Shown one piece after another: positions 1 to 64,000 of a stretch of 64,000 nt of DNA. How positions within the stretch are numbered: the stretch's first letter is position 1; every line of letters starts with the position of its first letter. The stretch spans positions 795,084-859,083 of the forward strand of contig SSNU01000144.1 of assembly GCA_012064415.1 (NCBI GenBank), written 5' to 3'. A program made the translations under genes and the position numbers. Origin of the DNA: Gyrodactylus bullatarudis. Lineage: Eukaryota > Platyhelminthes > Monogenea > Gyrodactylidea > Gyrodactylidae. The notes under the pieces are model-generated. The model did not search any database, was not told the DNA's origin, and worked only from the letters and a program-made list of their open reading frames with translations.

Positions 1-775
1 TTCGAACATTCGATAAGGATAATTCGGGAAAAATTGACTTTAAGGAATTTCTTCTTGCCATAAATATTACCTCTGGGGGCAAACCGGAGGAGAAACTTGA
101 ATGGGCATATCAAATGTACGATATTGACGGTAATGGAACTATTGAGAAAGAAGAAATGGTTGAAATTATCAAAGTGAGTCTCACGTTCATCTCTTTCCCT
201 TTTTCTAGGAATGTGACTTTTTCTGTCAAGTTTTATTTTTCTCTTATCCGTCTCTATTCTCTCTCTATTCCTCTCTCTCTCACTCACTCGCTCACAATCA
301 CAATCACTTTGTATTTCTCTCTTGGAAAAGTAACAAATTCTTCTCTTTGCCAACATCATCTCATAAAGATGGAAGGAGAGTCTTTCATTTTTGATCTCTC
401 CATTTCTCTTCTTCTGAGGAAGAAAATCCTTTAAAGGAAGTTTAGCTTTCTCTTCCTCTATTCAATCAGCAGTGAAGAAGCGAAAAAGATTCTCAATTTT
501 TCAAAAAGCACCCTCTTCTTTGCATCTGTTGATGAAATCTTTTTGAGAGTGAAATTTAGATTCGATTTAATTCAACTTTTACTTAGGCTATCTATTCCAT
601 GCTGGGTGCTGACGGCTCCTCAGTAGAACTAAGTCCAGAGGCAAGAACAGAAGAGATATTCGACAAAATGGACGAGAACAGTGATGGTGTCCTCACTCGA
701 GAAGAATTCATGAAAGGATGCATGGCCGATAAACAGCTTTACTCAATGTTGTTAGCTGATGATACTTCAGATTAA
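1..775 (+). CDS. Neuronal calcium sensor family protein (recoverin/visinin/neurocalcin-like), 3' part
   Basis: Two exons are visible, 1..173 (reading frame from base 3) and 587..775, joined in phase 0 across a GTGAGT...TTAG intron of 413 bp. The 5' part lies outside the window. The protein shows three EF-hand units: [28 protein letters not shown] and [14 protein letters not shown], each with acidic residues at loop positions 1, 3 and 5 and Glu at 12. Between the first two is the family segment [18 protein letters not shown], which is typical of NCS proteins. These are small Ca2+ sensors, usually N-myristoylated, that act on membranes in neurons and receptor cells; the myristoylation end is not in view. 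The subfamily (neurocalcin, NCS-1 or visinin) cannot be settled. The intron is rich in TC repeats. Confidence 0.9.
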
Positions 776-1860
776 CCAAAATATCACAGAAAGTGCAAGA
801 CCCATATTCACCTTGATTTTATTGGCCAAGTCCTGAATCCAACCCAATAGTTTTTTGTTTTTTGTCATGTCAGTCATGAGAGAGGTATATTCCCCCCCCT
901 CCTTAGAAAACAATGCAACATAGACAAAAAAATTCTCATGAATGTAAATGCAAAGCGCAATTACCTCTAAATTTTCTCATAGAAAAAAACTTGTGTATTG
1001 AAAATAATCATGTTCATTCCAGAATTTCAAAAAGAAAACGCAGTCATTATCATTGCAATTGTATTACGTTTATTAAGAAAAAGAGAAAGTTATTAAAAGT
1101 TAATCTGTACAATAAGGAAATAATTTACCTCTCAGAGAGAATTCACTCCATTTTATGTTGTTTTCATGAAAATTTCTTCTTAACATCTGGCTCAAAGAGC
1201 AAGAATACGATAAGAACATGAACTAAGAAGGAAGAATCGAGTATAAACTGAATTTATAAAAAGTTTAGCATTTCGATTGTGTGTATAGGACCCCCTACTT
1301 CCTCTCCCACCTTCACATTCATAGCTAATGTCTCTGGATGATGATAAAATGACAAGAATAATAATATTATCTCTCATCATGGCGGTCTTTTTCTTGAGTA
1401 GGAATTAGAATTACAGAATGAAATAAAGTTTGACTAAAATTGATCAATGAAGTAGTATATTTTACGAATAGTATAGTAAAGGAAATAGAGCAAGGAAAGT
1501 CATCAAAAATATTGACATTGGAAAATGATTAGCATGTGAATCATTGTCTGAAGGGATAGTCAAAGTAACAAGAGAGCAAACAAAATCTTGATATTATTAA
1601 CAAATGCAAATTTCTTCTCAATCTGTACATCTTTTCGATTAGGGCATAAATGTATGCATGCAACTTAATTGCAAGATTGGTTTAATCAAGATTTCTCAGC
1701 TATTTGCAGAGGATGAGAATCATTTTTTTAATCTCCTTGTTGTTGTAGATTCAATTTATACATTAGATTTTCAATGACTGTTAATCCAGAGAAAATACGT
1801 CTACAGAGATATTATCAATGTACTTTAATTTATTCTCTTACAAAATTTCTCCCTAGTAAA

Positions 1861-1878
1861 GAGAGAGAGAGAGAGAGA
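1861..1878. repeat. (GA)9 microsatellite
   Basis: Nine uninterrupted GA dinucleotides lie in the intergenic stretch downstream of the calcium sensor gene. Confidence 0.9.
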
Positions 1879-4298
1879 AAATCAACAAAGTCGAAAAATA
1901 TTCAACGAGCACACTACGTATTCAAATCAGTTCACAATGAATGATTTTTCGAAAGCCTCTATGTATCCTTGGGTATGGAATTTATAGGAATTTAAAAAAG
2001 GTGGGCCACTCACCCTGAATAATAACTATAATAATGCATCATCAGAAATAATAAAAATAAATGACTTTTTGACAAGTTAAAATGCGATAAATTTCATTAG
2101 CAACAAGTGCGTATCGATAAAGTAAAAATGATATACAACATTAGTGTTTGGTAGTTGGAGTTATCAAAAAAATACTTGCCCTAGAAAAAATGAAAGATGG
2201 ATCACCATAATTTATCAAACTTAAAAAAAATATCTATCCTTCCTTTATTCTCTCCTGAGAGTTGGTCTGGATAGATTGGAATATGATAAATTATTTCTTT
2301 AATGTTGACATTATAGAACTAAGAATAATCCTTATGAAGAAAATGGGATTGGAATCCTGAAATTTTAATAGCCAAGAAGAAGGATGGAGATCTATGATGT
2401 TATAGAAGATCAATCAATCAAATTCAATTGCTTAGACGAGGTTTTCAAGGGCGTTTGAGTAATAGACGTTGGTAGAAGAAGCTATAATTATTCCGTAATG
2501 CATTAAATCAATAAAAATAATTAAATATATTTTCCTTGTTAACAATAAAGATATCAAATTATTCAAGTATTATGCAAGAAAAGTATCTTTTTACTGATCC
2601 TTTTTCAAAGAACATTATTATTTTTAAGGTGATAAGTTACTTTTACTCTGCAATTCAAAGCTATATTATTATCTAGTTAATAATAGTAGGTTTATCTTGC
2701 AAAAATATTATGGAAAATTGAGAAAATTACAGACTTGAATTGAAAAGAGAGGGAAGGAAGAAGGAACGCTAATCTTTAGATAACACGCAATTCTTTTATT
2801 AAAAATCAAGTTGAATAATTATCCCATCTGATTATGATTTAAAATATTGCGTGATTTTCTTCCTCAAATAGGGAGAGAAATACTAAAATGCCTAAATACA
2901 TAGTCTTGCATGGAGGCAGCAAACAATTCATATTGTTTGGCTTAAATTTTTTGTTATCGGAATAGGGAACCAACTTTTTTCGTAAAGTGTTTCCAATTCA
3001 CTCAGATAGTCTAGTCCTTGGTTGATGGAACGCTTGTACTCTGATTGATTCTGTTAATAATTTATATTTCGTGCTCAGAAGAAGGTCTGGAAATCTACTC
3101 TTGATACTGTGATATAGTTCGTATTTGTCAGTAGACCTGGATGAAAGGTCTTCAATACTCTGAGTCAACCCACCAGGTTTTGGAACTGTAAACTATAGTT
3201 TGCTTGTTTACGGATAATTTTAGTTTTTTCAGAATATATATAAAAAACCTATAGCATGAAATAAGATCAATGAATTACGGACTGAAATTAAGAAAAAAAC
3301 AGAGATTAATCTGATATTTCAAGAGGGGGGAGGCGATGTAGTGAGCAAAGAAATCTATTTTCTGTCCAAAAAATTGATAAGGAAAAAATAAATCAATTTT
3401 CATTCATTGATCAGAATGCACAAGAGATTAAGCATAAGAATTGGTAGTAAATTGGCCTTACATACACAGAGTTTACAAAGATGGAAATAGTTTGAAATCT
3501 CTTCATCTTTTGCTCGTTCCTTCGAGAATATATCTATAGATAAACAAATATCAAGGTTCGAAGAAGGATTAAAATCAGTTAGTTGTCAAGTTGATGAATT
3601 AATTAAAAGCAAATCAATAATACAATTATAATGTTGGATGCCTGCTTAGAATGAGATAATACAATCATTTCATCTCAATTGACTACATTTATATTTATTT
3701 GCATTATGACAGATTACTGTATTATTAGTAATAATTTATTACTATATTTTATAGAATCATCTTTGCATTATTTCAGTACTCGATTTGTTAATCGAAATAT
3801 CTACAATATGCGAGTATAGAGTGGAATTCTTTAAAACAAATAAGATCTCCTTTTTATTGGGATAAATAACTGATTTAATAAAACCTCTCAACTACCATCT
3901 TCCTAGTCGATGAAAGATGCTAGGGAGAAATTTTAATTTTCATTATTACATAAGCATAGTATGTAAGTGTGAATAATTTTTACTTTGATAAAAAAGATTA
4001 AAAATTTCTAGTACTACTACGATTAGAGGGTAGCCTCTTCCTCACTCACAACACAAGGAATGTGTATCTCTTTATCTACTAATTTTCCTCTCCTACTTTT
4101 CACCTTGACAAGATAATATGTACATAGGAATACATTACTTCTTTTTAGGGAAACTCTACTTTGTAATGAGTGATGATAATTTTTTTCAAGGAGGATCAAG
4201 AGAGAAAGAGAACATCTTTCTGTTCATATAGGAAAGAAAAAAAACTCTATGTGAGTGTGCTGACACTCTTGAATCTGAAAGAAAAAGACAAATCATAT

Positions 4299-4318
4299 CT
4301 CTCTCTCTCTCTCTCTCT
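4299..4318. repeat. (TC)10 microsatellite
   Basis: About ten TC dinucleotides lie in the intergenic stretch. Confidence 0.9.
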
Positions 4319-4796
4319 ATCTCACTAACATACATAGAATAACAGAATTTACTAGAAAATGTTTATATATTTTTTTCAAGATTAACATCTAAATAAATAT
4401 GTAAATAAAGTGTGGCTAAGATCATCAGGATATTTTGCATACAAGATATCAGTACAATTATCCTCACTTTGATGATCAACAATATATGCAGTATTTACTA
4501 CTTTATTTATATCAGGCCTAAAAGTAATAATATTCATCTAATAATAATAACCATAATATAATCTTCTTCATCCCTATTCATCATTGTTAATGACTATTTG
4601 AGCATAGTGAGTAGGACTAATCATTTCAAAATGTCACATTGTACTCAATGAAAAAGTTGACGAGAAATTAAACCTTTGTTGAGGGGAATTGTTTGAGAAA
4701 TATTTGTTATACTGTTCTCTTACTAATTCATCAATGCATAAATTGTTGATCGAGAAAGAATTCAGAATGAATTTAGTAAGTTTTTACGATTCAGAA

Positions 4797-5215
4797 ATAT
4801 AGGTAGAACTATTAGGAAATTATATACACGAGCGGAGGATCATCTAAAGAAGGATACTGCGGTTACTAGGCACCTTAGACAAGAAGATCATACAGCTTCA
4901 GTTTCTAATTTTTCCGTTTTATACAAAAAAACCCAATGACGACAGCATAGATGTATGGGTGAAAGAAAAATTTCTTATAAACCTAATCTATGTGTTCAAA
5001 AAAACTATTCCTATAATCTTCAATTTCCTTGGCCAATGTAAGCTTTTTCACTTTTCTCTCCACTGTTGCTATTTATTGGAGAGTTTTGGTGTTTTTTCAG
5101 CTTGCATTTTATTCTTATTTTCTTTGACTTTTACTATTTCTTTCATGATTTGTAAATTATTATTTTGAATGAACTTTTAACTTATATCATTTTTGAAGAA
5201 TTACCACTGATTCAG
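4797..5215 (+). mobile_element. Penelope-like element 3' fragment
   Basis: This roughly 420-bp stretch aligns by eye with the 3' end of the larger Penelope-like element at about 57030-57450 in this window. Both carry the C-terminal GIY-YIG endonuclease segment (around ATAGG..G.AC.ATTAGGAAAT), the coding end (GTGTTCA.AAAAA) and the same 3' non-coding tail (AGCTTTTTCACTTTTCTCT). The copy is 5'-truncated and frameshifted, so it is dead, and it differs at many positions, which suggests an old insertion of the same family. 5' truncation is usual for elements copied by target-primed reverse transcription. Confidence 0.8.
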
Positions 5216-6975
5216 AAACGTTCTCAAATTGGCAATCAATAAGAAAAGACTAACCAAAATGTTAATGGACTTGAGAAAACTAAACAAAGGGAAATACATC
5301 ACTTCCTGAGATCTCTTTTAATTCATCATTCAATTAAGAATTACACATTTCTCTATTCATCTAATTGGCTGCATAATTTTTTTATAGGAGGCATAGGTAG
5401 ACTCTCAAATAGGAATTTTCATCAAATACATCCTTGTATATCTTGGCTGAGGGGGAAAGTCAGCTAGGAGAACTTATCCGACTCTTTTTTTTAATATTCA
5501 CATCAACTCTTATATACTACTATACATATCAATGATATCATATTAAGAAAGCATACAATCCTTGCACTAAAATGTTTATTTATGCTTGAAATATTCCTGA
5601 TACCAGAAAAAGATGTTTATTTTCTCTATGTAATGCAAACGCATTTGATTCGTACTTCCTCCTTCTCTCTTTCTGTACACGAAAGGAATTGATTAACTTT
5701 CTTATTAAAAGAAATTCATAAACTCTACAATGCACAAGTCTCAAAAGAATAACACTCTCCAATTACAGTAGATTAAAAACGGGGTATGTAAAGTATTCAT
5801 GGAGTTGGTACAATGTCTTGTTGCAAAGATGAAAAAGTCCCTTCTTAGAGTACAAATCCTTGAAACAGATTGTTTGACCTCGATGCTTTTATCCTATTCA
5901 GCTTACAATACAATAAAAGATCAATATATAATCTTTTGGTGTCTTTTGCTTTTCCACTCTAAACAGGTAGATTAAGTAGAAAAAGTCCATTAGCAGAGGA
6001 AATGATAATTTTCACTACATTCATTACTAAATTGATTTTAGATGAGAAATAAAAATACTGTAGTAAGGAATCAATTTTGCCTTTTATCTAATCTAATGAA
6101 ATGAGATCCGTTTTTGTTAGTTAGTCTAAATTGGACGAAAGACTAGCAACATTTCCCAATCACACTGAAAAGTAATTTTCATCTCAACTTTTCATGAACC
6201 AATTTTTATCCTTAAAAATTAATAAAAACTTATGTTGTCGTAGATTTAAAATGTGTTTATATTTTTACGTTTTTGCTCATTCCAATCTTAATTGGAACTT
6301 AAATTTGAAGAAACTAAGTAAATTATATTTTTTTCTACTAGGGAAATTTTATATAAGATTATCAAATACAGGCGAGAACCGTATTTGTGGAGTATAGTAT
6401 AAGCAGCTCACAGATTTTCATTAACGCTATGACTCTTGATTTCAAAGAGAAGTTTTAACACAATGGAAAAAGAATTTGAAGGGAAAGCAACAAAGGACAT
6501 GCAGTAAATATTTGTAGGACAAATTGTGATGCCAAGATAAAAATAGAATTTATATTATTATTGTACTACACATCTATGGAATTATTGAGGACTACCATAA
6601 AATTAGCTTCAAGACGCCTACACAGGAGAAAAACTTTTTTCCCGAATGGTTATCTTCAAACGTGACAATGGGATATTTTAAATGATATCCTGAGTATTTC
6701 ACTTTCGATCAGTGCACACTGTACAGAGAGACATGCAGAAGAAGAAATGAGAAAATCTTTCAAAAAAGTCTGTATTCTTTTTCTCATATTCATATCTGGG
6801 TAGTAAGAAATACAAAATAGATATCGGGTGGATAATTCAATGTTTCTCCAACTAAATAATGCTACAACACCAAGCGAGGAGGAGAATAATTTGAGATCAA
6901 TAAGAACTGAATAATCTGTATCGTAAAAAGTGATAGGCTTTGAATGAAAATTATTCTGGTAAGATTTTCATTAAC
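5216..6975. other. Intergenic stretch without a recognisable gene
   Basis: AT-rich sequence with scattered short open frames but no supported exon. It ends at the Dpy-30-domain gene. Confidence 0.5.
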
Positions 6976-8940
6976 ATGAACGAAAATGACTGCTTGGCTC
7001 AGTCAGTGGCCTACGATGTGGATTATATTGGGAGCCATTTCAACGAGATCTTGGAGTATGCATTAAACTCGATAATTCTCCATCAACCGAATGACCCTGT
7101 AGAATTTCTCTCAGAATATCTCAAATTTTGGGCCAAAGTTATCCGTGAGACTAGAGTTGTAAGATGATAAAACTTAATTTACTATAGAAAACTATATCAA
7201 AAAGTGTCTACCAGGTACTTCTTAGAGCTCATATACCATGGTGCCTAAAGCTGGCCTTGGAGAGGTCTATTGCTGCGAAGAAACGAGAGAAAAAGGTTAG
7301 CTAACTTTACCCTCTGATAATTATTCTTATTATTATTTTGAGAGTTGTAAAAATCTAGCAATCCCACATCAACAATGTATTAGCCTAATTAGAGAGACAG
7401 AAAGAGAGAGAGCTGAGATGAAAAGAAGGACATAAAAATAATTTTATGTTTTTAAGAAAACCTTTAGAATTTCTCTTGTGTTTTTTGATTTATGATCAAC
7501 GTACTATTGATATTTGAGATAAAATTGTGTCACCACTGATCCCGAGATGGCTTAAGTTTAAAAGATTTTTTTATTACTTTCGAAGGCTGCTAGGAAAATT
7601 GTTTTTATTGCATGATGAAATATGAAAACTACTATACTACAATTATTATGGATTCAAAAATGGCCCTATAGAAGTAGTGAATAAACTCAAATTTATCCTA
7701 ATTTGAATTTAAAGGGACATCATAAGACATCTTTGAGACATGGTAAAGAAATATGTTTCAACCTAACATTTGATTTACTCATGTGGGATACTGAAAATAA
7801 ACTTTTACTCCAAATCACATCACGACTCAATTACCCAAAGGCTGAGAGTCTGAGTGAAATACATGTATGTATGTGAGGGTATGAAATAAGTTTCGAATAG
7901 ACCAAATAGATTATTCTTTAAAACCTCTTGATTATTGACTTTTTTGAAGGAATCCGAAATTTATCGTGGATCTGTGAAAAATTAAATGGTTCCATGCTTT
8001 TATTTATGTGAATCTAGAATGCCACCATGGGAATTTCGAAAAATTGCTATATTCACAAAGTTATCAATTCATTAGGATTTTAGATAATTAATCGAGTACA
8101 TTAGGGGTGTGTATATGAGAGATTCGGAGATAAATTTGATCAACTTAATGCTAAAAATGCAATGATAATAGAAACTGCGTGCATTAAAACCAAAAGCGAA
8201 TCTCTTTTTGCCTACAATTGACGAATTTTCCCCTTGAAAAAGTAAGTGCTGATGGAAAGGTAAAGAGTCACTCATGCGAAAATGATGAATTTGGCAAATT
8301 TGTTGCATACCTTTTGGAATTATTCCACTTGTCAAAAAAATATTCCTTTCTATTAGAGTTATGATGCGAAAAATAACTATGAAAATGAAAAATGGAGTCA
8401 CATGAATAAATTTTTCAAATGAAGTCATAAATTTAACTGCCTAGCTTGAATAAAATTTAAGAGAGAAGAGTTTTATGAAATTCAAAAATATCTAGTTTAA
8501 ATTAATAATCGTTAGAGTTTCTTGTGTAAAAATGACATGAAATTATTTAGTTTATGTTCTTTCAAATTACAACTTAATTTGTGTGCATACTTGTAAGTAG
8601 TTATGTGAATTTATTTTCATCTTAGAATATGAAAGATAAAACATACCATTTGATAGAGAACCAAAAGAAGGAGAAAGATGATACTGAAAGCACCAAAAGG
8701 TTGATATGTGAATCAGTCGTTTCTCAGTTGAAAAATCTCATTCTCGAAGATACAACATACCAAGTTAAGATTAAAGTCAAAGACATTATGATCAGGAAAT
8801 GGGCCAAAATGGACTCTTCTCAAAAGGGTGAAATTAAGTTTCGAATTGAAGGTGAACGCTCAGATGATCCTTCAGAAGACCTGCATGATGAGGATGCTGG
8901 GGAGGACTTCGAGGAGGACGAAAATGAAGATGACTCTTGA
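6976..8940 (+). CDS. Dpy-30-domain protein with acidic C-terminus (three-exon model)
   Basis: Proposed join 6976..7158, 7188..7295, 8626..8940, giving 201 aa. Exon 1 encodes a Dpy-30 motif at residues about 14-50 (DYIGSHFNEILEYALNSI, then DPVEFLSEYL), the dimerising helix pair that docks onto amphipathic helices in COMPASS or ciliary complexes. The first intron is either 29 bp (7159..7187) or 56 bp (to 7214); both keep the frame. Intron 2 is 1330 bp and joins in phase 0. The last exon is charged and ends in an Asp/Glu-rich tail of about 30 residues. The domain is well supported. The link to the last exon rests on splice sites and phase only, so exon 3 could be a separate gene starting at the ATG at 8629. 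DPY30 itself is about half this length, so I give no gene symbol. Confidence 0.6.
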
Positions 8941-9150
8941 TTATTATTTTTTGAATAACAGAATTATTAGTTTAGAGTCTAAACTCTGGGTAAATTAAAC
9001 TCAAGTCGATGTCGGTTTAATATTTAATAAAATGAAAAAGAATATTCTATACATGTTAATTACGCACCTGTTTCATAAAGATAATTTTCTAAATTATTCT
9101 CTTTAGACTCTAAAGAAAGAATGTCTAAATGTATGCTTTACGAAAAGGGG

Positions 9151-9158
9151 TATAAATA
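9151..9158 (+). promoter_or_regulatory. TATA box for first small secreted protein gene
   Basis: TATAAATA lies 34 bp upstream of the ATG at 9185. At normal TATA spacing, transcription would start just before the ATG, giving a very short 5' UTR. Confidence 0.55.
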
Positions 9159-9184
9159 GACTGGAGTTGAAATGGAGAATAGTA

Positions 9185-9427
9185 ATGAATAGATTCTTAA
9201 TTTGCCTTATATTCGTCATTATTGCATCTTACATTTCAATAGATGCTAAAAAAGGAGGTGAATACGGAGAGAATGGAGGTGACTATGGGGAGAAAGGAAA
9301 CAAAAAAAGATTTAATGAAGAAAAAATTAGCCGGAGAATAAGGAAAAATTTTGATAAACTTAGTCAAGAATTCAAACAAAATATGACAGATTTATTCTGT
9401 CCTTCTACTACAACTGTAGCAGTTTGA
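9185..9427 (+). CDS. Small secreted protein, tandem family member 1
   Basis: An 80-aa protein. The ATG at 9185 is chosen because it opens directly into a signal peptide (MNRFLICLIFVIIASYISIDA); the frame upstream has no ATG. The mature part has a Gly/Glu/Lys-rich linker, then the family core FDKLSQEFKQNMTDLFC with an N-glycosylation sequon (NMT), and a short Thr/Val tail. The same core recurs in the next two genes (9513 and 9904), all in the same orientation. An AATAAA overlaps the last base of the stop codon. I do not recognise the family and propose no function beyond secretion. Confidence 0.7.
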   Translation: MNRFLICLIFVIIASYISIDAKKGGEYGENGGDYGEKGNKKRFNEEKISRRIRKNFDKLSQEFKQNMTDLFCPSTTTVAV

Positions 9428-9512
9428 ATAAAAAAAACTTTCTTCTCGAATATTTTAAATTGTTTTAGCAAGCATATAATAACACCTCTGAATCGAGTGA
9501 GTCAAAATTAAA

Positions 9513-9674
9513 ATGTTAGCTATTAAATTCACGACAATCCTCTTTATGATGATGTATTATAAGTCGTTGAAAAGCCTTGACGAGATGAAATTACGAGGAA
9601 AATTAGACAGAACCTTCAACGATTTATCTGACGAATTCAAGCAATACATGAAAAATCTATTCTGTACCGTCTAA
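9513..9674 (+). CDS. Small secreted-type protein, tandem family member 2 (short)
   Basis: A 53-aa frame from the ATG at 9513. The N-terminus (MLAIKFTTILFMMMYYKSL) is hydrophobic and signal-like but shorter than in its neighbours. The core FNDLSDEFKQYMKNLFC matches member 1 (F..LS.EFKQ.M..LFC). The basic Gly-rich linker and the Thr tail are absent, and the sequon is replaced by YMK. A TATAATAA-like box lies about 38 bp upstream and an AATAAA about 13 bp after the stop. It may be a reduced functional copy or a decaying one; the frame is intact. Confidence 0.55.
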   Translation: MLAIKFTTILFMMMYYKSLKSLDEMKLRGKLDRTFNDLSDEFKQYMKNLFCTV

Positions 9675-9903
9675 CTATAATGATAATAAAGAATTTTCGT
9701 ATTGTTGAAGAAATTTTCAGTACCCTTTATTGTGAGAATGTCTCTTGATAGATATAGTAGTTGATAAGGAATGATGCAATAAGCTAACCTATACCAACAA
9801 TACGTCACCATGGTAAATCATCCTGGTATTTAATTGGAGCAGACTCAATCTTTGTCTGGGAATAAAATAGTAGTAGCTTGAGAGAAAAACTTAATCTAGA
9901 AAT

Positions 9904-10209
9904 ATGCGCAAGTTATTGTTTGTCCTAATCGCTCTGGTCCTATTCAGCTTTGTAAGCATTGATGCTCACAAGAAGGGCAAGAAACATGGTGCTGATAAGA
10001 AACATGGTGGTGGTAAAAAGATGGAACTTTCCGAGGAGAAGATTTTCGAAATGTTCAAAAACAAGTTTCTGACAATGTCTGACACTTTCAAAATGAATGT
10101 AACAAGTCTGGTCTGTACAGCACCTGTTACCACTGAGGCTCTCACAACAACTGGGTCAAGTAGCACAACAACGACAACAAACTCAACACAGCCCGCAGTG
10201 GCCCCTTAG
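9904..10209 (+). CDS. Small secreted protein, tandem family member 3 (mucin-like tail)
   Basis: A 101-aa protein. Residues 1-21 (MRKLLFVLIALVLFSFVSIDA) form a clear signal peptide, nearly the same as in member 1 through the end SIDA. A Lys/His/Gly-rich stretch follows (KKGKKHGADKKHGGGKK), then the family core FLTMSDTFKMNVTSLVC with sequon NVT, and finally a 30-residue Thr/Ser-rich tail likely to be O-glycosylated. An AATAAA lies 13 bp after the stop. Secreted, basic and glycosylation-prone proteins are often surface, mucus or cuticle components, but no function is assigned here. Confidence 0.75.
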   Translation: MRKLLFVLIALVLFSFVSIDAHKKGKKHGADKKHGGGKKMELSEEKIFEMFKNKFLTMSDTFKMNVTSLVCTAPVTTEALTTTGSSSTTTTTNSTQPAVAP

Positions 10210-10669
10210 AATGTTTTCAAATAAAATTATTTGAAGCTTGCACTGATTTTCTTCTCTCTTTCTCTGGTAGTAATAAAAATTTCAGTTTCTTCAACTATGC
10301 AATGAGCATTTTCAAAATAATCCCCCTAATTCATGCAGTGTATAGTAAAGTATATGAAATTATCCAAGACTATCCTCCTTGGTTAAAATGACAAATTTGT
10401 TTTCTCTTCAACAATTTTGCAGTAAATAAAATTCCATTAGTGTGGAGCTTGAGAGTTGCAAAACTTTGCAAATGAAATTTGTTTCATATTCTAGTTGGGC
10501 ATTTTTTAAATATGTTCTTTGTTTTGGATAAAAGCAATATTGTTTTTTATTCATAAAAATATGTTCTGTATAATATACACACTGTATATAAATGCATGGT
10601 TTTTAAAAAACCTAATCGAATAAATAAACTCCGTGAGAAGAGAGGAATAGTGTCATTAGCATAGTAAAA
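10210..10669. other. Myosin heavy chain upstream region
   Basis: 460 bp with no coding signal between secreted protein 3 and the myosin ATG; presumably the promoter and 5' UTR. A TATA-like TATATAA lies near 10585. Confidence 0.4.
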
Positions 10670-13600
10670 ATGGACCCACGAGATCCAGATTTTGTTTTCC
10701 TCGGCGTTGATCGAAAACATATACTCGAGGAAATAGGCGAATACGATTTCAAATCAAAAGCTTGGATAGAAGATGAGAAAGAGGGATTTTCACTGGCCGA
10801 TATAGTCAACACAACTGGGGATATTGTAACTCTAAGGCTGAAGAATGGCAAGGAGACCAAGATCAGGAGAGACAATCTTCAACTTGCCAATCCTGCCAAG
10901 TTTAAAATGATTGAGGACATGGCAAATCTTACATATCTTAACGATGCCTCTGTCCTTGACAACCTTAGGACAAGATATGACCAAAATTTGATTTATGTAA
11001 TTTTATTTTGCAATTAATAGTTTTATACAGACCTATTCAGGACTATTTTGTGTAACAATAAATCCTTTCAAAAAGTTACCAATTTACACAACGAATATAG
11101 CCCTAAAGTACAAGCGTAAAAGAAGGTCCGAAATGCCTCCACACATCTTTTCTATAGCCGATAATGCTTACCACAACATGTTACAGGAGAGGGAGAACCA
11201 ATCAATTTTAATAACGCAAGTTTATTGAATACTCACCTCATTGGTTTTTTTATAGGGGAGAGTCAGGAGCTGGTAAGACAGAGAACACGAAAAAGGTCAT
11301 CTCATATTTTGCAATTGTCGCAGCACAGACAACTCGCAGGGATGAGGAGGTTGAAAAGAAGTCTCTCGAGGATCAAATTGTCCAGGCCAATCCAGTCCTT
11401 GAATCCTATGGAAATGCAAAAACAAATAGGAATAACAATTCTTCCAGATTTGTAAGATGAACATATTTTACGGAATATTCAGGGTAAATTTATTCGTATT
11501 CATTTTGGTACAAATGGGAAAATTGCTGGCGCTGATATAGAATATTGTAAGCAAATAAAATGTTGTTATATTTTCTCAAGACTTGTTGGAAAAGTCCAGG
11601 GTAAACTCACAAATGCCGGGAGAGAGAAATTATCACATCTTTTATCAAATTCTCTCCAAGTACGCTGAAAAATGGCACGGTAAGCTATTCCAGCTGAAAG
11701 TTTCCAAATGAGCCTCTAAACTGAAAGATATATCTATTTATAGAGTCTCTCTTACTAAAACCGGACCCGGCTCTTTATTCCTTTATAAATCAGGGTGAAT
11801 TAGTTATCGACGGTGTTGATGATTCGGAAGAAATGAAAATAACCGATGAAGCTATTGATGTTCTTGGTTTTACAAATGATGAAAAAATGTCTCTGTTCAA
11901 GAGCACTGCCTCAATCTTGAATTTGGGTCAGATAAAGTTTAAACAACGTCCAAGAGAAGACCAAGCCGAATGTGATGGAACAACAGATGCTGAAAAAGTT
12001 GCCTTTCTTCTCGGAGTGAATGCAAAAGATCTTTCGAATGCTTTTCTGAGGCCAATTGTCAAAGTGGGAAATGACCATGTCACAAAAGGACAAAACTTAG
12101 ATCAAGTGTTAAACGCTATTAGTGCTTTGGCGAAATCTCTCTACAATAGAATGTTCAACTGGCTAGTCCAAAGGGTGAATAAAACTCTTGATACTAAGGT
12201 TAGACGACAATACTTTATAGGAGTTTTGGATATTGCTGGCTTTGAAATCTTCCAGGTAGGTCATAACCTCTGACCTCTTTCTAAAAAAAGTCTGTAATTT
12301 TTTGATTCAGGAAAATGGTTTTGAACAAATTTGTATCAATTATACAAATGAGAGACTCCAACAATTCTTCAATCATCACATGTTTATTCTTGAGCAAGAT
12401 GAATATCGGAAAGAAAACATAAGTTGGACATTTATTGATTTTGGTCTTGACCTACAGGCCTGCATTGACTTGATTGAAAAGCCAATGGGAATCCTTTCGA
12501 TACTGGAGGAGGAGTGCATGTTTCCCAAGGCTAGTGATCAGACGTTGAAGGAAAAACTCTATGAAAATCATTTGGGAAAAAGTCCCAATTTCTCAAAACC
12601 AAAGCCATTGAAAGGCTGTGTAAGAGAGGCGCACTTTGAGTTAAAACATTATGCTGGAACATTGCCTTATAATATAAGCGGTTGGCTTGAGAAGAACAAG
12701 GATCCAGTTAATGAATGTGTTGTTTCCTTACTAGAGACATCGAAAGAGTCTCTTATTTCGCAATTATTCGCGTCCAGCAACGATCAAAGTCTTTCTGGTA
12801 AAAAAAGAAAAAGCGGTTCCTTCATGACAGTTTCCTACGTTCACAGGGTTAGTTGGTTACTTTAATTCAATCTCTATTGATTAATAATTCATCTTTTTAT
12901 CATTAAATAAAGGAATCACTAAATAAGCTCATGAAAAACTTACATAGTACCTCTCCACATTTTATTCGCTGCATTGTACCCAATGAAATGAAGGAGCCGG
13001 GTTCGATAGATCCTCAGTTGGTTTTACACCAATTGCATTGTAATGGTGTCCTCGAAGGAATTAGAATTTGCAGAAAGGGTTATCCAAACAGGATGGTCTA
13101 TTCGGAGTTCAAGCAGAGGTAACTAACTAATTTTCAAGTTTATCAATTACAATTTATAATTCGAATTAAAAATTTTAGATACTCAATACTGGCGCCAGAT
13201 GCGATCCCAAAAGGATTTATGGACGGAAAAATTGTTACAGAGAAAATTCTAACTGCGATACAAATTGATACTCGTCTCTATCAGTGTGGCAATACCAAAG
13301 TATTTTTCAAGGCTGGAACTCTAGCTGAACTCGAGGAGATGCGAGACGAGAAAATTGGAAAATTAATATCGCTCTTTCAGGCTCAGATAAGAGGCTATAT
13401 TATGAGAAGAAAGTACAATATACTCCTTGATCAGCGTACTGCACTTTCATTAATCCAGAGAAACATTAGAAAATATTTGATTCTTCGAACATGGCCATGG
13501 TGGAAGCTTTTCACAAAGATTAAGCCCCTTTTAAATGTCGCCCGACAGGAGGATGAGGTGAAAAAAGCTCTGGATGATTTGAATAGGCTTCGAGCAGAGT

Positions 13601-16600
13601 TTGAAAAGCTTGAAAAATTGAAGAAATCTTTTGAAGAGCAAAACGTGACACTGCTTCAACAAAAGAACAGTCTCTTTATTCAGTTGCAAGCTGAGCAAGA
13701 TAACTTGGCTGACGCAGAAGAGAAATTTGCCAATATTCTCCATCAAAAAGCATACATTGAACAACAACTTAAAGATATTGAAGAACGGCTAAGAGAGAAG
13801 GAAATGTTGAACGTGTCTTTAAATGAGGAAAAAGTGAAATATCTAAAGGAAATCGACGAACTAAAGAAGGACGTGGAGGATCTTGAGTCAAGCCTTCAAA
13901 AAGCGGAGCAAGAAAAAATACAAAAAGATTTACAAATAAAAACATTACAAGAGGAAATGTTAAAGCAAGATGATGAAATAAGGAGGATAACCAAAATAAA
14001 ATTAAAACTAGATGAATCTTTCAAGAAGTTGGAAGAAGAACTCCATAGAGAAGAGGAGAAGAATGATCATTTGACAAAGATAAATCTCAAGTTGGAATCA
14101 GCCTTTGAGGAGACTCAAAATAGTCTCGATAGAGAGAAGAAACTGCGGAGTGATGTTGAAAAATCAAAACGAAGGATAGAACAAGACCTTAAACTTTCAC
14201 AAACGAGCTTTGATGCTTTGGATAAGTCAAAGGCATCTTTAGAAGAGATTTTGTCAAAAAAAGATATTGAAATTGGCATACTCAATGGAAAATTGGAAGA
14301 TGAAGAAAACGTCATTGCCGCACTGCAACGTAAAATAAAAGAACTTCAAAATCGGATTCAAGAGCTGGAGGAGGATTTAGACGCAGAGAAAATGGCTCGA
14401 ATGAAAGTAGAAAAATCAAAAAGTCAAGTGCAATCTGAGTTAGATGAACTGAATGAAAAACTCGAGGAGCAAGGTGATCAAACAGACATTCAAATTGAAC
14501 TAAATAAGCGTCGAGAAGGAGAACTTTTGAAGCTCAAACAAGATTTGGAAGAACAACGATCAGCCCATGAACAGCAAATGATAGTCCTTCGCAAAAAACA
14601 GACTGATACTTCAAATGAACTCCTGGAGGAAGTAGAAAAGTTGAAAAAAAGCAAATTGAAATCGGAAAATGAAGCTATTGAACTCAAGAGGTTATGTGAG
14701 CAGCTCAATAGACAAATTGATGTTCTGAATAAGGGAAAGGTATTTGAATACAAGTTATTTTTTATAAAAAAACATAATTTTGATGCGAAATTTCATCTTA
14801 AATTACAGGTCAACTCTGAGAGAATTATCAAATCTTTGGAAGGGCAAATCTCTGATCTTTCACAAAAGTGTGAAGATTACCAAACTAAAAACGAAGAGTT
14901 GATTCGAGAAAAAATAAACCTTAAAAATGAAAATATTGATATTTCAGAGCAGATTAAAGAGCTGGAAGCAAAGCTCTGTGAAATTACACGTTTAAAAGCT
15001 CAAATATCAGCTCAATTTGATGAATCGAATCTCCGACTAGATGAGGAAATTAGGGTAAGTTACCAACTTGAATTTAGCGGGAAATATTTATTAATATATT
15101 AAATAATATTATTATTTTGGAAAGGCAAAGAACAAGCTACTTGGTGATGTGAAGAGACTAAATGCAGACCTCGATTATCTTCGTGACAGCCTTGAGGAAG
15201 AGCAAACGAGCAAATCTGAGTTGCAAAAAGTTCTTCAAAAAACCTATTCAGAGTTGAATACATTCAAGTCAAAGGATAATAAGGACGATATAAAAGTGGA
15301 AGAACTCGAAGAGATCAAGAGAAGGTATAATCAAAAAATAGCTGAACATGAGAGAGAAAATCTTGAGGTTAAATCAAGATGTGCTCAGTTAGAAAAGTCA
15401 AAATCTCGATTACAGGGTGAAGTGGAAGATCTAATGATTGACATTGAAAGAGCCCATGCTACCGCTAGTCAGTTGGAAAAGAAACAAAAGGTTTTTGATA
15501 AAACATTATCTGATTATGTCAACAAATATCAAGATATCAAGGTCGGTTTCAAGAATGTATTTTACAATTTCATTTTCACAAAATTATATTCTAGAATGAC
15601 TTGGAAGAATCAAACAAGTGTTGCCGGGATTATTCAACAGAAAACTTTAGACTCAAAACCCAAATAGAAGAGTTCAATGAACAAATTGAGAGTCTGAGGC
15701 GGGAAAACAAAAATCTATCAGGTAATTGTCATATTTCTATCTAACCCTTGTTGATTTAAGAGGAGAAGCGGGAATTAAATGATCAAATCAGCGAGGAAGG
15801 CAAAAGTCTCTATGAAGCATCCAAAGTAAATAAGCGCTTCGAAGTTGAGAGAGAAGAGCTTCAAAATGCCCTAGAGGAAGCTGAAAAGGCTTTGGAACAA
15901 GAAGAAGCAAAAGTTCAGCATGCTAACTTGGAAATTTCTCGATTAAAGAAAGAAGTTGAGAATAAGCTCGCTGAGAGAGAGGAAGAGTTTGAGACAACTC
16001 GAAAGAATCATGAAAAAGTAATCGAGAGCATGCAAATAACTCTTGATGCCGAAACAAACAGAAAAAATGAAGCAATGAGGATAAAAAAGACTCTTGAATC
16101 TGAAAAAAATGAACTAGAGGCAGCTCTAGAATCTTGCAATCGATCCCGTGGGGAACAAGAGAAAAGTTGTCAAAAGCATCTTAGCCAAATCAGTGAATTG
16201 GAAAATAAAATTGAAGAATTGGAGAGAACTAAAGACGACCTTGAGGAGAAACGACAAAATGTGGAAAGGAAAAATAACCATCTCGTTACAGAGCTTAAAG
16301 ATTTAAAAGTTAGTCTTGAATGTTCAGAAAAGACGAGGAAGAGCTATCAGCTTGAAAAGGAAGAAATTTTGGAACGAATTAATGATCTAACTGAGCAGTT
16401 GAGCACGATGAAAGTGGAAAAGAAGAGAATTGAAACTGACCTTAATCTGGTCATGGGTTCACTAGATGAGGCAAATATTGAAATAAAACAGGCCGAAGAA
16501 AAAGTTAAGAAGTCAATGTCAGAGAGTGCAAGGTTATTTGAGGAAATTCATCAAGAACAAGACAACAGTCTACAACTTGAGAGAAGTAAAAAGTTTTTGG

Positions 16601-17182
16601 AGCTAAAAGTTAAAGAGCTTGAGGCACGGCTTGAGGAAAACGAAGTAAACCAGGTCAAGAGTAATAGGAAACTAATCTCAAAATTAGAGCAAAAATGTCA
16701 TGACTTGGAGAATGAATTGGGCTCAGAGCGGAAGAGAAATTTTGAAACAGAGAGAAACATGAAGAAGTCTGAAAGAAAATTGAGAGATGTTTCACTGCAG
16801 GCAGAGGAGGAAAAATTGGCTCATGAGAAATTGGTTGATCTTGTAAGCTCTATGCAAACTAAAATAAAAGCATACAAGCGACAAATTGAAGAAGCTGAAG
16901 AACTTGCGGCGGTGAATTTGACAAAATATCGTAAACTCGTGCATGAAGTTGAGCAAGCTGATGAAAGAGCTGATCAAGCGGAGCAGGCCTTGCAAAAGTT
17001 TAAGGCTAAAACTAGGTCGAGCTCGCGTGCAGGGGAACCGACAACCAATCTGATCAACGTGAGTTATTTTGTTCTTCAAAAAACAAAATTTTATTGAATA
17101 AATTCCTTTTCCTCTTTTCTAGAGTAATTTGCCAAATACAAAAACCCACAAAACGAGGTTAGGAGATAAGGACGAATGCTGA
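10670..17182 (+). CDS. Myosin II (muscle-type) heavy chain, complete
   Basis: Fourteen exons: 10670..10996, 11031..11215, 11256..11451, 11483..11546, 11581..11679, 11744..12255, 12311..12847, 12913..13118, 13179..14739, 14809..15054, 15125..15541, 15595..15721, 15761..17058, 17123..17182, giving 1944 aa, the normal length for the family. Motor landmarks are the P-loop [11 protein letters not shown] (exon 3), switch I NNNSSRFGKF, switch [10 protein letters not shown], the actin-site segment FIRCIVPNE and the reactive-thiol helix [18 protein letters not shown] neck IQ region ([13 protein letters not shown]) follows. From [10 protein letters not shown] on there is an unbroken heptad coiled-coil rod of about 1100 residues and a short non-helical tail. 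The protein is an actin-based ATPase that builds thick filaments. Introns are 31-70 bp; the second (11216..11255) starts with GC instead of GT. No alternative exon cassettes are seen. Confidence 0.96.
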
Positions 17183-18178
17183 TATTTTTGGAGATAATTG
17201 CTTAAATCGTTCAGCTTCAAATAAATTTTTAAAATTCATGATACAGAAGTATTTTTTTCTTGCTACTGGTTGGACTTAAAATTTATCAATATTTTAATAC
17301 AAGCTCAAAGTTTAATCAAACCTAAAAGTGTTGTACACTATTTTTTATTTAGTGATGAAAATTAATGTATTCGCAAAATTATGCTGTGCCAAAACAACAT
17401 TTGAAAAAGATGATATTCAGGAAAATATGATACCTAGGGATAATGATCGAGGGGCTATGTCGAATCGAGACTGTGATAACCAAAATATTCTTCACAAAAT
17501 AAATAAAAGTATCAAGAATATACCAAGAAAACATGATAATAGATATGAGTTAATGGAAGAGGAAACAGTTTATGAACGAAATGTGAAAAGGGAAAACACC
17601 GACATGTTGGTTGATAAAGGTCTCAAAATTTAATCAATAATTACATAATTGACTCACTCAAATAAAACGTAATGCCACGGACAACCAAAATGGTCACTTT
17701 TTTCAATTTTGCTTAGTCATCCTATATTAGTCATAATATTTAACAACCAATCAAAATTGAGTTGTAAATGTTAGCCAATAGGATTGTTTGAATTTGATTT
17801 AATATTCCCCGAGGTTCTTAAGTCAAGAATTTATCCTTAGAATTACTTTTGGTTAGTATTAAGAATACTAAATAAATTATCTTCGGACATGATCTTGATC
17901 TCTAAAAACTTTATAATTATTGATTATTAATCAAAGTAACCTCTTCTGAATAGGCTCTTTTCTTGATGACCACATACTTCAGAGTCAAATGACTTACTTC
18001 ATACAATATGTACTCCATATGATTTGAAACCCATTTAAGAATCAATTGCATTAATTTAAAGCTTCGAGTCTACATATTGCCTCTAGCAAACTCTTTACTA
18101 TTCTGAAGTTATAACTTAAAACTTGAAAATAATCAACGTTTATATCAAGGTTGTCAATTAATTTATTTAAAACATAAT
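17183..18178. other. Intergenic stretch with one doubtful 92-codon open frame
   Basis: An ATG frame at 17355..17633 (starting MKINVFAKLCCAK) is polar and Asn/Arg-rich after residue 20, and an AATAAA lies about 25 bp after its stop. A splice-acceptor-like TTTTATTTAG precedes it. No family is recognised, so it is noted rather than called. The rest shows nothing. Confidence 0.3.
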
Positions 18179-18385
18179 TCAACCATCTTTACAGCTATTT
18201 TGACATTTGCTTATGGATTTTTGACAATTCATTTTACAGACGAACTCATTTGTGCTATTTTTAATACAATTTTTCTTGCAACCTGATCCACTGTCCCAGC
18301 ATTTGTTGATGCAATTAACTCTTTCAGGCAACGAATTTACAACGACAAGAAGTAAAAAGAATGAAAGCAATAAAAGTCCTCGCAT
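18179..18385 (-). CDS. Secreted cysteine-rich peptide with four CxxxC motifs
   Basis: A 68-aa protein with a strong signal peptide (MRGLLLLSFFLLLVVVNS, then LPERVN) and a mature part of about 45 residues holding eight cysteines. Spacing is C-x3-C-x6-C-x3-C-x9-C-x3-C-x6-C-x3-C, a perfect internal duplication of a C-x3-C-x6-C-x3-C unit. CxxxC pairs on facing helices define helical-hairpin peptides, which include antimicrobial, protease-inhibitor and venom peptides in other organisms. That fold is an inference from spacing alone and no activity is claimed. A sequon (NST) lies in the 9-residue spacer. It is convergent with the myosin gene, and a poly(A)-type signal is not obvious. Confidence 0.7.
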   Translation of the reverse strand: MRGLLLLSFFLLLVVVNSLPERVNCINKCWDSGSGCKKNCIKNSTNEFVCKMNCQKSISKCQNSCKDG

Positions 18386-18934
18386 TGTGATTGTTGAAAA
18401 TGGAGAAAGTTTTCTTTATTTATATGAAGCGGATGTTACAAATTAAAATATTTTTTACAAACATTTTACTGAAATTTGATAAAAATCGTTTCAAATTAAT
18501 TTTAAAATGCACCAGTAGAAATATTGTCAAGTAATGAGACTCATTTAATGAGTCATTTCAATATTGAGGCAATAAATTATAGACAACATTCTAGAGTTGT
18601 TCTATATAAAAGATTTTTATTTGAACAAGGTATTAACTAGTTTTATATTGCCTAAAGAATCTTTAGTAAAGATTCATCTGAAATAGTAGGATCAAAACCT
18701 ATGAAAGCTAAACTAAAGCTGATTAAATGATCAATTTAGAATAGTCATTTAACTCAAGTGATTTTTTTCATTTAAAATTAAAACATTTTTTCATTATGAT
18801 TTAAACACTTCCAGCATTGAAAATGCAATCAAATCAGCGGAAAATCTTGTTTACTTATTCGTTCGTTTCAAACTTTTTTCTGAAAAAAGGTCTTTAGTCT
18901 ATATTTTTCGCGACCTACTCTATTTAATTGCAAT

Positions 18935-19393
18935 ATGAATCTCATTTTAAGTAAAATATACATTCTTATTTTTGCAGAACTTCTATTAATCTCATTACTT
19001 TGCTGCATTGGGTTCACATTACTTCTTCTATCATGTGCTCTGCCTGCATACAAGTAAATTATTTTGATCAATTCCCCAGCAATTGGCTTCCTATGATAAG
19101 TGTCGTGTTTTATGTTTTGGTTCCCTTTCCTATTCTGATAGGAACAAGTTTATACAAGCGTAGTGGCAAGGATTCTGTTATTGATGCAACGCTTTGGTTT
19201 ACAACCATCATTCTAATTTCAATGTTTGCTCTACCTATTTTCTTAGCCTGTCATCCACGCGACAATCCTCAGGTTATTTACTAAATTAATTTTAGTTTAG
19301 ATCAAAATTGGTGCAGCTTGTCTGGCTGAAGCAGGGAATTTCATAGTACTAGGAACAATAATTGGGCTTTGTGTTTCTCAAAACAAGGAATAA
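18935..19393 (+). CDS. LEPROT/VPS55 family endosomal membrane protein
   Basis: Four exons, 18935..18950, 18978..19053, 19080..19272, 19301..19393, encode 125 aa. The three introns are 27, 26 and 28 bp and all are GT-AG. The spliced product has the four-helix plan of the family: LLLISLLCCIGFTLLLL, then SCALPAYNNWLPM (family: GCALPxYxxYWP), VVFYVLVPFPILIG, an inner loop, TIILISMFALPIFLA and GAACLAEAGNFIVLGTIIGL. VPS55/LEPROT proteins act in endosome-to-vacuole/lysosome sorting and in surface display of some receptors. Without removal of the 26-bp intron the frame breaks right after CALPAY, so the mini-introns are strongly supported. The gene is convergent with SGF11, 68 bp away. Confidence 0.88.
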
Positions 19394-19461
19394 CCTATTA
19401 TTTTCATTTCATTAAAATAAATAAATATATATACATTTAATAAATAAAATACAATTTTTTG

Positions 19462-20073
19462 TCACAAATAACTATTTTCCTCGTCAGATAGACTGACCCC
19501 ATCAACGGAACAGGACCCAGTGTTTGAGCTGCTTGTGTTCTCATTTATATACATTAGTTTCTGATTTAAATTAGAGTTTGAACCTCGTGATGGCAAAGAT
19601 CCTCTAGAATCTGATTCTGAAAAGTTTGACTTGGAAGACTTAGAAGAAGAACTTTCTTTTTTCGACTTTATTTTACTAGGTGGGATTTCATAAAAATCTT
19701 CATCCAAGTACTCATAATCTTGCATTTTTTGCTGTTCAATAATTCTTTTATTAGCTCTTCTAGAACTATTTCTTCCCAAGCCCATACAATTAGATAAATG
19801 AGAAGCATATCTGGAAGCCGCAACTTTAGAATCACATTTCACACATCGGCAGCATTGACTATGAAATTTGCTAGAAGAATCACCTTTCAATGAGCATCCA
19901 TTCTGAGATTTTCCATCAGTTATCTCGTTGGATTTGCTGTCGGGAGCAACTAAGTGAAAGTATCCTAATTTAATAGCTCTATGCATAAATACGATACTAT
20001 CGAACAGACAAGCATCGATAATGCTTTCGACTATTTCTGCCATAACACTATCTTGAATTTCTGATTCAATCAT
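19462..20073 (-). CDS. SAGA-associated factor 11 / ATXN7L3 homologue
   Basis: An intronless frame of 203 aa starting at MIESEIQDSVMAE; an upstream in-frame Met (20145) would add a hydrophobic stretch unlike the family. An N-terminal amphipathic helix (VESIIDACLFDSIVFMHRA) matches the segment that packs into the SAGA deubiquitinase module. The SGF11 zinc finger follows (CVKCDSKVAASRYASHLSNC, then MGLGRNSSRRANKRI), with C-x2-C...H-x3-C ligands and the GRNSSR signature. The C-terminal third is Ser/acidic and disordered, as in ATXN7L3. Its role is activation of the Ubp8/USP22 deubiquitinase that removes ubiquitin from H2B. Confidence 0.9.
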   Translation of the reverse strand: MIESEIQDSVMAEIVESIIDACLFDSIVFMHRAIKLGYFHLVAPDSKSNEITDGKSQNGCSLKGDSSSKFHSQCCRCVKCDSKVAASRYASHLSNCMGLGRNSSRRANKRIIEQQKMQDYEYLDEDFYEIPPSKIKSKKESSSSKSSKSNFSESDSRGSLPSRGSNSNLNQKLMYINENTSSSNTGSCSVDGVSLSDEENSYL

Positions 20074-20574
20074 CAAGAGTAAAAAAATAAATTTTATAGA
20101 TTCTATAATATAGAAATTATTTATATTTAACACATGACAAAACAAAATCTTCCCTTTGATCTTATTCCTTGTAAAATTGTTTGAATCAAACTTATCTTAT
20201 TTTACAAATTATTAATTATTCGTGCGTTAGATTGATAAAATTTAAAGAAAGCAATTAAATCATTAATAGGATAAAAATTATATGCTATTAAAATCTTGGA
20301 TATAAGTGGTACATTGGATATTTTCAAAATGTGAATCTGAACGAAATATGTGTGTAAATATGTATGTGTTAATCATCGGTAAAAAACCTAAAAAATATTT
20401 ATTCTGTGATATAAAATTATGTTTGAATTATATTATATTTACACAAGATTGTTCAATTGTGCATGAGATACATTTAAAGTGAATATTTCCTTGAAAAAAT
20501 AAAAATAAATTTCTCATCAATGATCACAAACCACAAAAATGTATAAAAATAAATAAGATTTTAGGTCAAACGAT
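20074..20574. other. Spacer between SGF11 and TEAD
   Basis: AT-rich 501 bp with no coding signal. It holds the upstream region of SGF11 and the 3' UTR of the TEAD gene, both on the minus strand. Confidence 0.4.
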
Positions 20575-23500
20575 TCAAGATTTGGTTAAGCGGTACATAT
20601 TATGCTGCGATCCATTTGAGGTTTGGCCTACCTCTAACACGTATGCAATGGAGAGTAGAAATTCCTGGGTAGTAGCATTGGTGATATGCTAAAATGAAAG
20701 AAAAATTATCCGAAAAAAGTAATAAAAATGTTATCACAAAACAAACCTGAATGATTGTAAAATTTTCCAGAACTGAGTTCATTTGTTCTTTATTTTTTAA
20801 TTGTAAAAGTTTTGTAATGAAAGTCTTCATATAATTTGACATGGCTGTTTTGGGAAATTTGTATAAATATTTTCCATTGTTTTTTGCCTCGGGAATTTGT
20901 TCCTGAAAATATAGATAACGATGTATCATTAAATGAAAGGCATATAAAACTCACCTCAAGTCTTTTAACTACCTCCTTGGAAAAGGAGCAAATTTTTGTT
21001 GTAATTTTCATATTGAAGGACTCAATACTTTCGAACCTAGAAATTTCAGTTAGGAGATAAAGATTATTCGAAAATATATAAAATTCTCACATTGCAGAAA
21101 CATTAAACTGTGTCGTTGGCTGGATTTGAGTGTTGACATCAGCCTAAAATTTTCGAGGAATACAAATTATAAAATTTAATTCATCCAGAATAAAGAATCA
21201 ACATACCCAGATTTTTATTAAAAAGAATAAATCTGATTTGTGGATGTCCATGAGACTTTTGAGATCTTCCTGTGGAAATTTATCCCAAATTTCACTAGCT
21301 TCAACAATTTCAATTGGCCTATTGCAAATGGTTTTAAAATCAATTTCTGCAAATATATGCGTCTCATAGCCACTTTGATGCCTGGAATGTGGCGATCTTT
21401 CATTTTTATCATTGGTCGATCCCTGCTCAAACTAGAAATCCATGTTAAAAATATTTATATCTTAGTTTTAGTTAGAAACAAAAATAATTAATTATATTCA
21501 CTAGAATATCTTTTCTAAAATTTTTCGAAAAAATTTCAAATCGGTGCCAAAATATGACCAGATGAGCTCAATTGAAAAATCTTTACAGAGACTTGTCCAT
21601 TGGAAGACAGAGTAAATACCAGTCTGAGAGAGAGAGAGAGAGTTTTTCTTGATATTCTATGGGATTCTAGAATTCAAGCTGTATGATATAAAAAAATAAT
21701 TATCAATTCTGTATAGTTTAACTGCTCAATCTTGGATTGAATTCAATTTTGAACCAATAGTATTGTCATCAATGGATATTGTAGTTTTTATTAATTAATA
21801 AAAATTGACTAGAAATAGACAAAAAGTCAAAACATCAAAAATATAGTTAGTATAAACGGATAGGTCTGAAAATTAAAGTCTAACATGAATGAATGTGTAG
21901 ATGGTAATTTTATTAAATGCACCTGAGCATTTTAAACATACAACAATTTGATTTTCATTCATTGATCTTAAACCCTACGTGTAACATTATTAAAAATCAG
22001 GTAGAATGGTAACATCTTGAAAAAAAATGTTATTCGCTAGATAATTTTTCTGATATCACATTTCACAAAATTCATCATAATCTTTAAATAAAATTAAAAT
22101 TACACTATTCATTAATTAATTGGCAAATTAATTAACTAAATTATTTGAAATATAAATTTCGTAGATGATCCTAGACAAGGAAATACGCTTCCCTCTATAT
22201 ATGAGGTTTTCAAAATTCAAAGATTACTGGCAAAACGATGTCTCTAGAATGATGCAAAATGTTATACTATCAGTTAACCTTTTCAATTCTAATAAATGGA
22301 TCTGCTTGTTTGCCTATTCTCCATCTTTTATTAATAGAACAGGAAGGGATTTTATTGGTCGAGAATGTAGAATTGGATAAAAAAAACAGAAAGAGATCAA
22401 GAGTAACAGCTGACTCCTTTTTTGTTTTCCAATTGTAAAGATTGTCTTTTGTCTAAAATTATTCCTATGAAGCAGTCTTTTCCTTGATACTAAAAGTGAT
22501 TATTATTTTGTCTTAATGCCTAAGCCTATTCATACTACCCTTGATCCCTGATTGCAAATGTGGTTTTACAAATTTTTATCTTCTTTGCTCATACAAGAAC
22601 AACTTTAAAATCTGAATGAGACTAAGCAATTTTATAGCTGAATTAAATTTCATTATGAAGTATCATAATAATAATACAGTAAGATGACATCAGCCTAAAT
22701 TATCTCTGAAAATAATTGAAAAGACTTGTTTTTTGTAAATTACAAATTGTAATCAATCAGAGACAAATAAACAAAACTCAAAGTAATCAGGACATGAGAG
22801 AGAGAAAGTTTATCTTTTTAATGATAGAAGAAAAAATTTAAACTTTTCAATAAATACATTACACTGAGAATTATAATGTGTAGAATAATGGATGAATATA
22901 ATTTTTTTGGTGCACGTGTCTTTTAATCATGATAGATATCTGGCAAAATACTCGACTCAATTCAAACCTTGTACATATACTGTGTTTGTATTCGTTTTAA
23001 AATAATAATCTAATCTCTTAAACTATTCAAATCAAAGAAAAACCTTTGTTCAAGCCAAGAGAGAATCGATAAAGCTCCATTATAGTAGTATTTGGTTGGG
23101 TTATGTATGAAAATTTAACTCACTAATTCATCAATATTCTCAAGTTCCTGAGATGAAGCCGAGGAGGACAAATGATAGCCATCGAGAGGTGTCTCTGAAA
23201 AAGCAACAAGACTCAATAATTGAACTTTTTCAGTGGCAACTGAAGCCTGTGTCCATGTTGGGCATGATTCCTTGCAAGTATTCCAATTAATTTTTTCCGT
23301 ATTATGAGACTCTTCGTCCTGATCTCTATCATCCTCTTCTGATGCAAGCATTCTCATTTTATGAGGATAATTTCGTCTGGTATTGACATATTTATCATTA
23401 GAAGAATCTTCATCATCAACATTAACTATTTCACTGCTGGAGCTGATGTCGTTTTCCACATCAACATTTTCACTTTCATGAATTAGATAACTATCGGTCT

Positions 23501-26483
23501 TTGGAGCCTCGTTCATCTTCCTCATGACATAGGCCATATTGGCTAAAGCTATATTGCCTAAATATACTTTATTATGGGCTTACCCTTTGGATTTTTGAAG
23601 AAATTTCGACATGTTTCTTCATCATTAAACGTCTTATTTGACGTTAACGAGTCAATCATCGAGGCAGCTTGAGCTAGTACAACTGCAAAATTCGATTAAT
23701 AATGGGTGATGTATATAGTGGCATTTCATGAAGGATAGACTAATAATTTACTCTCATATGTGTCATGCATTTGATTAAAGAGTTAAAAGGATATGAATTT
23801 CAAAAATAATTTACCATTATTTCTGCATTCAGGAGAGGTTATCTGATTGTTATTATTTAATTCAATAGAGCCAGAATTGAAAACTTTATTACAACTGGAA
23901 TCGGTTTGTCTGACAAGGCGATCTGATGATGGAATAATTATACTATTATCATCACCATCATCATCATTAATGCCCTGACTAAGAAGGTTCTGTTTAAAAT
24001 TGGCCAACGGAAATTGATCAGAATATGAGAACTGATCATGGTTCCCAATTTTGTTAGTACTATTATTATTATTATTATTTATAAGAATATTGGACTGAGT
24101 GGATTCCATTAGTTTGGGATAAGTAAACTGACTGTTCCTGTTAAGATCTGCAGTCATAAGGGACTCTTGAGAATTGATAAAGGAATGATTCTTGTAGGAA
24201 TCGTCATCTATACAGTTTAGTAAAAAGAATTCATTAATATATACAACAAAATAAAGGGGATACATTAATACTCTAATTGTTTTAGAGGATTTTAATTTCT
24301 TCAAACTCTTTTTGTGAGTGATTATTCATTTTGAAAACGTACGTAATGTCGTTGCTGTGTACATGATGGGATGTATGGAATTGTTGACATCTTCATGAGC
24401 ATGATCATCTAGCATAGAAAAGATCGAAAGACTGTTTTGATTAGAAAACTTGCTCTGGTCCCCATTCCCATCCTGTAGACCGTTATTTGCAAAGGAATCT
24501 GATTGTGATTTATTAAAGTGAAAGTTTTCTTGTAGGACATTTTGATCGGAAATAATCTTCTTTTGTTGTTGAAGATTGTTATAGGTATCAGCAAAGATTT
24601 TATTGACAGGAGAATTTACATTTGATGGAGACAGATGAGTTTGACCGGAAATGAGACTACTCGGAGTGGTAATGGTTAACTTTGAGGATTCATTGGCAGA
24701 AGCCATTTGTGCATTTGTACTATCACTAGGATTATTATTGCTAACAGAAGCTGAGACAATTTGTGCGGAAGAGAGCATAGCCAATTGCTGTAAGGCTTTT
24801 TGTTTCACATCGGGATCTTTTATTTTAGACTGGAGTTCTTTGGACTTTCTTCGGGCAAGTACTTGAATATGACTAGAAACTTGCTTCCTTGTTCGAGTCT
24901 TGCCAGTTTGCTGATAAATGTACCTGGCTATCAATTCGTTGCGACCTGAATTAAGAATTAAACTTGATTATTATGTTGGAAAGGGGCCTCAAGAATATTT
25001 GTTTTAGTAGAATAAAATTTATTAAAAATCAAGCCAACATTTGTAGTCACAGGCATTGCTTTTCAAAACGGCAATTTTCTTCCTCAGTGGTACGTTAGAG
25101 CTCATTAAAATTAAAATATAAATTTGTATACTCATCCTCAGAATACTAATATCGACATGTAGCTTATCGGTAGAAATACAATAGAAATTAATATCTCCCA
25201 AAAGGAAAGCTATATATGAGGATGCTGATGAAAAGTTTCAATTTACAAAAGAAAGAAGATAGAAAAACATTTTCATATATGGACACACGAGCAGAGTGTG
25301 TAGAAGGACTTTATCTCTTGAAAAAAACAAGAGTAATAATAGTAAATAAATCAACAATGTCTAGTCAAGGATTCTCATCATCTTTAGATTTATTGACAAT
25401 CTAAAATCACAATACAATTCACATAAATTCCATGTTTTTAAGCACACTTTTGTATTTTTATTTAGAATATTTTTTTAACTTACCGTACATTTTGCCCTCT
25501 TCTGATAGAATAATTTTTCTCCTCCCACAAGGTGGGTAAAGAAGAAGGGCTTCTTGGAAACTTTGTTCGATATCTGTACTCCAGACACCCTCAGCATCCA
25601 TATTTGAGTTGTCCATTTCGAGGTCGCTTTGAGCAGGACTATAATCTTCCTCATTAAGATTACAATTGTTGTTATCTTTGGAAGAGGATAAATTTAAGGC
25701 CTCGCTAGCTTTCCTTTTACTCCCAGATAGCTGAAAATCAAAAGTGATTGTAAATCTATGAATACTTTAGTTGATAAGAAGTCAACAGTTTTACTTTGAA
25801 ATGAGAAGAGAATCATAATGGACTAAATTATGAGTCTAGTTTCAATATTTCAGCACATGAGACTTGATAGTTCAAGTTTAATGTGTTCAAGGTTCCTCAT
25901 CAAGACCAAAGCATCCCATGTATTAAGGATAGAGAGAAAAATTTCAAGGTTTCAACACGGGAATTTTACCTGGATTTAATCTTTATAAAATGTTTGTGGC
26001 TTCCATAATGATGGAGACGATTAAATTGATTTTTTTATGACAAGATAATACAGATTCAGATGCATTTTAAAGATTTACCTTGTTGAGAGAACGATCACCG
26101 TTTTGAAGATTCTGGAAGACACTGAAATTATTCAAATGTAAAAAATTGTTTATTGGCGGCTGGCCAAAATGAGAATTATCCTTCTTGCTGTTGATCATTT
26201 CTTGGTCAATATTGTTATTGTTATTTTGAAAGAGACTTCTCTGGCCATGAAGAAATTCATTTGGGCCCTGATTGGCATTGAAAAAATCTTCTATTGATCG
26301 ACATGAAGTGTTATGCGCTCCGGAACTATATATTCCTGAGTAATGCCCATTTTGGCTGTTGAGTTGATAAATCATATTGTGAGCAGAGAGCTTTGATTCG
26401 GTCTCAGAAAAAAATGACTCAATATTCTTATTCTCATTTGATGGGGATGAATTTCTCCTGTTGAGTCTTGATTGTATTTCCAT
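20575..26483 (-). CDS. TEAD/Scalloped transcription factor
   Basis: Eleven exons on the minus strand: 26079..26483, 25484..25730, 24343..24945, 23815..24207, 23584..23682, 23124..23557, 21207..21431, 21091..21143, 20955..21036, 20747..20902, 20575..20688 (936 aa). Exons 2-3 encode the TEA DNA-binding domain ([54 protein letters not shown]). The last six encode the YAP/TAZ/Vestigial-binding domain: [67 protein letters not shown] and the end MYRLTKS. It is the Hippo-pathway effector on DNA. About 440 residues of Asn/Ser/Gln-rich linker separate the domains, so it is roughly twice the length of vertebrate TEADs. Introns range from 26 bp (23558..23583) to 1692 bp (21432..23123). The ATG at 26483 is the best start, but the frame is open upstream. 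Confidence 0.9.
21626..21642. repeat. (GA)n microsatellite in the largest TEAD intron
   Basis: About eight GA dinucleotides inside the 1.7-kb TEAD intron. Confidence 0.85.
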
Positions 26484-27994
26484 AGAGATTATTATTGATA
26501 ATCTTTAATTCTGGAATTTCTAAAAAATGTTCATTATATTCTACACTGTTATCATTATACAGCTGATCATTGTGATAAATGATCACTGATTCAAAAACAT
26601 CATACACAAATATTCTTCGGATGATGGTAAACATTTTATGAGTAGTAACTGATGACATGACATTAGATAATAATTTCTGATCATTTGAAACAGATTTAGC
26701 CATGGTTATGAATGATTCTGATTTTCATAAGACACTTGATAAAATAATAGCATTATTATTATTATTGATGTTTTTGGGAAATACTTAGACCACGATGGAA
26801 TTTGAAAAAATATCAAACATCATGTATAATGTACTTTATCCGAATAAGAACACATGTATACTATAAATGGCCAAATTCATCACGCATTTGACATTTTACA
26901 ATATATATTAGATAATATTTTGATAGGAAAAAAGCAAAATCATCCCATCTATCCGAGCCCTTTTCAATGCTGTTCGTTCACCACTATAAAGGTATTGTGT
27001 ATATTGAGAGGAAAAGTGAATAATATTGATCTAAACTACTGTAGTGTGGGGAGAAATATATATGAATTGCATAGGGATGGTTTCAAATAGGGATCATATG
27101 ATTACTATGAGAGAATGATAAAAATATCAAAAAGCAGAAAAAACAAAACGCTATAACTGATTTTGGAGAATTTGGGCAAGAAATGGGATGTGAAGATGAA
27201 CAAATATCACATGATTAATATTATTATTGCACAATATTTCTCCTAGAGAGGAAAAAGAAAATAGATTTCATGCAAAAATACTCACTAAACTTTTATTTCA
27301 AATATTGGCAACTGGGTATGTTTCTCGGCCTTTATTCTATCTGTTGATTCGAAAGAGAAATTTTATGAAAAAAGATCTTGATCTGGGACAAGAGGTGAAA
27401 ATGAAGATATTTCAAAGATTGGAAATGTTGATTAATGAAGCAGGAACAAATCTCTTATTGTACTTGTATACCATTCAATTTAATGCGTAAAACAAAATTA
27501 TGAAATGCATGAGAATATATTCTGAAAGGATAGATTAGTTTTTTATTTGAAAGATGAGTTCAAGGTTGTAAGTTCAGTACAAGTGATATTGTTGTATTTA
27601 GTAGATGAGTACAAGTTCAATTAATGAACTATGTTGAAAAGTGCAAATCTAGCATAAACACCTATATAAATAAACTGAATAAAACAAATATACTCAAGTT
27701 TTACTGTTAGAGTGTGTGTTATAAAAACAACATTTTTCATCATCATCTTAGGAAATGAGATGGATCTAGTTATATAATTGAAAAGGCAATAATAATCCAC
27801 TGAAAATACCCACTTATAACTCACTGTAAACTAGGCCAATTAACATGAAAAGAATTTTTAATTCTTGAATTGATACACTTGAAATTGTTTGAAAATTGCG
27901 CTTTAGACAAAATTAAACAAGTTTTGAAAACGATGCAGTATCTTTGTTTAATATGTCCAAAAATATCTAATTCTTCTAATGAGCACTGTATGAA
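26484..27994. other. Intergenic region between divergent TEAD and nucleotidase genes
   Basis: About 1.5 kb without a supported gene. The open frame at 26434..26703 (minus) overlaps the TEAD first exon in another frame and is best read as 5' UTR. Presumably this region holds both promoters. Confidence 0.45.
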
Positions 27995-28947
27995 ATGGAA
28001 CTTTTAATGAAATTTTTCGACGAAGTAATCCTTCAATCTTTAAATTTAGCTGAATGAACTAGATAAGCTTATAATTGATGACAAAGAAAACTTAACGAAA
28101 AAACTGATTCGTATGAAGGAGCGAGGTATGAGGGAACTTCAAGTAAAATTTTATATTTTTTAAGATACAGACAATAATTGATTTTGATAGAACTCTTGCC
28201 AGTTATAAGAAAGTAGACGGAAAATTGAATTCAACTTCATTTGGGGTTTTTGAGTCTGATCCTTATTTCAATGAAGAATTTCGAGATCAACTTTGTAGTT
28301 TGACCAAGAAGTATCGCCCTATCGAGATTGATCCTAATATGGATGAAGAAAAGAAGACTAAACATATGGTAGATTGGTGGGTGATAAGTCAGGAAATTAT
28401 GACCAAGTCAAAAATATCAAAATCAAGTGTTCAAGAAACTGTTAATAACTCTGATCTTGTACTTCGATCTAAAGTCAAGGAATATTTTGAAAAGTTTAAT
28501 AACTCTAACCGGCCAATACTGATATTTTCAGCTGGTCTAGCAGATATTATCCAAAGTATTATAGAGAAATTTAAATTAAATTTTGATTGTGTACATGTAT
28601 TTGGAAATTTTATGGAGTTTGATGAGAATGGCATAATTTGTGGATTCAGAGAGCCATTAATTCATGTTTTTAACAAAATGTTGGACAGTATTCCAGACTC
28701 TGGACGTTATAACAGTGCCAAATCTACGATTCTTGTTGGGGATTCATTAGGAGACATCCACATGCACCACGGTTCTCACAAGTTCTGTAACCAAGCAGAT
28801 GCCAGTGATGTAATACGAATTGGTTTTCTGAACGGAAATTCAAATCATTATCTTGATGAATATAAGAAAAATTATGACATAGTTTTGATAAATGATGAAA
28901 GTTTCATTGTGCCAAATAAAATTGTAGATTTTATTTGTAATCATTAG
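27995..28947 (+). CDS. Cytosolic pyrimidine 5'-nucleotidase (NT5C3/UMPH-1 family)
   Basis: Three exons, 27995..28024, 28050..28142 and 28171..28947, encode 299 aa, near the usual 290-300. Introns are 25 and 28 bp. After splicing, the start of the HAD domain reads MRELQTIIDFDRTLASY, giving the nucleophile motif DxDxT that the unspliced frame lacks. Further motifs are MVDWW, the Ser loop PILIFSAGLADII, VFGNFMEFDENG and the HAD motif IV GDSLGDIHM. The enzyme dephosphorylates CMP and UMP (some members also m7GMP) in the cytosol with Mg2+. The C-terminus ends in FICNH. Confidence 0.92.
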
Positions 28948-31177
<2,230 letters not shown>

Positions 31178-32431
31178 AAAAAAAATTCTCGTAATCACAC
31201 TATGTTTGTCACGAAGGAAAGAAATTTTTTAAAACTAACTTGATAATTTCTTTTGCATAATTCCACAAGTTAAAAAAATATCTTTTCCATATATATCTTC
31301 ACCATAATAATAAAATATTACGATTTGTCTGTAAAAAATAAATATTTCTCTCTGCGCAGTTCAAAGATAAGCATAGCATACATTCGAGATTGTAAACGCA
31401 ATGAAATTAATAATATTATATTTAAGAAATAAATAAATCTAGTCGAATTAAAAGAATAAAATTTCATTTAAAGCTAATCTAGGCACTCCATATTTAACCT
31501 TGTGGGTATAATTAATTTTAAAAGAATATACAAGACTGACACTCTGAAAAAAATTTATTCATCGAAAATATTTCTACTGGATTTGGATTCTCTTAAGGAT
31601 AGTGAAATTCTAAGCCTGACGGCAACTCGAAAACGAGGTCAACCTAGGCTGAAACGACTAAAATCAAAATATGAAGATGTGAAATGAATAAACGTTGTAT
31701 AATATATATATTTTCTTTCTTAATGCATAAAGTGTAGTCAAAAGCGTAAAGATGAAGAAAATTGTAGTTAAAAATGTAAAAACAAAATTAACTATAGTCA
31801 AAATATATTTGGAAAAAAATCTCAATATTTTAATTGGAATTTGACTATAGTCAAATGTGTAAAATATGGAAAAAAGTGTAGTCAAAAAATTAAAATATTT
31901 TTTCAAATTGTAATCAGAACTATGAAAAGTGTAGTCAAAAATTTAAATACATGATGTATGAGAGTTATTGTAGTCAAAAATGTAATTAAGAAAAAAAGTG
32001 TAGTCAAAGGTGTAAAAAATGAAAAAAACTATAGTCAAAATGTAATTGACTCTTAATTTTATTGGCGTATACTCAGAAATTTTATTTCCAAGTTATTGAT
32101 TTTCAAACGTAAAATCTAAACAGTAGAAACTCTTTAATGAATTAACATGTAGTAAGATGATTTGAATGAAATTTTAGTCTTTTTATTCAGTGATATAAAA
32201 TAGAATCAACAAAAATTGTAAGAGGTGAAAAAGTAGTTCTCGAATGGATGTTTGATTGATAAAATCTACAGAATATTTCTCATAGTTGTGAGATATTTCT
32301 CATTCATAAAGATCAATAGCTAGAATATCACACATACCAATGTTGAGCTTTAAAGATGCCTTGTTCGCTCAAGAAGTACATAATACAAAATATATTATTC
32401 TATTTATTTATTTAATTTTTAGCATTCTATT
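31178..32431. other. Spacer between beta-tubulin and innexin
   Basis: Contains the beta-tubulin 3' UTR (several AATAAA signals) and the minisatellite at 31733. A 61-codon frame near 31502 has an AT-hook-like KRGQPRLKR but no ATG and no support, so it is not called. Confidence 0.4.
31733..32045. repeat. Degenerate ~30-bp minisatellite, core TRTAGTCAAA
   Basis: The core T(G/A)TAGT(C/T)A recurs nine times, starting at 31733, 31763, 31793, 31846, 31877, 31930, 31969, 31999 and 32030. Spacings are 30, 30, 53, 31, 53, 39, 30 and 31 bp. Cores are usually followed by AAAATGTAA. The fill between cores is A-rich and variable. Confidence 0.8.
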
Positions 32432-33745
32432 ATGATAGAACTTCCTGACGAAGTCCTGAGTTTGGAAATATTAAGAAATGAGTTTCTCAAAGTTATCAAG
32501 AGGACAGATGCTACGGACTTTTCAGATAAATTTAATTACATTTACACAAGTTATTTGTTCTATGCATTTGCTCTAATTTCCTTATTGTTGAATTATATGC
32601 TTAAGCCAATCAGTTGTTATATTGCTACAGATTCAGGTGGCTCAAATATTGAAGTATATTTAAAATACCATTGCTGGGTCGACGGAATTATACCATCTAA
32701 TGTGATAGATGCTGATCCGAAGATTCATGACACAGCATATAACTACCAACATGTATTCGGAAGTAGCAACGAGACTCAATGGGAAAATCTGAAGAATTTT
32801 CGAATAAATTTCTATCAATGGATACCAATAATACTGGCATTCTTGGGTATTTTATTTCATCTGCCAAATGCATTGTGGAATTATATCATATTCAGGTATT
32901 TACCATGTTTGAATTTACTCAAAAAATCAAAAAAAGGCCAATATAATTATAGCAGTCAACAGGATAATTACACAGAACTTCCAACAGATCAAAATAAATT
33001 CAACCAGATAGAGGAGGAAATTTCATTTTTAATCGACAAAGAATTCAACAAAAGGAACAATAACTGCAGAAATAAAAAATTTTACACCAAGAAAATTCGA
33101 ATGGGAACATGGTATCTGTTGGTCAAGTTAATCTATATCCTAATAAGTATTTTTGAAGTTATTCTAATTCTATATCTATTAAATGTGAAGAGTCCTGATA
33201 ATTTCATAAAATGCTATCTGAAAAATGATCGAAGATATTGTCCTGAGAGTTCATTCCCAATTACAGGTTATTGTATAGCGGATCTTGCTCAAGTAGCTGG
33301 TTACAATAGAATCGTTGGACAATGTGTTTTTCCCTTGAACAATTACAACGAAAAAATGTTTCTATTTACAATAATTTGGATCCTATTGGCATTCTCCATA
33401 ACGATTTTCTCATTACCTCCATGGTTTGAAAAGATTTTTTCAAAGAAATATACCGATACAATGGTTAAAAACTCGCTAACTCCCATTAATCTGAGCAACT
33501 TTGAAAATAATATTCCAATTTATGGAAGTGAAAAGAGTATAGATCACATTATCGGCTCATTTGTGAGTCTTGTTTTTAGAACAGATATTGGATTTATTTT
33601 GAGAATAATTGCAACATCTTATGATATCGAGTTGAGCAACAAAATTATGGTTGCTTTATGGGAAAAGTTTCTGGGCTTTTATATGAAAAACAGAATAAAT
33701 AAGCCAACCTCTATAGTATTTGAAAAGAAAGAACAAATTATTTAA
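32432..33745 (+). CDS. Innexin (gap-junction channel protein)
   Basis: An intronless 437-aa frame. It shows four transmembrane segments: FYAFALISLLLNYMLKPISC, WIPIILAFLGILFHLPNALW, LLVKLIYILISIFEVILILY and FLFTIIWILLAFSITIFSL. The innexin signature YYQWVP appears as FYQWIP just before TM2. The first extracellular loop has the paired cysteines (ISCYIA...YHCW). The second loop has four (KCYLK, RRYCP, GYCIA, GQCVFPLNN), two more than usual. The GQCVFPLNN motif before TM4 is typical. It forms gap junctions and hemichannels. Codon use is as AT-rich as its neighbours. A TTTTTAG acceptor-like string just upstream may mark a 5' UTR intron. Confidence 0.93.
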   Translation: MIELPDEVLSLEILRNEFLKVIKRTDATDFSDKFNYIYTSYLFYAFALISLLLNYMLKPISCYIATDSGGSNIEVYLKYHCWVDGIIPSNVIDADPKIHDTAYNYQHVFGSSNETQWENLKNFRINFYQWIPIILAFLGILFHLPNALWNYIIFRYLPCLNLLKKSKKGQYNYSSQQDNYTELPTDQNKFNQIEEEISFLIDKEFNKRNNNCRNKKFYTKKIRMGTWYLLVKLIYILISIFEVILILYLLNVKSPDNFIKCYLKNDRRYCPESSFPITGYCIADLAQVAGYNRIVGQCVFPLNNYNEKMFLFTIIWILLAFSITIFSLPPWFEKIFSKKYTDTMVKNSLTPINLSNFENNIPIYGSEKSIDHIIGSFVSLVFRTDIGFILRIIATSYDIELSNKIMVALWEKFLGFYMKNRINKPTSIVFEKKEQII

Positions 33746-33909
33746 TTTCATTTTTATCTTATCAAAAAATAAAAGTGAAGATTATTTCTCTTTCTTATTT
33801 TCTTAAAAAAATGACCTCAAAGTTCAACTTGATACGTTTCAGAAACAAAAAAAAACATTTAAATAGAAGCATCAAAAATCTTCAAGTTATTTGTATTTAT
33901 TTTTCATAA

Positions 33910-36351
33910 ATGCTATTTTGGATTGCTTCATTATTATTGTTAACTCATAAGAACCTAGCAGCATCTGAGTTGAATAATATAAACAGTTTTAATTTTAGTG
34001 AACCAATTGATCAACATGTCTGCCCATATTTAAGAATTGGTAAGGATACTTCGGTACCGGTTGTTTGTTGGCCAACATGTGGTATTCCAAAAGTTGTCAA
34101 AAAAATGTGAATCGTATACTTTTATTATTTCAAGGGTTAAAATTCAAAAAGATTGTTGCCCCGGTTACACAAGGAGCAAAGCCTTCATGAATAAGTGCAT
34201 AGTTAGCCAGAGGAGTACATTAATGACAACAGATTATTTGACATCAGTCGGGAAAAGGTTTTGTGCAAGAGCCCTTGAAAATAATGAGCATTTCAAAGAT
34301 TTGACAGCATACAACTCAGAATACCCGTACACAATATTTCTTCCCTATATTGATACAGACATAAAAAGTTCTCAAGTGAATTATATAGAGGAGAAAAATT
34401 CAACAAATCAATTGATTGCTCGTGGTAGATGGTACGCAAAGGACTTTGTAAACAATTTTAAAATACCTACCTTGATGGGGACAAATATGATTATATCAAC
34501 ATTTTCCAATGGTATGACATTTATAGACTGCAAAATTCTAATAAAGCCAGATCAGGAAACTCTCAATGGAATCATTCACGAGGTTCATGGTGTAAGTCAT
34601 GATTGATTGACAGTTTTTTAATTTGAGCTCTTGTTTCTGAGTTTAGTTGATAGACACCTTCGCCTTCATACAAATTCAAAACCATCTACGAAGCTCTAAG
34701 AGAAACCTATGAAACAAGAAAGTTTGCAGATGATCTGCCCCAAGATCTGATTGATAAACTAAATTCTACTGCCAGTAACACGCTTTATACAGTATTCGCT
34801 CCCAATAATGAAGCCTGGGTCAATTTAAAATCAACGGAGAAGGATGCATCAAGAAGGCATGAGATAATTAAAAATCACATTTTAGATAAAATTGTTTGCG
34901 CAATGGCCATAACAGGTTCGATGCAAAAGGTGGGTCCTACCCTAGGAGGGTCTTGGATAAATCTGGAAATTAAGAATGACAAGCAGGCCTATATCTATCC
35001 TGATTGTGGGAGTAAAATATTCTTCTCGAAAAAAGATATCATGTCGTCTAATGGAGTCGTGCATGGAATTAGTGGAATTATTTATAACATAAGAAGTAAG
35101 GGAATGGTGAAAATTTTTTTCATCTTTGAATTTCGTAAATTTAAATTTGCCATGAGCCATCAGCAATACAGAACTTTTATCTAGCTATGGATATGGATGA
35201 AACCTTTGGTTGTCTTGCTTTGAGCTCTATTCACAATGTAAACTGGGCAGCAAATAGAATGAAGACATGTAAACTGGCATTAAAAGATAATGCCATAGTG
35301 CTCCTACCAAATGACAAGGCTCTAGAATGTAAGCAAAGGAAGTGCATCAAGTTCGACAAAATATTAATTTTTTCAATCCTAGGGGCTAGAAGGTCAAATG
35401 AAGCATGGAAGTACCGTCAACAAATTGATAAGAATTTTTCTTTCCAATGTGAAGTAATGAAGAACCATATTTTGATTTCTCATGAGAAATATGCAAATGG
35501 ACTACCCCAGAAAAAGATGTTTGCATCGCTGCTAGAGAAGTCATCAATATGTGTTACCTATCAGAAGAAAAGAACAGGCTCAAAACTATACTTTAATTAT
35601 GCACAAGCAGTAAATCTTAAGCCAATAGAGTATAACGGAGGATCAATTTATGTTATCGATAAGATCATTTACCCAGCAGAGTTGACTATTGATAAGAGAA
35701 TTGAGAAATTTCAGGATTCAATGTTTGTTTACTTTCTATTTTATAATATTCCTTCATAGAATAACTCATAGGAAGTTTGAAGATAGCTCAACAATATTCG
35801 GTATAAATAAACGGTTGGGACTAGAAAATCAACAAAACTGGAAACGATTGATTGAACACGAGGGTAATAGCGAAGAAAACCGAAAAAAGATAATGTATTC
35901 AACACCTGGGTTTATTTTTTTGTCCCCTGTTGATGTTGGATGGTCGACGAGATCCAAAGAAATGAACTACACTCAAAATGAATTTAGAAACGTAAATTAT
36001 AATTGAATTAAAATAAGATTCTTCCAGTTTTTCCTATTGCACACGATAAAAGGAATGATATTTGGTGGAGGAGTAAACAACATTGATAGGGGAAGTGTAG
36101 TGAGGGTATCGTCAATGCTAAAGAAGCCGGATGGAAAGTTTCAAGAGTTGATTATACACCGAAAAATGTCAGGTGAAACTTTTGTTGGCTATGATGGGTT
36201 ATCTCAAAATAATTGGGTAAAATATATAAATCACTTTATCTTTTAGACAATGGTCCTGGATTGGATGAATCCAGTTGAAAATGGAAATATTTGGAAAATT
36301 GATTGGCCATTAGCCTGTTTGGATGCTCTGTGTAAATTGTCAAATGAATAA
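33910..36351 (+). CDS. Secreted FAS1 (fasciclin) repeat protein with EMI-like N-terminus
   Basis: Model: 33910..34591, 34654..35095, 35185..35722, 35760..35991, 36028..36216, 36247..36351, about 728 aa. A signal peptide (MLFWIASLLLLTHKNLAAS) is followed by a Cys-rich EMI-like module ending in DCCPGYTRS. FAS1 repeat 1 ends with the H2 motif NGIIHEVHG. Repeat 2 (TIYEALRETYE, YTVFAPNNEAW, GVVHGISGIIYNI) is clear, and two weaker FAS1-like regions follow. The plan resembles periostin/TGFBI-type extracellular adhesion proteins. The frame changes by one base within exon 1 at the A7 run 34099..34105; removing one A restores both the frame and overall divisibility by three. Introns of 30, 36 and 37 bp occur. 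The stop codon overlaps an AATAAA. Confidence 0.78.
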
Positions 36352-36707
36352 AATTATTTTTAAGGAAGCAAAAATATAAAAAGCGTTATTAATCATAGAA
36401 ATTGTAAAAAGGACTGAGAAAATTTATATGAAATTTTTTAGCAAAGTCAAATTGATAGTAGTATTTACATTTCACATTAATCTGTGTATCATACATGGGT
36501 ATTATGTACGTATTTTTCGTCGAATCACATTGAAATAATGATGATTTATCAAACATTATTATCATAAAGTTTCTAATAGAAACTACAAATAATTTATGTA
36601 TTTTATGTATACAGAATATCTAATATGTATTTTGTAAAAATCTCACTTAATATATGAATATGATATGTATTCCGTATTAACAAGAGACACTCCTCAGTGA
36701 TTATCTA
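36352..36707. other. Convergent 3' spacer
   Basis: 356 bp of AT-rich sequence between the convergent ends of the FAS1 gene and the coiled-coil gene; nothing else is seen. Confidence 0.5.
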
Positions 36708-37910
36708 TCAATGTATCAATAAGTTTGTAAAGGTTCTATCAATATCAGACTTTACCTGATTCATTGAGTTTATTTCAGAATTGAGGAATAGGCGCAAACT
36801 GTCATCTTCGTTTTTCATGTGAACTTGGTCAGATTTATATTGTTCAAAGAGATGCTGAAACTTGAGGAAAGGGAGTATATAATTTAGGATTCTTAATCGC
36901 ATTTTGCTTTTAACCTACTTCTTCCTCATTGAAACTTGTCTGAGTGGAAGCATCGATTTGATCAAGTAGCAAATGATTTTGAGTAAACGCCTCTAGGTAA
37001 ACTTTTTGCGTAGAGGTAGATTGTTCCTTTTTGGGACATGATTCAATTCTAGATAAAAAATACTTTAAGATGATAGTTATTTACTTGATTAATCGTTCAT
37101 GCATTTCATGATATTTTTGAACTATAGAAGGATAACTGGATAAAAGGTCAGACAGATTAATTTGATTTGAATTCATCAATCTTTGAAGATCCTTTATAAT
37201 TTCCTTGAAGTATTTTATAATAAACTGCATCTGGTCAATATCATTCTCTTGTATATTAAAGTTTTCACTGACCAAAATGAATTCTTGGAATATATTCTCA
37301 TAAGTTTCAATTTTTTCTTTACATAAGGATAGGGAAAGGGATCTCTCGCCAAGACAAGATGAAACTGAATCAAAAGACTTTCCAAGAACAGTCATATCAG
37401 CTCGTGTTTTTTCTAATAAAATACGAAGTGTTTTGTTATCTTCTGATAGGCGATAATTTTCACTTTGAAATAGTCTATTCTCTTTAAGTAAACGCTCTAC
37501 TTGAAGCTGCACTGAGTCACAAATTGAAATTTGATTAGAATTATTATCCGTTGGGTGTTTAGAGTAGTGATCATGGAATATTTTCAACAAATTGTTAATA
37601 CTTTTCAGTTTTTCTTCACAAGTATTCATAATAGAAACACGAGATTCCTGAGCAATTTTTAACTCTTCAGAAAGATTTGTTTTCTATCAAAATTATGTAT
37701 TTAAATTACTTTCTTTTCTAACTCTTCAATTAGGACAGACTTTTTATTCAGATCCTCTTCCTTTAATTGAATTGTCTTTTTGAGTTTTAGAAGTTCATTA
37801 TTATAGCTTCTATCAACTTCTTGTGCTATTGTCTTGAGCTTTATATTATAACTCACACCTAGATGATTCTTCAGGCTTGAAATAAATGAAGAAATTACGC
37901 TTTTTGACAA
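36708..37910 (-). CDS. Coiled-coil protein of unknown family (5' end not resolved)
   Basis: Exons on the minus strand: 37710..37910, 37085..37683, 36919..37048, 36708..36854 (about 358 codons so far). The introns are 26, 36 and 64 bp; joins keep the frame. The sequence is mostly heptad-like: KLKKTIQLKEEDLNKKSVLI, VERLLKENRLFQSENYRLSE, and LRILLEKTRADMTVLGKSFD. No in-frame ATG is found in the first exon before a stop upstream, so an upstream exon is likely missing or the start is at a later Met. No catalytic or named domain is recognised. Long coiled coils of this type are common in centrosomal, ciliary and trafficking proteins, but I cannot choose between them. Confidence 0.6.
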
Positions 37911-38274
37911 ATGTCCATGAAGTTTGGTACGGATTCACCAACCGAGTTTTAACAATTTGATTGGTGCAAACAATTTCTTAATATTTAGTTCATATGACAA
38001 TTACTCAGAAGAAATCAGTTTCGATTTCTCGATTTTATTTCTGTTCCAAGTCTCTTTTTGAAACATTGAAATATTTTTTTTCGTAAAAAACGTTCTAATA
38101 AATAATATTATTTTAGGTTGAGAATGTGTACTTGTATTTCTATACTTAAAAAAGATACTTTGTTGAGAATATACTTGGAAGTAACAACTTTTTTATTTAT
38201 AAAATTATTTATCAAATTTCATGAGCACAGCCAGATGGAAAATCTTGAGAATTTTTGTGGGCTTTCTTCGCCTT
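37911..38274. other. Spacer between the coiled-coil gene and calpain A
   Basis: 364 bp with no clear coding signal. It may hold a missing 5' exon of the coiled-coil gene, plus the calpain A 3' UTR. Confidence 0.35.
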
Positions 38275-41200
38275 TTACATATAGAGTGTTGATTCCAAAA
38301 ACTAAAATAAGAAATTAGCATTTAAAACGGTGATTTAATTCAATTTGTTACTTGATTTTCATTGAATTTAATTGTTAAGCCATCATTTTCTTTATCTGTA
38401 CCTTTGTACACCTCAAACGTGGTTCTTAATCTTGCACAAATCATGATAAAATCATCAAATTGTATGGAACCATCTACTTGACTGAAGCGTAACGCCAACT
38501 CTGCAAATAGTTCATTACTCAGCTCGTATCCAACTAATTTTAGACCTTGTCTCATCGCATGCGTATTAATTATATTTTTCTTTTGCTCATCCTTCATTGC
38601 GAATGCAGTCTAGAAATTAGTTTATAATGATTTGAAATCCATGAAAAAATTAAAATTCAAAATCTCACTTTCCATAGTCTCAATGTTTCCCATAGTTGAT
38701 GGAATTCTTCAAAAGTAAGCTTTCCAGATCTATCGACCTTGATTCAGAAAAATTCAATGAGATGAATAATGTAGAAATTTTGAAAATATTTTGAACATAC
38801 ATCCATCATGGAGACAAGACTTCTTGCTGTTTCCAAGGAAAATCCTTTACCCATAGTTTCTAACGTACAATAAGAGTTAGTATTTAGTTTTGAAAGGGGT
38901 TTCTTTTTTTGGTACACATGTAGTGATTTCCTAAAGAGATTCGAAAATATTTGCACAGGCATATAGAAATTAAAATACTTCCCTGTTAATTCAATAATTG
39001 ATTTAATAATTTTCTTCACTATTTATTCGGATATTATTTTAAAAAAAGATTTTCAAAAAAATTTCCTTTAACATTCTAGGATCAGGGAAAAATGGAATAA
39101 ATATACTGTAATTATTAATTAAAAATTACTGATTGATAATTCAATTTAATGAACGAATAAATAATTCGAAAAAAACCAAGAAAATTATTATAATCATAAG
39201 GATGAATCTCTAGCTTGTTGGTCGTAATCTTTATCTTTCAGTGGAAGTAAGTTACAGTATTAATAGAATTCCAAAGAAAAATGAGCTTATAATGTATGTT
39301 TAATCAGAAATCTTATTGGCTATAACGTTGTTCGCTTGCTACCTGACTATGTTTTATATTGAATTGTATTGGTCTATCTGCAGAAAAAGAAAAGTCAGAT
39401 AGCATTGCTATCATAGCAAGCGAACAACGTTAAAGTCAATCTATGCCAAACAGCTCCCCTAAAGAGCTAAATATTATTTTCTTACTGTGTCCCACCGTCA
39501 GAAACTCTCTATTCAAAGTTCAGTATTCTGTAATCTCCCTCATCTTCAAATTCGAAATAATTTTGTCTACCTATTTATTCCCCTATCTATAGAGATTAAC
39601 ACGAAATCATTTTATTAAGTAGTACTTATAAAAGATTTACATCATTTTTACCTATGATTTAGAAAAAGGTTTTTTTATCTGAGAAAATCAGCCTCAATTT
39701 AGCTTTTATTAAAATTGCAGGTAGCACTTTTTAGTTCTCTTCAGTTTCTAGCTCAAATGCTATACAGAACAATCTGAGTCTTATCTGCTTGATACATGCC
39801 TCATCGAATTTAGTTGCAATATGTATGTAAAGAAAGAGTATTGCAAAAGTTTTATGGTTAATCAAGAATTATCAGTGAAGGAATCTAATTTGATCATGGT
39901 TACCAAAATGATCTTAACCCTTGAGAAAATGCTTGATATCTAAAATGCTCGGATGAAAAAAACTAAAATCATGTCTAAGTTTAGAGTAGACCACCGGACA
40001 TAAAAAAATATCTGGATTGATATGGGTTGCTAGATAAAACTTAAAGAGCAGAAATTCATAACGTACGCTGAGAAAATGCAGCATTTACTATCTTCAACAG
40101 CTCAGTCGCATCGATTTCCCCATCCGCACCGGATATGGTTTTGAAAGCATTCTTGAGACCGTCAACAACTTGTTGCTCAGATGGTTTGGGAACAATATCT
40201 TTCTATTAAAGGAGAAAATACATTACTATTACCATAAATTATTGTTTTATAGAATCCAGCCAACTAACAATGGGCTCATCCATTTTACTATCAGTATTTC
40301 CTTCCCTAATTTGAAGAAAAAACTGTATAATAAAAGTTCATCATTGGTTTATCTTGCATCAGGACATACTTGTGGTCATATTTTTTTTCGGAAAAGATTC
40401 TCAACATGAATTTTCCCTCTTTATTAGCTTCAAAGGTTGAAGGGACAATTACATATCTTCCCACTGGAAGTAAGTGACGTCCACTAATCTCTCGTAGATT
40501 AATAAAACTATAAGATCTTGCTTGATGAGCATTTCTCGAGAAAAAGTTTATGTCAAGTAAGCCTTGATGATTGTCTGGTACCTATTTTAAAATATAGATA
40601 TATTGGAAAAATTATACAAGTTAATACCAACTTTATATATTGCATAGCCGATGACATTCAGATCGAGACCCTGTTTCCTTAGATATCGTCTATCTTTTTG
40701 CATGAGCCCTACAATAAGAGTGGAATAATCTCCGTCCGTAGGACTATCCAAGTCAACTATGAATTGTGGATTTGTCCAAAAGGTCTCTGAAAGAATTTAT
40801 TACACAATAAATTTATAGTAGAGTACCAAATTTCTGGTTCAGTAAAATCTGTATAATAAAATAGGCCTGATAGATGGGCTATATAATAATAAGTATTTAG
40901 TAAATATGCCTGGGAGAACTGACAAAGAGAGTGGTATGCTTGAAACCAATTGGGCGCCAGTTGGTGTAGGAACCACATTCAATAGCGTCAATCAATCACA
41001 ATAAAATTTTAACAAGTTTTACTTATAGATACTTAATTTCAAAGTTAGATGAGGATAATTTGACATTGTAAAATTGACAATACAAGTCTTCAATACTGGA
41101 AAGATTTTGAGGCCCAAATAATGATTTATTTCAAGTCAAAATTTTAAGGAACGACATGCAGGGTTTCAGTTGGTTGAATTTTATAGGTAAATAAAATTAT

Positions 41201-42642
41201 CGTCTAAAATTAACCATGGTGTAACAAGTCAGACATTATACATGCTTCAAGAGAGTTTTGTAATTTAACGTGAAGGAGTAAGAGAGAAAAATTTATCTTC
41301 ACAGATGATTAGGCAGAGCAAATGTGAAGAGAAAATGATGCAATAAATTTAAGGACGACAACTAAAGTACAAACTAGATTTCAAAACTTACGCAGGAAAT
41401 TCCTACAGCCACCAGCGTTGACACGGGATTTCCATTCACCGTTTTCTTGAGTTGCCTCCCAAATACATCCCTTAGTATCGAGTTCACCATCCTTGTCGAA
41501 ATCCGTAATCTTACCAGTGGCACCTGAACCTGTTGTTTCACTCAAGGATGTTGGTCCGAGATGGCAAATTTCTAATTTTTGATACTCCTTAACAAAATCT
41601 TGGAATGCCATCCAGAATTCACCATCATCATTGAAAGCCAAGTTTAATCGTTCCCGTTCGGACTCGTCAACGTAGTTCCAGGCACTGGATCCATCCGAAA
41701 ATGCACCCTTCCATTCAACATCATTACCCCACGGATTTCGAATGCGAACCAACGCTACTTTTCCCCCTTGGCCTGAGACAACTTCGACTCCAGTTATTGA
41801 GTAGGCATGGCCCATAACAAGGCCATTGTCCAATCTAGCTTCGGTTACATTAGGATCAGCGTCTATTGAACAGGCCATTAACGATTTTTTATTGATCGCT
41901 TGTAGCATAATTTGCAGTAGATTTTCTGGTTGTTTTCCTCTCAAGTCATACATTTCACCAATTCCAGAAGTGAAATCTTCCAGAGCCTCCACAGTTGTAC
42001 CTCCCTTGAGAGCTTCATATGAACCATTCATTCTGAAAGAAATTAAATTGAACTTTACTTTGCATATGCTTTTTCGAGAAGAGCAGACCAGAATTCACTT
42101 CTATCTTCAGAATGCATATAAATCAGCTGGCCATTACGACAAGGCAAGCGATCATCAACAATAACCTCTTTCCATTCTCCAAAATTCCATAATCGGAATT
42201 TAAAACAACCAAAATATTCATTCTGGAAACTTTGGTCAATAGGAACAACCTGAACGAAAAGATCTCGGTGCAAAGTAAGAGAAGCTACGGCAGCAAGAAG
42301 CCAACAATCACCAAGAGCTCCTTGTCGGATATCGAATCTAGAAACACCATCTTCGATAAAAAGTGGTTTCGAACAAATTTCATGGGGGCGAAGCCATTGA
42401 ATTTTATATCCTGGTGCCTCACTATAGAAAAGAGATGAATTAGCAGCTGGAAAATCAGGATCTTCATATAACTTTTTCTGTGACAAACAAGTGGCTTTAA
42501 CACTTGTGTATGTTCTATCATTAGTCGTCATTTGACCCCCTACAGTTGCTGGAATAGCTTTATCAGGAGTCACTCCATCAGAAGCAGATCCCACAACTTT
42601 GTTCTGTTCTTTAGCTCGTAGTATGTATCTTGCGTTAGTCAT
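38275..42642 (-). CDS. Calpain A (classical PEF-type cysteine protease)
   Basis: Ten exons on the minus strand: 42059..42642, 41392..42032, 40632..40786, 40370..40581, 40269..40305, 40067..40202, 38801..38859, 38669..38737, 38352..38609, 38275..38301 (725 aa). The Cys-His-Asn triad is complete: [22 protein letters not shown] and VRIRNPWG. A domain III (C2-like) segment follows ([38 protein letters not shown]), then a penta-EF-hand domain ([24 protein letters not shown]). The third EF loop ([14 protein letters not shown]) has lost its acidic ligands. It is a Ca2+-dependent intracellular protease. It starts at MTNAR and lacks the N-terminal exon found in calpain B. A 26-bp intron (42033..42058) splits AYAK|MNGSY. 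The insert [12 protein letters not shown] between protease core and domain III looks EF-loop-like. Confidence 0.93.
39323..39432. repeat. 19-bp perfect inverted repeat in a calpain A intron
   Basis: TAACGTTGTTCGCTTGCTA at 39323..39341 is repeated in reverse complement at 39414..39432, with a 72-bp loop that itself contains a CTGAC/GTCAG pair. It lies in the 1207-bp intron. It could form a hairpin or be the ends of a tiny transposon remnant. Confidence 0.75.
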
Positions 42643-42881
42643 TTGATAGGTAGTTTGTTGTCAACAAATTGTTGATTATACTTTTTCAAAATTATACATT
42701 TTTCTAAATTCGCCGAAGTAATTGAAACAAAAATATCAGTTACTCATTATTGTCGCGTTTGTTTACTCAAATATATTAAATATCATATTTATTAAATATT
42801 ATTTATAATAGATCTAATTTATTAAATTTTTAACGGATATAAATAATAAATACATGATATAGAATTTCAAACAATATTTGA
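42643..42881. promoter_or_regulatory. Divergent promoter region of calpain A and the LAMTOR4-like gene
   Basis: 239 bp separate the two divergent start codons. It contains one copy of GTTTGTTTACTC (42757..42768), the same 12-mer found twice upstream of beta-tubulin. That it is the promoter is inferred from position. Confidence 0.5.
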
Positions 42882-43255
42882 ATGAATTACAATCAACTTC
42901 CAAAACTTAATGGTTCAATTGGTGGATTGGTAATCTCCAAAGAAGGAAATTTGTCATTTTCTTGGGGAACATTAACAAATGACATTAGTTTGGCAAAGAA
43001 ATTTCACTGTCTAATTTTTGATATACAAGCTACTTTATTAAAGCTGAATGATGGACAAGACTTCCTACGTCTCATAAGTAAATAAATATATTTTTTATAT
43101 ATCGCCTAGTTCATGCTCCCAAGCATTTTTATGTCATAATAATTGCAGAGGAATCAATTATTGTGAATAAAGTTGATCAAAGGTCATTGACTTCCCTGAA
43201 TTCAACTGACGATAAACTTGCTCAGAGTATTTCTAATTTTACTAACGAACAATAA
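42882..43255 (+). CDS. Small roadblock-fold-like protein, possible LAMTOR4
   Basis: Two exons, 42882..43077 and 43149..43255, encode 100 aa (71-bp intron). The start PKLNGSIGGLVISKEGNL resembles the LAMTOR4 opening (I P x Q L G Y L V L S E G A V L), and length matches (99 aa in human). The middle (LTNDISLAKKFHCLIFDIQA) has the expected helix and the next part (DFLRLISKESIIVNKVDQRS) the expected strands. LAMTOR4 is a Ragulator subunit on lysosomes that recruits Rag GTPases and mTORC1. The match is by pattern only and the last 25 residues are not alike, so the name is tentative. AATAAA overlaps the stop codon. Confidence 0.5.
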
Positions 43256-44127
43256 AAGAATCATAGATTTTCTCAATTATTTTTATTTTCAATTAATGAA
43301 GTTCAAAGATTACCTCAATTTTATTGTTATCAATTAACAATTCAATACATATTATTAAATTCTGATGAACGAGGTTCAAGATAATTTTTGGCATGAATTT
43401 TTATGTTTTGACAAAAAATGTGAACTCCAGTGACTGGATTCCAGTCGATTGTTAGTTCAATTACTTTGCGAAAAATGATAATTGATTTAGTATCAGTGGT
43501 ATTATTTTATGGGCCGAAACTCATGAATTTAATTTTATTTCCCCAAGCTATCGTTTGACAACTTTACAAAGGTGATTACTTAATAAGTTATTAATAATAA
43601 CTAACGATTATTGACTCAAAATATTGAAAGTAGTACACATTTCAGTGAATCTAGATCTTAATATTTTTGACCTTGAAATATTTTTATTGTCACAACATAT
43701 CCTTGATATGGAAACATTTAATATCTAGGAGAGATCCAGTCATCTAAAAATGTTGGAATTGATGAAAGCCTAATCCTTTTTAAGAAATTTCATAAAAAAT
43801 ATTCAAATAATACTTTAATTGTATTGTATCATTCAGAATAACAATAATAATGTTATGATAATATTCTATCTGAAGCAAAATATTTTTTATCGTGTAATTG
43901 AAGTTTTATTTTAAAATTCGATGGCAAATTAGATAATGATCATGCTTTAAACAGGTTATTGGTATCAGAATAGTTGATATTTATATGTATAATTTACCAG
44001 GAAATTTTATGCGTAACTCAAAAATTCAAAATTAGAGATTATCTGTCGTATTATCAGTTATTTCACTTGTAGACTCGAGGTATTCCAAAAGAGGCAAGTC
44101 ACTCGCTTACTCCACTTTTGTTCGAAA
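43256..44127. other. Spacer between the LAMTOR4-like gene and calpain B
   Basis: 872 bp of AT-rich sequence with no coding signal, holding the 3' UTRs of two convergent genes. Confidence 0.5.
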
Positions 44128-47100
44128 TTACAAGTAAAGAATTGAATCCAAGAACTGAAAAAATATAAGGTGAAAACAAGTGATATTGATTTCAGTGCGA
44201 ACTTACTAGATTCTCATCAAATGAAATCTTTTTCTCGTCGTTCTTAGGCATGGAAGCATAAATTTCAAAAACAGTTCTCAATCGAGCAGAGATCATAATA
44301 AAATCATCAAAACGAATAGAGCCATCTTTTTGGCTGAATCTTAAAGCTAGACTTGAGAAAAGTTGATTGCTAATTGAATAACCGATAAGATTGAGTGCTT
44401 TTCTCATTGTATAAGTATCAATTACACCTGTTTGCTCCGGATCTTGTCTAAAGAATGCAGTCTAGGGATTTTTAAAAGAAATATAGTCAATATAGATTAT
44501 ACTAGTGATTTAAATAAACATACCTTCCAGATCCTCAGGGTCTCCCAAAGTTCATGAAACTCTTCAAATGTAAGTTTACCCGATCTATCAACCTGAAAGA
44601 GTGTAGAGAATAAACTTGAGATAACCAAGGGAAATTATTAGCAATCACACTTACATCCATCATAGCAATGAGACTCCTGGCAGTCTCAAGAGAAAATCCT
44701 CTTCCTTGAGTGGCTGAAACGGATGAGAATTAAATTAATATTAATTAGATATCAATCGATTAGAAATTATATGCTACGTAAAAGAAAAAAAGAATAGCAA
44801 ATCAAGTCGTTATTGTGAAAAAATCATTAACGTGTGATAGACTTCAAAAAAATCCAAAAAAGTGATTCAAGTTTTTTTTAAAAACTGTTCAGGTAGGTAA
44901 AAAGAATTCATAATATTTAACTTGAACTTACTAAAATTTATGAATTATCTCACAATTCGAAACAATAAATTTTTTGAGTTTTGACAAAGTCGATCAATAT
45001 TTTTTCGACTCAGAAAATTGTATGAATCATGAATTTTAATGAATCATTTTCATCTGGCATAAAATAAATTTTTTCTCATGTAAATAGAGGTGGTCAGACT
45101 ATTTGTACAAGATCAATAAGGTGATTAGAATCAAAAGTTATGTGAAAATTAAATGACAAACAAAACAATTATAATTAGAACGAGATCAAGATTAAATGCT
45201 TTAAACAGACAAGGGGCCAAAAACAAGAATCGTCAAGAGTGACACTCTTGAAAGATTAACAACTGGATTTCATGAAAATGAATTTACTCGAAAAACATTA
45301 AACATGAATGTGAAGACAATACAAATTCAACATTGCAATAGGTTGTTACAGGGTCTCATAAAAATTGTGCTATTAGGGTAAAAACTTTACTCAATTTAAA
45401 CTTTTCTAATTACCAATTGAAGCTAATAAATAAATGAAGAAACGAAAGAAATTTTATAAATACAAGTTTCGATTTTTTGTATTAGGGTTAGTTTGCCATT
45501 GAAATGACTGATGAGAAAACAAGGTATATACTAGTAACTCAATAGAAACCATACACTCGAGAATGGGACACGAAATGTGTGGCAAATTATTTTAGGGTAG
45601 ATTATATAAAGAATAATTCTTAAATTTTTTTGGATCTCGCAATATATGTGAAAATTGAAATTAATGCATCGATATTTATCCAAAACACGAAAATTTAATG
45701 TCTACTGTAGGGTTGTTTGAATATATTCACATACAATGAATTCCATCAGCAAAGAAGACTATGATTTTGTACTTTTGCATTTTCCTATTTAGATAATTTT
45801 TATGAATAATTCTTTGTTTCATTTAAAGGAACTCAATGAATTCTTTTATTCTCGCTTAACGATAACAATATAATGAGGAGTAAACCTTACAGACAGAATA
45901 ATGCAAAATTGTAAAACTAACCCTTGGCGAAGGCAGTGTTGATAATGTCACACAACTCTGAGGCATCAATTTCTTTGTCTTCGCCAGCAACTTGCAAGAA
46001 GGCAGCATGCAACTTGCTCAAGTCTTTTTGAGCAGTTGGTTCAGGCACAATATCACTCTGGAAGAAATCGAATAAACAAATTACACATGTTTGCTTGTTG
46101 ACAATTTTCTTCTTCACTTAATTAATTCGTGTTTGTTTAGAAACTCTTGAGAAGAATTTCCAAAATTGTAATGAGGTGATCAATATTTGAAATTGTAATA
46201 GTATTAAAAATCAGAAAATGTCTAAAAAGGAAACAATAATAAGAGAAGAACTTTAAATTCAAAGGAGGAGTAAATTGTACAGGTGATAAAGCAACGATAA
46301 ATTTCAACCTGAAAGGATTATTGTAATCTTGATATCTTACAACTCTTTCGTGAGCGATGCTATAGAAAAATACTATTCTCACCCCCAAATTAAGCTACAA
46401 AAACATGTATAAATCATAAAGGATGATTTTTTTAATATGTTGTCAAATATTCAAAAAGTATTTAGAACATATTTTTGAAAACCTATTTGTTGAGGTATTT
46501 GGAAGAAATAAATTAACCTTCTATCGAAGAACAGTAGCTGTAGATTTCATATTTGAAATTGCCTCCTCGATATCTCTTATAGTTTAGAAGATAACTGGTT
46601 TTAGAGCCGACAATTGCCAATTATTACCACTATTATCTTTTAAATGATTAGTCGGCTTCTAAAAAGGAATTCAGATTCGGAATCAGCGAAATTACTTTGG
46701 TAAGGTTAGAATAGTTCAATTTGTATGATCAAAACATATAATTTGGGGCATAAAGGGTTACAGTAGATTTATGTAAAAATATTTAGTAATATCTATCATG
46801 CAGATTTTCAAGAATCAAAAATAGTGATTATCAAAATTTATTGATTCTTTAGTTAAAGTGATGAAATAATGATGATATAATTATTCAACTCTTTTAGTTC
46901 TATAGTAATATAAAATTATTGTCCAGAGACCCTTGTTATAAAGTCAGTAAACTGATCAGAATACCTATCTAGCTCGAAAAACTCGTGTAATATTGAAAAA
47001 CATGGAAAAAACAATGCTATTTTGGTCTGGAAAAATCTATCTAGAGAATCTCATCACTTACTCACATTAGAAGAAATCTAGAAATTCTGGAGAGACAAAA

Positions 47101-50100
47101 GAATTTCTATTAAGAAGCTATGAAATATAGAATAAACAACAGTTGATATCTGTGTGTAGTGGTTTTAACCAAAATCTTTTGTAAACCCCAAATTGAGTAG
47201 TTTTGAATCTAGTTACTAAAAAACTTTGATTTCTATTTTATTTCGCCTGATATTCTGGTCTATTGCATGGATTACTGTAAAAGATAAATATTTTTAACAA
47301 GGGTGGTAATAAAATCGCAAAATAATTTCTATGTTAAAAAGCACATTTATATATTTTTCGCATTAAGAAATAGATAGAAACCAACATACCAAAAAATGGC
47401 AAATTCACTGCCCTATTAATAACTAAACCTACCTAAGGGATAATATTATAGGGCCAGGAGAAACTTCTTCTTCTTCTTCTGTACTAATTATTCATCTATT
47501 TTTGAAACCATCATATGATGGGGAGTACTTTAATGCAATAAATTTTACATTATCTCATTATTCAGCTAGTTTAAGCAAAAAATAAAAAAGACTCATTATT
47601 TATAGGGTGAGAAATAATCAAACTTTTGAATAAGGATTCCCTATTAAGGATACATTCCATGATAGTGAGACCTTCTGAAGTTGATATCATCACAAGGTAG
47701 ATAGAATCAAGATCAGAAATTAATTGAGATGGGAATTGGGATGAGATCAATTTTAAAATTACAAAACTTTACTTTAAGATCCTATGAAGATGAAACATGT
47801 AAAGCTGAATTGAAAAAACCTCATGTCCAAAAGATAAAACCTGAAAAAATATTTTAATACACCTGAAAAGACAGAAACTTACTCGTGGTCTCGTCATATG
47901 ATTGTCCTCATCAGCTTCTCTGAAAGATAAAATTATAATGCTCACAATTTAGTATTGTAAAAAATATATTTAAATTATGAGTCATAATTTATGACTTTTA
48001 GGAGATAATCAGGAAAATAAGTCTTTTCAACGAGTCTTTTGAGCATGGAAAGAATTGACCCTAACTTAACTCAATATTATTCTGTTTCCAGTAATGTAAA
48101 AGGCCACTAGGTTATCTCTTCCTTGATTCGATTTGACCAGTAATTTATAACAGTCTTTTTGAACTGTGTTTTGATTATTTTTGAAAAATCACACAAATCA
48201 GCTGAGCTGTATCTCTTGGAACAAATTCTTAAAATTTAGAGAGTTATCTCCCATTTCTAGAATCTACCCTCACTACTAAGCCGCAGTTGTGTCATCCTAA
48301 TAAATCAATTGTATCAATGTAACAACTTTAGAATGAAAAACCGCAAAGACTAGGGCTCCAGAGAACTGTTGAGCATCTTAAACTAAGTTTTAGTAGAATT
48401 GACTATACAGTAAACAGAGTAAGAGAAAACATACATGGGACCGTATACATGTCAGAGTCTGATTTCTTACATACTTTCGAATAATTTGAAACTTTAAATG
48501 TTCATAACTTTTCTCCGTATGAATGTATAAACGAGATGAAAGCAGATTTGAAATAACCGTAAAATTTTGTGTCTAGTGGACTTGATTGGAGTTCCGAAAT
48601 TAAAATACACAGTTTTATAAAAAATTTATTCAGCTTTCGAATGAACCCTTATATGAGTATTTTACATAAAAAATAAAGGATATACCCTGATTTTAGGAAA
48701 CCATGATAGCAAAATTTTCAGATTGAGCTGTAGATCACAAACAAATTTTTACTCTAAAAAGAAACATTGTTTCAACCTTATTTAACCTGGTTTGCTCACC
48801 AATTAAGCCATCATCCTCTTCAGTCATTTACTTAAATACGCTGATGACATCAAAATTATCATCTCCCTTAGTAATTCTGATAACGCCATCCAGTCAGAGC
48901 TAGATCATCTTGAAACCTTCCTTTCCCGAATTAATCTTGGTCTCAATAAGCTGAAAACAAAGATTATACCGCCCTCCAACAACTTCCCTATTGATCCATC
49001 TCATGCACCACTTGTAGTCTCATCTATTACTGACCTTGGCCTCTGCTATGATAAATCACTAAAAACAAAAAAGCATGCTAACACTATTCGAACGAAGATG
49101 CGATGCAAATGTTACTTCCTCAAAATTTTTGTCATCACATCGGCAATTCGCATCTCCCTCTTCAAAGGAGTTTTTCTCCCTCACTTTGACTATAGATAGA
49201 TATGGGTCGGGACTCCTTTGTGTTATCCCAGTTGGAACCTATAGAAAACTTGAGAGGATACAATATCTCTATCTTCGCTCATGTGTTGGACTTTTTTTTT
49301 CAAAGCCCTTCTAACAATATCCAGTTTCCATCTATTATGGCTCAGAAGAATTGCTGCCTGTCTCCTTTTTTGCCAATAGATCCTCACCCAGCGACCAAAG
49401 ATAAAACATCCGCTCATCTCAGGATTATACCATCCTATATAGTGTCCTCCTACCTCTCAGATTCTGTTTCCAGATTAACTTGAATATTTTTAAAAACATG
49501 AAAATTTCCTCAATTTGTGATTACTTATACAGATTTATCCCAGAGTACTTCGATTTATTTTGTACTTATTTTGCTTAAATGCCTGCATTTATTTTCTTAT
49601 CAAATAAAAAATATATTATATATAAGATACTTTGATCATATAATAATAATTAATTTTCATAACCTTTACAATTGAATATACTCAATGGAATATCATGTTG
49701 TCTCTTATTTCCTCAAATGAATTTTTACGAGGTAATCGCTCAAATTAACAATTACTATTTATTACTAAAATTAATCAAACATGTTTCGATAGAAAAGAAA
49801 AATCAATAGATGAAATAAAATGTAACTTACGAGTGATCATGTTTCTTTTCAGAGAATATTCTCAACATGAAACTAGCCTCTTCGTTTGGTTTGAATGTAG
49901 AAGGAACGATTACATACTTGCCAGGTGGCAACAAGTGACGACCGGTAACTTCTCTCAGATTGATGAACATGGGAGACCTAGCTTTGTGAGAGTTCCTCTG
50001 GAAGAAATCAATGTCCAAAAGACCAGAATGACTTTCTGGTACCTGGAAATAAAGAGATAATGGACAAATTTATCTACTCTCAAAAATTAACCAGACATGT

Positions 50101-51979
50101 ACTATAACTTTGTAAATATATTCATTCAGACGATCGATAAAATCAAGTGTATAGTCTTTTCATGTGAAAAAATAATTACTTTATAAATTGAATAGCCGAT
50201 TGTGAGTAGATCCATACCAGCATGACGAAGAGCTCGTCTATCCTTTTGCATTAGACCGACAATAAGAGTAGCCAATTCTCCATCTTCATCAGGGCTTTCA
50301 AGGTTAACAACGTACTGTGGATTTGTCCAGAATGTACCTTGATAAAGGAACTATTATCATTGAGAATAAATTTATCTGACATATCTGAGAAAATTAATCG
50401 GGTATATCGAAATTATGCATGTATATTTTTAAAAATTAGGAGTGCAATCTTACTTAGATAATTTCTACAGCCTCCAGCATTAACTCGAGATTTCCATTCC
50501 CCATTCTCTTGAAATGATTCCCAGACACATCCATGACCTTCATGTCCATGACCATCACCATGATCATGCGAGGTGATCTGTCCAGTGGCGCCAGAATTGT
50601 CGGTTTCACTCATGGAAGAAGGTCCAAGATGACATATTTCTAATTTTTGATACTCCTTAACAAAATCTTTATATGCCATCCAGAATTCACCGTCATCACG
50701 AAAACTTAATTCTAATCTTTCTCTTTCACCGGAATTAACATAGTTCCAGGCACTGGATCCATCCGAAAATGCACCCTTCCATTCAACATCATTACCCCAC
50801 GGATTTCGAATGCGAACCAACGCTACTTTTCCCCCTTGGCCTGAGACAACTTCGACTCCAGTTATTGAGTAGGCATGGCCCATAACAAGGCCATTGTCCA
50901 ATCTAGCTTCGGTTACATTAGGATCAGCGTCTATTGAACAGGCCATTAACGATTTTTTATTGATCGCTTGTAGCATAATTTGCAGTAGATTTTCTGGTTC
51001 TTGTCCTCTCAAGTCATACATTTCACCAATTCCAGAAGTGAAATCTTCCAGAGCCTCCACAGTTGTACCTCCTTTAAGAGCTTCATATGAACCATTCAAT
51101 CTAAAAACAATATTTAATACATAATTGAGTATAGTGTTATAATAATCTAATTAGTAATTATTAATTACAGAAGTGCCTTACTTTGCATATGCTTTTTCGA
51201 GAAGAGCAGACCAGAATTCACTTCTATCTTCAGAATGCATATAAATCAACTGGCCATTACGACAAGGCAAGCGATCATCAACAATAACCTCTTTCCATTC
51301 TCCAAAATTCCAAAAGACAAATCTAAAGCAACCAAAATATTCATGGGTGAAACTTTGATCATTTGGGACAACTTGGTTAAATAAATCTTTGTGTTGAGTT
51401 AGTGATGCAACAGCAGCAAGAAGCCAACAATCACCAAGAGCCCCTTGTCTAATATCAAATCTCGTTGCTCCATCTTCTATAAACATGGGATTAGGACAGA
51501 TCTCATGAGGGCGGAGCCACTGAATTCGATATCCAGGAGATTGGCTATAGAACAAGGACGAGTTATCAGCAGGAAAATCAGGATCCTCAAATAATTCTCC
51601 ACTTGCAAGACATTGCCTTTTGAGATTTTCATAGGCTAAATTGTTTGTTGTAATCTCTCCTCCTTTGGAAGCTGGAATTGCCCTGCTTGCTTTCAAACCA
51701 GCATCTCCAGTCACCATAACTTTGTTTTCTTTTTGGGCTCGGAGAGCTGCCCGTGAATCAGCAAAATGACCAAATTTTAAGCCAGCATTTATAATTTGGG
51801 CACCAAATTTACCAACCATTGGAGCATTTACTCCCTTTAAACAAGGAAAATGTAAAATAAATCTATCATACCAGAAATCCTCCAATAGGGTTATTTCTAT
51901 CAGTCAACTTTTCAGCAATCATTTGAGGATCGATATCGATCCCTGCTTGTTTCATAAATCCCTTAATATTACCGAACAT
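44128..51979 (-). CDS. Calpain B (classical PEF-type cysteine protease)
   Basis: Eleven exons on the minus strand: 51872..51979, 51182..51834, 50454..51100, 50180..50337, 49831..50042, 47883..47919, 45922..46057, 44655..44713, 44524..44592, 44207..44461, 44128..44154 (786 aa). A Gly/Met-rich N-terminal segment ([35 protein letters not shown]) precedes the core. The triad is intact ([25 protein letters not shown]), followed by domain III and a PEF domain ending FLDSILYL. Exon sizes 27, 69, 59, 136, 37 and 212 equal those of calpain A, so the genes are tandem duplicates. Introns here are far longer (52-1911 bp). The segment between core and domain III is His-rich ([13 protein letters not shown]) instead of the acidic loop of calpain A. 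Confidence 0.93.
47464..47480. repeat. (CTT)n microsatellite in a calpain B intron
   Basis: Five to six CTT units in the 1825-bp intron 46058..47882. Confidence 0.8.
48790..49475 (+). mobile_element. LINE (non-LTR retrotransposon) reverse transcriptase fragment
   Basis: A plus-strand stretch inside the 1911-bp calpain B intron, antisense to the gene. It encodes the RT catalytic motif KYADDIKII at about 48834..48857, then [18 protein letters not shown], then [12 protein letters not shown] and a thumb-like region to HFDYR. This order (YADD, LN..K, DLG..D..L) is that of Jockey/RTE-type LINE reverse transcriptases. Downstream, other frames give [11 protein letters not shown] and [10 protein letters not shown], the usual C-terminal motifs, with frameshifts between. 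There is no 5' RT half and no endonuclease, so it is a dead, 5'-truncated copy. Confidence 0.75.
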
Positions 51980-52112
51980 ATTCAGAGTAAATTTTATCCA
52001 AAATCAGAAATTTCAATGAGTAACCTGTAGACTAAAAGAAACAAGTCGAAATCGACCTTGCTTTTTTATAATTATCAGCGGTATTTCAATTTTTTTCAAT
52101 TTAATCGCAAGC
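51980..52112. promoter_or_regulatory. Divergent promoter of calpain B and the TBC gene
   Basis: 133 bp separate the two divergent start codons, so the core promoters must overlap or be nested. No TATA box is obvious. Confidence 0.5.
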
Positions 52113-53450
52113 ATGTAAGATTCTCGATTTCTCATGATTAAAGGTCCCAACGTTCTCTCGATTATGGATTCAAAAAAAACCAGAATGTTTCTGAGGATGT
52201 TTATGAGAGTTTCAATAAAGACTATAAAAAAATTCTAGAGAGAAGAGAATCGAGATGGGACACTACAAATTTAGTTGATCCCTCCAAACTTAAACGCGGA
52301 CCTCGATGTAAGATTTTCGTTTTTTATTTATGAGTGAAAAGTTTTTGTCGTAAAGGAATTCCTCAAAAGTATAGAATTAGAGTATGGATGAAATTGTGTG
52401 AAGCAGACATTGCCATGGTTAATCATCCAGAAGATTACGACAGATTTCTTACACAGCCTGTTAGAAAAGAATGGAAAAATGTGATAGACGTTGGTATGGT
52501 TTATTTTTTCATTTCGTTTAGATATTCCTAGAACGTTTCCTGAGAATGAATATTTTGCTAGCGAAGATGGGTCAAATAGCAGGATCGATTGTTTGAGGAA
52601 TGTACTTTATGCTTTTGCAAATCGAAATGAGAGTGTTGGTTATTGCCAAGGACTAAACTATATTGCAGCTACTATTCTCCTTGCTTTTGACGAAACAGAA
52701 TCAGACAAGCAAATGGAAATGAAAACGTTTTGGATTATGAACCAGCTTGTTGAAAATATAATACCGAATTATTACAGTGATGAGATGATGAGTTTAACTA
52801 GAGACTGTTTGGTTATGGAAAATTTGCTAGAGTGAGTTTATTGATTTGATTCATAATTATTTGAGAATTTGAGAACAAGAAAGTTTTTGTAAGTTTCGAG
52901 TAGTTTCAGAATACTGGTTCCGATTATTATAAATTTTTATTTTTAGAGACAGAATGAAAGATGTTTACACACTTCTTAAAAAGTCACAAATAGACATGGT
53001 TATGATCGCAACAAAATGGTTCATCTGTTGCTTTGCTGACGTGGTGCCTATCGAGACAGTTTTCCGAATTTTTGATTGTCTCTTTTATGAAGGTGATAAA
53101 ATCCTCTTTAGAGCTGCCTTAACTCTCATTAAAATGCACAAAAATGATATTTTGAAGCATAGAGATTTACCAACTGTATTGAAAACATTTAAGGCAATCG
53201 GAAAAGATCAACAAACTCTTTATTGTCACGAGTTTACTCGAGTACGTTTATCTAAATATGGTTCATCGCCAATAATTACTCTGATCGATAACATTTTAAG
53301 ATCAATTTTCATCCATGTTTACCTTTTTAGAATATGTTTTCAATGAATACAAACTTCAGTAGAAATGAGATAGCCAAATATCGTGAGAACAATTCAACCA
53401 CTCTTCGTTACAGCAAGTCTCTTAAAGTTCAAGAATTAGCCAAGGATTAA
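52113..53450 (+). CDS. TBC-domain Rab GTPase-activating protein (GRTP1/TBC1D6-like)
   Basis: Model: 52113..52114, 52144..52307, 52335..52493, 52522..52831, 52947..53241, 53331..53450 (349 aa). The ATG is split: AT ends exon 1 and G opens exon 2, giving MSQRSLDYGF; the frame upstream of exon 2 has a stop and no other ATG. Introns 1-3 are 29, 27 and 28 bp. TBC landmarks: FCRKGIPQKYRIRVWMKL, the arginine-finger motif DIPRTFPEN (IxxDxxRT with V-D-V-D-I-P-R-T), the glutamine-finger motif SVGYCQGLNYIAA, and ATKWFICCFADVVPIETVFR. It should stimulate GTP hydrolysis on a Rab. Length and order match GRTP1. Confidence 0.9.
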
Positions 53451-54490
53451 CTTGTACAATGTGAGGGTTACAAGAAATTATTGAAGAAAGTCTTTCAAAC
53501 TCGTTTTTCTTTAAACCAAAAGTATTATCATATAGAGAGGAATTTTCACACCACAATTTGTTAGATTTAAACCACATTTACATAGAGAAACTGATAATTT
53601 ATGATTTTATTGTTTTTTTATTTATTATTTATACCTTGATATGATTTCACGCTACTCTCTTCTATTTTGCTGTAAATTAATTGTTAGTATCGTTTATAAT
53701 TGACTCAATTATCTAATTTCGGATTTTAATAAAAAATTGATTGAACCATTTTTAAAATTTTCATCTTTTTATTGAATCTATATAGTCTATACTACAGACT
53801 CCGAAGTATAGAGTAGATTCTAATTAGTAAAGTGTTTCTAAAGAAGATTAGAGTAGATTTCTATATCTTAGATTAGCAGTGTAACTATTTCGACGGCTTC
53901 AATTTCTTACAAATGTAATTCTACTCAGTCTAAATTGATATTATTATTATTATAGGTATTATGCAATTTCACAAAACAATTGAACCGAATTTCAGGTTTG
54001 TAATGCATCAAGAGAAAATTAATTTTTATGTGAAAAAATTAAATTTATGTATCACTTCAGGAATTGGTTCCATATTGGAAATATTACCCTTCATTCGTCT
54101 TTGGGTCCACGTTTTGTTGAGAATCTACTTTACATTCAATGAGTTCCCGTTGTAACTTTTTGATTTGCTCTTTTGATTGGCTTAAAAACATTCTCAATAA
54201 AGAAATAATCTATGCATACAAATCATAGAGAAAAAGATTTAAAAAAAATGACAGCAAATGGCAGAAAGTACTTTGACTTTTACCAGTGTAGTGATTTACA
54301 TTCAATAATACATACCCTCATATCAACTGGAAATCTTTGAGTTGAAATGATTTATATAAAGCTCAATATTTTTATTCATGAGTACAAAGAGTCACTAAGA
54401 GACTATAAAAGCTTACTATGCTAGCATTTAAGATATAAAGAAGAAACCCTACAGAAGAAGAATTCATTCTCAGATGAAGGAAAAACTAAT
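53451..54490. other. Spacer between the convergent TBC and TSNAXIP1-like genes
   Basis: About 1 kb of AT-rich sequence. One 64-codon frame near 53961 has no family features. Nothing else is seen. Confidence 0.45.
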
Positions 54491-57400
54491 TCAAGTGACC
54501 CACTCATAAGCAACTTTCATATGGAAAGAATCAACCATCTTGTCTTGCCTCTTTACATTGATTTCATTGAGTTTCGTTTGAAGTTGATTAACTTCGGTGA
54601 CAAGGAGCGTTTTGCAATCTTCTTCTCTTGTCATGTCCTCCATTAAATGCAAATATTCATACCGTAATTTTTCTAGTTGTATCTTGAGCTCAAAAACCTC
54701 TGTCTCAAGGCTGGTAATCTTTCTTGAGAAATCACTAATCAATTTTTTTTCCTTCAGACCAAAATTTTTCTCCTCTAATTTGATTTCTTTCAGTTTATCC
54801 TCCGATGACATAGATACATAGAGTAAATCTTCCTAGAGGATAATTTTTTCATTTAAAAATTTTTAAGTTTATGAAAAAAAGTTGATTTAGTAACGAAAGA
54901 TTAGCATTTAGCCAAACCTATGTACCCTTAATTTTCATTAAGTAATAAAATAAAAAGTATCTTTTCTCGTTCTTATGATAAAAATTCCCCATACCTTACC
55001 AGGAATAAATTGAAGTTCACGTGCCTTCTCAACAACACCCTTGTCCTGAAGACCAGACATCTACTCCCTTTAGGGTTTGTAAATTCGCAACATATGCGCC
55101 TTTCTTCACATGCTAGTTCCACCAACATCAAATGTAAACTCGAATTATTTTATTAAACCTTATCAATAACCAAGATTCATATTTGTATAAATTTTATTTT
55201 TACCTCCAAATTCTATTACTAAATAAATCAAGTTTTCTATGAAAAAAATGATAAAAGTTTGTTTTCGTTCCCAATTATATCAATCGTAATTCTCAATTTG
55301 AGAAAGAGTCTTTGGATAATTCTCAATTTCAGAATAGTCATATTTTCTGTAATGAAAACAATGAACCATAAATACGATAGCTTGTTTAAAGAATTTGGAA
55401 AAAGCCTTCGTTTTCACGAAAAAGGAATCTTCAACTTCACAGATATTGAATTATCTAAGAAGCAGAAAGAAATCCTATCCCTCGGCCCTAATTTTTGCAT
55501 TCCTAAGAGAAAAAATGAAATTGAAGACAAAGCGGCTCTCAAACGTTTGATGTATGAACTTGGTCTCACTAAGAACCTTAAAGACAATGCAAACACAGAG
55601 AAGTTTAAATTAGATCTTTTAACTATTTATAGAAGTTTTGATCGAAAACCTTTAAGATCTAGTTTATTAACTAAAAAACATTTTGAGGCATTGAAAGAAC
55701 TAAAATCTAATGAGAACATTTTCCTTACTAAACCTGATAAGGGTAAAAGGATAGTTATAATGTATAAGGAGGATTATTATAGAGCAGGTTTAAATTTTCT
55801 TTCTGATGAAAGTAAATTTGTTAACACAGAACAAGATAGATCAGATTATAAGGAAATGAAATCCATGGAACGTTCCATGTATAAGATATCAAAAGGGTTA
55901 TTCGATAGGAATTTAATTTCTGATAAAACCAGAAATTTTATAGCAAAGAAACATACGAGGATGTCTAGATTATATCTACATCCTAAGACATATAAGATAG
56001 TAGATAATATCGTTCCTGAGGTTTTTCCTATACGGCCGATCTTGGATATGTCGTCATGTCCGCAACATAATTTAGCCAAGTGGTTAATCGATGTATTGAA
56101 ACCAATACATACTTATTATGCTAAATATGTTGTTTAAGATACTTTTTCTTTTCTCGATAAGGTTAAGGATTTAAATATTGGTTTAAATGAAATGGTTTCA
56201 TTAGATGTTAGTTCTTTGTTTCCTAATGTTCCTATTGGGGAGACCCTTGATGTTATTAAATCTTTTATTGATGAACATGATGGTTTTGAACTACAGAGTA
56301 ATGAGATAGCAGATCTTGTTAGGATTTGCTGTACTAATGTTCCTTTGTCTTTTCGAAACAAGGTGTGTATTCAAAAAGATGGTATAGCTATGGGATCACC
56401 TCTAAGTCCTCTTTTAGCAGATATCTTCTTAGGTTGGTTAGAATTAAATAAAATGTCTGATACTATCAATACTTTCACTGATTTATACATCTTAAAGATG
56501 AATTCATTTCATCCTAATATTAAATTTACACTACTATGGAAAAAGAGTCTAAAGAGAGTTTGAGTTTCTTAGATGTCAAACTAACTAGGAAGGAGGATGG
56601 GTCAGTACTAAGAAATGTCTACAAGAAGAAGACTGATAATGGAATATATCTTCATTATGCCAGTTTCAGTCCTCTATCTCATAATGAGGAATGGCCAAAA
56701 GAAATAGAAGAGTCAAAATTACGTTTAAATGAGAATGGTTATCCCAACAGATTTGTAGACAAATTCATCAATATGTCTAATGATGTAGATGAAAGGGTCG
56801 ACAGAGATGAAGGAGAGAAGACAACCATCTTCATGAAACTTAATTTTAAAGGTGACGGTTTCAGTAATGATGTAAGAAGACGACTGGTTAAACTTATTGA
56901 TCAACATTATGATAATATACAATTGAAAATTGTATTCAAAACCCAAAGATTATTCAGTTTGATTCAAAAGGATTAACTAAAGCCTGAAGAAAAGACTCTT
57001 TTGATTTACAAATTCCGATGCGACTGTGGAGTTTCTTATATAGGACGTACAATTAGGAAATTGTCAACTAAGTCAAATGATCATCTAAAGAAGGATACAG
57101 CGGTGACAAGACACATCAAACAGGAAAATCATGAGGCTTCGATTTCTAATTTCTCAATTTTGTATAAAAATACGGGTGATGACAACACAGATTTGTGGGT
57201 GAAGGAGAAATTCTTCATCAATCACTTTAAACCAAACCTGTGTGTTCAGAAAAATTACTCTTAAAATCTTCAATTACCCTGGCCTATGTGAGCTTTTTCA
57301 CTTTTCTCTTCACTGTTAATATTTATTGAAGAGTTTTGGTGTTTTTTTCAGCTCACATTATATTCTTATATTTTTCAACTTTTACTATACTTCTTTCAAA

Positions 57401-59490
57401 ATTTGTAAAATATTATTTTCATTGAATTTAAAACTTTTATCATTATTTATGTGTCACTACTGACGAACCATAAAGAAATGTACATTTGGTGAATAAAACT
57501 TTTTCTTCTATAGCTACAAAGAATGTAAAATAGTAAAGAGAATCTTAAATTGAATGATAGCAATTAAGAACAATGTTATTCTTATGCTGTTCTAGCAAAT
57601 TCTTGGTTCTTATTAGCATGGCCACTGTATTACCTTGAAAAATGACTGAACTTGTTATAATCCTTTAGAATAATAAGGAATTGGAGAAGAATTCGCAATT
57701 AATTCATTCAATTTAAATGATGAATTCACTATTCCTTATTCAGATTGTAATGACAGAAAACATAAGAGAAAATCATTTCTTCAGCATTTTGATTATGGAA
57801 CATGTCTTCACTGTAATCTTCATAGAGGTACTATAAAGAAAACCGAATGCCATCAATTTCAATTCTTATGCGCGTGCTTCAGGTCTTACTCATACAAGAA
57901 GCTCCTGGAAAAGGCTAGTCTACACCCCATTTGGCTTTGAAGAATTGCCTCATCAGTTGCACATAAAAAAATACCAAAACAAAACCACCATGCTCACAAA
58001 CTCTGCTCCTCAAGAGGATTCACAGTTCTTCTCACCACCCTTCCCTCTCTGAGGCTCAGATTCCAAATTAACCTTAAGGCATTTAAAGACCAAAATATAA
58101 GACAGATTGTATCCTTTATTTTAACTATGTGCAAGATAACCACGATTAATTTACCAACTTTTAAAAAATAAATTTCATATGGATATGACGACCCGATTTA
58201 CAATACAATTGTATTGTATTGCAATAGAATTTAATTGCTACAATCATGATAATAGTTCAATAAATCATATTACATATAATATGTATGTTACCGTGAATCG
58301 TGTGAAAGCCGGGATTCGTACGAATCACTGGATCACTAGTGAATCGTGGAAATTTTAAATTCCTTCCTTTAAATAATTTTTATTCTTTTATTTTCGTGGT
58401 GAAGAAATTAAGTATAATTGTAATAATATAAAATAAATTATTTATTTGTGCATGATAAACTACTGTGGCATAATCATAACTTATATGGAGTGATCTTGAA
58501 AGTTGATTATAACAATATCAGGTCGGAACAACATCCGGAATCATTGAAGGTCTATTTTCAGCAAATCAGCTATCTCCTTTGGCCAGAGAAATCTATCGAT
58601 ATTGAAGAAGTTCCTAATGAAAGCTACTCTGTGAGAAAATTTTCGAGTATGGTATCCTCTGTTAATGGACAAGGATTTTTACACTACAGCTGTAAAACAA
58701 AATGCTCAACAAGTCGTTGCAAGTGTCGCAGGAATAATTTATTGTGTAACTCCAGATGCCACATGCACAAATAAATAATTTATTTTATATTATTACAATT
58801 ATACTTAATTTCTTCACAAACGAAAATAAAAGAATAAAAATTATTCAAAGGAAGGAATTTAAAATTTCCACGATTCACTAGTGATTCGTACGAATCCCTG
58901 CTCAATTTAGTAATTCATACGAATCACTAGTGAATTGTAAGAACCTTTCACACGATTCACTAGTGATCCAGTGATTCGTACGAATCCCGGCTTTCACACG
59001 ATTCACGGTAACATATATAATATTATAGTAAGAGTAGATTTGATTGGAATATAACCAGAATTTTTACCCAAAGTATCAAATTGAATCTACTTCACTGAAA
59101 TTTATTTAAAAGAATTTAGATTCCATCATATTATAGGCCCTATTATAATGATACGGATAATTATTAGGAAAAAATTCTTGATTACCTTTATGAGTTCATA
59201 TCTTCTGAGTTCATCAGCTAGAAAGTTGAGTCGTTGATTGTACTCTCGCTTAACCTCGCTAAGAAAGGGACCGTATACTTTGCAAGAGTTTATAAATCTA
59301 TCGAAAGCTTTTTCATATACTTGAAGGCGAACAAAGGAAGAGCTCTTATCATTTTGACTTGGCAATAGAGAGAGACTATCGTTGAGATCTTTTTGGATCT
59401 CCTGTAACAGTATAGGCTTGAATATTTTATCTGATTTCGAGGGATTTTGATTGCACTTATTTCTCGATGTTGAATAAGAAGGCCATGGAT
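54491..59490 (-). CDS. TSNAXIP1-like coiled-coil protein (5' end missing)
   Basis: Proposed exons on the minus strand: 59186..59490, 54995..55060, 54491..54832. The first has the TSNAXIP1 N-domain pattern: VRLQVYEKAFDRFINSCKVY then GPFLSEVKREYNQRL. The last carries the coiled coil KITSLETEVFELKIQLEKL then EYLHLMEDMTREEDCKTLLV TEVNQL, which I recall as the conserved following segment of this family. All joins are phase 0, across introns of 162 and 4125 bp. The large intron holds three transposon remnants. Exon 59186..59490 starts mid-codon after an acceptor, so at least one upstream exon is missing. Alternatively 54491..55060 is a separate 135-aa gene starting MSGLQDKG. TSNAXIP1 is a testis/ciliated-cell protein; the function is poorly known. 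Confidence 0.55.
55259..57480 (+). mobile_element. Penelope-like element (PLE), near full length but dead
   Basis: The coding body runs 55352..57264 and a 3' tail matches the fragment at 4797..5215. It shows the PLE plan: reverse transcriptase followed by a GIY-YIG endonuclease. It lies in the large intron of the TSNAXIP1-like gene, on the opposite strand. Ends are approximate; no clear target duplication is seen by eye. Confidence 0.88.
55352..57264 (+). pseudogene. PLE reverse transcriptase/GIY-YIG endonuclease pseudogene
   Basis: In order: N-domain (SLFKEFGKSLRF, LSLGPNFCIPKRK), RT1 (FLTKPDKGKRIVIM), RT2 (RPILDMSSCPQHNLAKWL), RT3/motif A (MVSLDVSSLFPNVPI, catalytic Asp) and motif B (GIAMGSPLSPLLADIF). 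Motif C (YxDD) is missing: about 30 residues are deleted between LGWLELNK and NSFHPNIKFT, and the frame shifts near 56536. In-frame stops occur at 56135..56137 and 56974..56976. The endonuclease part (LIYKFRCDCGVSYIGRTIRK, then RHIKQENH) is intact in frame. Loss of motif C makes the reverse transcriptase inactive. Confidence 0.88.
57880..58120 (+). mobile_element. LINE 3' coding-end remnant
   Basis: A degenerate stretch translating to HPIWL*RIASSVAHKKIPKQ and further on to LPSLRLRFQINLKAFK. The WL(R)RIA motif and spacing resemble the end of the LINE fragment at 49335..49475 ([10 protein letters not shown]...). There are stops and no RT core. It is probably a tail of the same or a related LINE family. 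Confidence 0.45.
58285..59014. mobile_element. DNA transposon remnant with long terminal inverted repeats
   Basis: The left arm (58285..58454) and right arm (58762..59014) are reverse complements over about 170 bp with few mismatches. Both begin ATGTTACCGTGAATCGTGTG. The right arm carries about 83 extra bp that repeat the internal unit built on GATTCACTAGTGATTCGTACG. The arms flank about 300 bp encoding the C-terminal piece of a transposase-like protein. A target-site duplication is not certain. It is inserted in the large intron of the TSNAXIP1-like gene. Confidence 0.8.
58448..58774 (+). pseudogene. Transposase-like C-terminal fragment with Cys-rich motif
   Basis: An open stretch of 108 codons without an ATG (first codon GTG) lies between the inverted repeats, and its two ends run into the repeat arms. 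It ends in C-x3-C-x4-C-x-C-x6-C-x3-C-H (from SCKTKCSTSRCKCRR to LLCNSRCH), a zinc-binding-like tail I associate with C-termini of some integrase-type (Ginger-like/KRBA2-like) transposon proteins. The upstream HPESLKVYFQQISYLLWP has no catalytic motif. It is probably an internal-deletion derivative. Confidence 0.55.
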
Positions 59491-60436
59491 CTATAAAAGA
59501 CTTTAATACTAAATTAGCGTAATTTGGGTGAGAAGGAATCGAGAAAAATCAACATCAAGTAACACCAACATACACCAATATGTTACAATCAGAAAAATCA
59601 ACTTTAGAAACAAATGAATTATTTTCTCTATATTTATTGAATGAAATAAATTTTTTAATATTCTGATCGATTTTGATCATATTCATTCGCCAGTATTGTT
59701 CTTTAAAGTGTCTCTATTATAATCCTGCAAGATTAAATAAAGCTTAGATTAGATATGAAAAGACAATTTGGACACAAAATGTTTTTTTCACAAGTTCAGT
59801 CAAGTTAAGTTTAAAGTAACATCAACTGACCTGCAAAAGATCTCAAGCTCCAGTTAGAAATCCTTGTTTAGATTTTAAAAATTGATTTAGAGGTTGATCT
59901 AACCAACCTTTATTTTAGTTTTTATATTTTTCTAACATCAATGATTTTTGAATATTAAAAAAGTTATATCCAAATCATTTAAATAATAAATGAAGCAGAC
60001 ATTTTACAGGGATTATTATCAGTGATAATAACTTATCACGTTTAATTCGTGTTTATAGTCAATGGCAACAGAGGGAACCAAGTCAAGAAAATTCTTGCTT
60101 GTCATTCAGAAGAATGGAATTATATATTATATGCTAGTTAAAAATTTTATGATTATCTTCATTGATTATTGATCAATAATTCGATATGACAAAAAATTAA
60201 ATACAGACCTTTTCCTCACTCCAAAGGCGATACATTTTATAGAGAAATAATTCAAGCTGATATAATTATAATCGAAAGTCACATACAATTCAATTGAGTC
60301 ATATAACGATCACGAACCAATGGTCAGAATCATAAGGGGTTCTTATGCCGTAAAAATTATGCAGTAAATAATTATCTAAAGACTAAGCTTTAAAATTTGA
60401 CATTATCAACATGGAATACGAGAGAAAAACATTACC
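59491..60436. other. Region upstream of the TSNAXIP1-like exon
   Basis: 946 bp without a clear exon. One or more 5' exons of the TSNAXIP1-like gene should lie here or beyond, but I could not identify them. Confidence 0.35.
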
Positions 60437-61081
60437 TTATAGCAGAGATGGTATCTTGACATGAGTGGTATATAGTCTCTGGAAGACAATGTTGATATTT
60501 TCCTTGGGAATACAAGGTAAAAGACACTCCATGAGTTGAGGATACTTTTGAATTCCTTCCTTGAATTGTTTTAGGTTTATTGGATTTTGGGCTGTGATAT
60601 TGAGCTTGTCGCAAATATAGTTTATCATTTCTCGGCATGGCTCGTCGGGATCAGCTTCTGGATTGGTTGCGGCAATATCGACAATAAAACTATCTTTGGT
60701 TAATTGTTTAAATTCGACAGTCTTTTTCAAAAATCCATCATTGTCAATGTCCATGATTTTGAATGCTAATTCAGCCCTCTCATCAATGCTACCCCTAAGT
60801 AGAGTTGAGAGGACTTTCAAAAAAGCCTCTGCTGTTATGAGTTGTACTCCTTGACGAGATTCCTGGAGTGTGACCTTGATTAGGCCGTCAAGGGAATTTA
60901 AATTTGTCAGACCAAGATTACTATAGAGGAATGTTTTAAACTGATCCGCTGTCATGCCTTCGTCAGCAATATAAAAGAAAATCTCCAGAAGTACAGCTAT
61001 TTCCATTTTATTGAAATTAATTCGATTCTTGTTGGACAATTTGATGATTGGAGTAATCTTATTCTTTACCGAAGAAGACAT
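60437..61081 (-). CDS. Calaxin/EFCAB1-like EF-hand protein
   Basis: An intronless 214-aa frame from the Met at 61081 (MSSSVKNKITPI), matching calaxin length (about 210). The order of segments matches the family: FNKMEIAVLLEIFFYIADE, MTADQFKTFLYSNLGLTN, the family-typical VLSTLLRGSIDERAELAFKI followed by MDIDNDGFLKK, then DPDEPCREMINYI and LMECLLPCIP. Calaxin binds outer dynein arms in cilia and sperm flagella and tunes motility by Ca2+. The one good EF loop, DIDNDGFLKKTV, has Val at position 12 where Glu is normal; others are degenerate. The frame stays open for 84 more codons upstream (to 61333) with unrelated, Pro/Tyr-rich content, which may be a true extension or an exon of another gene. 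Confidence 0.7.
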   Translation of the reverse strand: MSSSVKNKITPIIKLSNKNRINFNKMEIAVLLEIFFYIADEGMTADQFKTFLYSNLGLTNLNSLDGLIKVTLQESRQGVQLITAEAFLKVLSTLLRGSIDERAELAFKIMDIDNDGFLKKTVEFKQLTKDSFIVDIAATNPEADPDEPCREMINYICDKLNITAQNPINLKQFKEGIQKYPQLMECLLPCIPKENINIVFQRLYTTHVKIPSLL

Positions 61082-61645
61082 ATTTTGACACACTGCACAT
61101 CTTTTGACCTTGGTCAGATTAGAGAATTTAAGAAAGATATATTTCGGTAAAGTGCGTTTTCGATTATTTAAATAATTTGGATTCAACTCAAAATCATTTG
61201 AATCAGTGAATGTGGGTGGCAAACGAGCTGAATATTTGGATGGAAATACTTCTGGTATTGGTGGGCAATACCTACAGGATGCTTTGTTGTCATTTTCCTC
61301 TTTCTGGTGGACAATTGTGGATCGTTTAATCATAAATATTCAATTTCTTAATCGATCAAATCAAAATTTTCAAAAGTTATTCTCGTGTGCTCTCTTACTC
61401 TCGTTTACTTTTTTTTCTGGCAGACAGTTGAAATATGTAGTAAATATTTTAACTAAACTCAAATTAAAATTTTAATGAGTATAGAAAAAAATTTTGATTT
61501 CATTGATAAGAAAAATTTTGGTATTAATCTGATTCCAGCCTTTTTTGGTAAATAATAATAGTAAGAGTAATTCGGTGTAAAAATAATTCTCGTCAATCAT
61601 CACCTATGTACAATTTATATTTGTTTAACGAATAATGGTTAATTT

Positions 61646-63745
61646 TTAATTGGTAAAACCAACTGGTTGATAAATACTGAAATCTTCATACCAGCTGAGC
61701 AAATGGGCTAGATGATTATCCAGTTTTTCAGGAGAAATTGCTTGATAAATCCTGATATTTTGCCATAATGTCTGGGATAAATCTTTTTTGTTGGATTGAA
61801 TAAAATGAATTTTCTCTGGGACTTTATCAGACAAGAGAAACGGAATTCTTCTATTCTCTGAATCATCATTCTTTGCAATCTGTTTGAGAGCAGAATTAAT
61901 AGGAGTCAAACTTATGGTTTTAATTCGGCTAAAGGCACTTGAAACAATGTTTATGGGATTAAACGATCCAAATTGTCTTTCTGCAATACGAGTAGTATCA
62001 ATTGACCTTTAGGGTTGGGAATATTAGAGTTGATAATTTTGTAAGAAATTTGAGTAACTTACTTTAATTCTTTATAATACTCGAGTGTAGAGAGTTTTTT
62101 TTCAGAAATAAAGGTATTTTCTCCAGTAAACTGTGAAAATTCATCTAAAAAGAGAAAAATAAATTGAAAGGAATCAATAAAATAATTTCTACTAATTTTT
62201 TTTATAATTTAGTGTTTTTTGTCTCTTATTAGCCATAAATAAAAATTAATGATAAAAAATATTAAAATTCTAGTTCTTATATCGATAGATATTCATATAA
62301 ATTCACTAACATTCGGCAATGAGTTTCATAACAGCATTCTGAATACCCTGATTGAGGAGAAAAAGGTCACCTTTATCATTCAAATTGGCATATTTGTCAA
62401 GAAATGGAAGATATTGGAACCAGTCCAACCTCATCTCTCCAGCTAATTTTGCTCCTTGTTTAAAGTAACCTTCATCAATGTCTGCTTTCCTCCACTTTAT
62501 GAATTGATTGCTCATCTTGGGGTATAATTTTGGATTTTTCCACATTTTCTGAAATGCCAGAGCCTAAGAGAAAAATTTTAATTTGAAAGTAATTCTACGA
62601 AAAAAACCTAATTCTTACCTCATTCAGGGACATAGGTCCAGCGTAGGCATCAAGCCTTGAACAATCTTCTTGTTGAGCAATTATTTCTTCATATTCATCA
62701 GCAAACTTTGGCCTATTGCTCGGGATAGGAGGTTGCTCAGGATATCTTTCACGCATGAATTTTTTTTTTAAATAAAATAGCTCCCTAAGGGAGACTGTCT
62801 TTACAACAGGCATTTCCAGAAGATGTCTTTTGCTGAGCAAAACAACATAATGTTCTTTAAAAACATTTAGAACCTCGTTGCTGCCAGGGATATTTTGTTG
62901 ATTAAGTTTGAAGGCAACTTCGTAAGCGGTGTTTTTATTTTTATCACGCATTGATAAAACTGTTCTTGGATGACTTAAAATTATTCGACAGCAATGAGCG
63001 TAGCCTTTGTAGACAGCAAGGTGTAAAGGAGTACAAAAATTCTATACAATGTAAAAACAGATTATTTTCACGTATATTTCCCAAATCAATAAAAAACTCA
63101 CAGTATCTGGACTGTTCAAATAAAAATCGAGCAAGTGATCACGATTAAAATCTAACTCTTTTTTTATGCCTGCTCGAGTATAAAGCTCGTTAGAATCTAA
63201 TAAGTCTAAAATAAGTTCCACCATTTCATATTGACCTGAAGCAGCAGCGAGATGTAGGGCATTGTGTCTAAAGTGATGCTATCACAAAATGATATAATTT
63301 AAATTTTTACTTGATAAATTTGTGGTAAATCTCTTTCATTCATAAGATATGAGGTGTTTAAGAGAACTTTATCTCTTACACCAACTACATCATTATCTTT
63401 GAGAGCTTTTTTGAAGGCAACAAATTGGGAACTTGTTATTGGGCTTCGAATTATTTCGGTTAAATTAGCATCATTTTTGGTATTCGTGACTGAAGAAGAA
63501 CATTTAACTTCGTAAGATAATGTTATTTTTTCATCCAAATTTCTTGAAATATCACCATTGACTGAACCTTCTTGAGATGAGCGTATTGCAAGCAGATTGA
63601 AATCTTTAATTAAGTCTTCGACTGTTAAATTAATAATAATAGTAAAAATAACACTAATCACACTTGTTTTAGCATCTTCAACAGCGAGAGCTTCTTCTTT
63701 TTCGCAATCATTCATGATATCGACACCATTTTCAATATCAGACAT
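61646..63745 (-). CDS. ANKLE2 homologue (ankyrin-repeat, nuclear-envelope assembly protein)
   Basis: Six exons on the minus strand: 63311..63745, 63102..63278, 62619..63041, 62311..62563, 62063..62144, 61646..62006 (576 aa). Two ankyrin repeats (NALHLAAASGQYEMVELIL, TPLHLAVYKGYAHCCRIIL) flank a 50-residue insert with DFNRDHLLDFYLNSPDT, an arrangement diagnostic for ANKLE2. YAGPMSLNEALAFQKMWK and GAKLAGEMRLDWFQYLPFL (family: GxELAxELGxPWVEYWEFL) follow. ANKLE2 recruits PP2A and VRK1 control to BAF during nuclear-envelope reassembly. No LEM domain or membrane helix is evident. VISVIFTIIINLT (from about 63656) is hydrophobic but may be an unspliced 42-bp intron. Introns are 32-166 bp. The start at 63745 is the first ATG in frame. 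Confidence 0.85.
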
Positions 63746-64000
63746 AGATTTTAAAATTCGAGAACAAAAATAGCTAGCATTTAGGGAAAATTTAGGTGAA
63801 CTTTTCAAAAAATCTCGAATTATTTATTTATTAAAACACGGACCTCTTGAATTTGGATGTTTGAACTTATTTATTTATTGAGAGATTTCGTTTTTTTATT
63901 TTGTAAAAAGGGCGTATAGAGCAGGTTTTCGGCCAACAACTCAACTATCATTGCATATAATAATTTCTGCTCTCTAGTGTCACTTGATTGTTCACTTAAT
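63746..64000. other. Upstream region of the ANKLE2 homologue
   Basis: 255 bp with no gene signal up to the window edge; presumably the ANKLE2 promoter. Confidence 0.4.

What the first reader, a model, noticed from the sequence alone, without database searches (positions are those of the whole stretch)
9151..10209. Tandem family of small secreted proteins with a shared F..[LM]S..FK...[TK].L.C core
Three same-strand genes within 1.1 kb share a signal peptide (two end in SIDA) and one 17-residue core: FDKLSQEFKQNMTDLFC, FNDLSDEFKQYMKNLFC, FLTMSDTFKMNVTSLVC. The outer parts differ: Gly/Glu-rich linker, no linker, or a Lys/His linker plus a Thr-rich mucin-like tail. Each has its own TATA-like box and AATAAA. 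A single conserved Cys suggests disulfide-linked dimers. I know of no named family with this core, so it may be lineage-specific (surface, mucus or host-interaction proteins).
Basis: partly seen in the sequence, partly recalled or inferred. Interest (0 to 1): 0.75.

Follow-up and report, generated by a model that had tools for sequence, protein, structure and literature searches.

The report
Flatworm family of tiny secreted proteins
Three neighbouring genes in this flatworm genome belong to a small, unnamed family of short secreted proteins that share a two-helix, one-cysteine core, probably products of gland or surface cells; the family is real and unnamed in the libraries searched, but its function is unproven.

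Summary
The three single-frame ORFs exist (9185-9427, 9513-9674, 9904-10209) and share one core beyond chance. The host genome (77.3 Mb, 471 contigs) holds at least five more members: eight at four places, three of them clusters. Leave-one-out core profiles recover all eight (E 1.5e-5 to 5.3e-14; best unrelated frame 0.085).

Shared plan: signal peptide (weak in B); Gly/His/Lys-rich linker, absent in B and H; core ending [ST]xxF[KR]x5[LFY][FIV]C; short tail. All eight have one mature Cys, five keep an N-x-T sequon at one core site, three have Thr-rich tails. The core models as a helical hairpin ending at the Cys. Six of eight have TATAWA 33-50 nt before the ATG (background 4.3%).

Mitochondrial cox1 fits the flatworm code best; genome size and GC suggest a gyrodactylid monogenean (inference). 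No Pfam, NCBIfam or PDB match was convincing; the protein database missed even an innexin of this window, so its silence is uninformative.

Best reading: small glycoproteins of gland or surface cells, perhaps Cys-linked dimers. Function and expression are untested.

The parts
9151..9158 (+). TATA box of gene A (TATAAATA)
   Evidence: read; strict TATAWA at -34
9185..9427 (+). Gene A, 80 aa: signal peptide, Gly/Lys/Glu/Tyr linker, core with N-M-T sequon, Thr tail PSTTTVAV; stop included
9427..9432 (+). AATAAA of gene A, overlapping its stop codon
9475..9482 (+). TATA-like TATAATAA of gene B (weak)
   Evidence: read; not a strict TATAWA
9513..9674 (+). Gene B, 53 aa: weak signal peptide, no linker, core without sequon; stop included
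9685..9690 (+). AATAAA of gene B
9861..9869 (+). TATA-like AATAAAATA of gene C (weak)
   Evidence: read; not a strict TATAWA
9904..10209 (+). Gene C, 101 aa: signal peptide, Lys/Gly/His linker, core with N-V-T sequon, 30-residue Thr-rich tail; stop included
10036..10116 (+). Core of gene C (residues 45-71): modelled helices 44-57 and 60-71, Cys71 last
   Evidence: AlphaFold2, block means of pLDDT 71-80 there
10220..10225 (+). AATAAA of gene C

Best explanation
A dispersed, partly tandem gene family of a flatworm (most likely a gyrodactylid monogenean) that makes very short secreted proteins. SHOWN by sequence: eight genes, each a single open frame; a hydrophobic N-terminus (weak in B); a variable His/Gly/Lys linker (absent in two); a conserved core of about 30 residues with exactly one mature Cys at its end; an N-x-T site at one core position in five; Thr-rich tails in three; TATA boxes at a similar place in six. 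PREDICTED: the core is a two-helix hairpin. INFERRED: each gene is an independent promoter-to-poly(A) unit (about 200-370 bases for the window's three), strongly expressed in a secretory cell type (gland or tegument); the products are N- (and in C probably O-) glycosylated, pair through the terminal Cys and the hairpin's hydrophobic side into dimers, and the cationic or His-rich linker binds acidic glycans or metal ions, so that the dimers act as small cross-linkers in a mucus, adhesive or surface coat. Changes of linker and tail between paralogues would tune this binding while the pairing core stays the same.
For: Family and genome distribution. Statistical reality: (leave-one-out E-values; third codon positions differ in 64% of compared codons against 44% and 39% for first and second, and 139 of 289 identical non-Met/Trp residue pairs use different codons, as expected of selection on the protein). 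One mature Cys in 8 of 8, sequon in 5 of 8 (A, C, D, E, F), linker and tail composition. Hairpin. TATAWA at -33 to -50 in A, D, E, F, G, H; background 204 of 4,724 ATGs (4.3%), 6 of 8 by chance 1.7e-7 (range chosen after seeing the sites). Flatworm code: cox1 scores 399.9 bits under table 9, 390.9 under table 4, 380.2 under table 5.
Against: No expression data of any kind. Hydrophobic moments of single helices exceed shuffles at p < 0.05 in only 2 of 16, so the hydrophobic face is weakly supported. The models are of middling confidence (core pLDDT 71-85, pTM 0.30 and 0.47). B lacks sequon, linker and a strict TATA box and has a weak signal, so B may be decaying. G and H lack the sequon. H has net charge -6 and no linker, which does not fit glycan binding by every member. 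The flatworm adhesive discussed in PMC12472103 (passages) is said to be low in His.
Confidence: 0.4

Rival explanations
1. Antimicrobial or membrane-active peptides of the worm's surface: His/Lys/Gly-rich cationic part plus short helices, protecting an animal that lives among microbes.
For: Four of eight sequences after residue 18 have net charge +3 or +4 (A, C, D, F). Small size, tandem duplication and divergence suit such peptides (general knowledge).
Against: Charges of the other four are +2, +1, 0 and -6; moments exceed shuffles in only 2 of 16 helices; one conserved Cys and a conserved N-glycosylation site are not typical (for the counts).
Confidence: 0.15
2. Secreted modulators of the fish host (immune or epithelial targets), diversifying by duplication.
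For: Secreted and glycosylated by prediction, no recognisable family, core identities among paralogues 21-52%.
Against: No target, no fold of a known modulator; the parasite identity is itself an inference.
Confidence: 0.15
3. Matrix proteins of hard parts (hooks, bars) or egg/embryo envelopes, where His-rich segments bind metals and Cys cross-links.
For: His-rich linkers in D, E and F, less so in G and C; PMC5428946 (passages) cites high sulphur, and vanadium, in Gyrodactylus sclerites.
Against: Only one Cys per mature protein, unlike a sulphur-rich keratin-like protein; predicted glycosylation; two members lack the linker altogether.
Confidence: 0.12
4. Chance ORFs or dead copies without a product.
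For: No transcript data; B is poor in several features.
Against: Eight recovered by leave-one-out profiles, codon-position pattern of a protein under selection, TATA and AATAAA in place.
Confidence: 0.03

Closest known systems
Micro-exon gene (MEG) products of schistosomes (recalled)
   Same: Flatworm, small secreted, lineage-restricted, multi-copy
   Different: MEGs are defined by chains of tiny symmetrical exons; all eight genes here read as one open frame
Macrostomum adhesive proteins ap1/ap2 (passages of PMC12472103)
   Same: Flatworm gland secretion with Lys/Arg-rich low-complexity parts
   Different: Here 53-101 aa and partly His-rich, while that paper calls the adhesive low in His; no sequence of ap1/ap2 was compared
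Keratin-like proteins proposed for gyrodactylid hooks (PMC5428946, passages)
   Same: Possible disulfide use, metal-binding side chains
   Different: One Cys per mature protein, single short core, predicted glycosylation
Pfam PF10917 Fungus-induced, PF03964 Chorion_2, PF21827 New_glue, PF12347 HJURP_C
   Same: Faint scores, the first three on signal peptide, linker or tail, HJURP_C on residues 50-77 of A (its core)
   Different: All below the curated cut-offs

Membership tests
Shared in-genome family (members A-H) | Core of about 30 residues recovered by a profile that does not contain the member | tested here: met
   8 of 8, E 1.5e-5 to 5.3e-14
Shared in-genome family (members A-H) | Hydrophobic signal peptide | tested here: met
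   (Kyte-Doolittle only, no trained predictor): 7 of 8 strong, B weak
Schistosome micro-exon genes | Several tiny symmetrical exons (recalled definition) | tested here: not met
   each of 8 genes is one open frame from ATG to stop; no RNA data
Pfam Chorion_2 / Fungus-induced / New_glue / HJURP_C | Score over the curated cut-off | tested here: not met
   16.1 vs 26, 13.9 vs 24, 9.9 vs 31, 13.3 vs 22.7 bits; (8 members): best E of any family 0.02
EF-hand proteins (faint profile hits) | Calcium-binding loop with spaced acidic residues (recalled) | tested here: not met
   best E 0.027, matching end of linker and first helix; no such loop seen in the core by eye (alignment, cores)
Keratin-like sclerite proteins | High sulphur (many Cys) | tested here: not met
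   one Cys in each mature part, 8 of 8
Macrostomum ap1/ap2 adhesive proteins | Sequence relation | not tested
   no sequence of these proteins fetched
Disulfide-linked dimer | Intermolecular Cys-Cys bond | not testable with these tools
   needs protein chemistry

The most novel reading that the evidence does not exclude
A flatworm-restricted protein family invented for secretion: a minimal helix-hairpin 'clasp' with one terminal Cys and a conserved glycan site, onto which evolution attaches interchangeable His/Gly/Lys linkers and Thr-rich tails to make a set of tunable dimeric cross-linkers for the worm's mucus or glue.
Probability: 0.15. Interest if true: 0.6.

Novelty: new member of a known kind. 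Interest (0 to 1): 0.35.

Why it matters
Secretions of monogenean-type flatworms bear on how they hold on to fish and deal with mucus; my literature searches turned up few named protein components. Eight short genes with a common core give defined probes for in situ staining, proteomics and protein chemistry. As biology it is of an ordinary kind (a probably taxon-restricted secreted gene family), so the general surprise is modest.

Tried and rejected
Homology outside the genome: one single-sequence and one profile search of the 5.8-billion database gave nothing at E <= 10, but a Pfam-verified innexin of this window also gave nothing at E <= 0.001, so I do not read this as evidence for an orphan family. 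PDB by sequence (best E 0.027) and by fold (one match, E 5.5) gave nothing; NCBIfam, a library for bacteria and archaea, gave faint hits (best E 0.0084, one of 8 members). One DNA search of plasmids was empty.

A shared promoter motif beyond TATA: k-mers of 8, 9 and 10 bases with one mismatch in 250 bases upstream did not exceed random window stretches. Amphipathic helices as proof of a pairing face: only 2 of 16 helices at p < 0.05, though all 16 lay at p <= 0.42, a weak common tendency. Not counted as members: C374 (E 0.44, a stop inside the match); C238 (E 0.045, E 0.18 with the full profile), whose frame has a His run followed by a stretch ending in KKITNFMIC but no signal peptide in the same frame and no S-xx-F[KR]; it could be a distant relative and stays open. 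The C98 hits of member F rest on signal peptide and linker and were not counted. The EF-hand lead was rejected.

Papers: 10 searches (listings with starts of abstracts seen, one search found none). Passages seen in PMC12677651, PMC11727194, PMC5428946, PMC12472103. None of the listings seen described this family; I read no paper in full, and much of the field's literature is not held.

Full report
WHAT IS THERE. Three same-strand single-frame ORFs lie at 9185-9427 (A, 80 aa), 9513-9674 (B, 53 aa) and 9904-10209 (C, 101 aa), just upstream of a myosin heavy chain gene whose first frame starts at 10670 (myosin tail by Pfam for 13123-15099 and 15760-17094; the head judged by eye). Two regular expressions for the core match only at these three places in six frames of the window.

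THE FAMILY IS LARGER. Searches of the window's own genome (G000, 77.3 Mb, 471 contigs) with single members find five more: D at C448:92007 (+), E at C448:95931 (+), F at C467:1258438 (+), G at C443:622991-622779 (-) and H at C443:621627-621463 (-). A, B, C form one cluster; D and E lie 3.9 kb apart start to start; G and H lie 1.2 kb apart, about 181 kb from A on the same contig; F stands alone in the 10-kb stretches fetched on either side. Searches with B and with the 31-residue core of E added no member. The tool scores only its best candidates, so eight is a lower bound; C238 (E 0.045) is an open, uncounted candidate. H, like B, has no linker.

IS IT MORE THAN CHANCE. For each member a profile of the other seven cores was run against that member and 3,622 six-frame segments (25 residues or more) of the window and ten fetched stretches of about 10 kb. 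All eight are found: A 2.4e-9, B 1.5e-5, C 2.9e-11, D 3.3e-10, E 5.3e-14, F 5.3e-13, G 2.9e-10, H 6.8e-8; the best non-family segment in any run had 0.085 and the best reversed segment 0.23. Over the 28 pairs of cores the three codon positions differ in 44, 39 and 64%, and 139 of 289 identical residue pairs (Met and Trp left out) use different codons: the protein rather than the DNA is conserved. Core identities are 21-52%, so these are probably old duplicates.

ANATOMY. N-terminus: seven of eight have a strong hydrophobic stretch (best nine-residue Kyte-Doolittle mean 2.98-3.97); B has 2.02 (no trained predictor was at hand). Linker: Gly/Lys/Glu/Tyr in A, Lys/Gly/His in C, His/Gly/Lys in D, His/Gly in E, Gly/His/Lys in F, Gly/His in G, none in B and H. 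Core: one Glu, one Phe and the Cys are invariant; the cores printed all end [ST]xxF[KR]x5[LFY][FIV]C, and a Trp precedes the first helix in D-H but not A-C. The N-x-T sequon sits six residues before the Cys in A (NMT), C (NVT), D (NLT), E (NVT) and F (NIT), not in B, G, H. The mature part has exactly one Cys in 8 of 8. Tails: Thr-rich in A, C and D (PSTTTVAV; 30 residues with a further NST; TPPTTTPAVLPVV), 1-7 residues in the rest.

STRUCTURE. AlphaFold2 on the eight-member alignment gives helices 44-57 and 60-71 for C (mean pLDDT 62.7, core blocks 71-80) and 40-53 and 56-67 for E (mean 69.1, core blocks 76-85): a short hairpin with the Cys as last helical residue, flanked by low-confidence linker and tail. 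Fold search of the E model in the PDB found no significant match. Hydrophobic moments exceed shuffles at p < 0.05 in only 2 of 16 helices (all 16 at p <= 0.42), so a pairing face is a guess.

PROMOTERS. A strict TATAWA lies 33-50 nt before the ATG in A, D, E, F, G and H (H also has one at -53). Among 4,724 ATGs of the window and six fetched stretches 204 have one at -55 to -26 (4.3%), and 18 of 390 ATGs that open frames of 50 aa or more; six of eight has a binomial probability of 1.7e-7 or 2.5e-7 (the background includes the family genes held there, neighbouring ATGs are not independent, and the range was chosen after seeing the sites). B and C have TATA-like TATAATAA and AATAAAATA at -38 and -43 (read). 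An AATAAA follows each stop within about 40 nt, in A overlapping the stop. From box to AATAAA the window's three units span 282 (A), 216 (B) and 365 (C) bases, so each looks like an independent unit rather than an operon member. No other shared upstream word exceeded controls.

ORGANISM. The genome's cox1 (contig C13, 14,926 bases) scores best under table 9, in which AAA is Asn: 399.9 bits against 390.9 (table 4) and 380.2 (table 5) (conserved DRN-x-N reading, the conservation recalled). Among animals that code is used by flatworms and echinoderms (recalled). Window GC is 28-37% by 2-kb block. PMC12677651 (passages) lists G. bullatarudis at 84.35 Mb and 31.26% GC, G. salaris at 67.38 Mb and 33.85%, G. 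kobayashii at 87.62 and 91.13 Mb with about 38.5%. A gyrodactylid monogenean is therefore likely; genus and species are not established.

KNOWN FAMILIES. No Pfam family reaches its cut-off in the members tabulated, and the best E of any Pfam family over all eight is 0.02; NCBIfam gives only faint hits (best 0.0084, one member); PDB by sequence nothing below E 0.027. The 5.8-billion protein database gave nothing, but a window gene that Pfam names innexin at E 8.1e-39 gave nothing either, so this says nothing about other flatworms.

VERDICT. Gland or surface secretion is the best guess for its place, Cys-linked dimers acting as small cross-linkers the best guess for its mechanism; both await experiment. 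The kind of thing (a probably taxon-restricted secreted gene family) is well known, so interest is moderate.

Noticed in passing
L002:2517-2651 (G000 C448:93023-93157, +): Between D and E a 45-residue ORF with signal peptide and His/Asp/Gly repeat (HDHDHGHDHD) but no core, with TATATATAAAG upstream: a linker-only sibling or a truncated copy. Its own search found only itself.
   Followed up: partly
G000 C98:560818-568111 (-) and 586896 (+): A second tandem group of small secreted proteins (signal peptide, Gly/His/Lys-rich then mostly Glu-rich, one with TTVAPE repeats), without the core: four (query included), and a linker-only one.
   Followed up: partly
G000 C238:349831-349977 (-), L054: A frame with a His run and a stretch ending KKITNFMIC that resembles the core weakly (E 0.045; 0.18); no signal peptide in the same frame. 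Possible distant or intron-containing relative.
   Followed up: partly
window 41381-42660 and 50413-51903 (-): Two closely similar calpain-like genes on the same strand about 8 kb apart; Peptidase_C2 by Pfam for 50413-51147, the rest judged by eye.
   Followed up: partly
window 55223-57264 (+): Adjacent frames resembling a Penelope-like retroelement (reverse transcriptase, then a GIY-YIG-like end), recognised from memory; the one piece scanned (55223-56134) had no Pfam match.
   Followed up: no
window 32429-33742 and 34034-34603 (+): An innexin in one long frame and, downstream, a fasciclin-domain frame (both Pfam).
   Followed up: no
window 8629-8940 (+): A 103-residue ORF with a strongly acidic end just upstream of the family; no Pfam match at E 10.
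   Followed up: no
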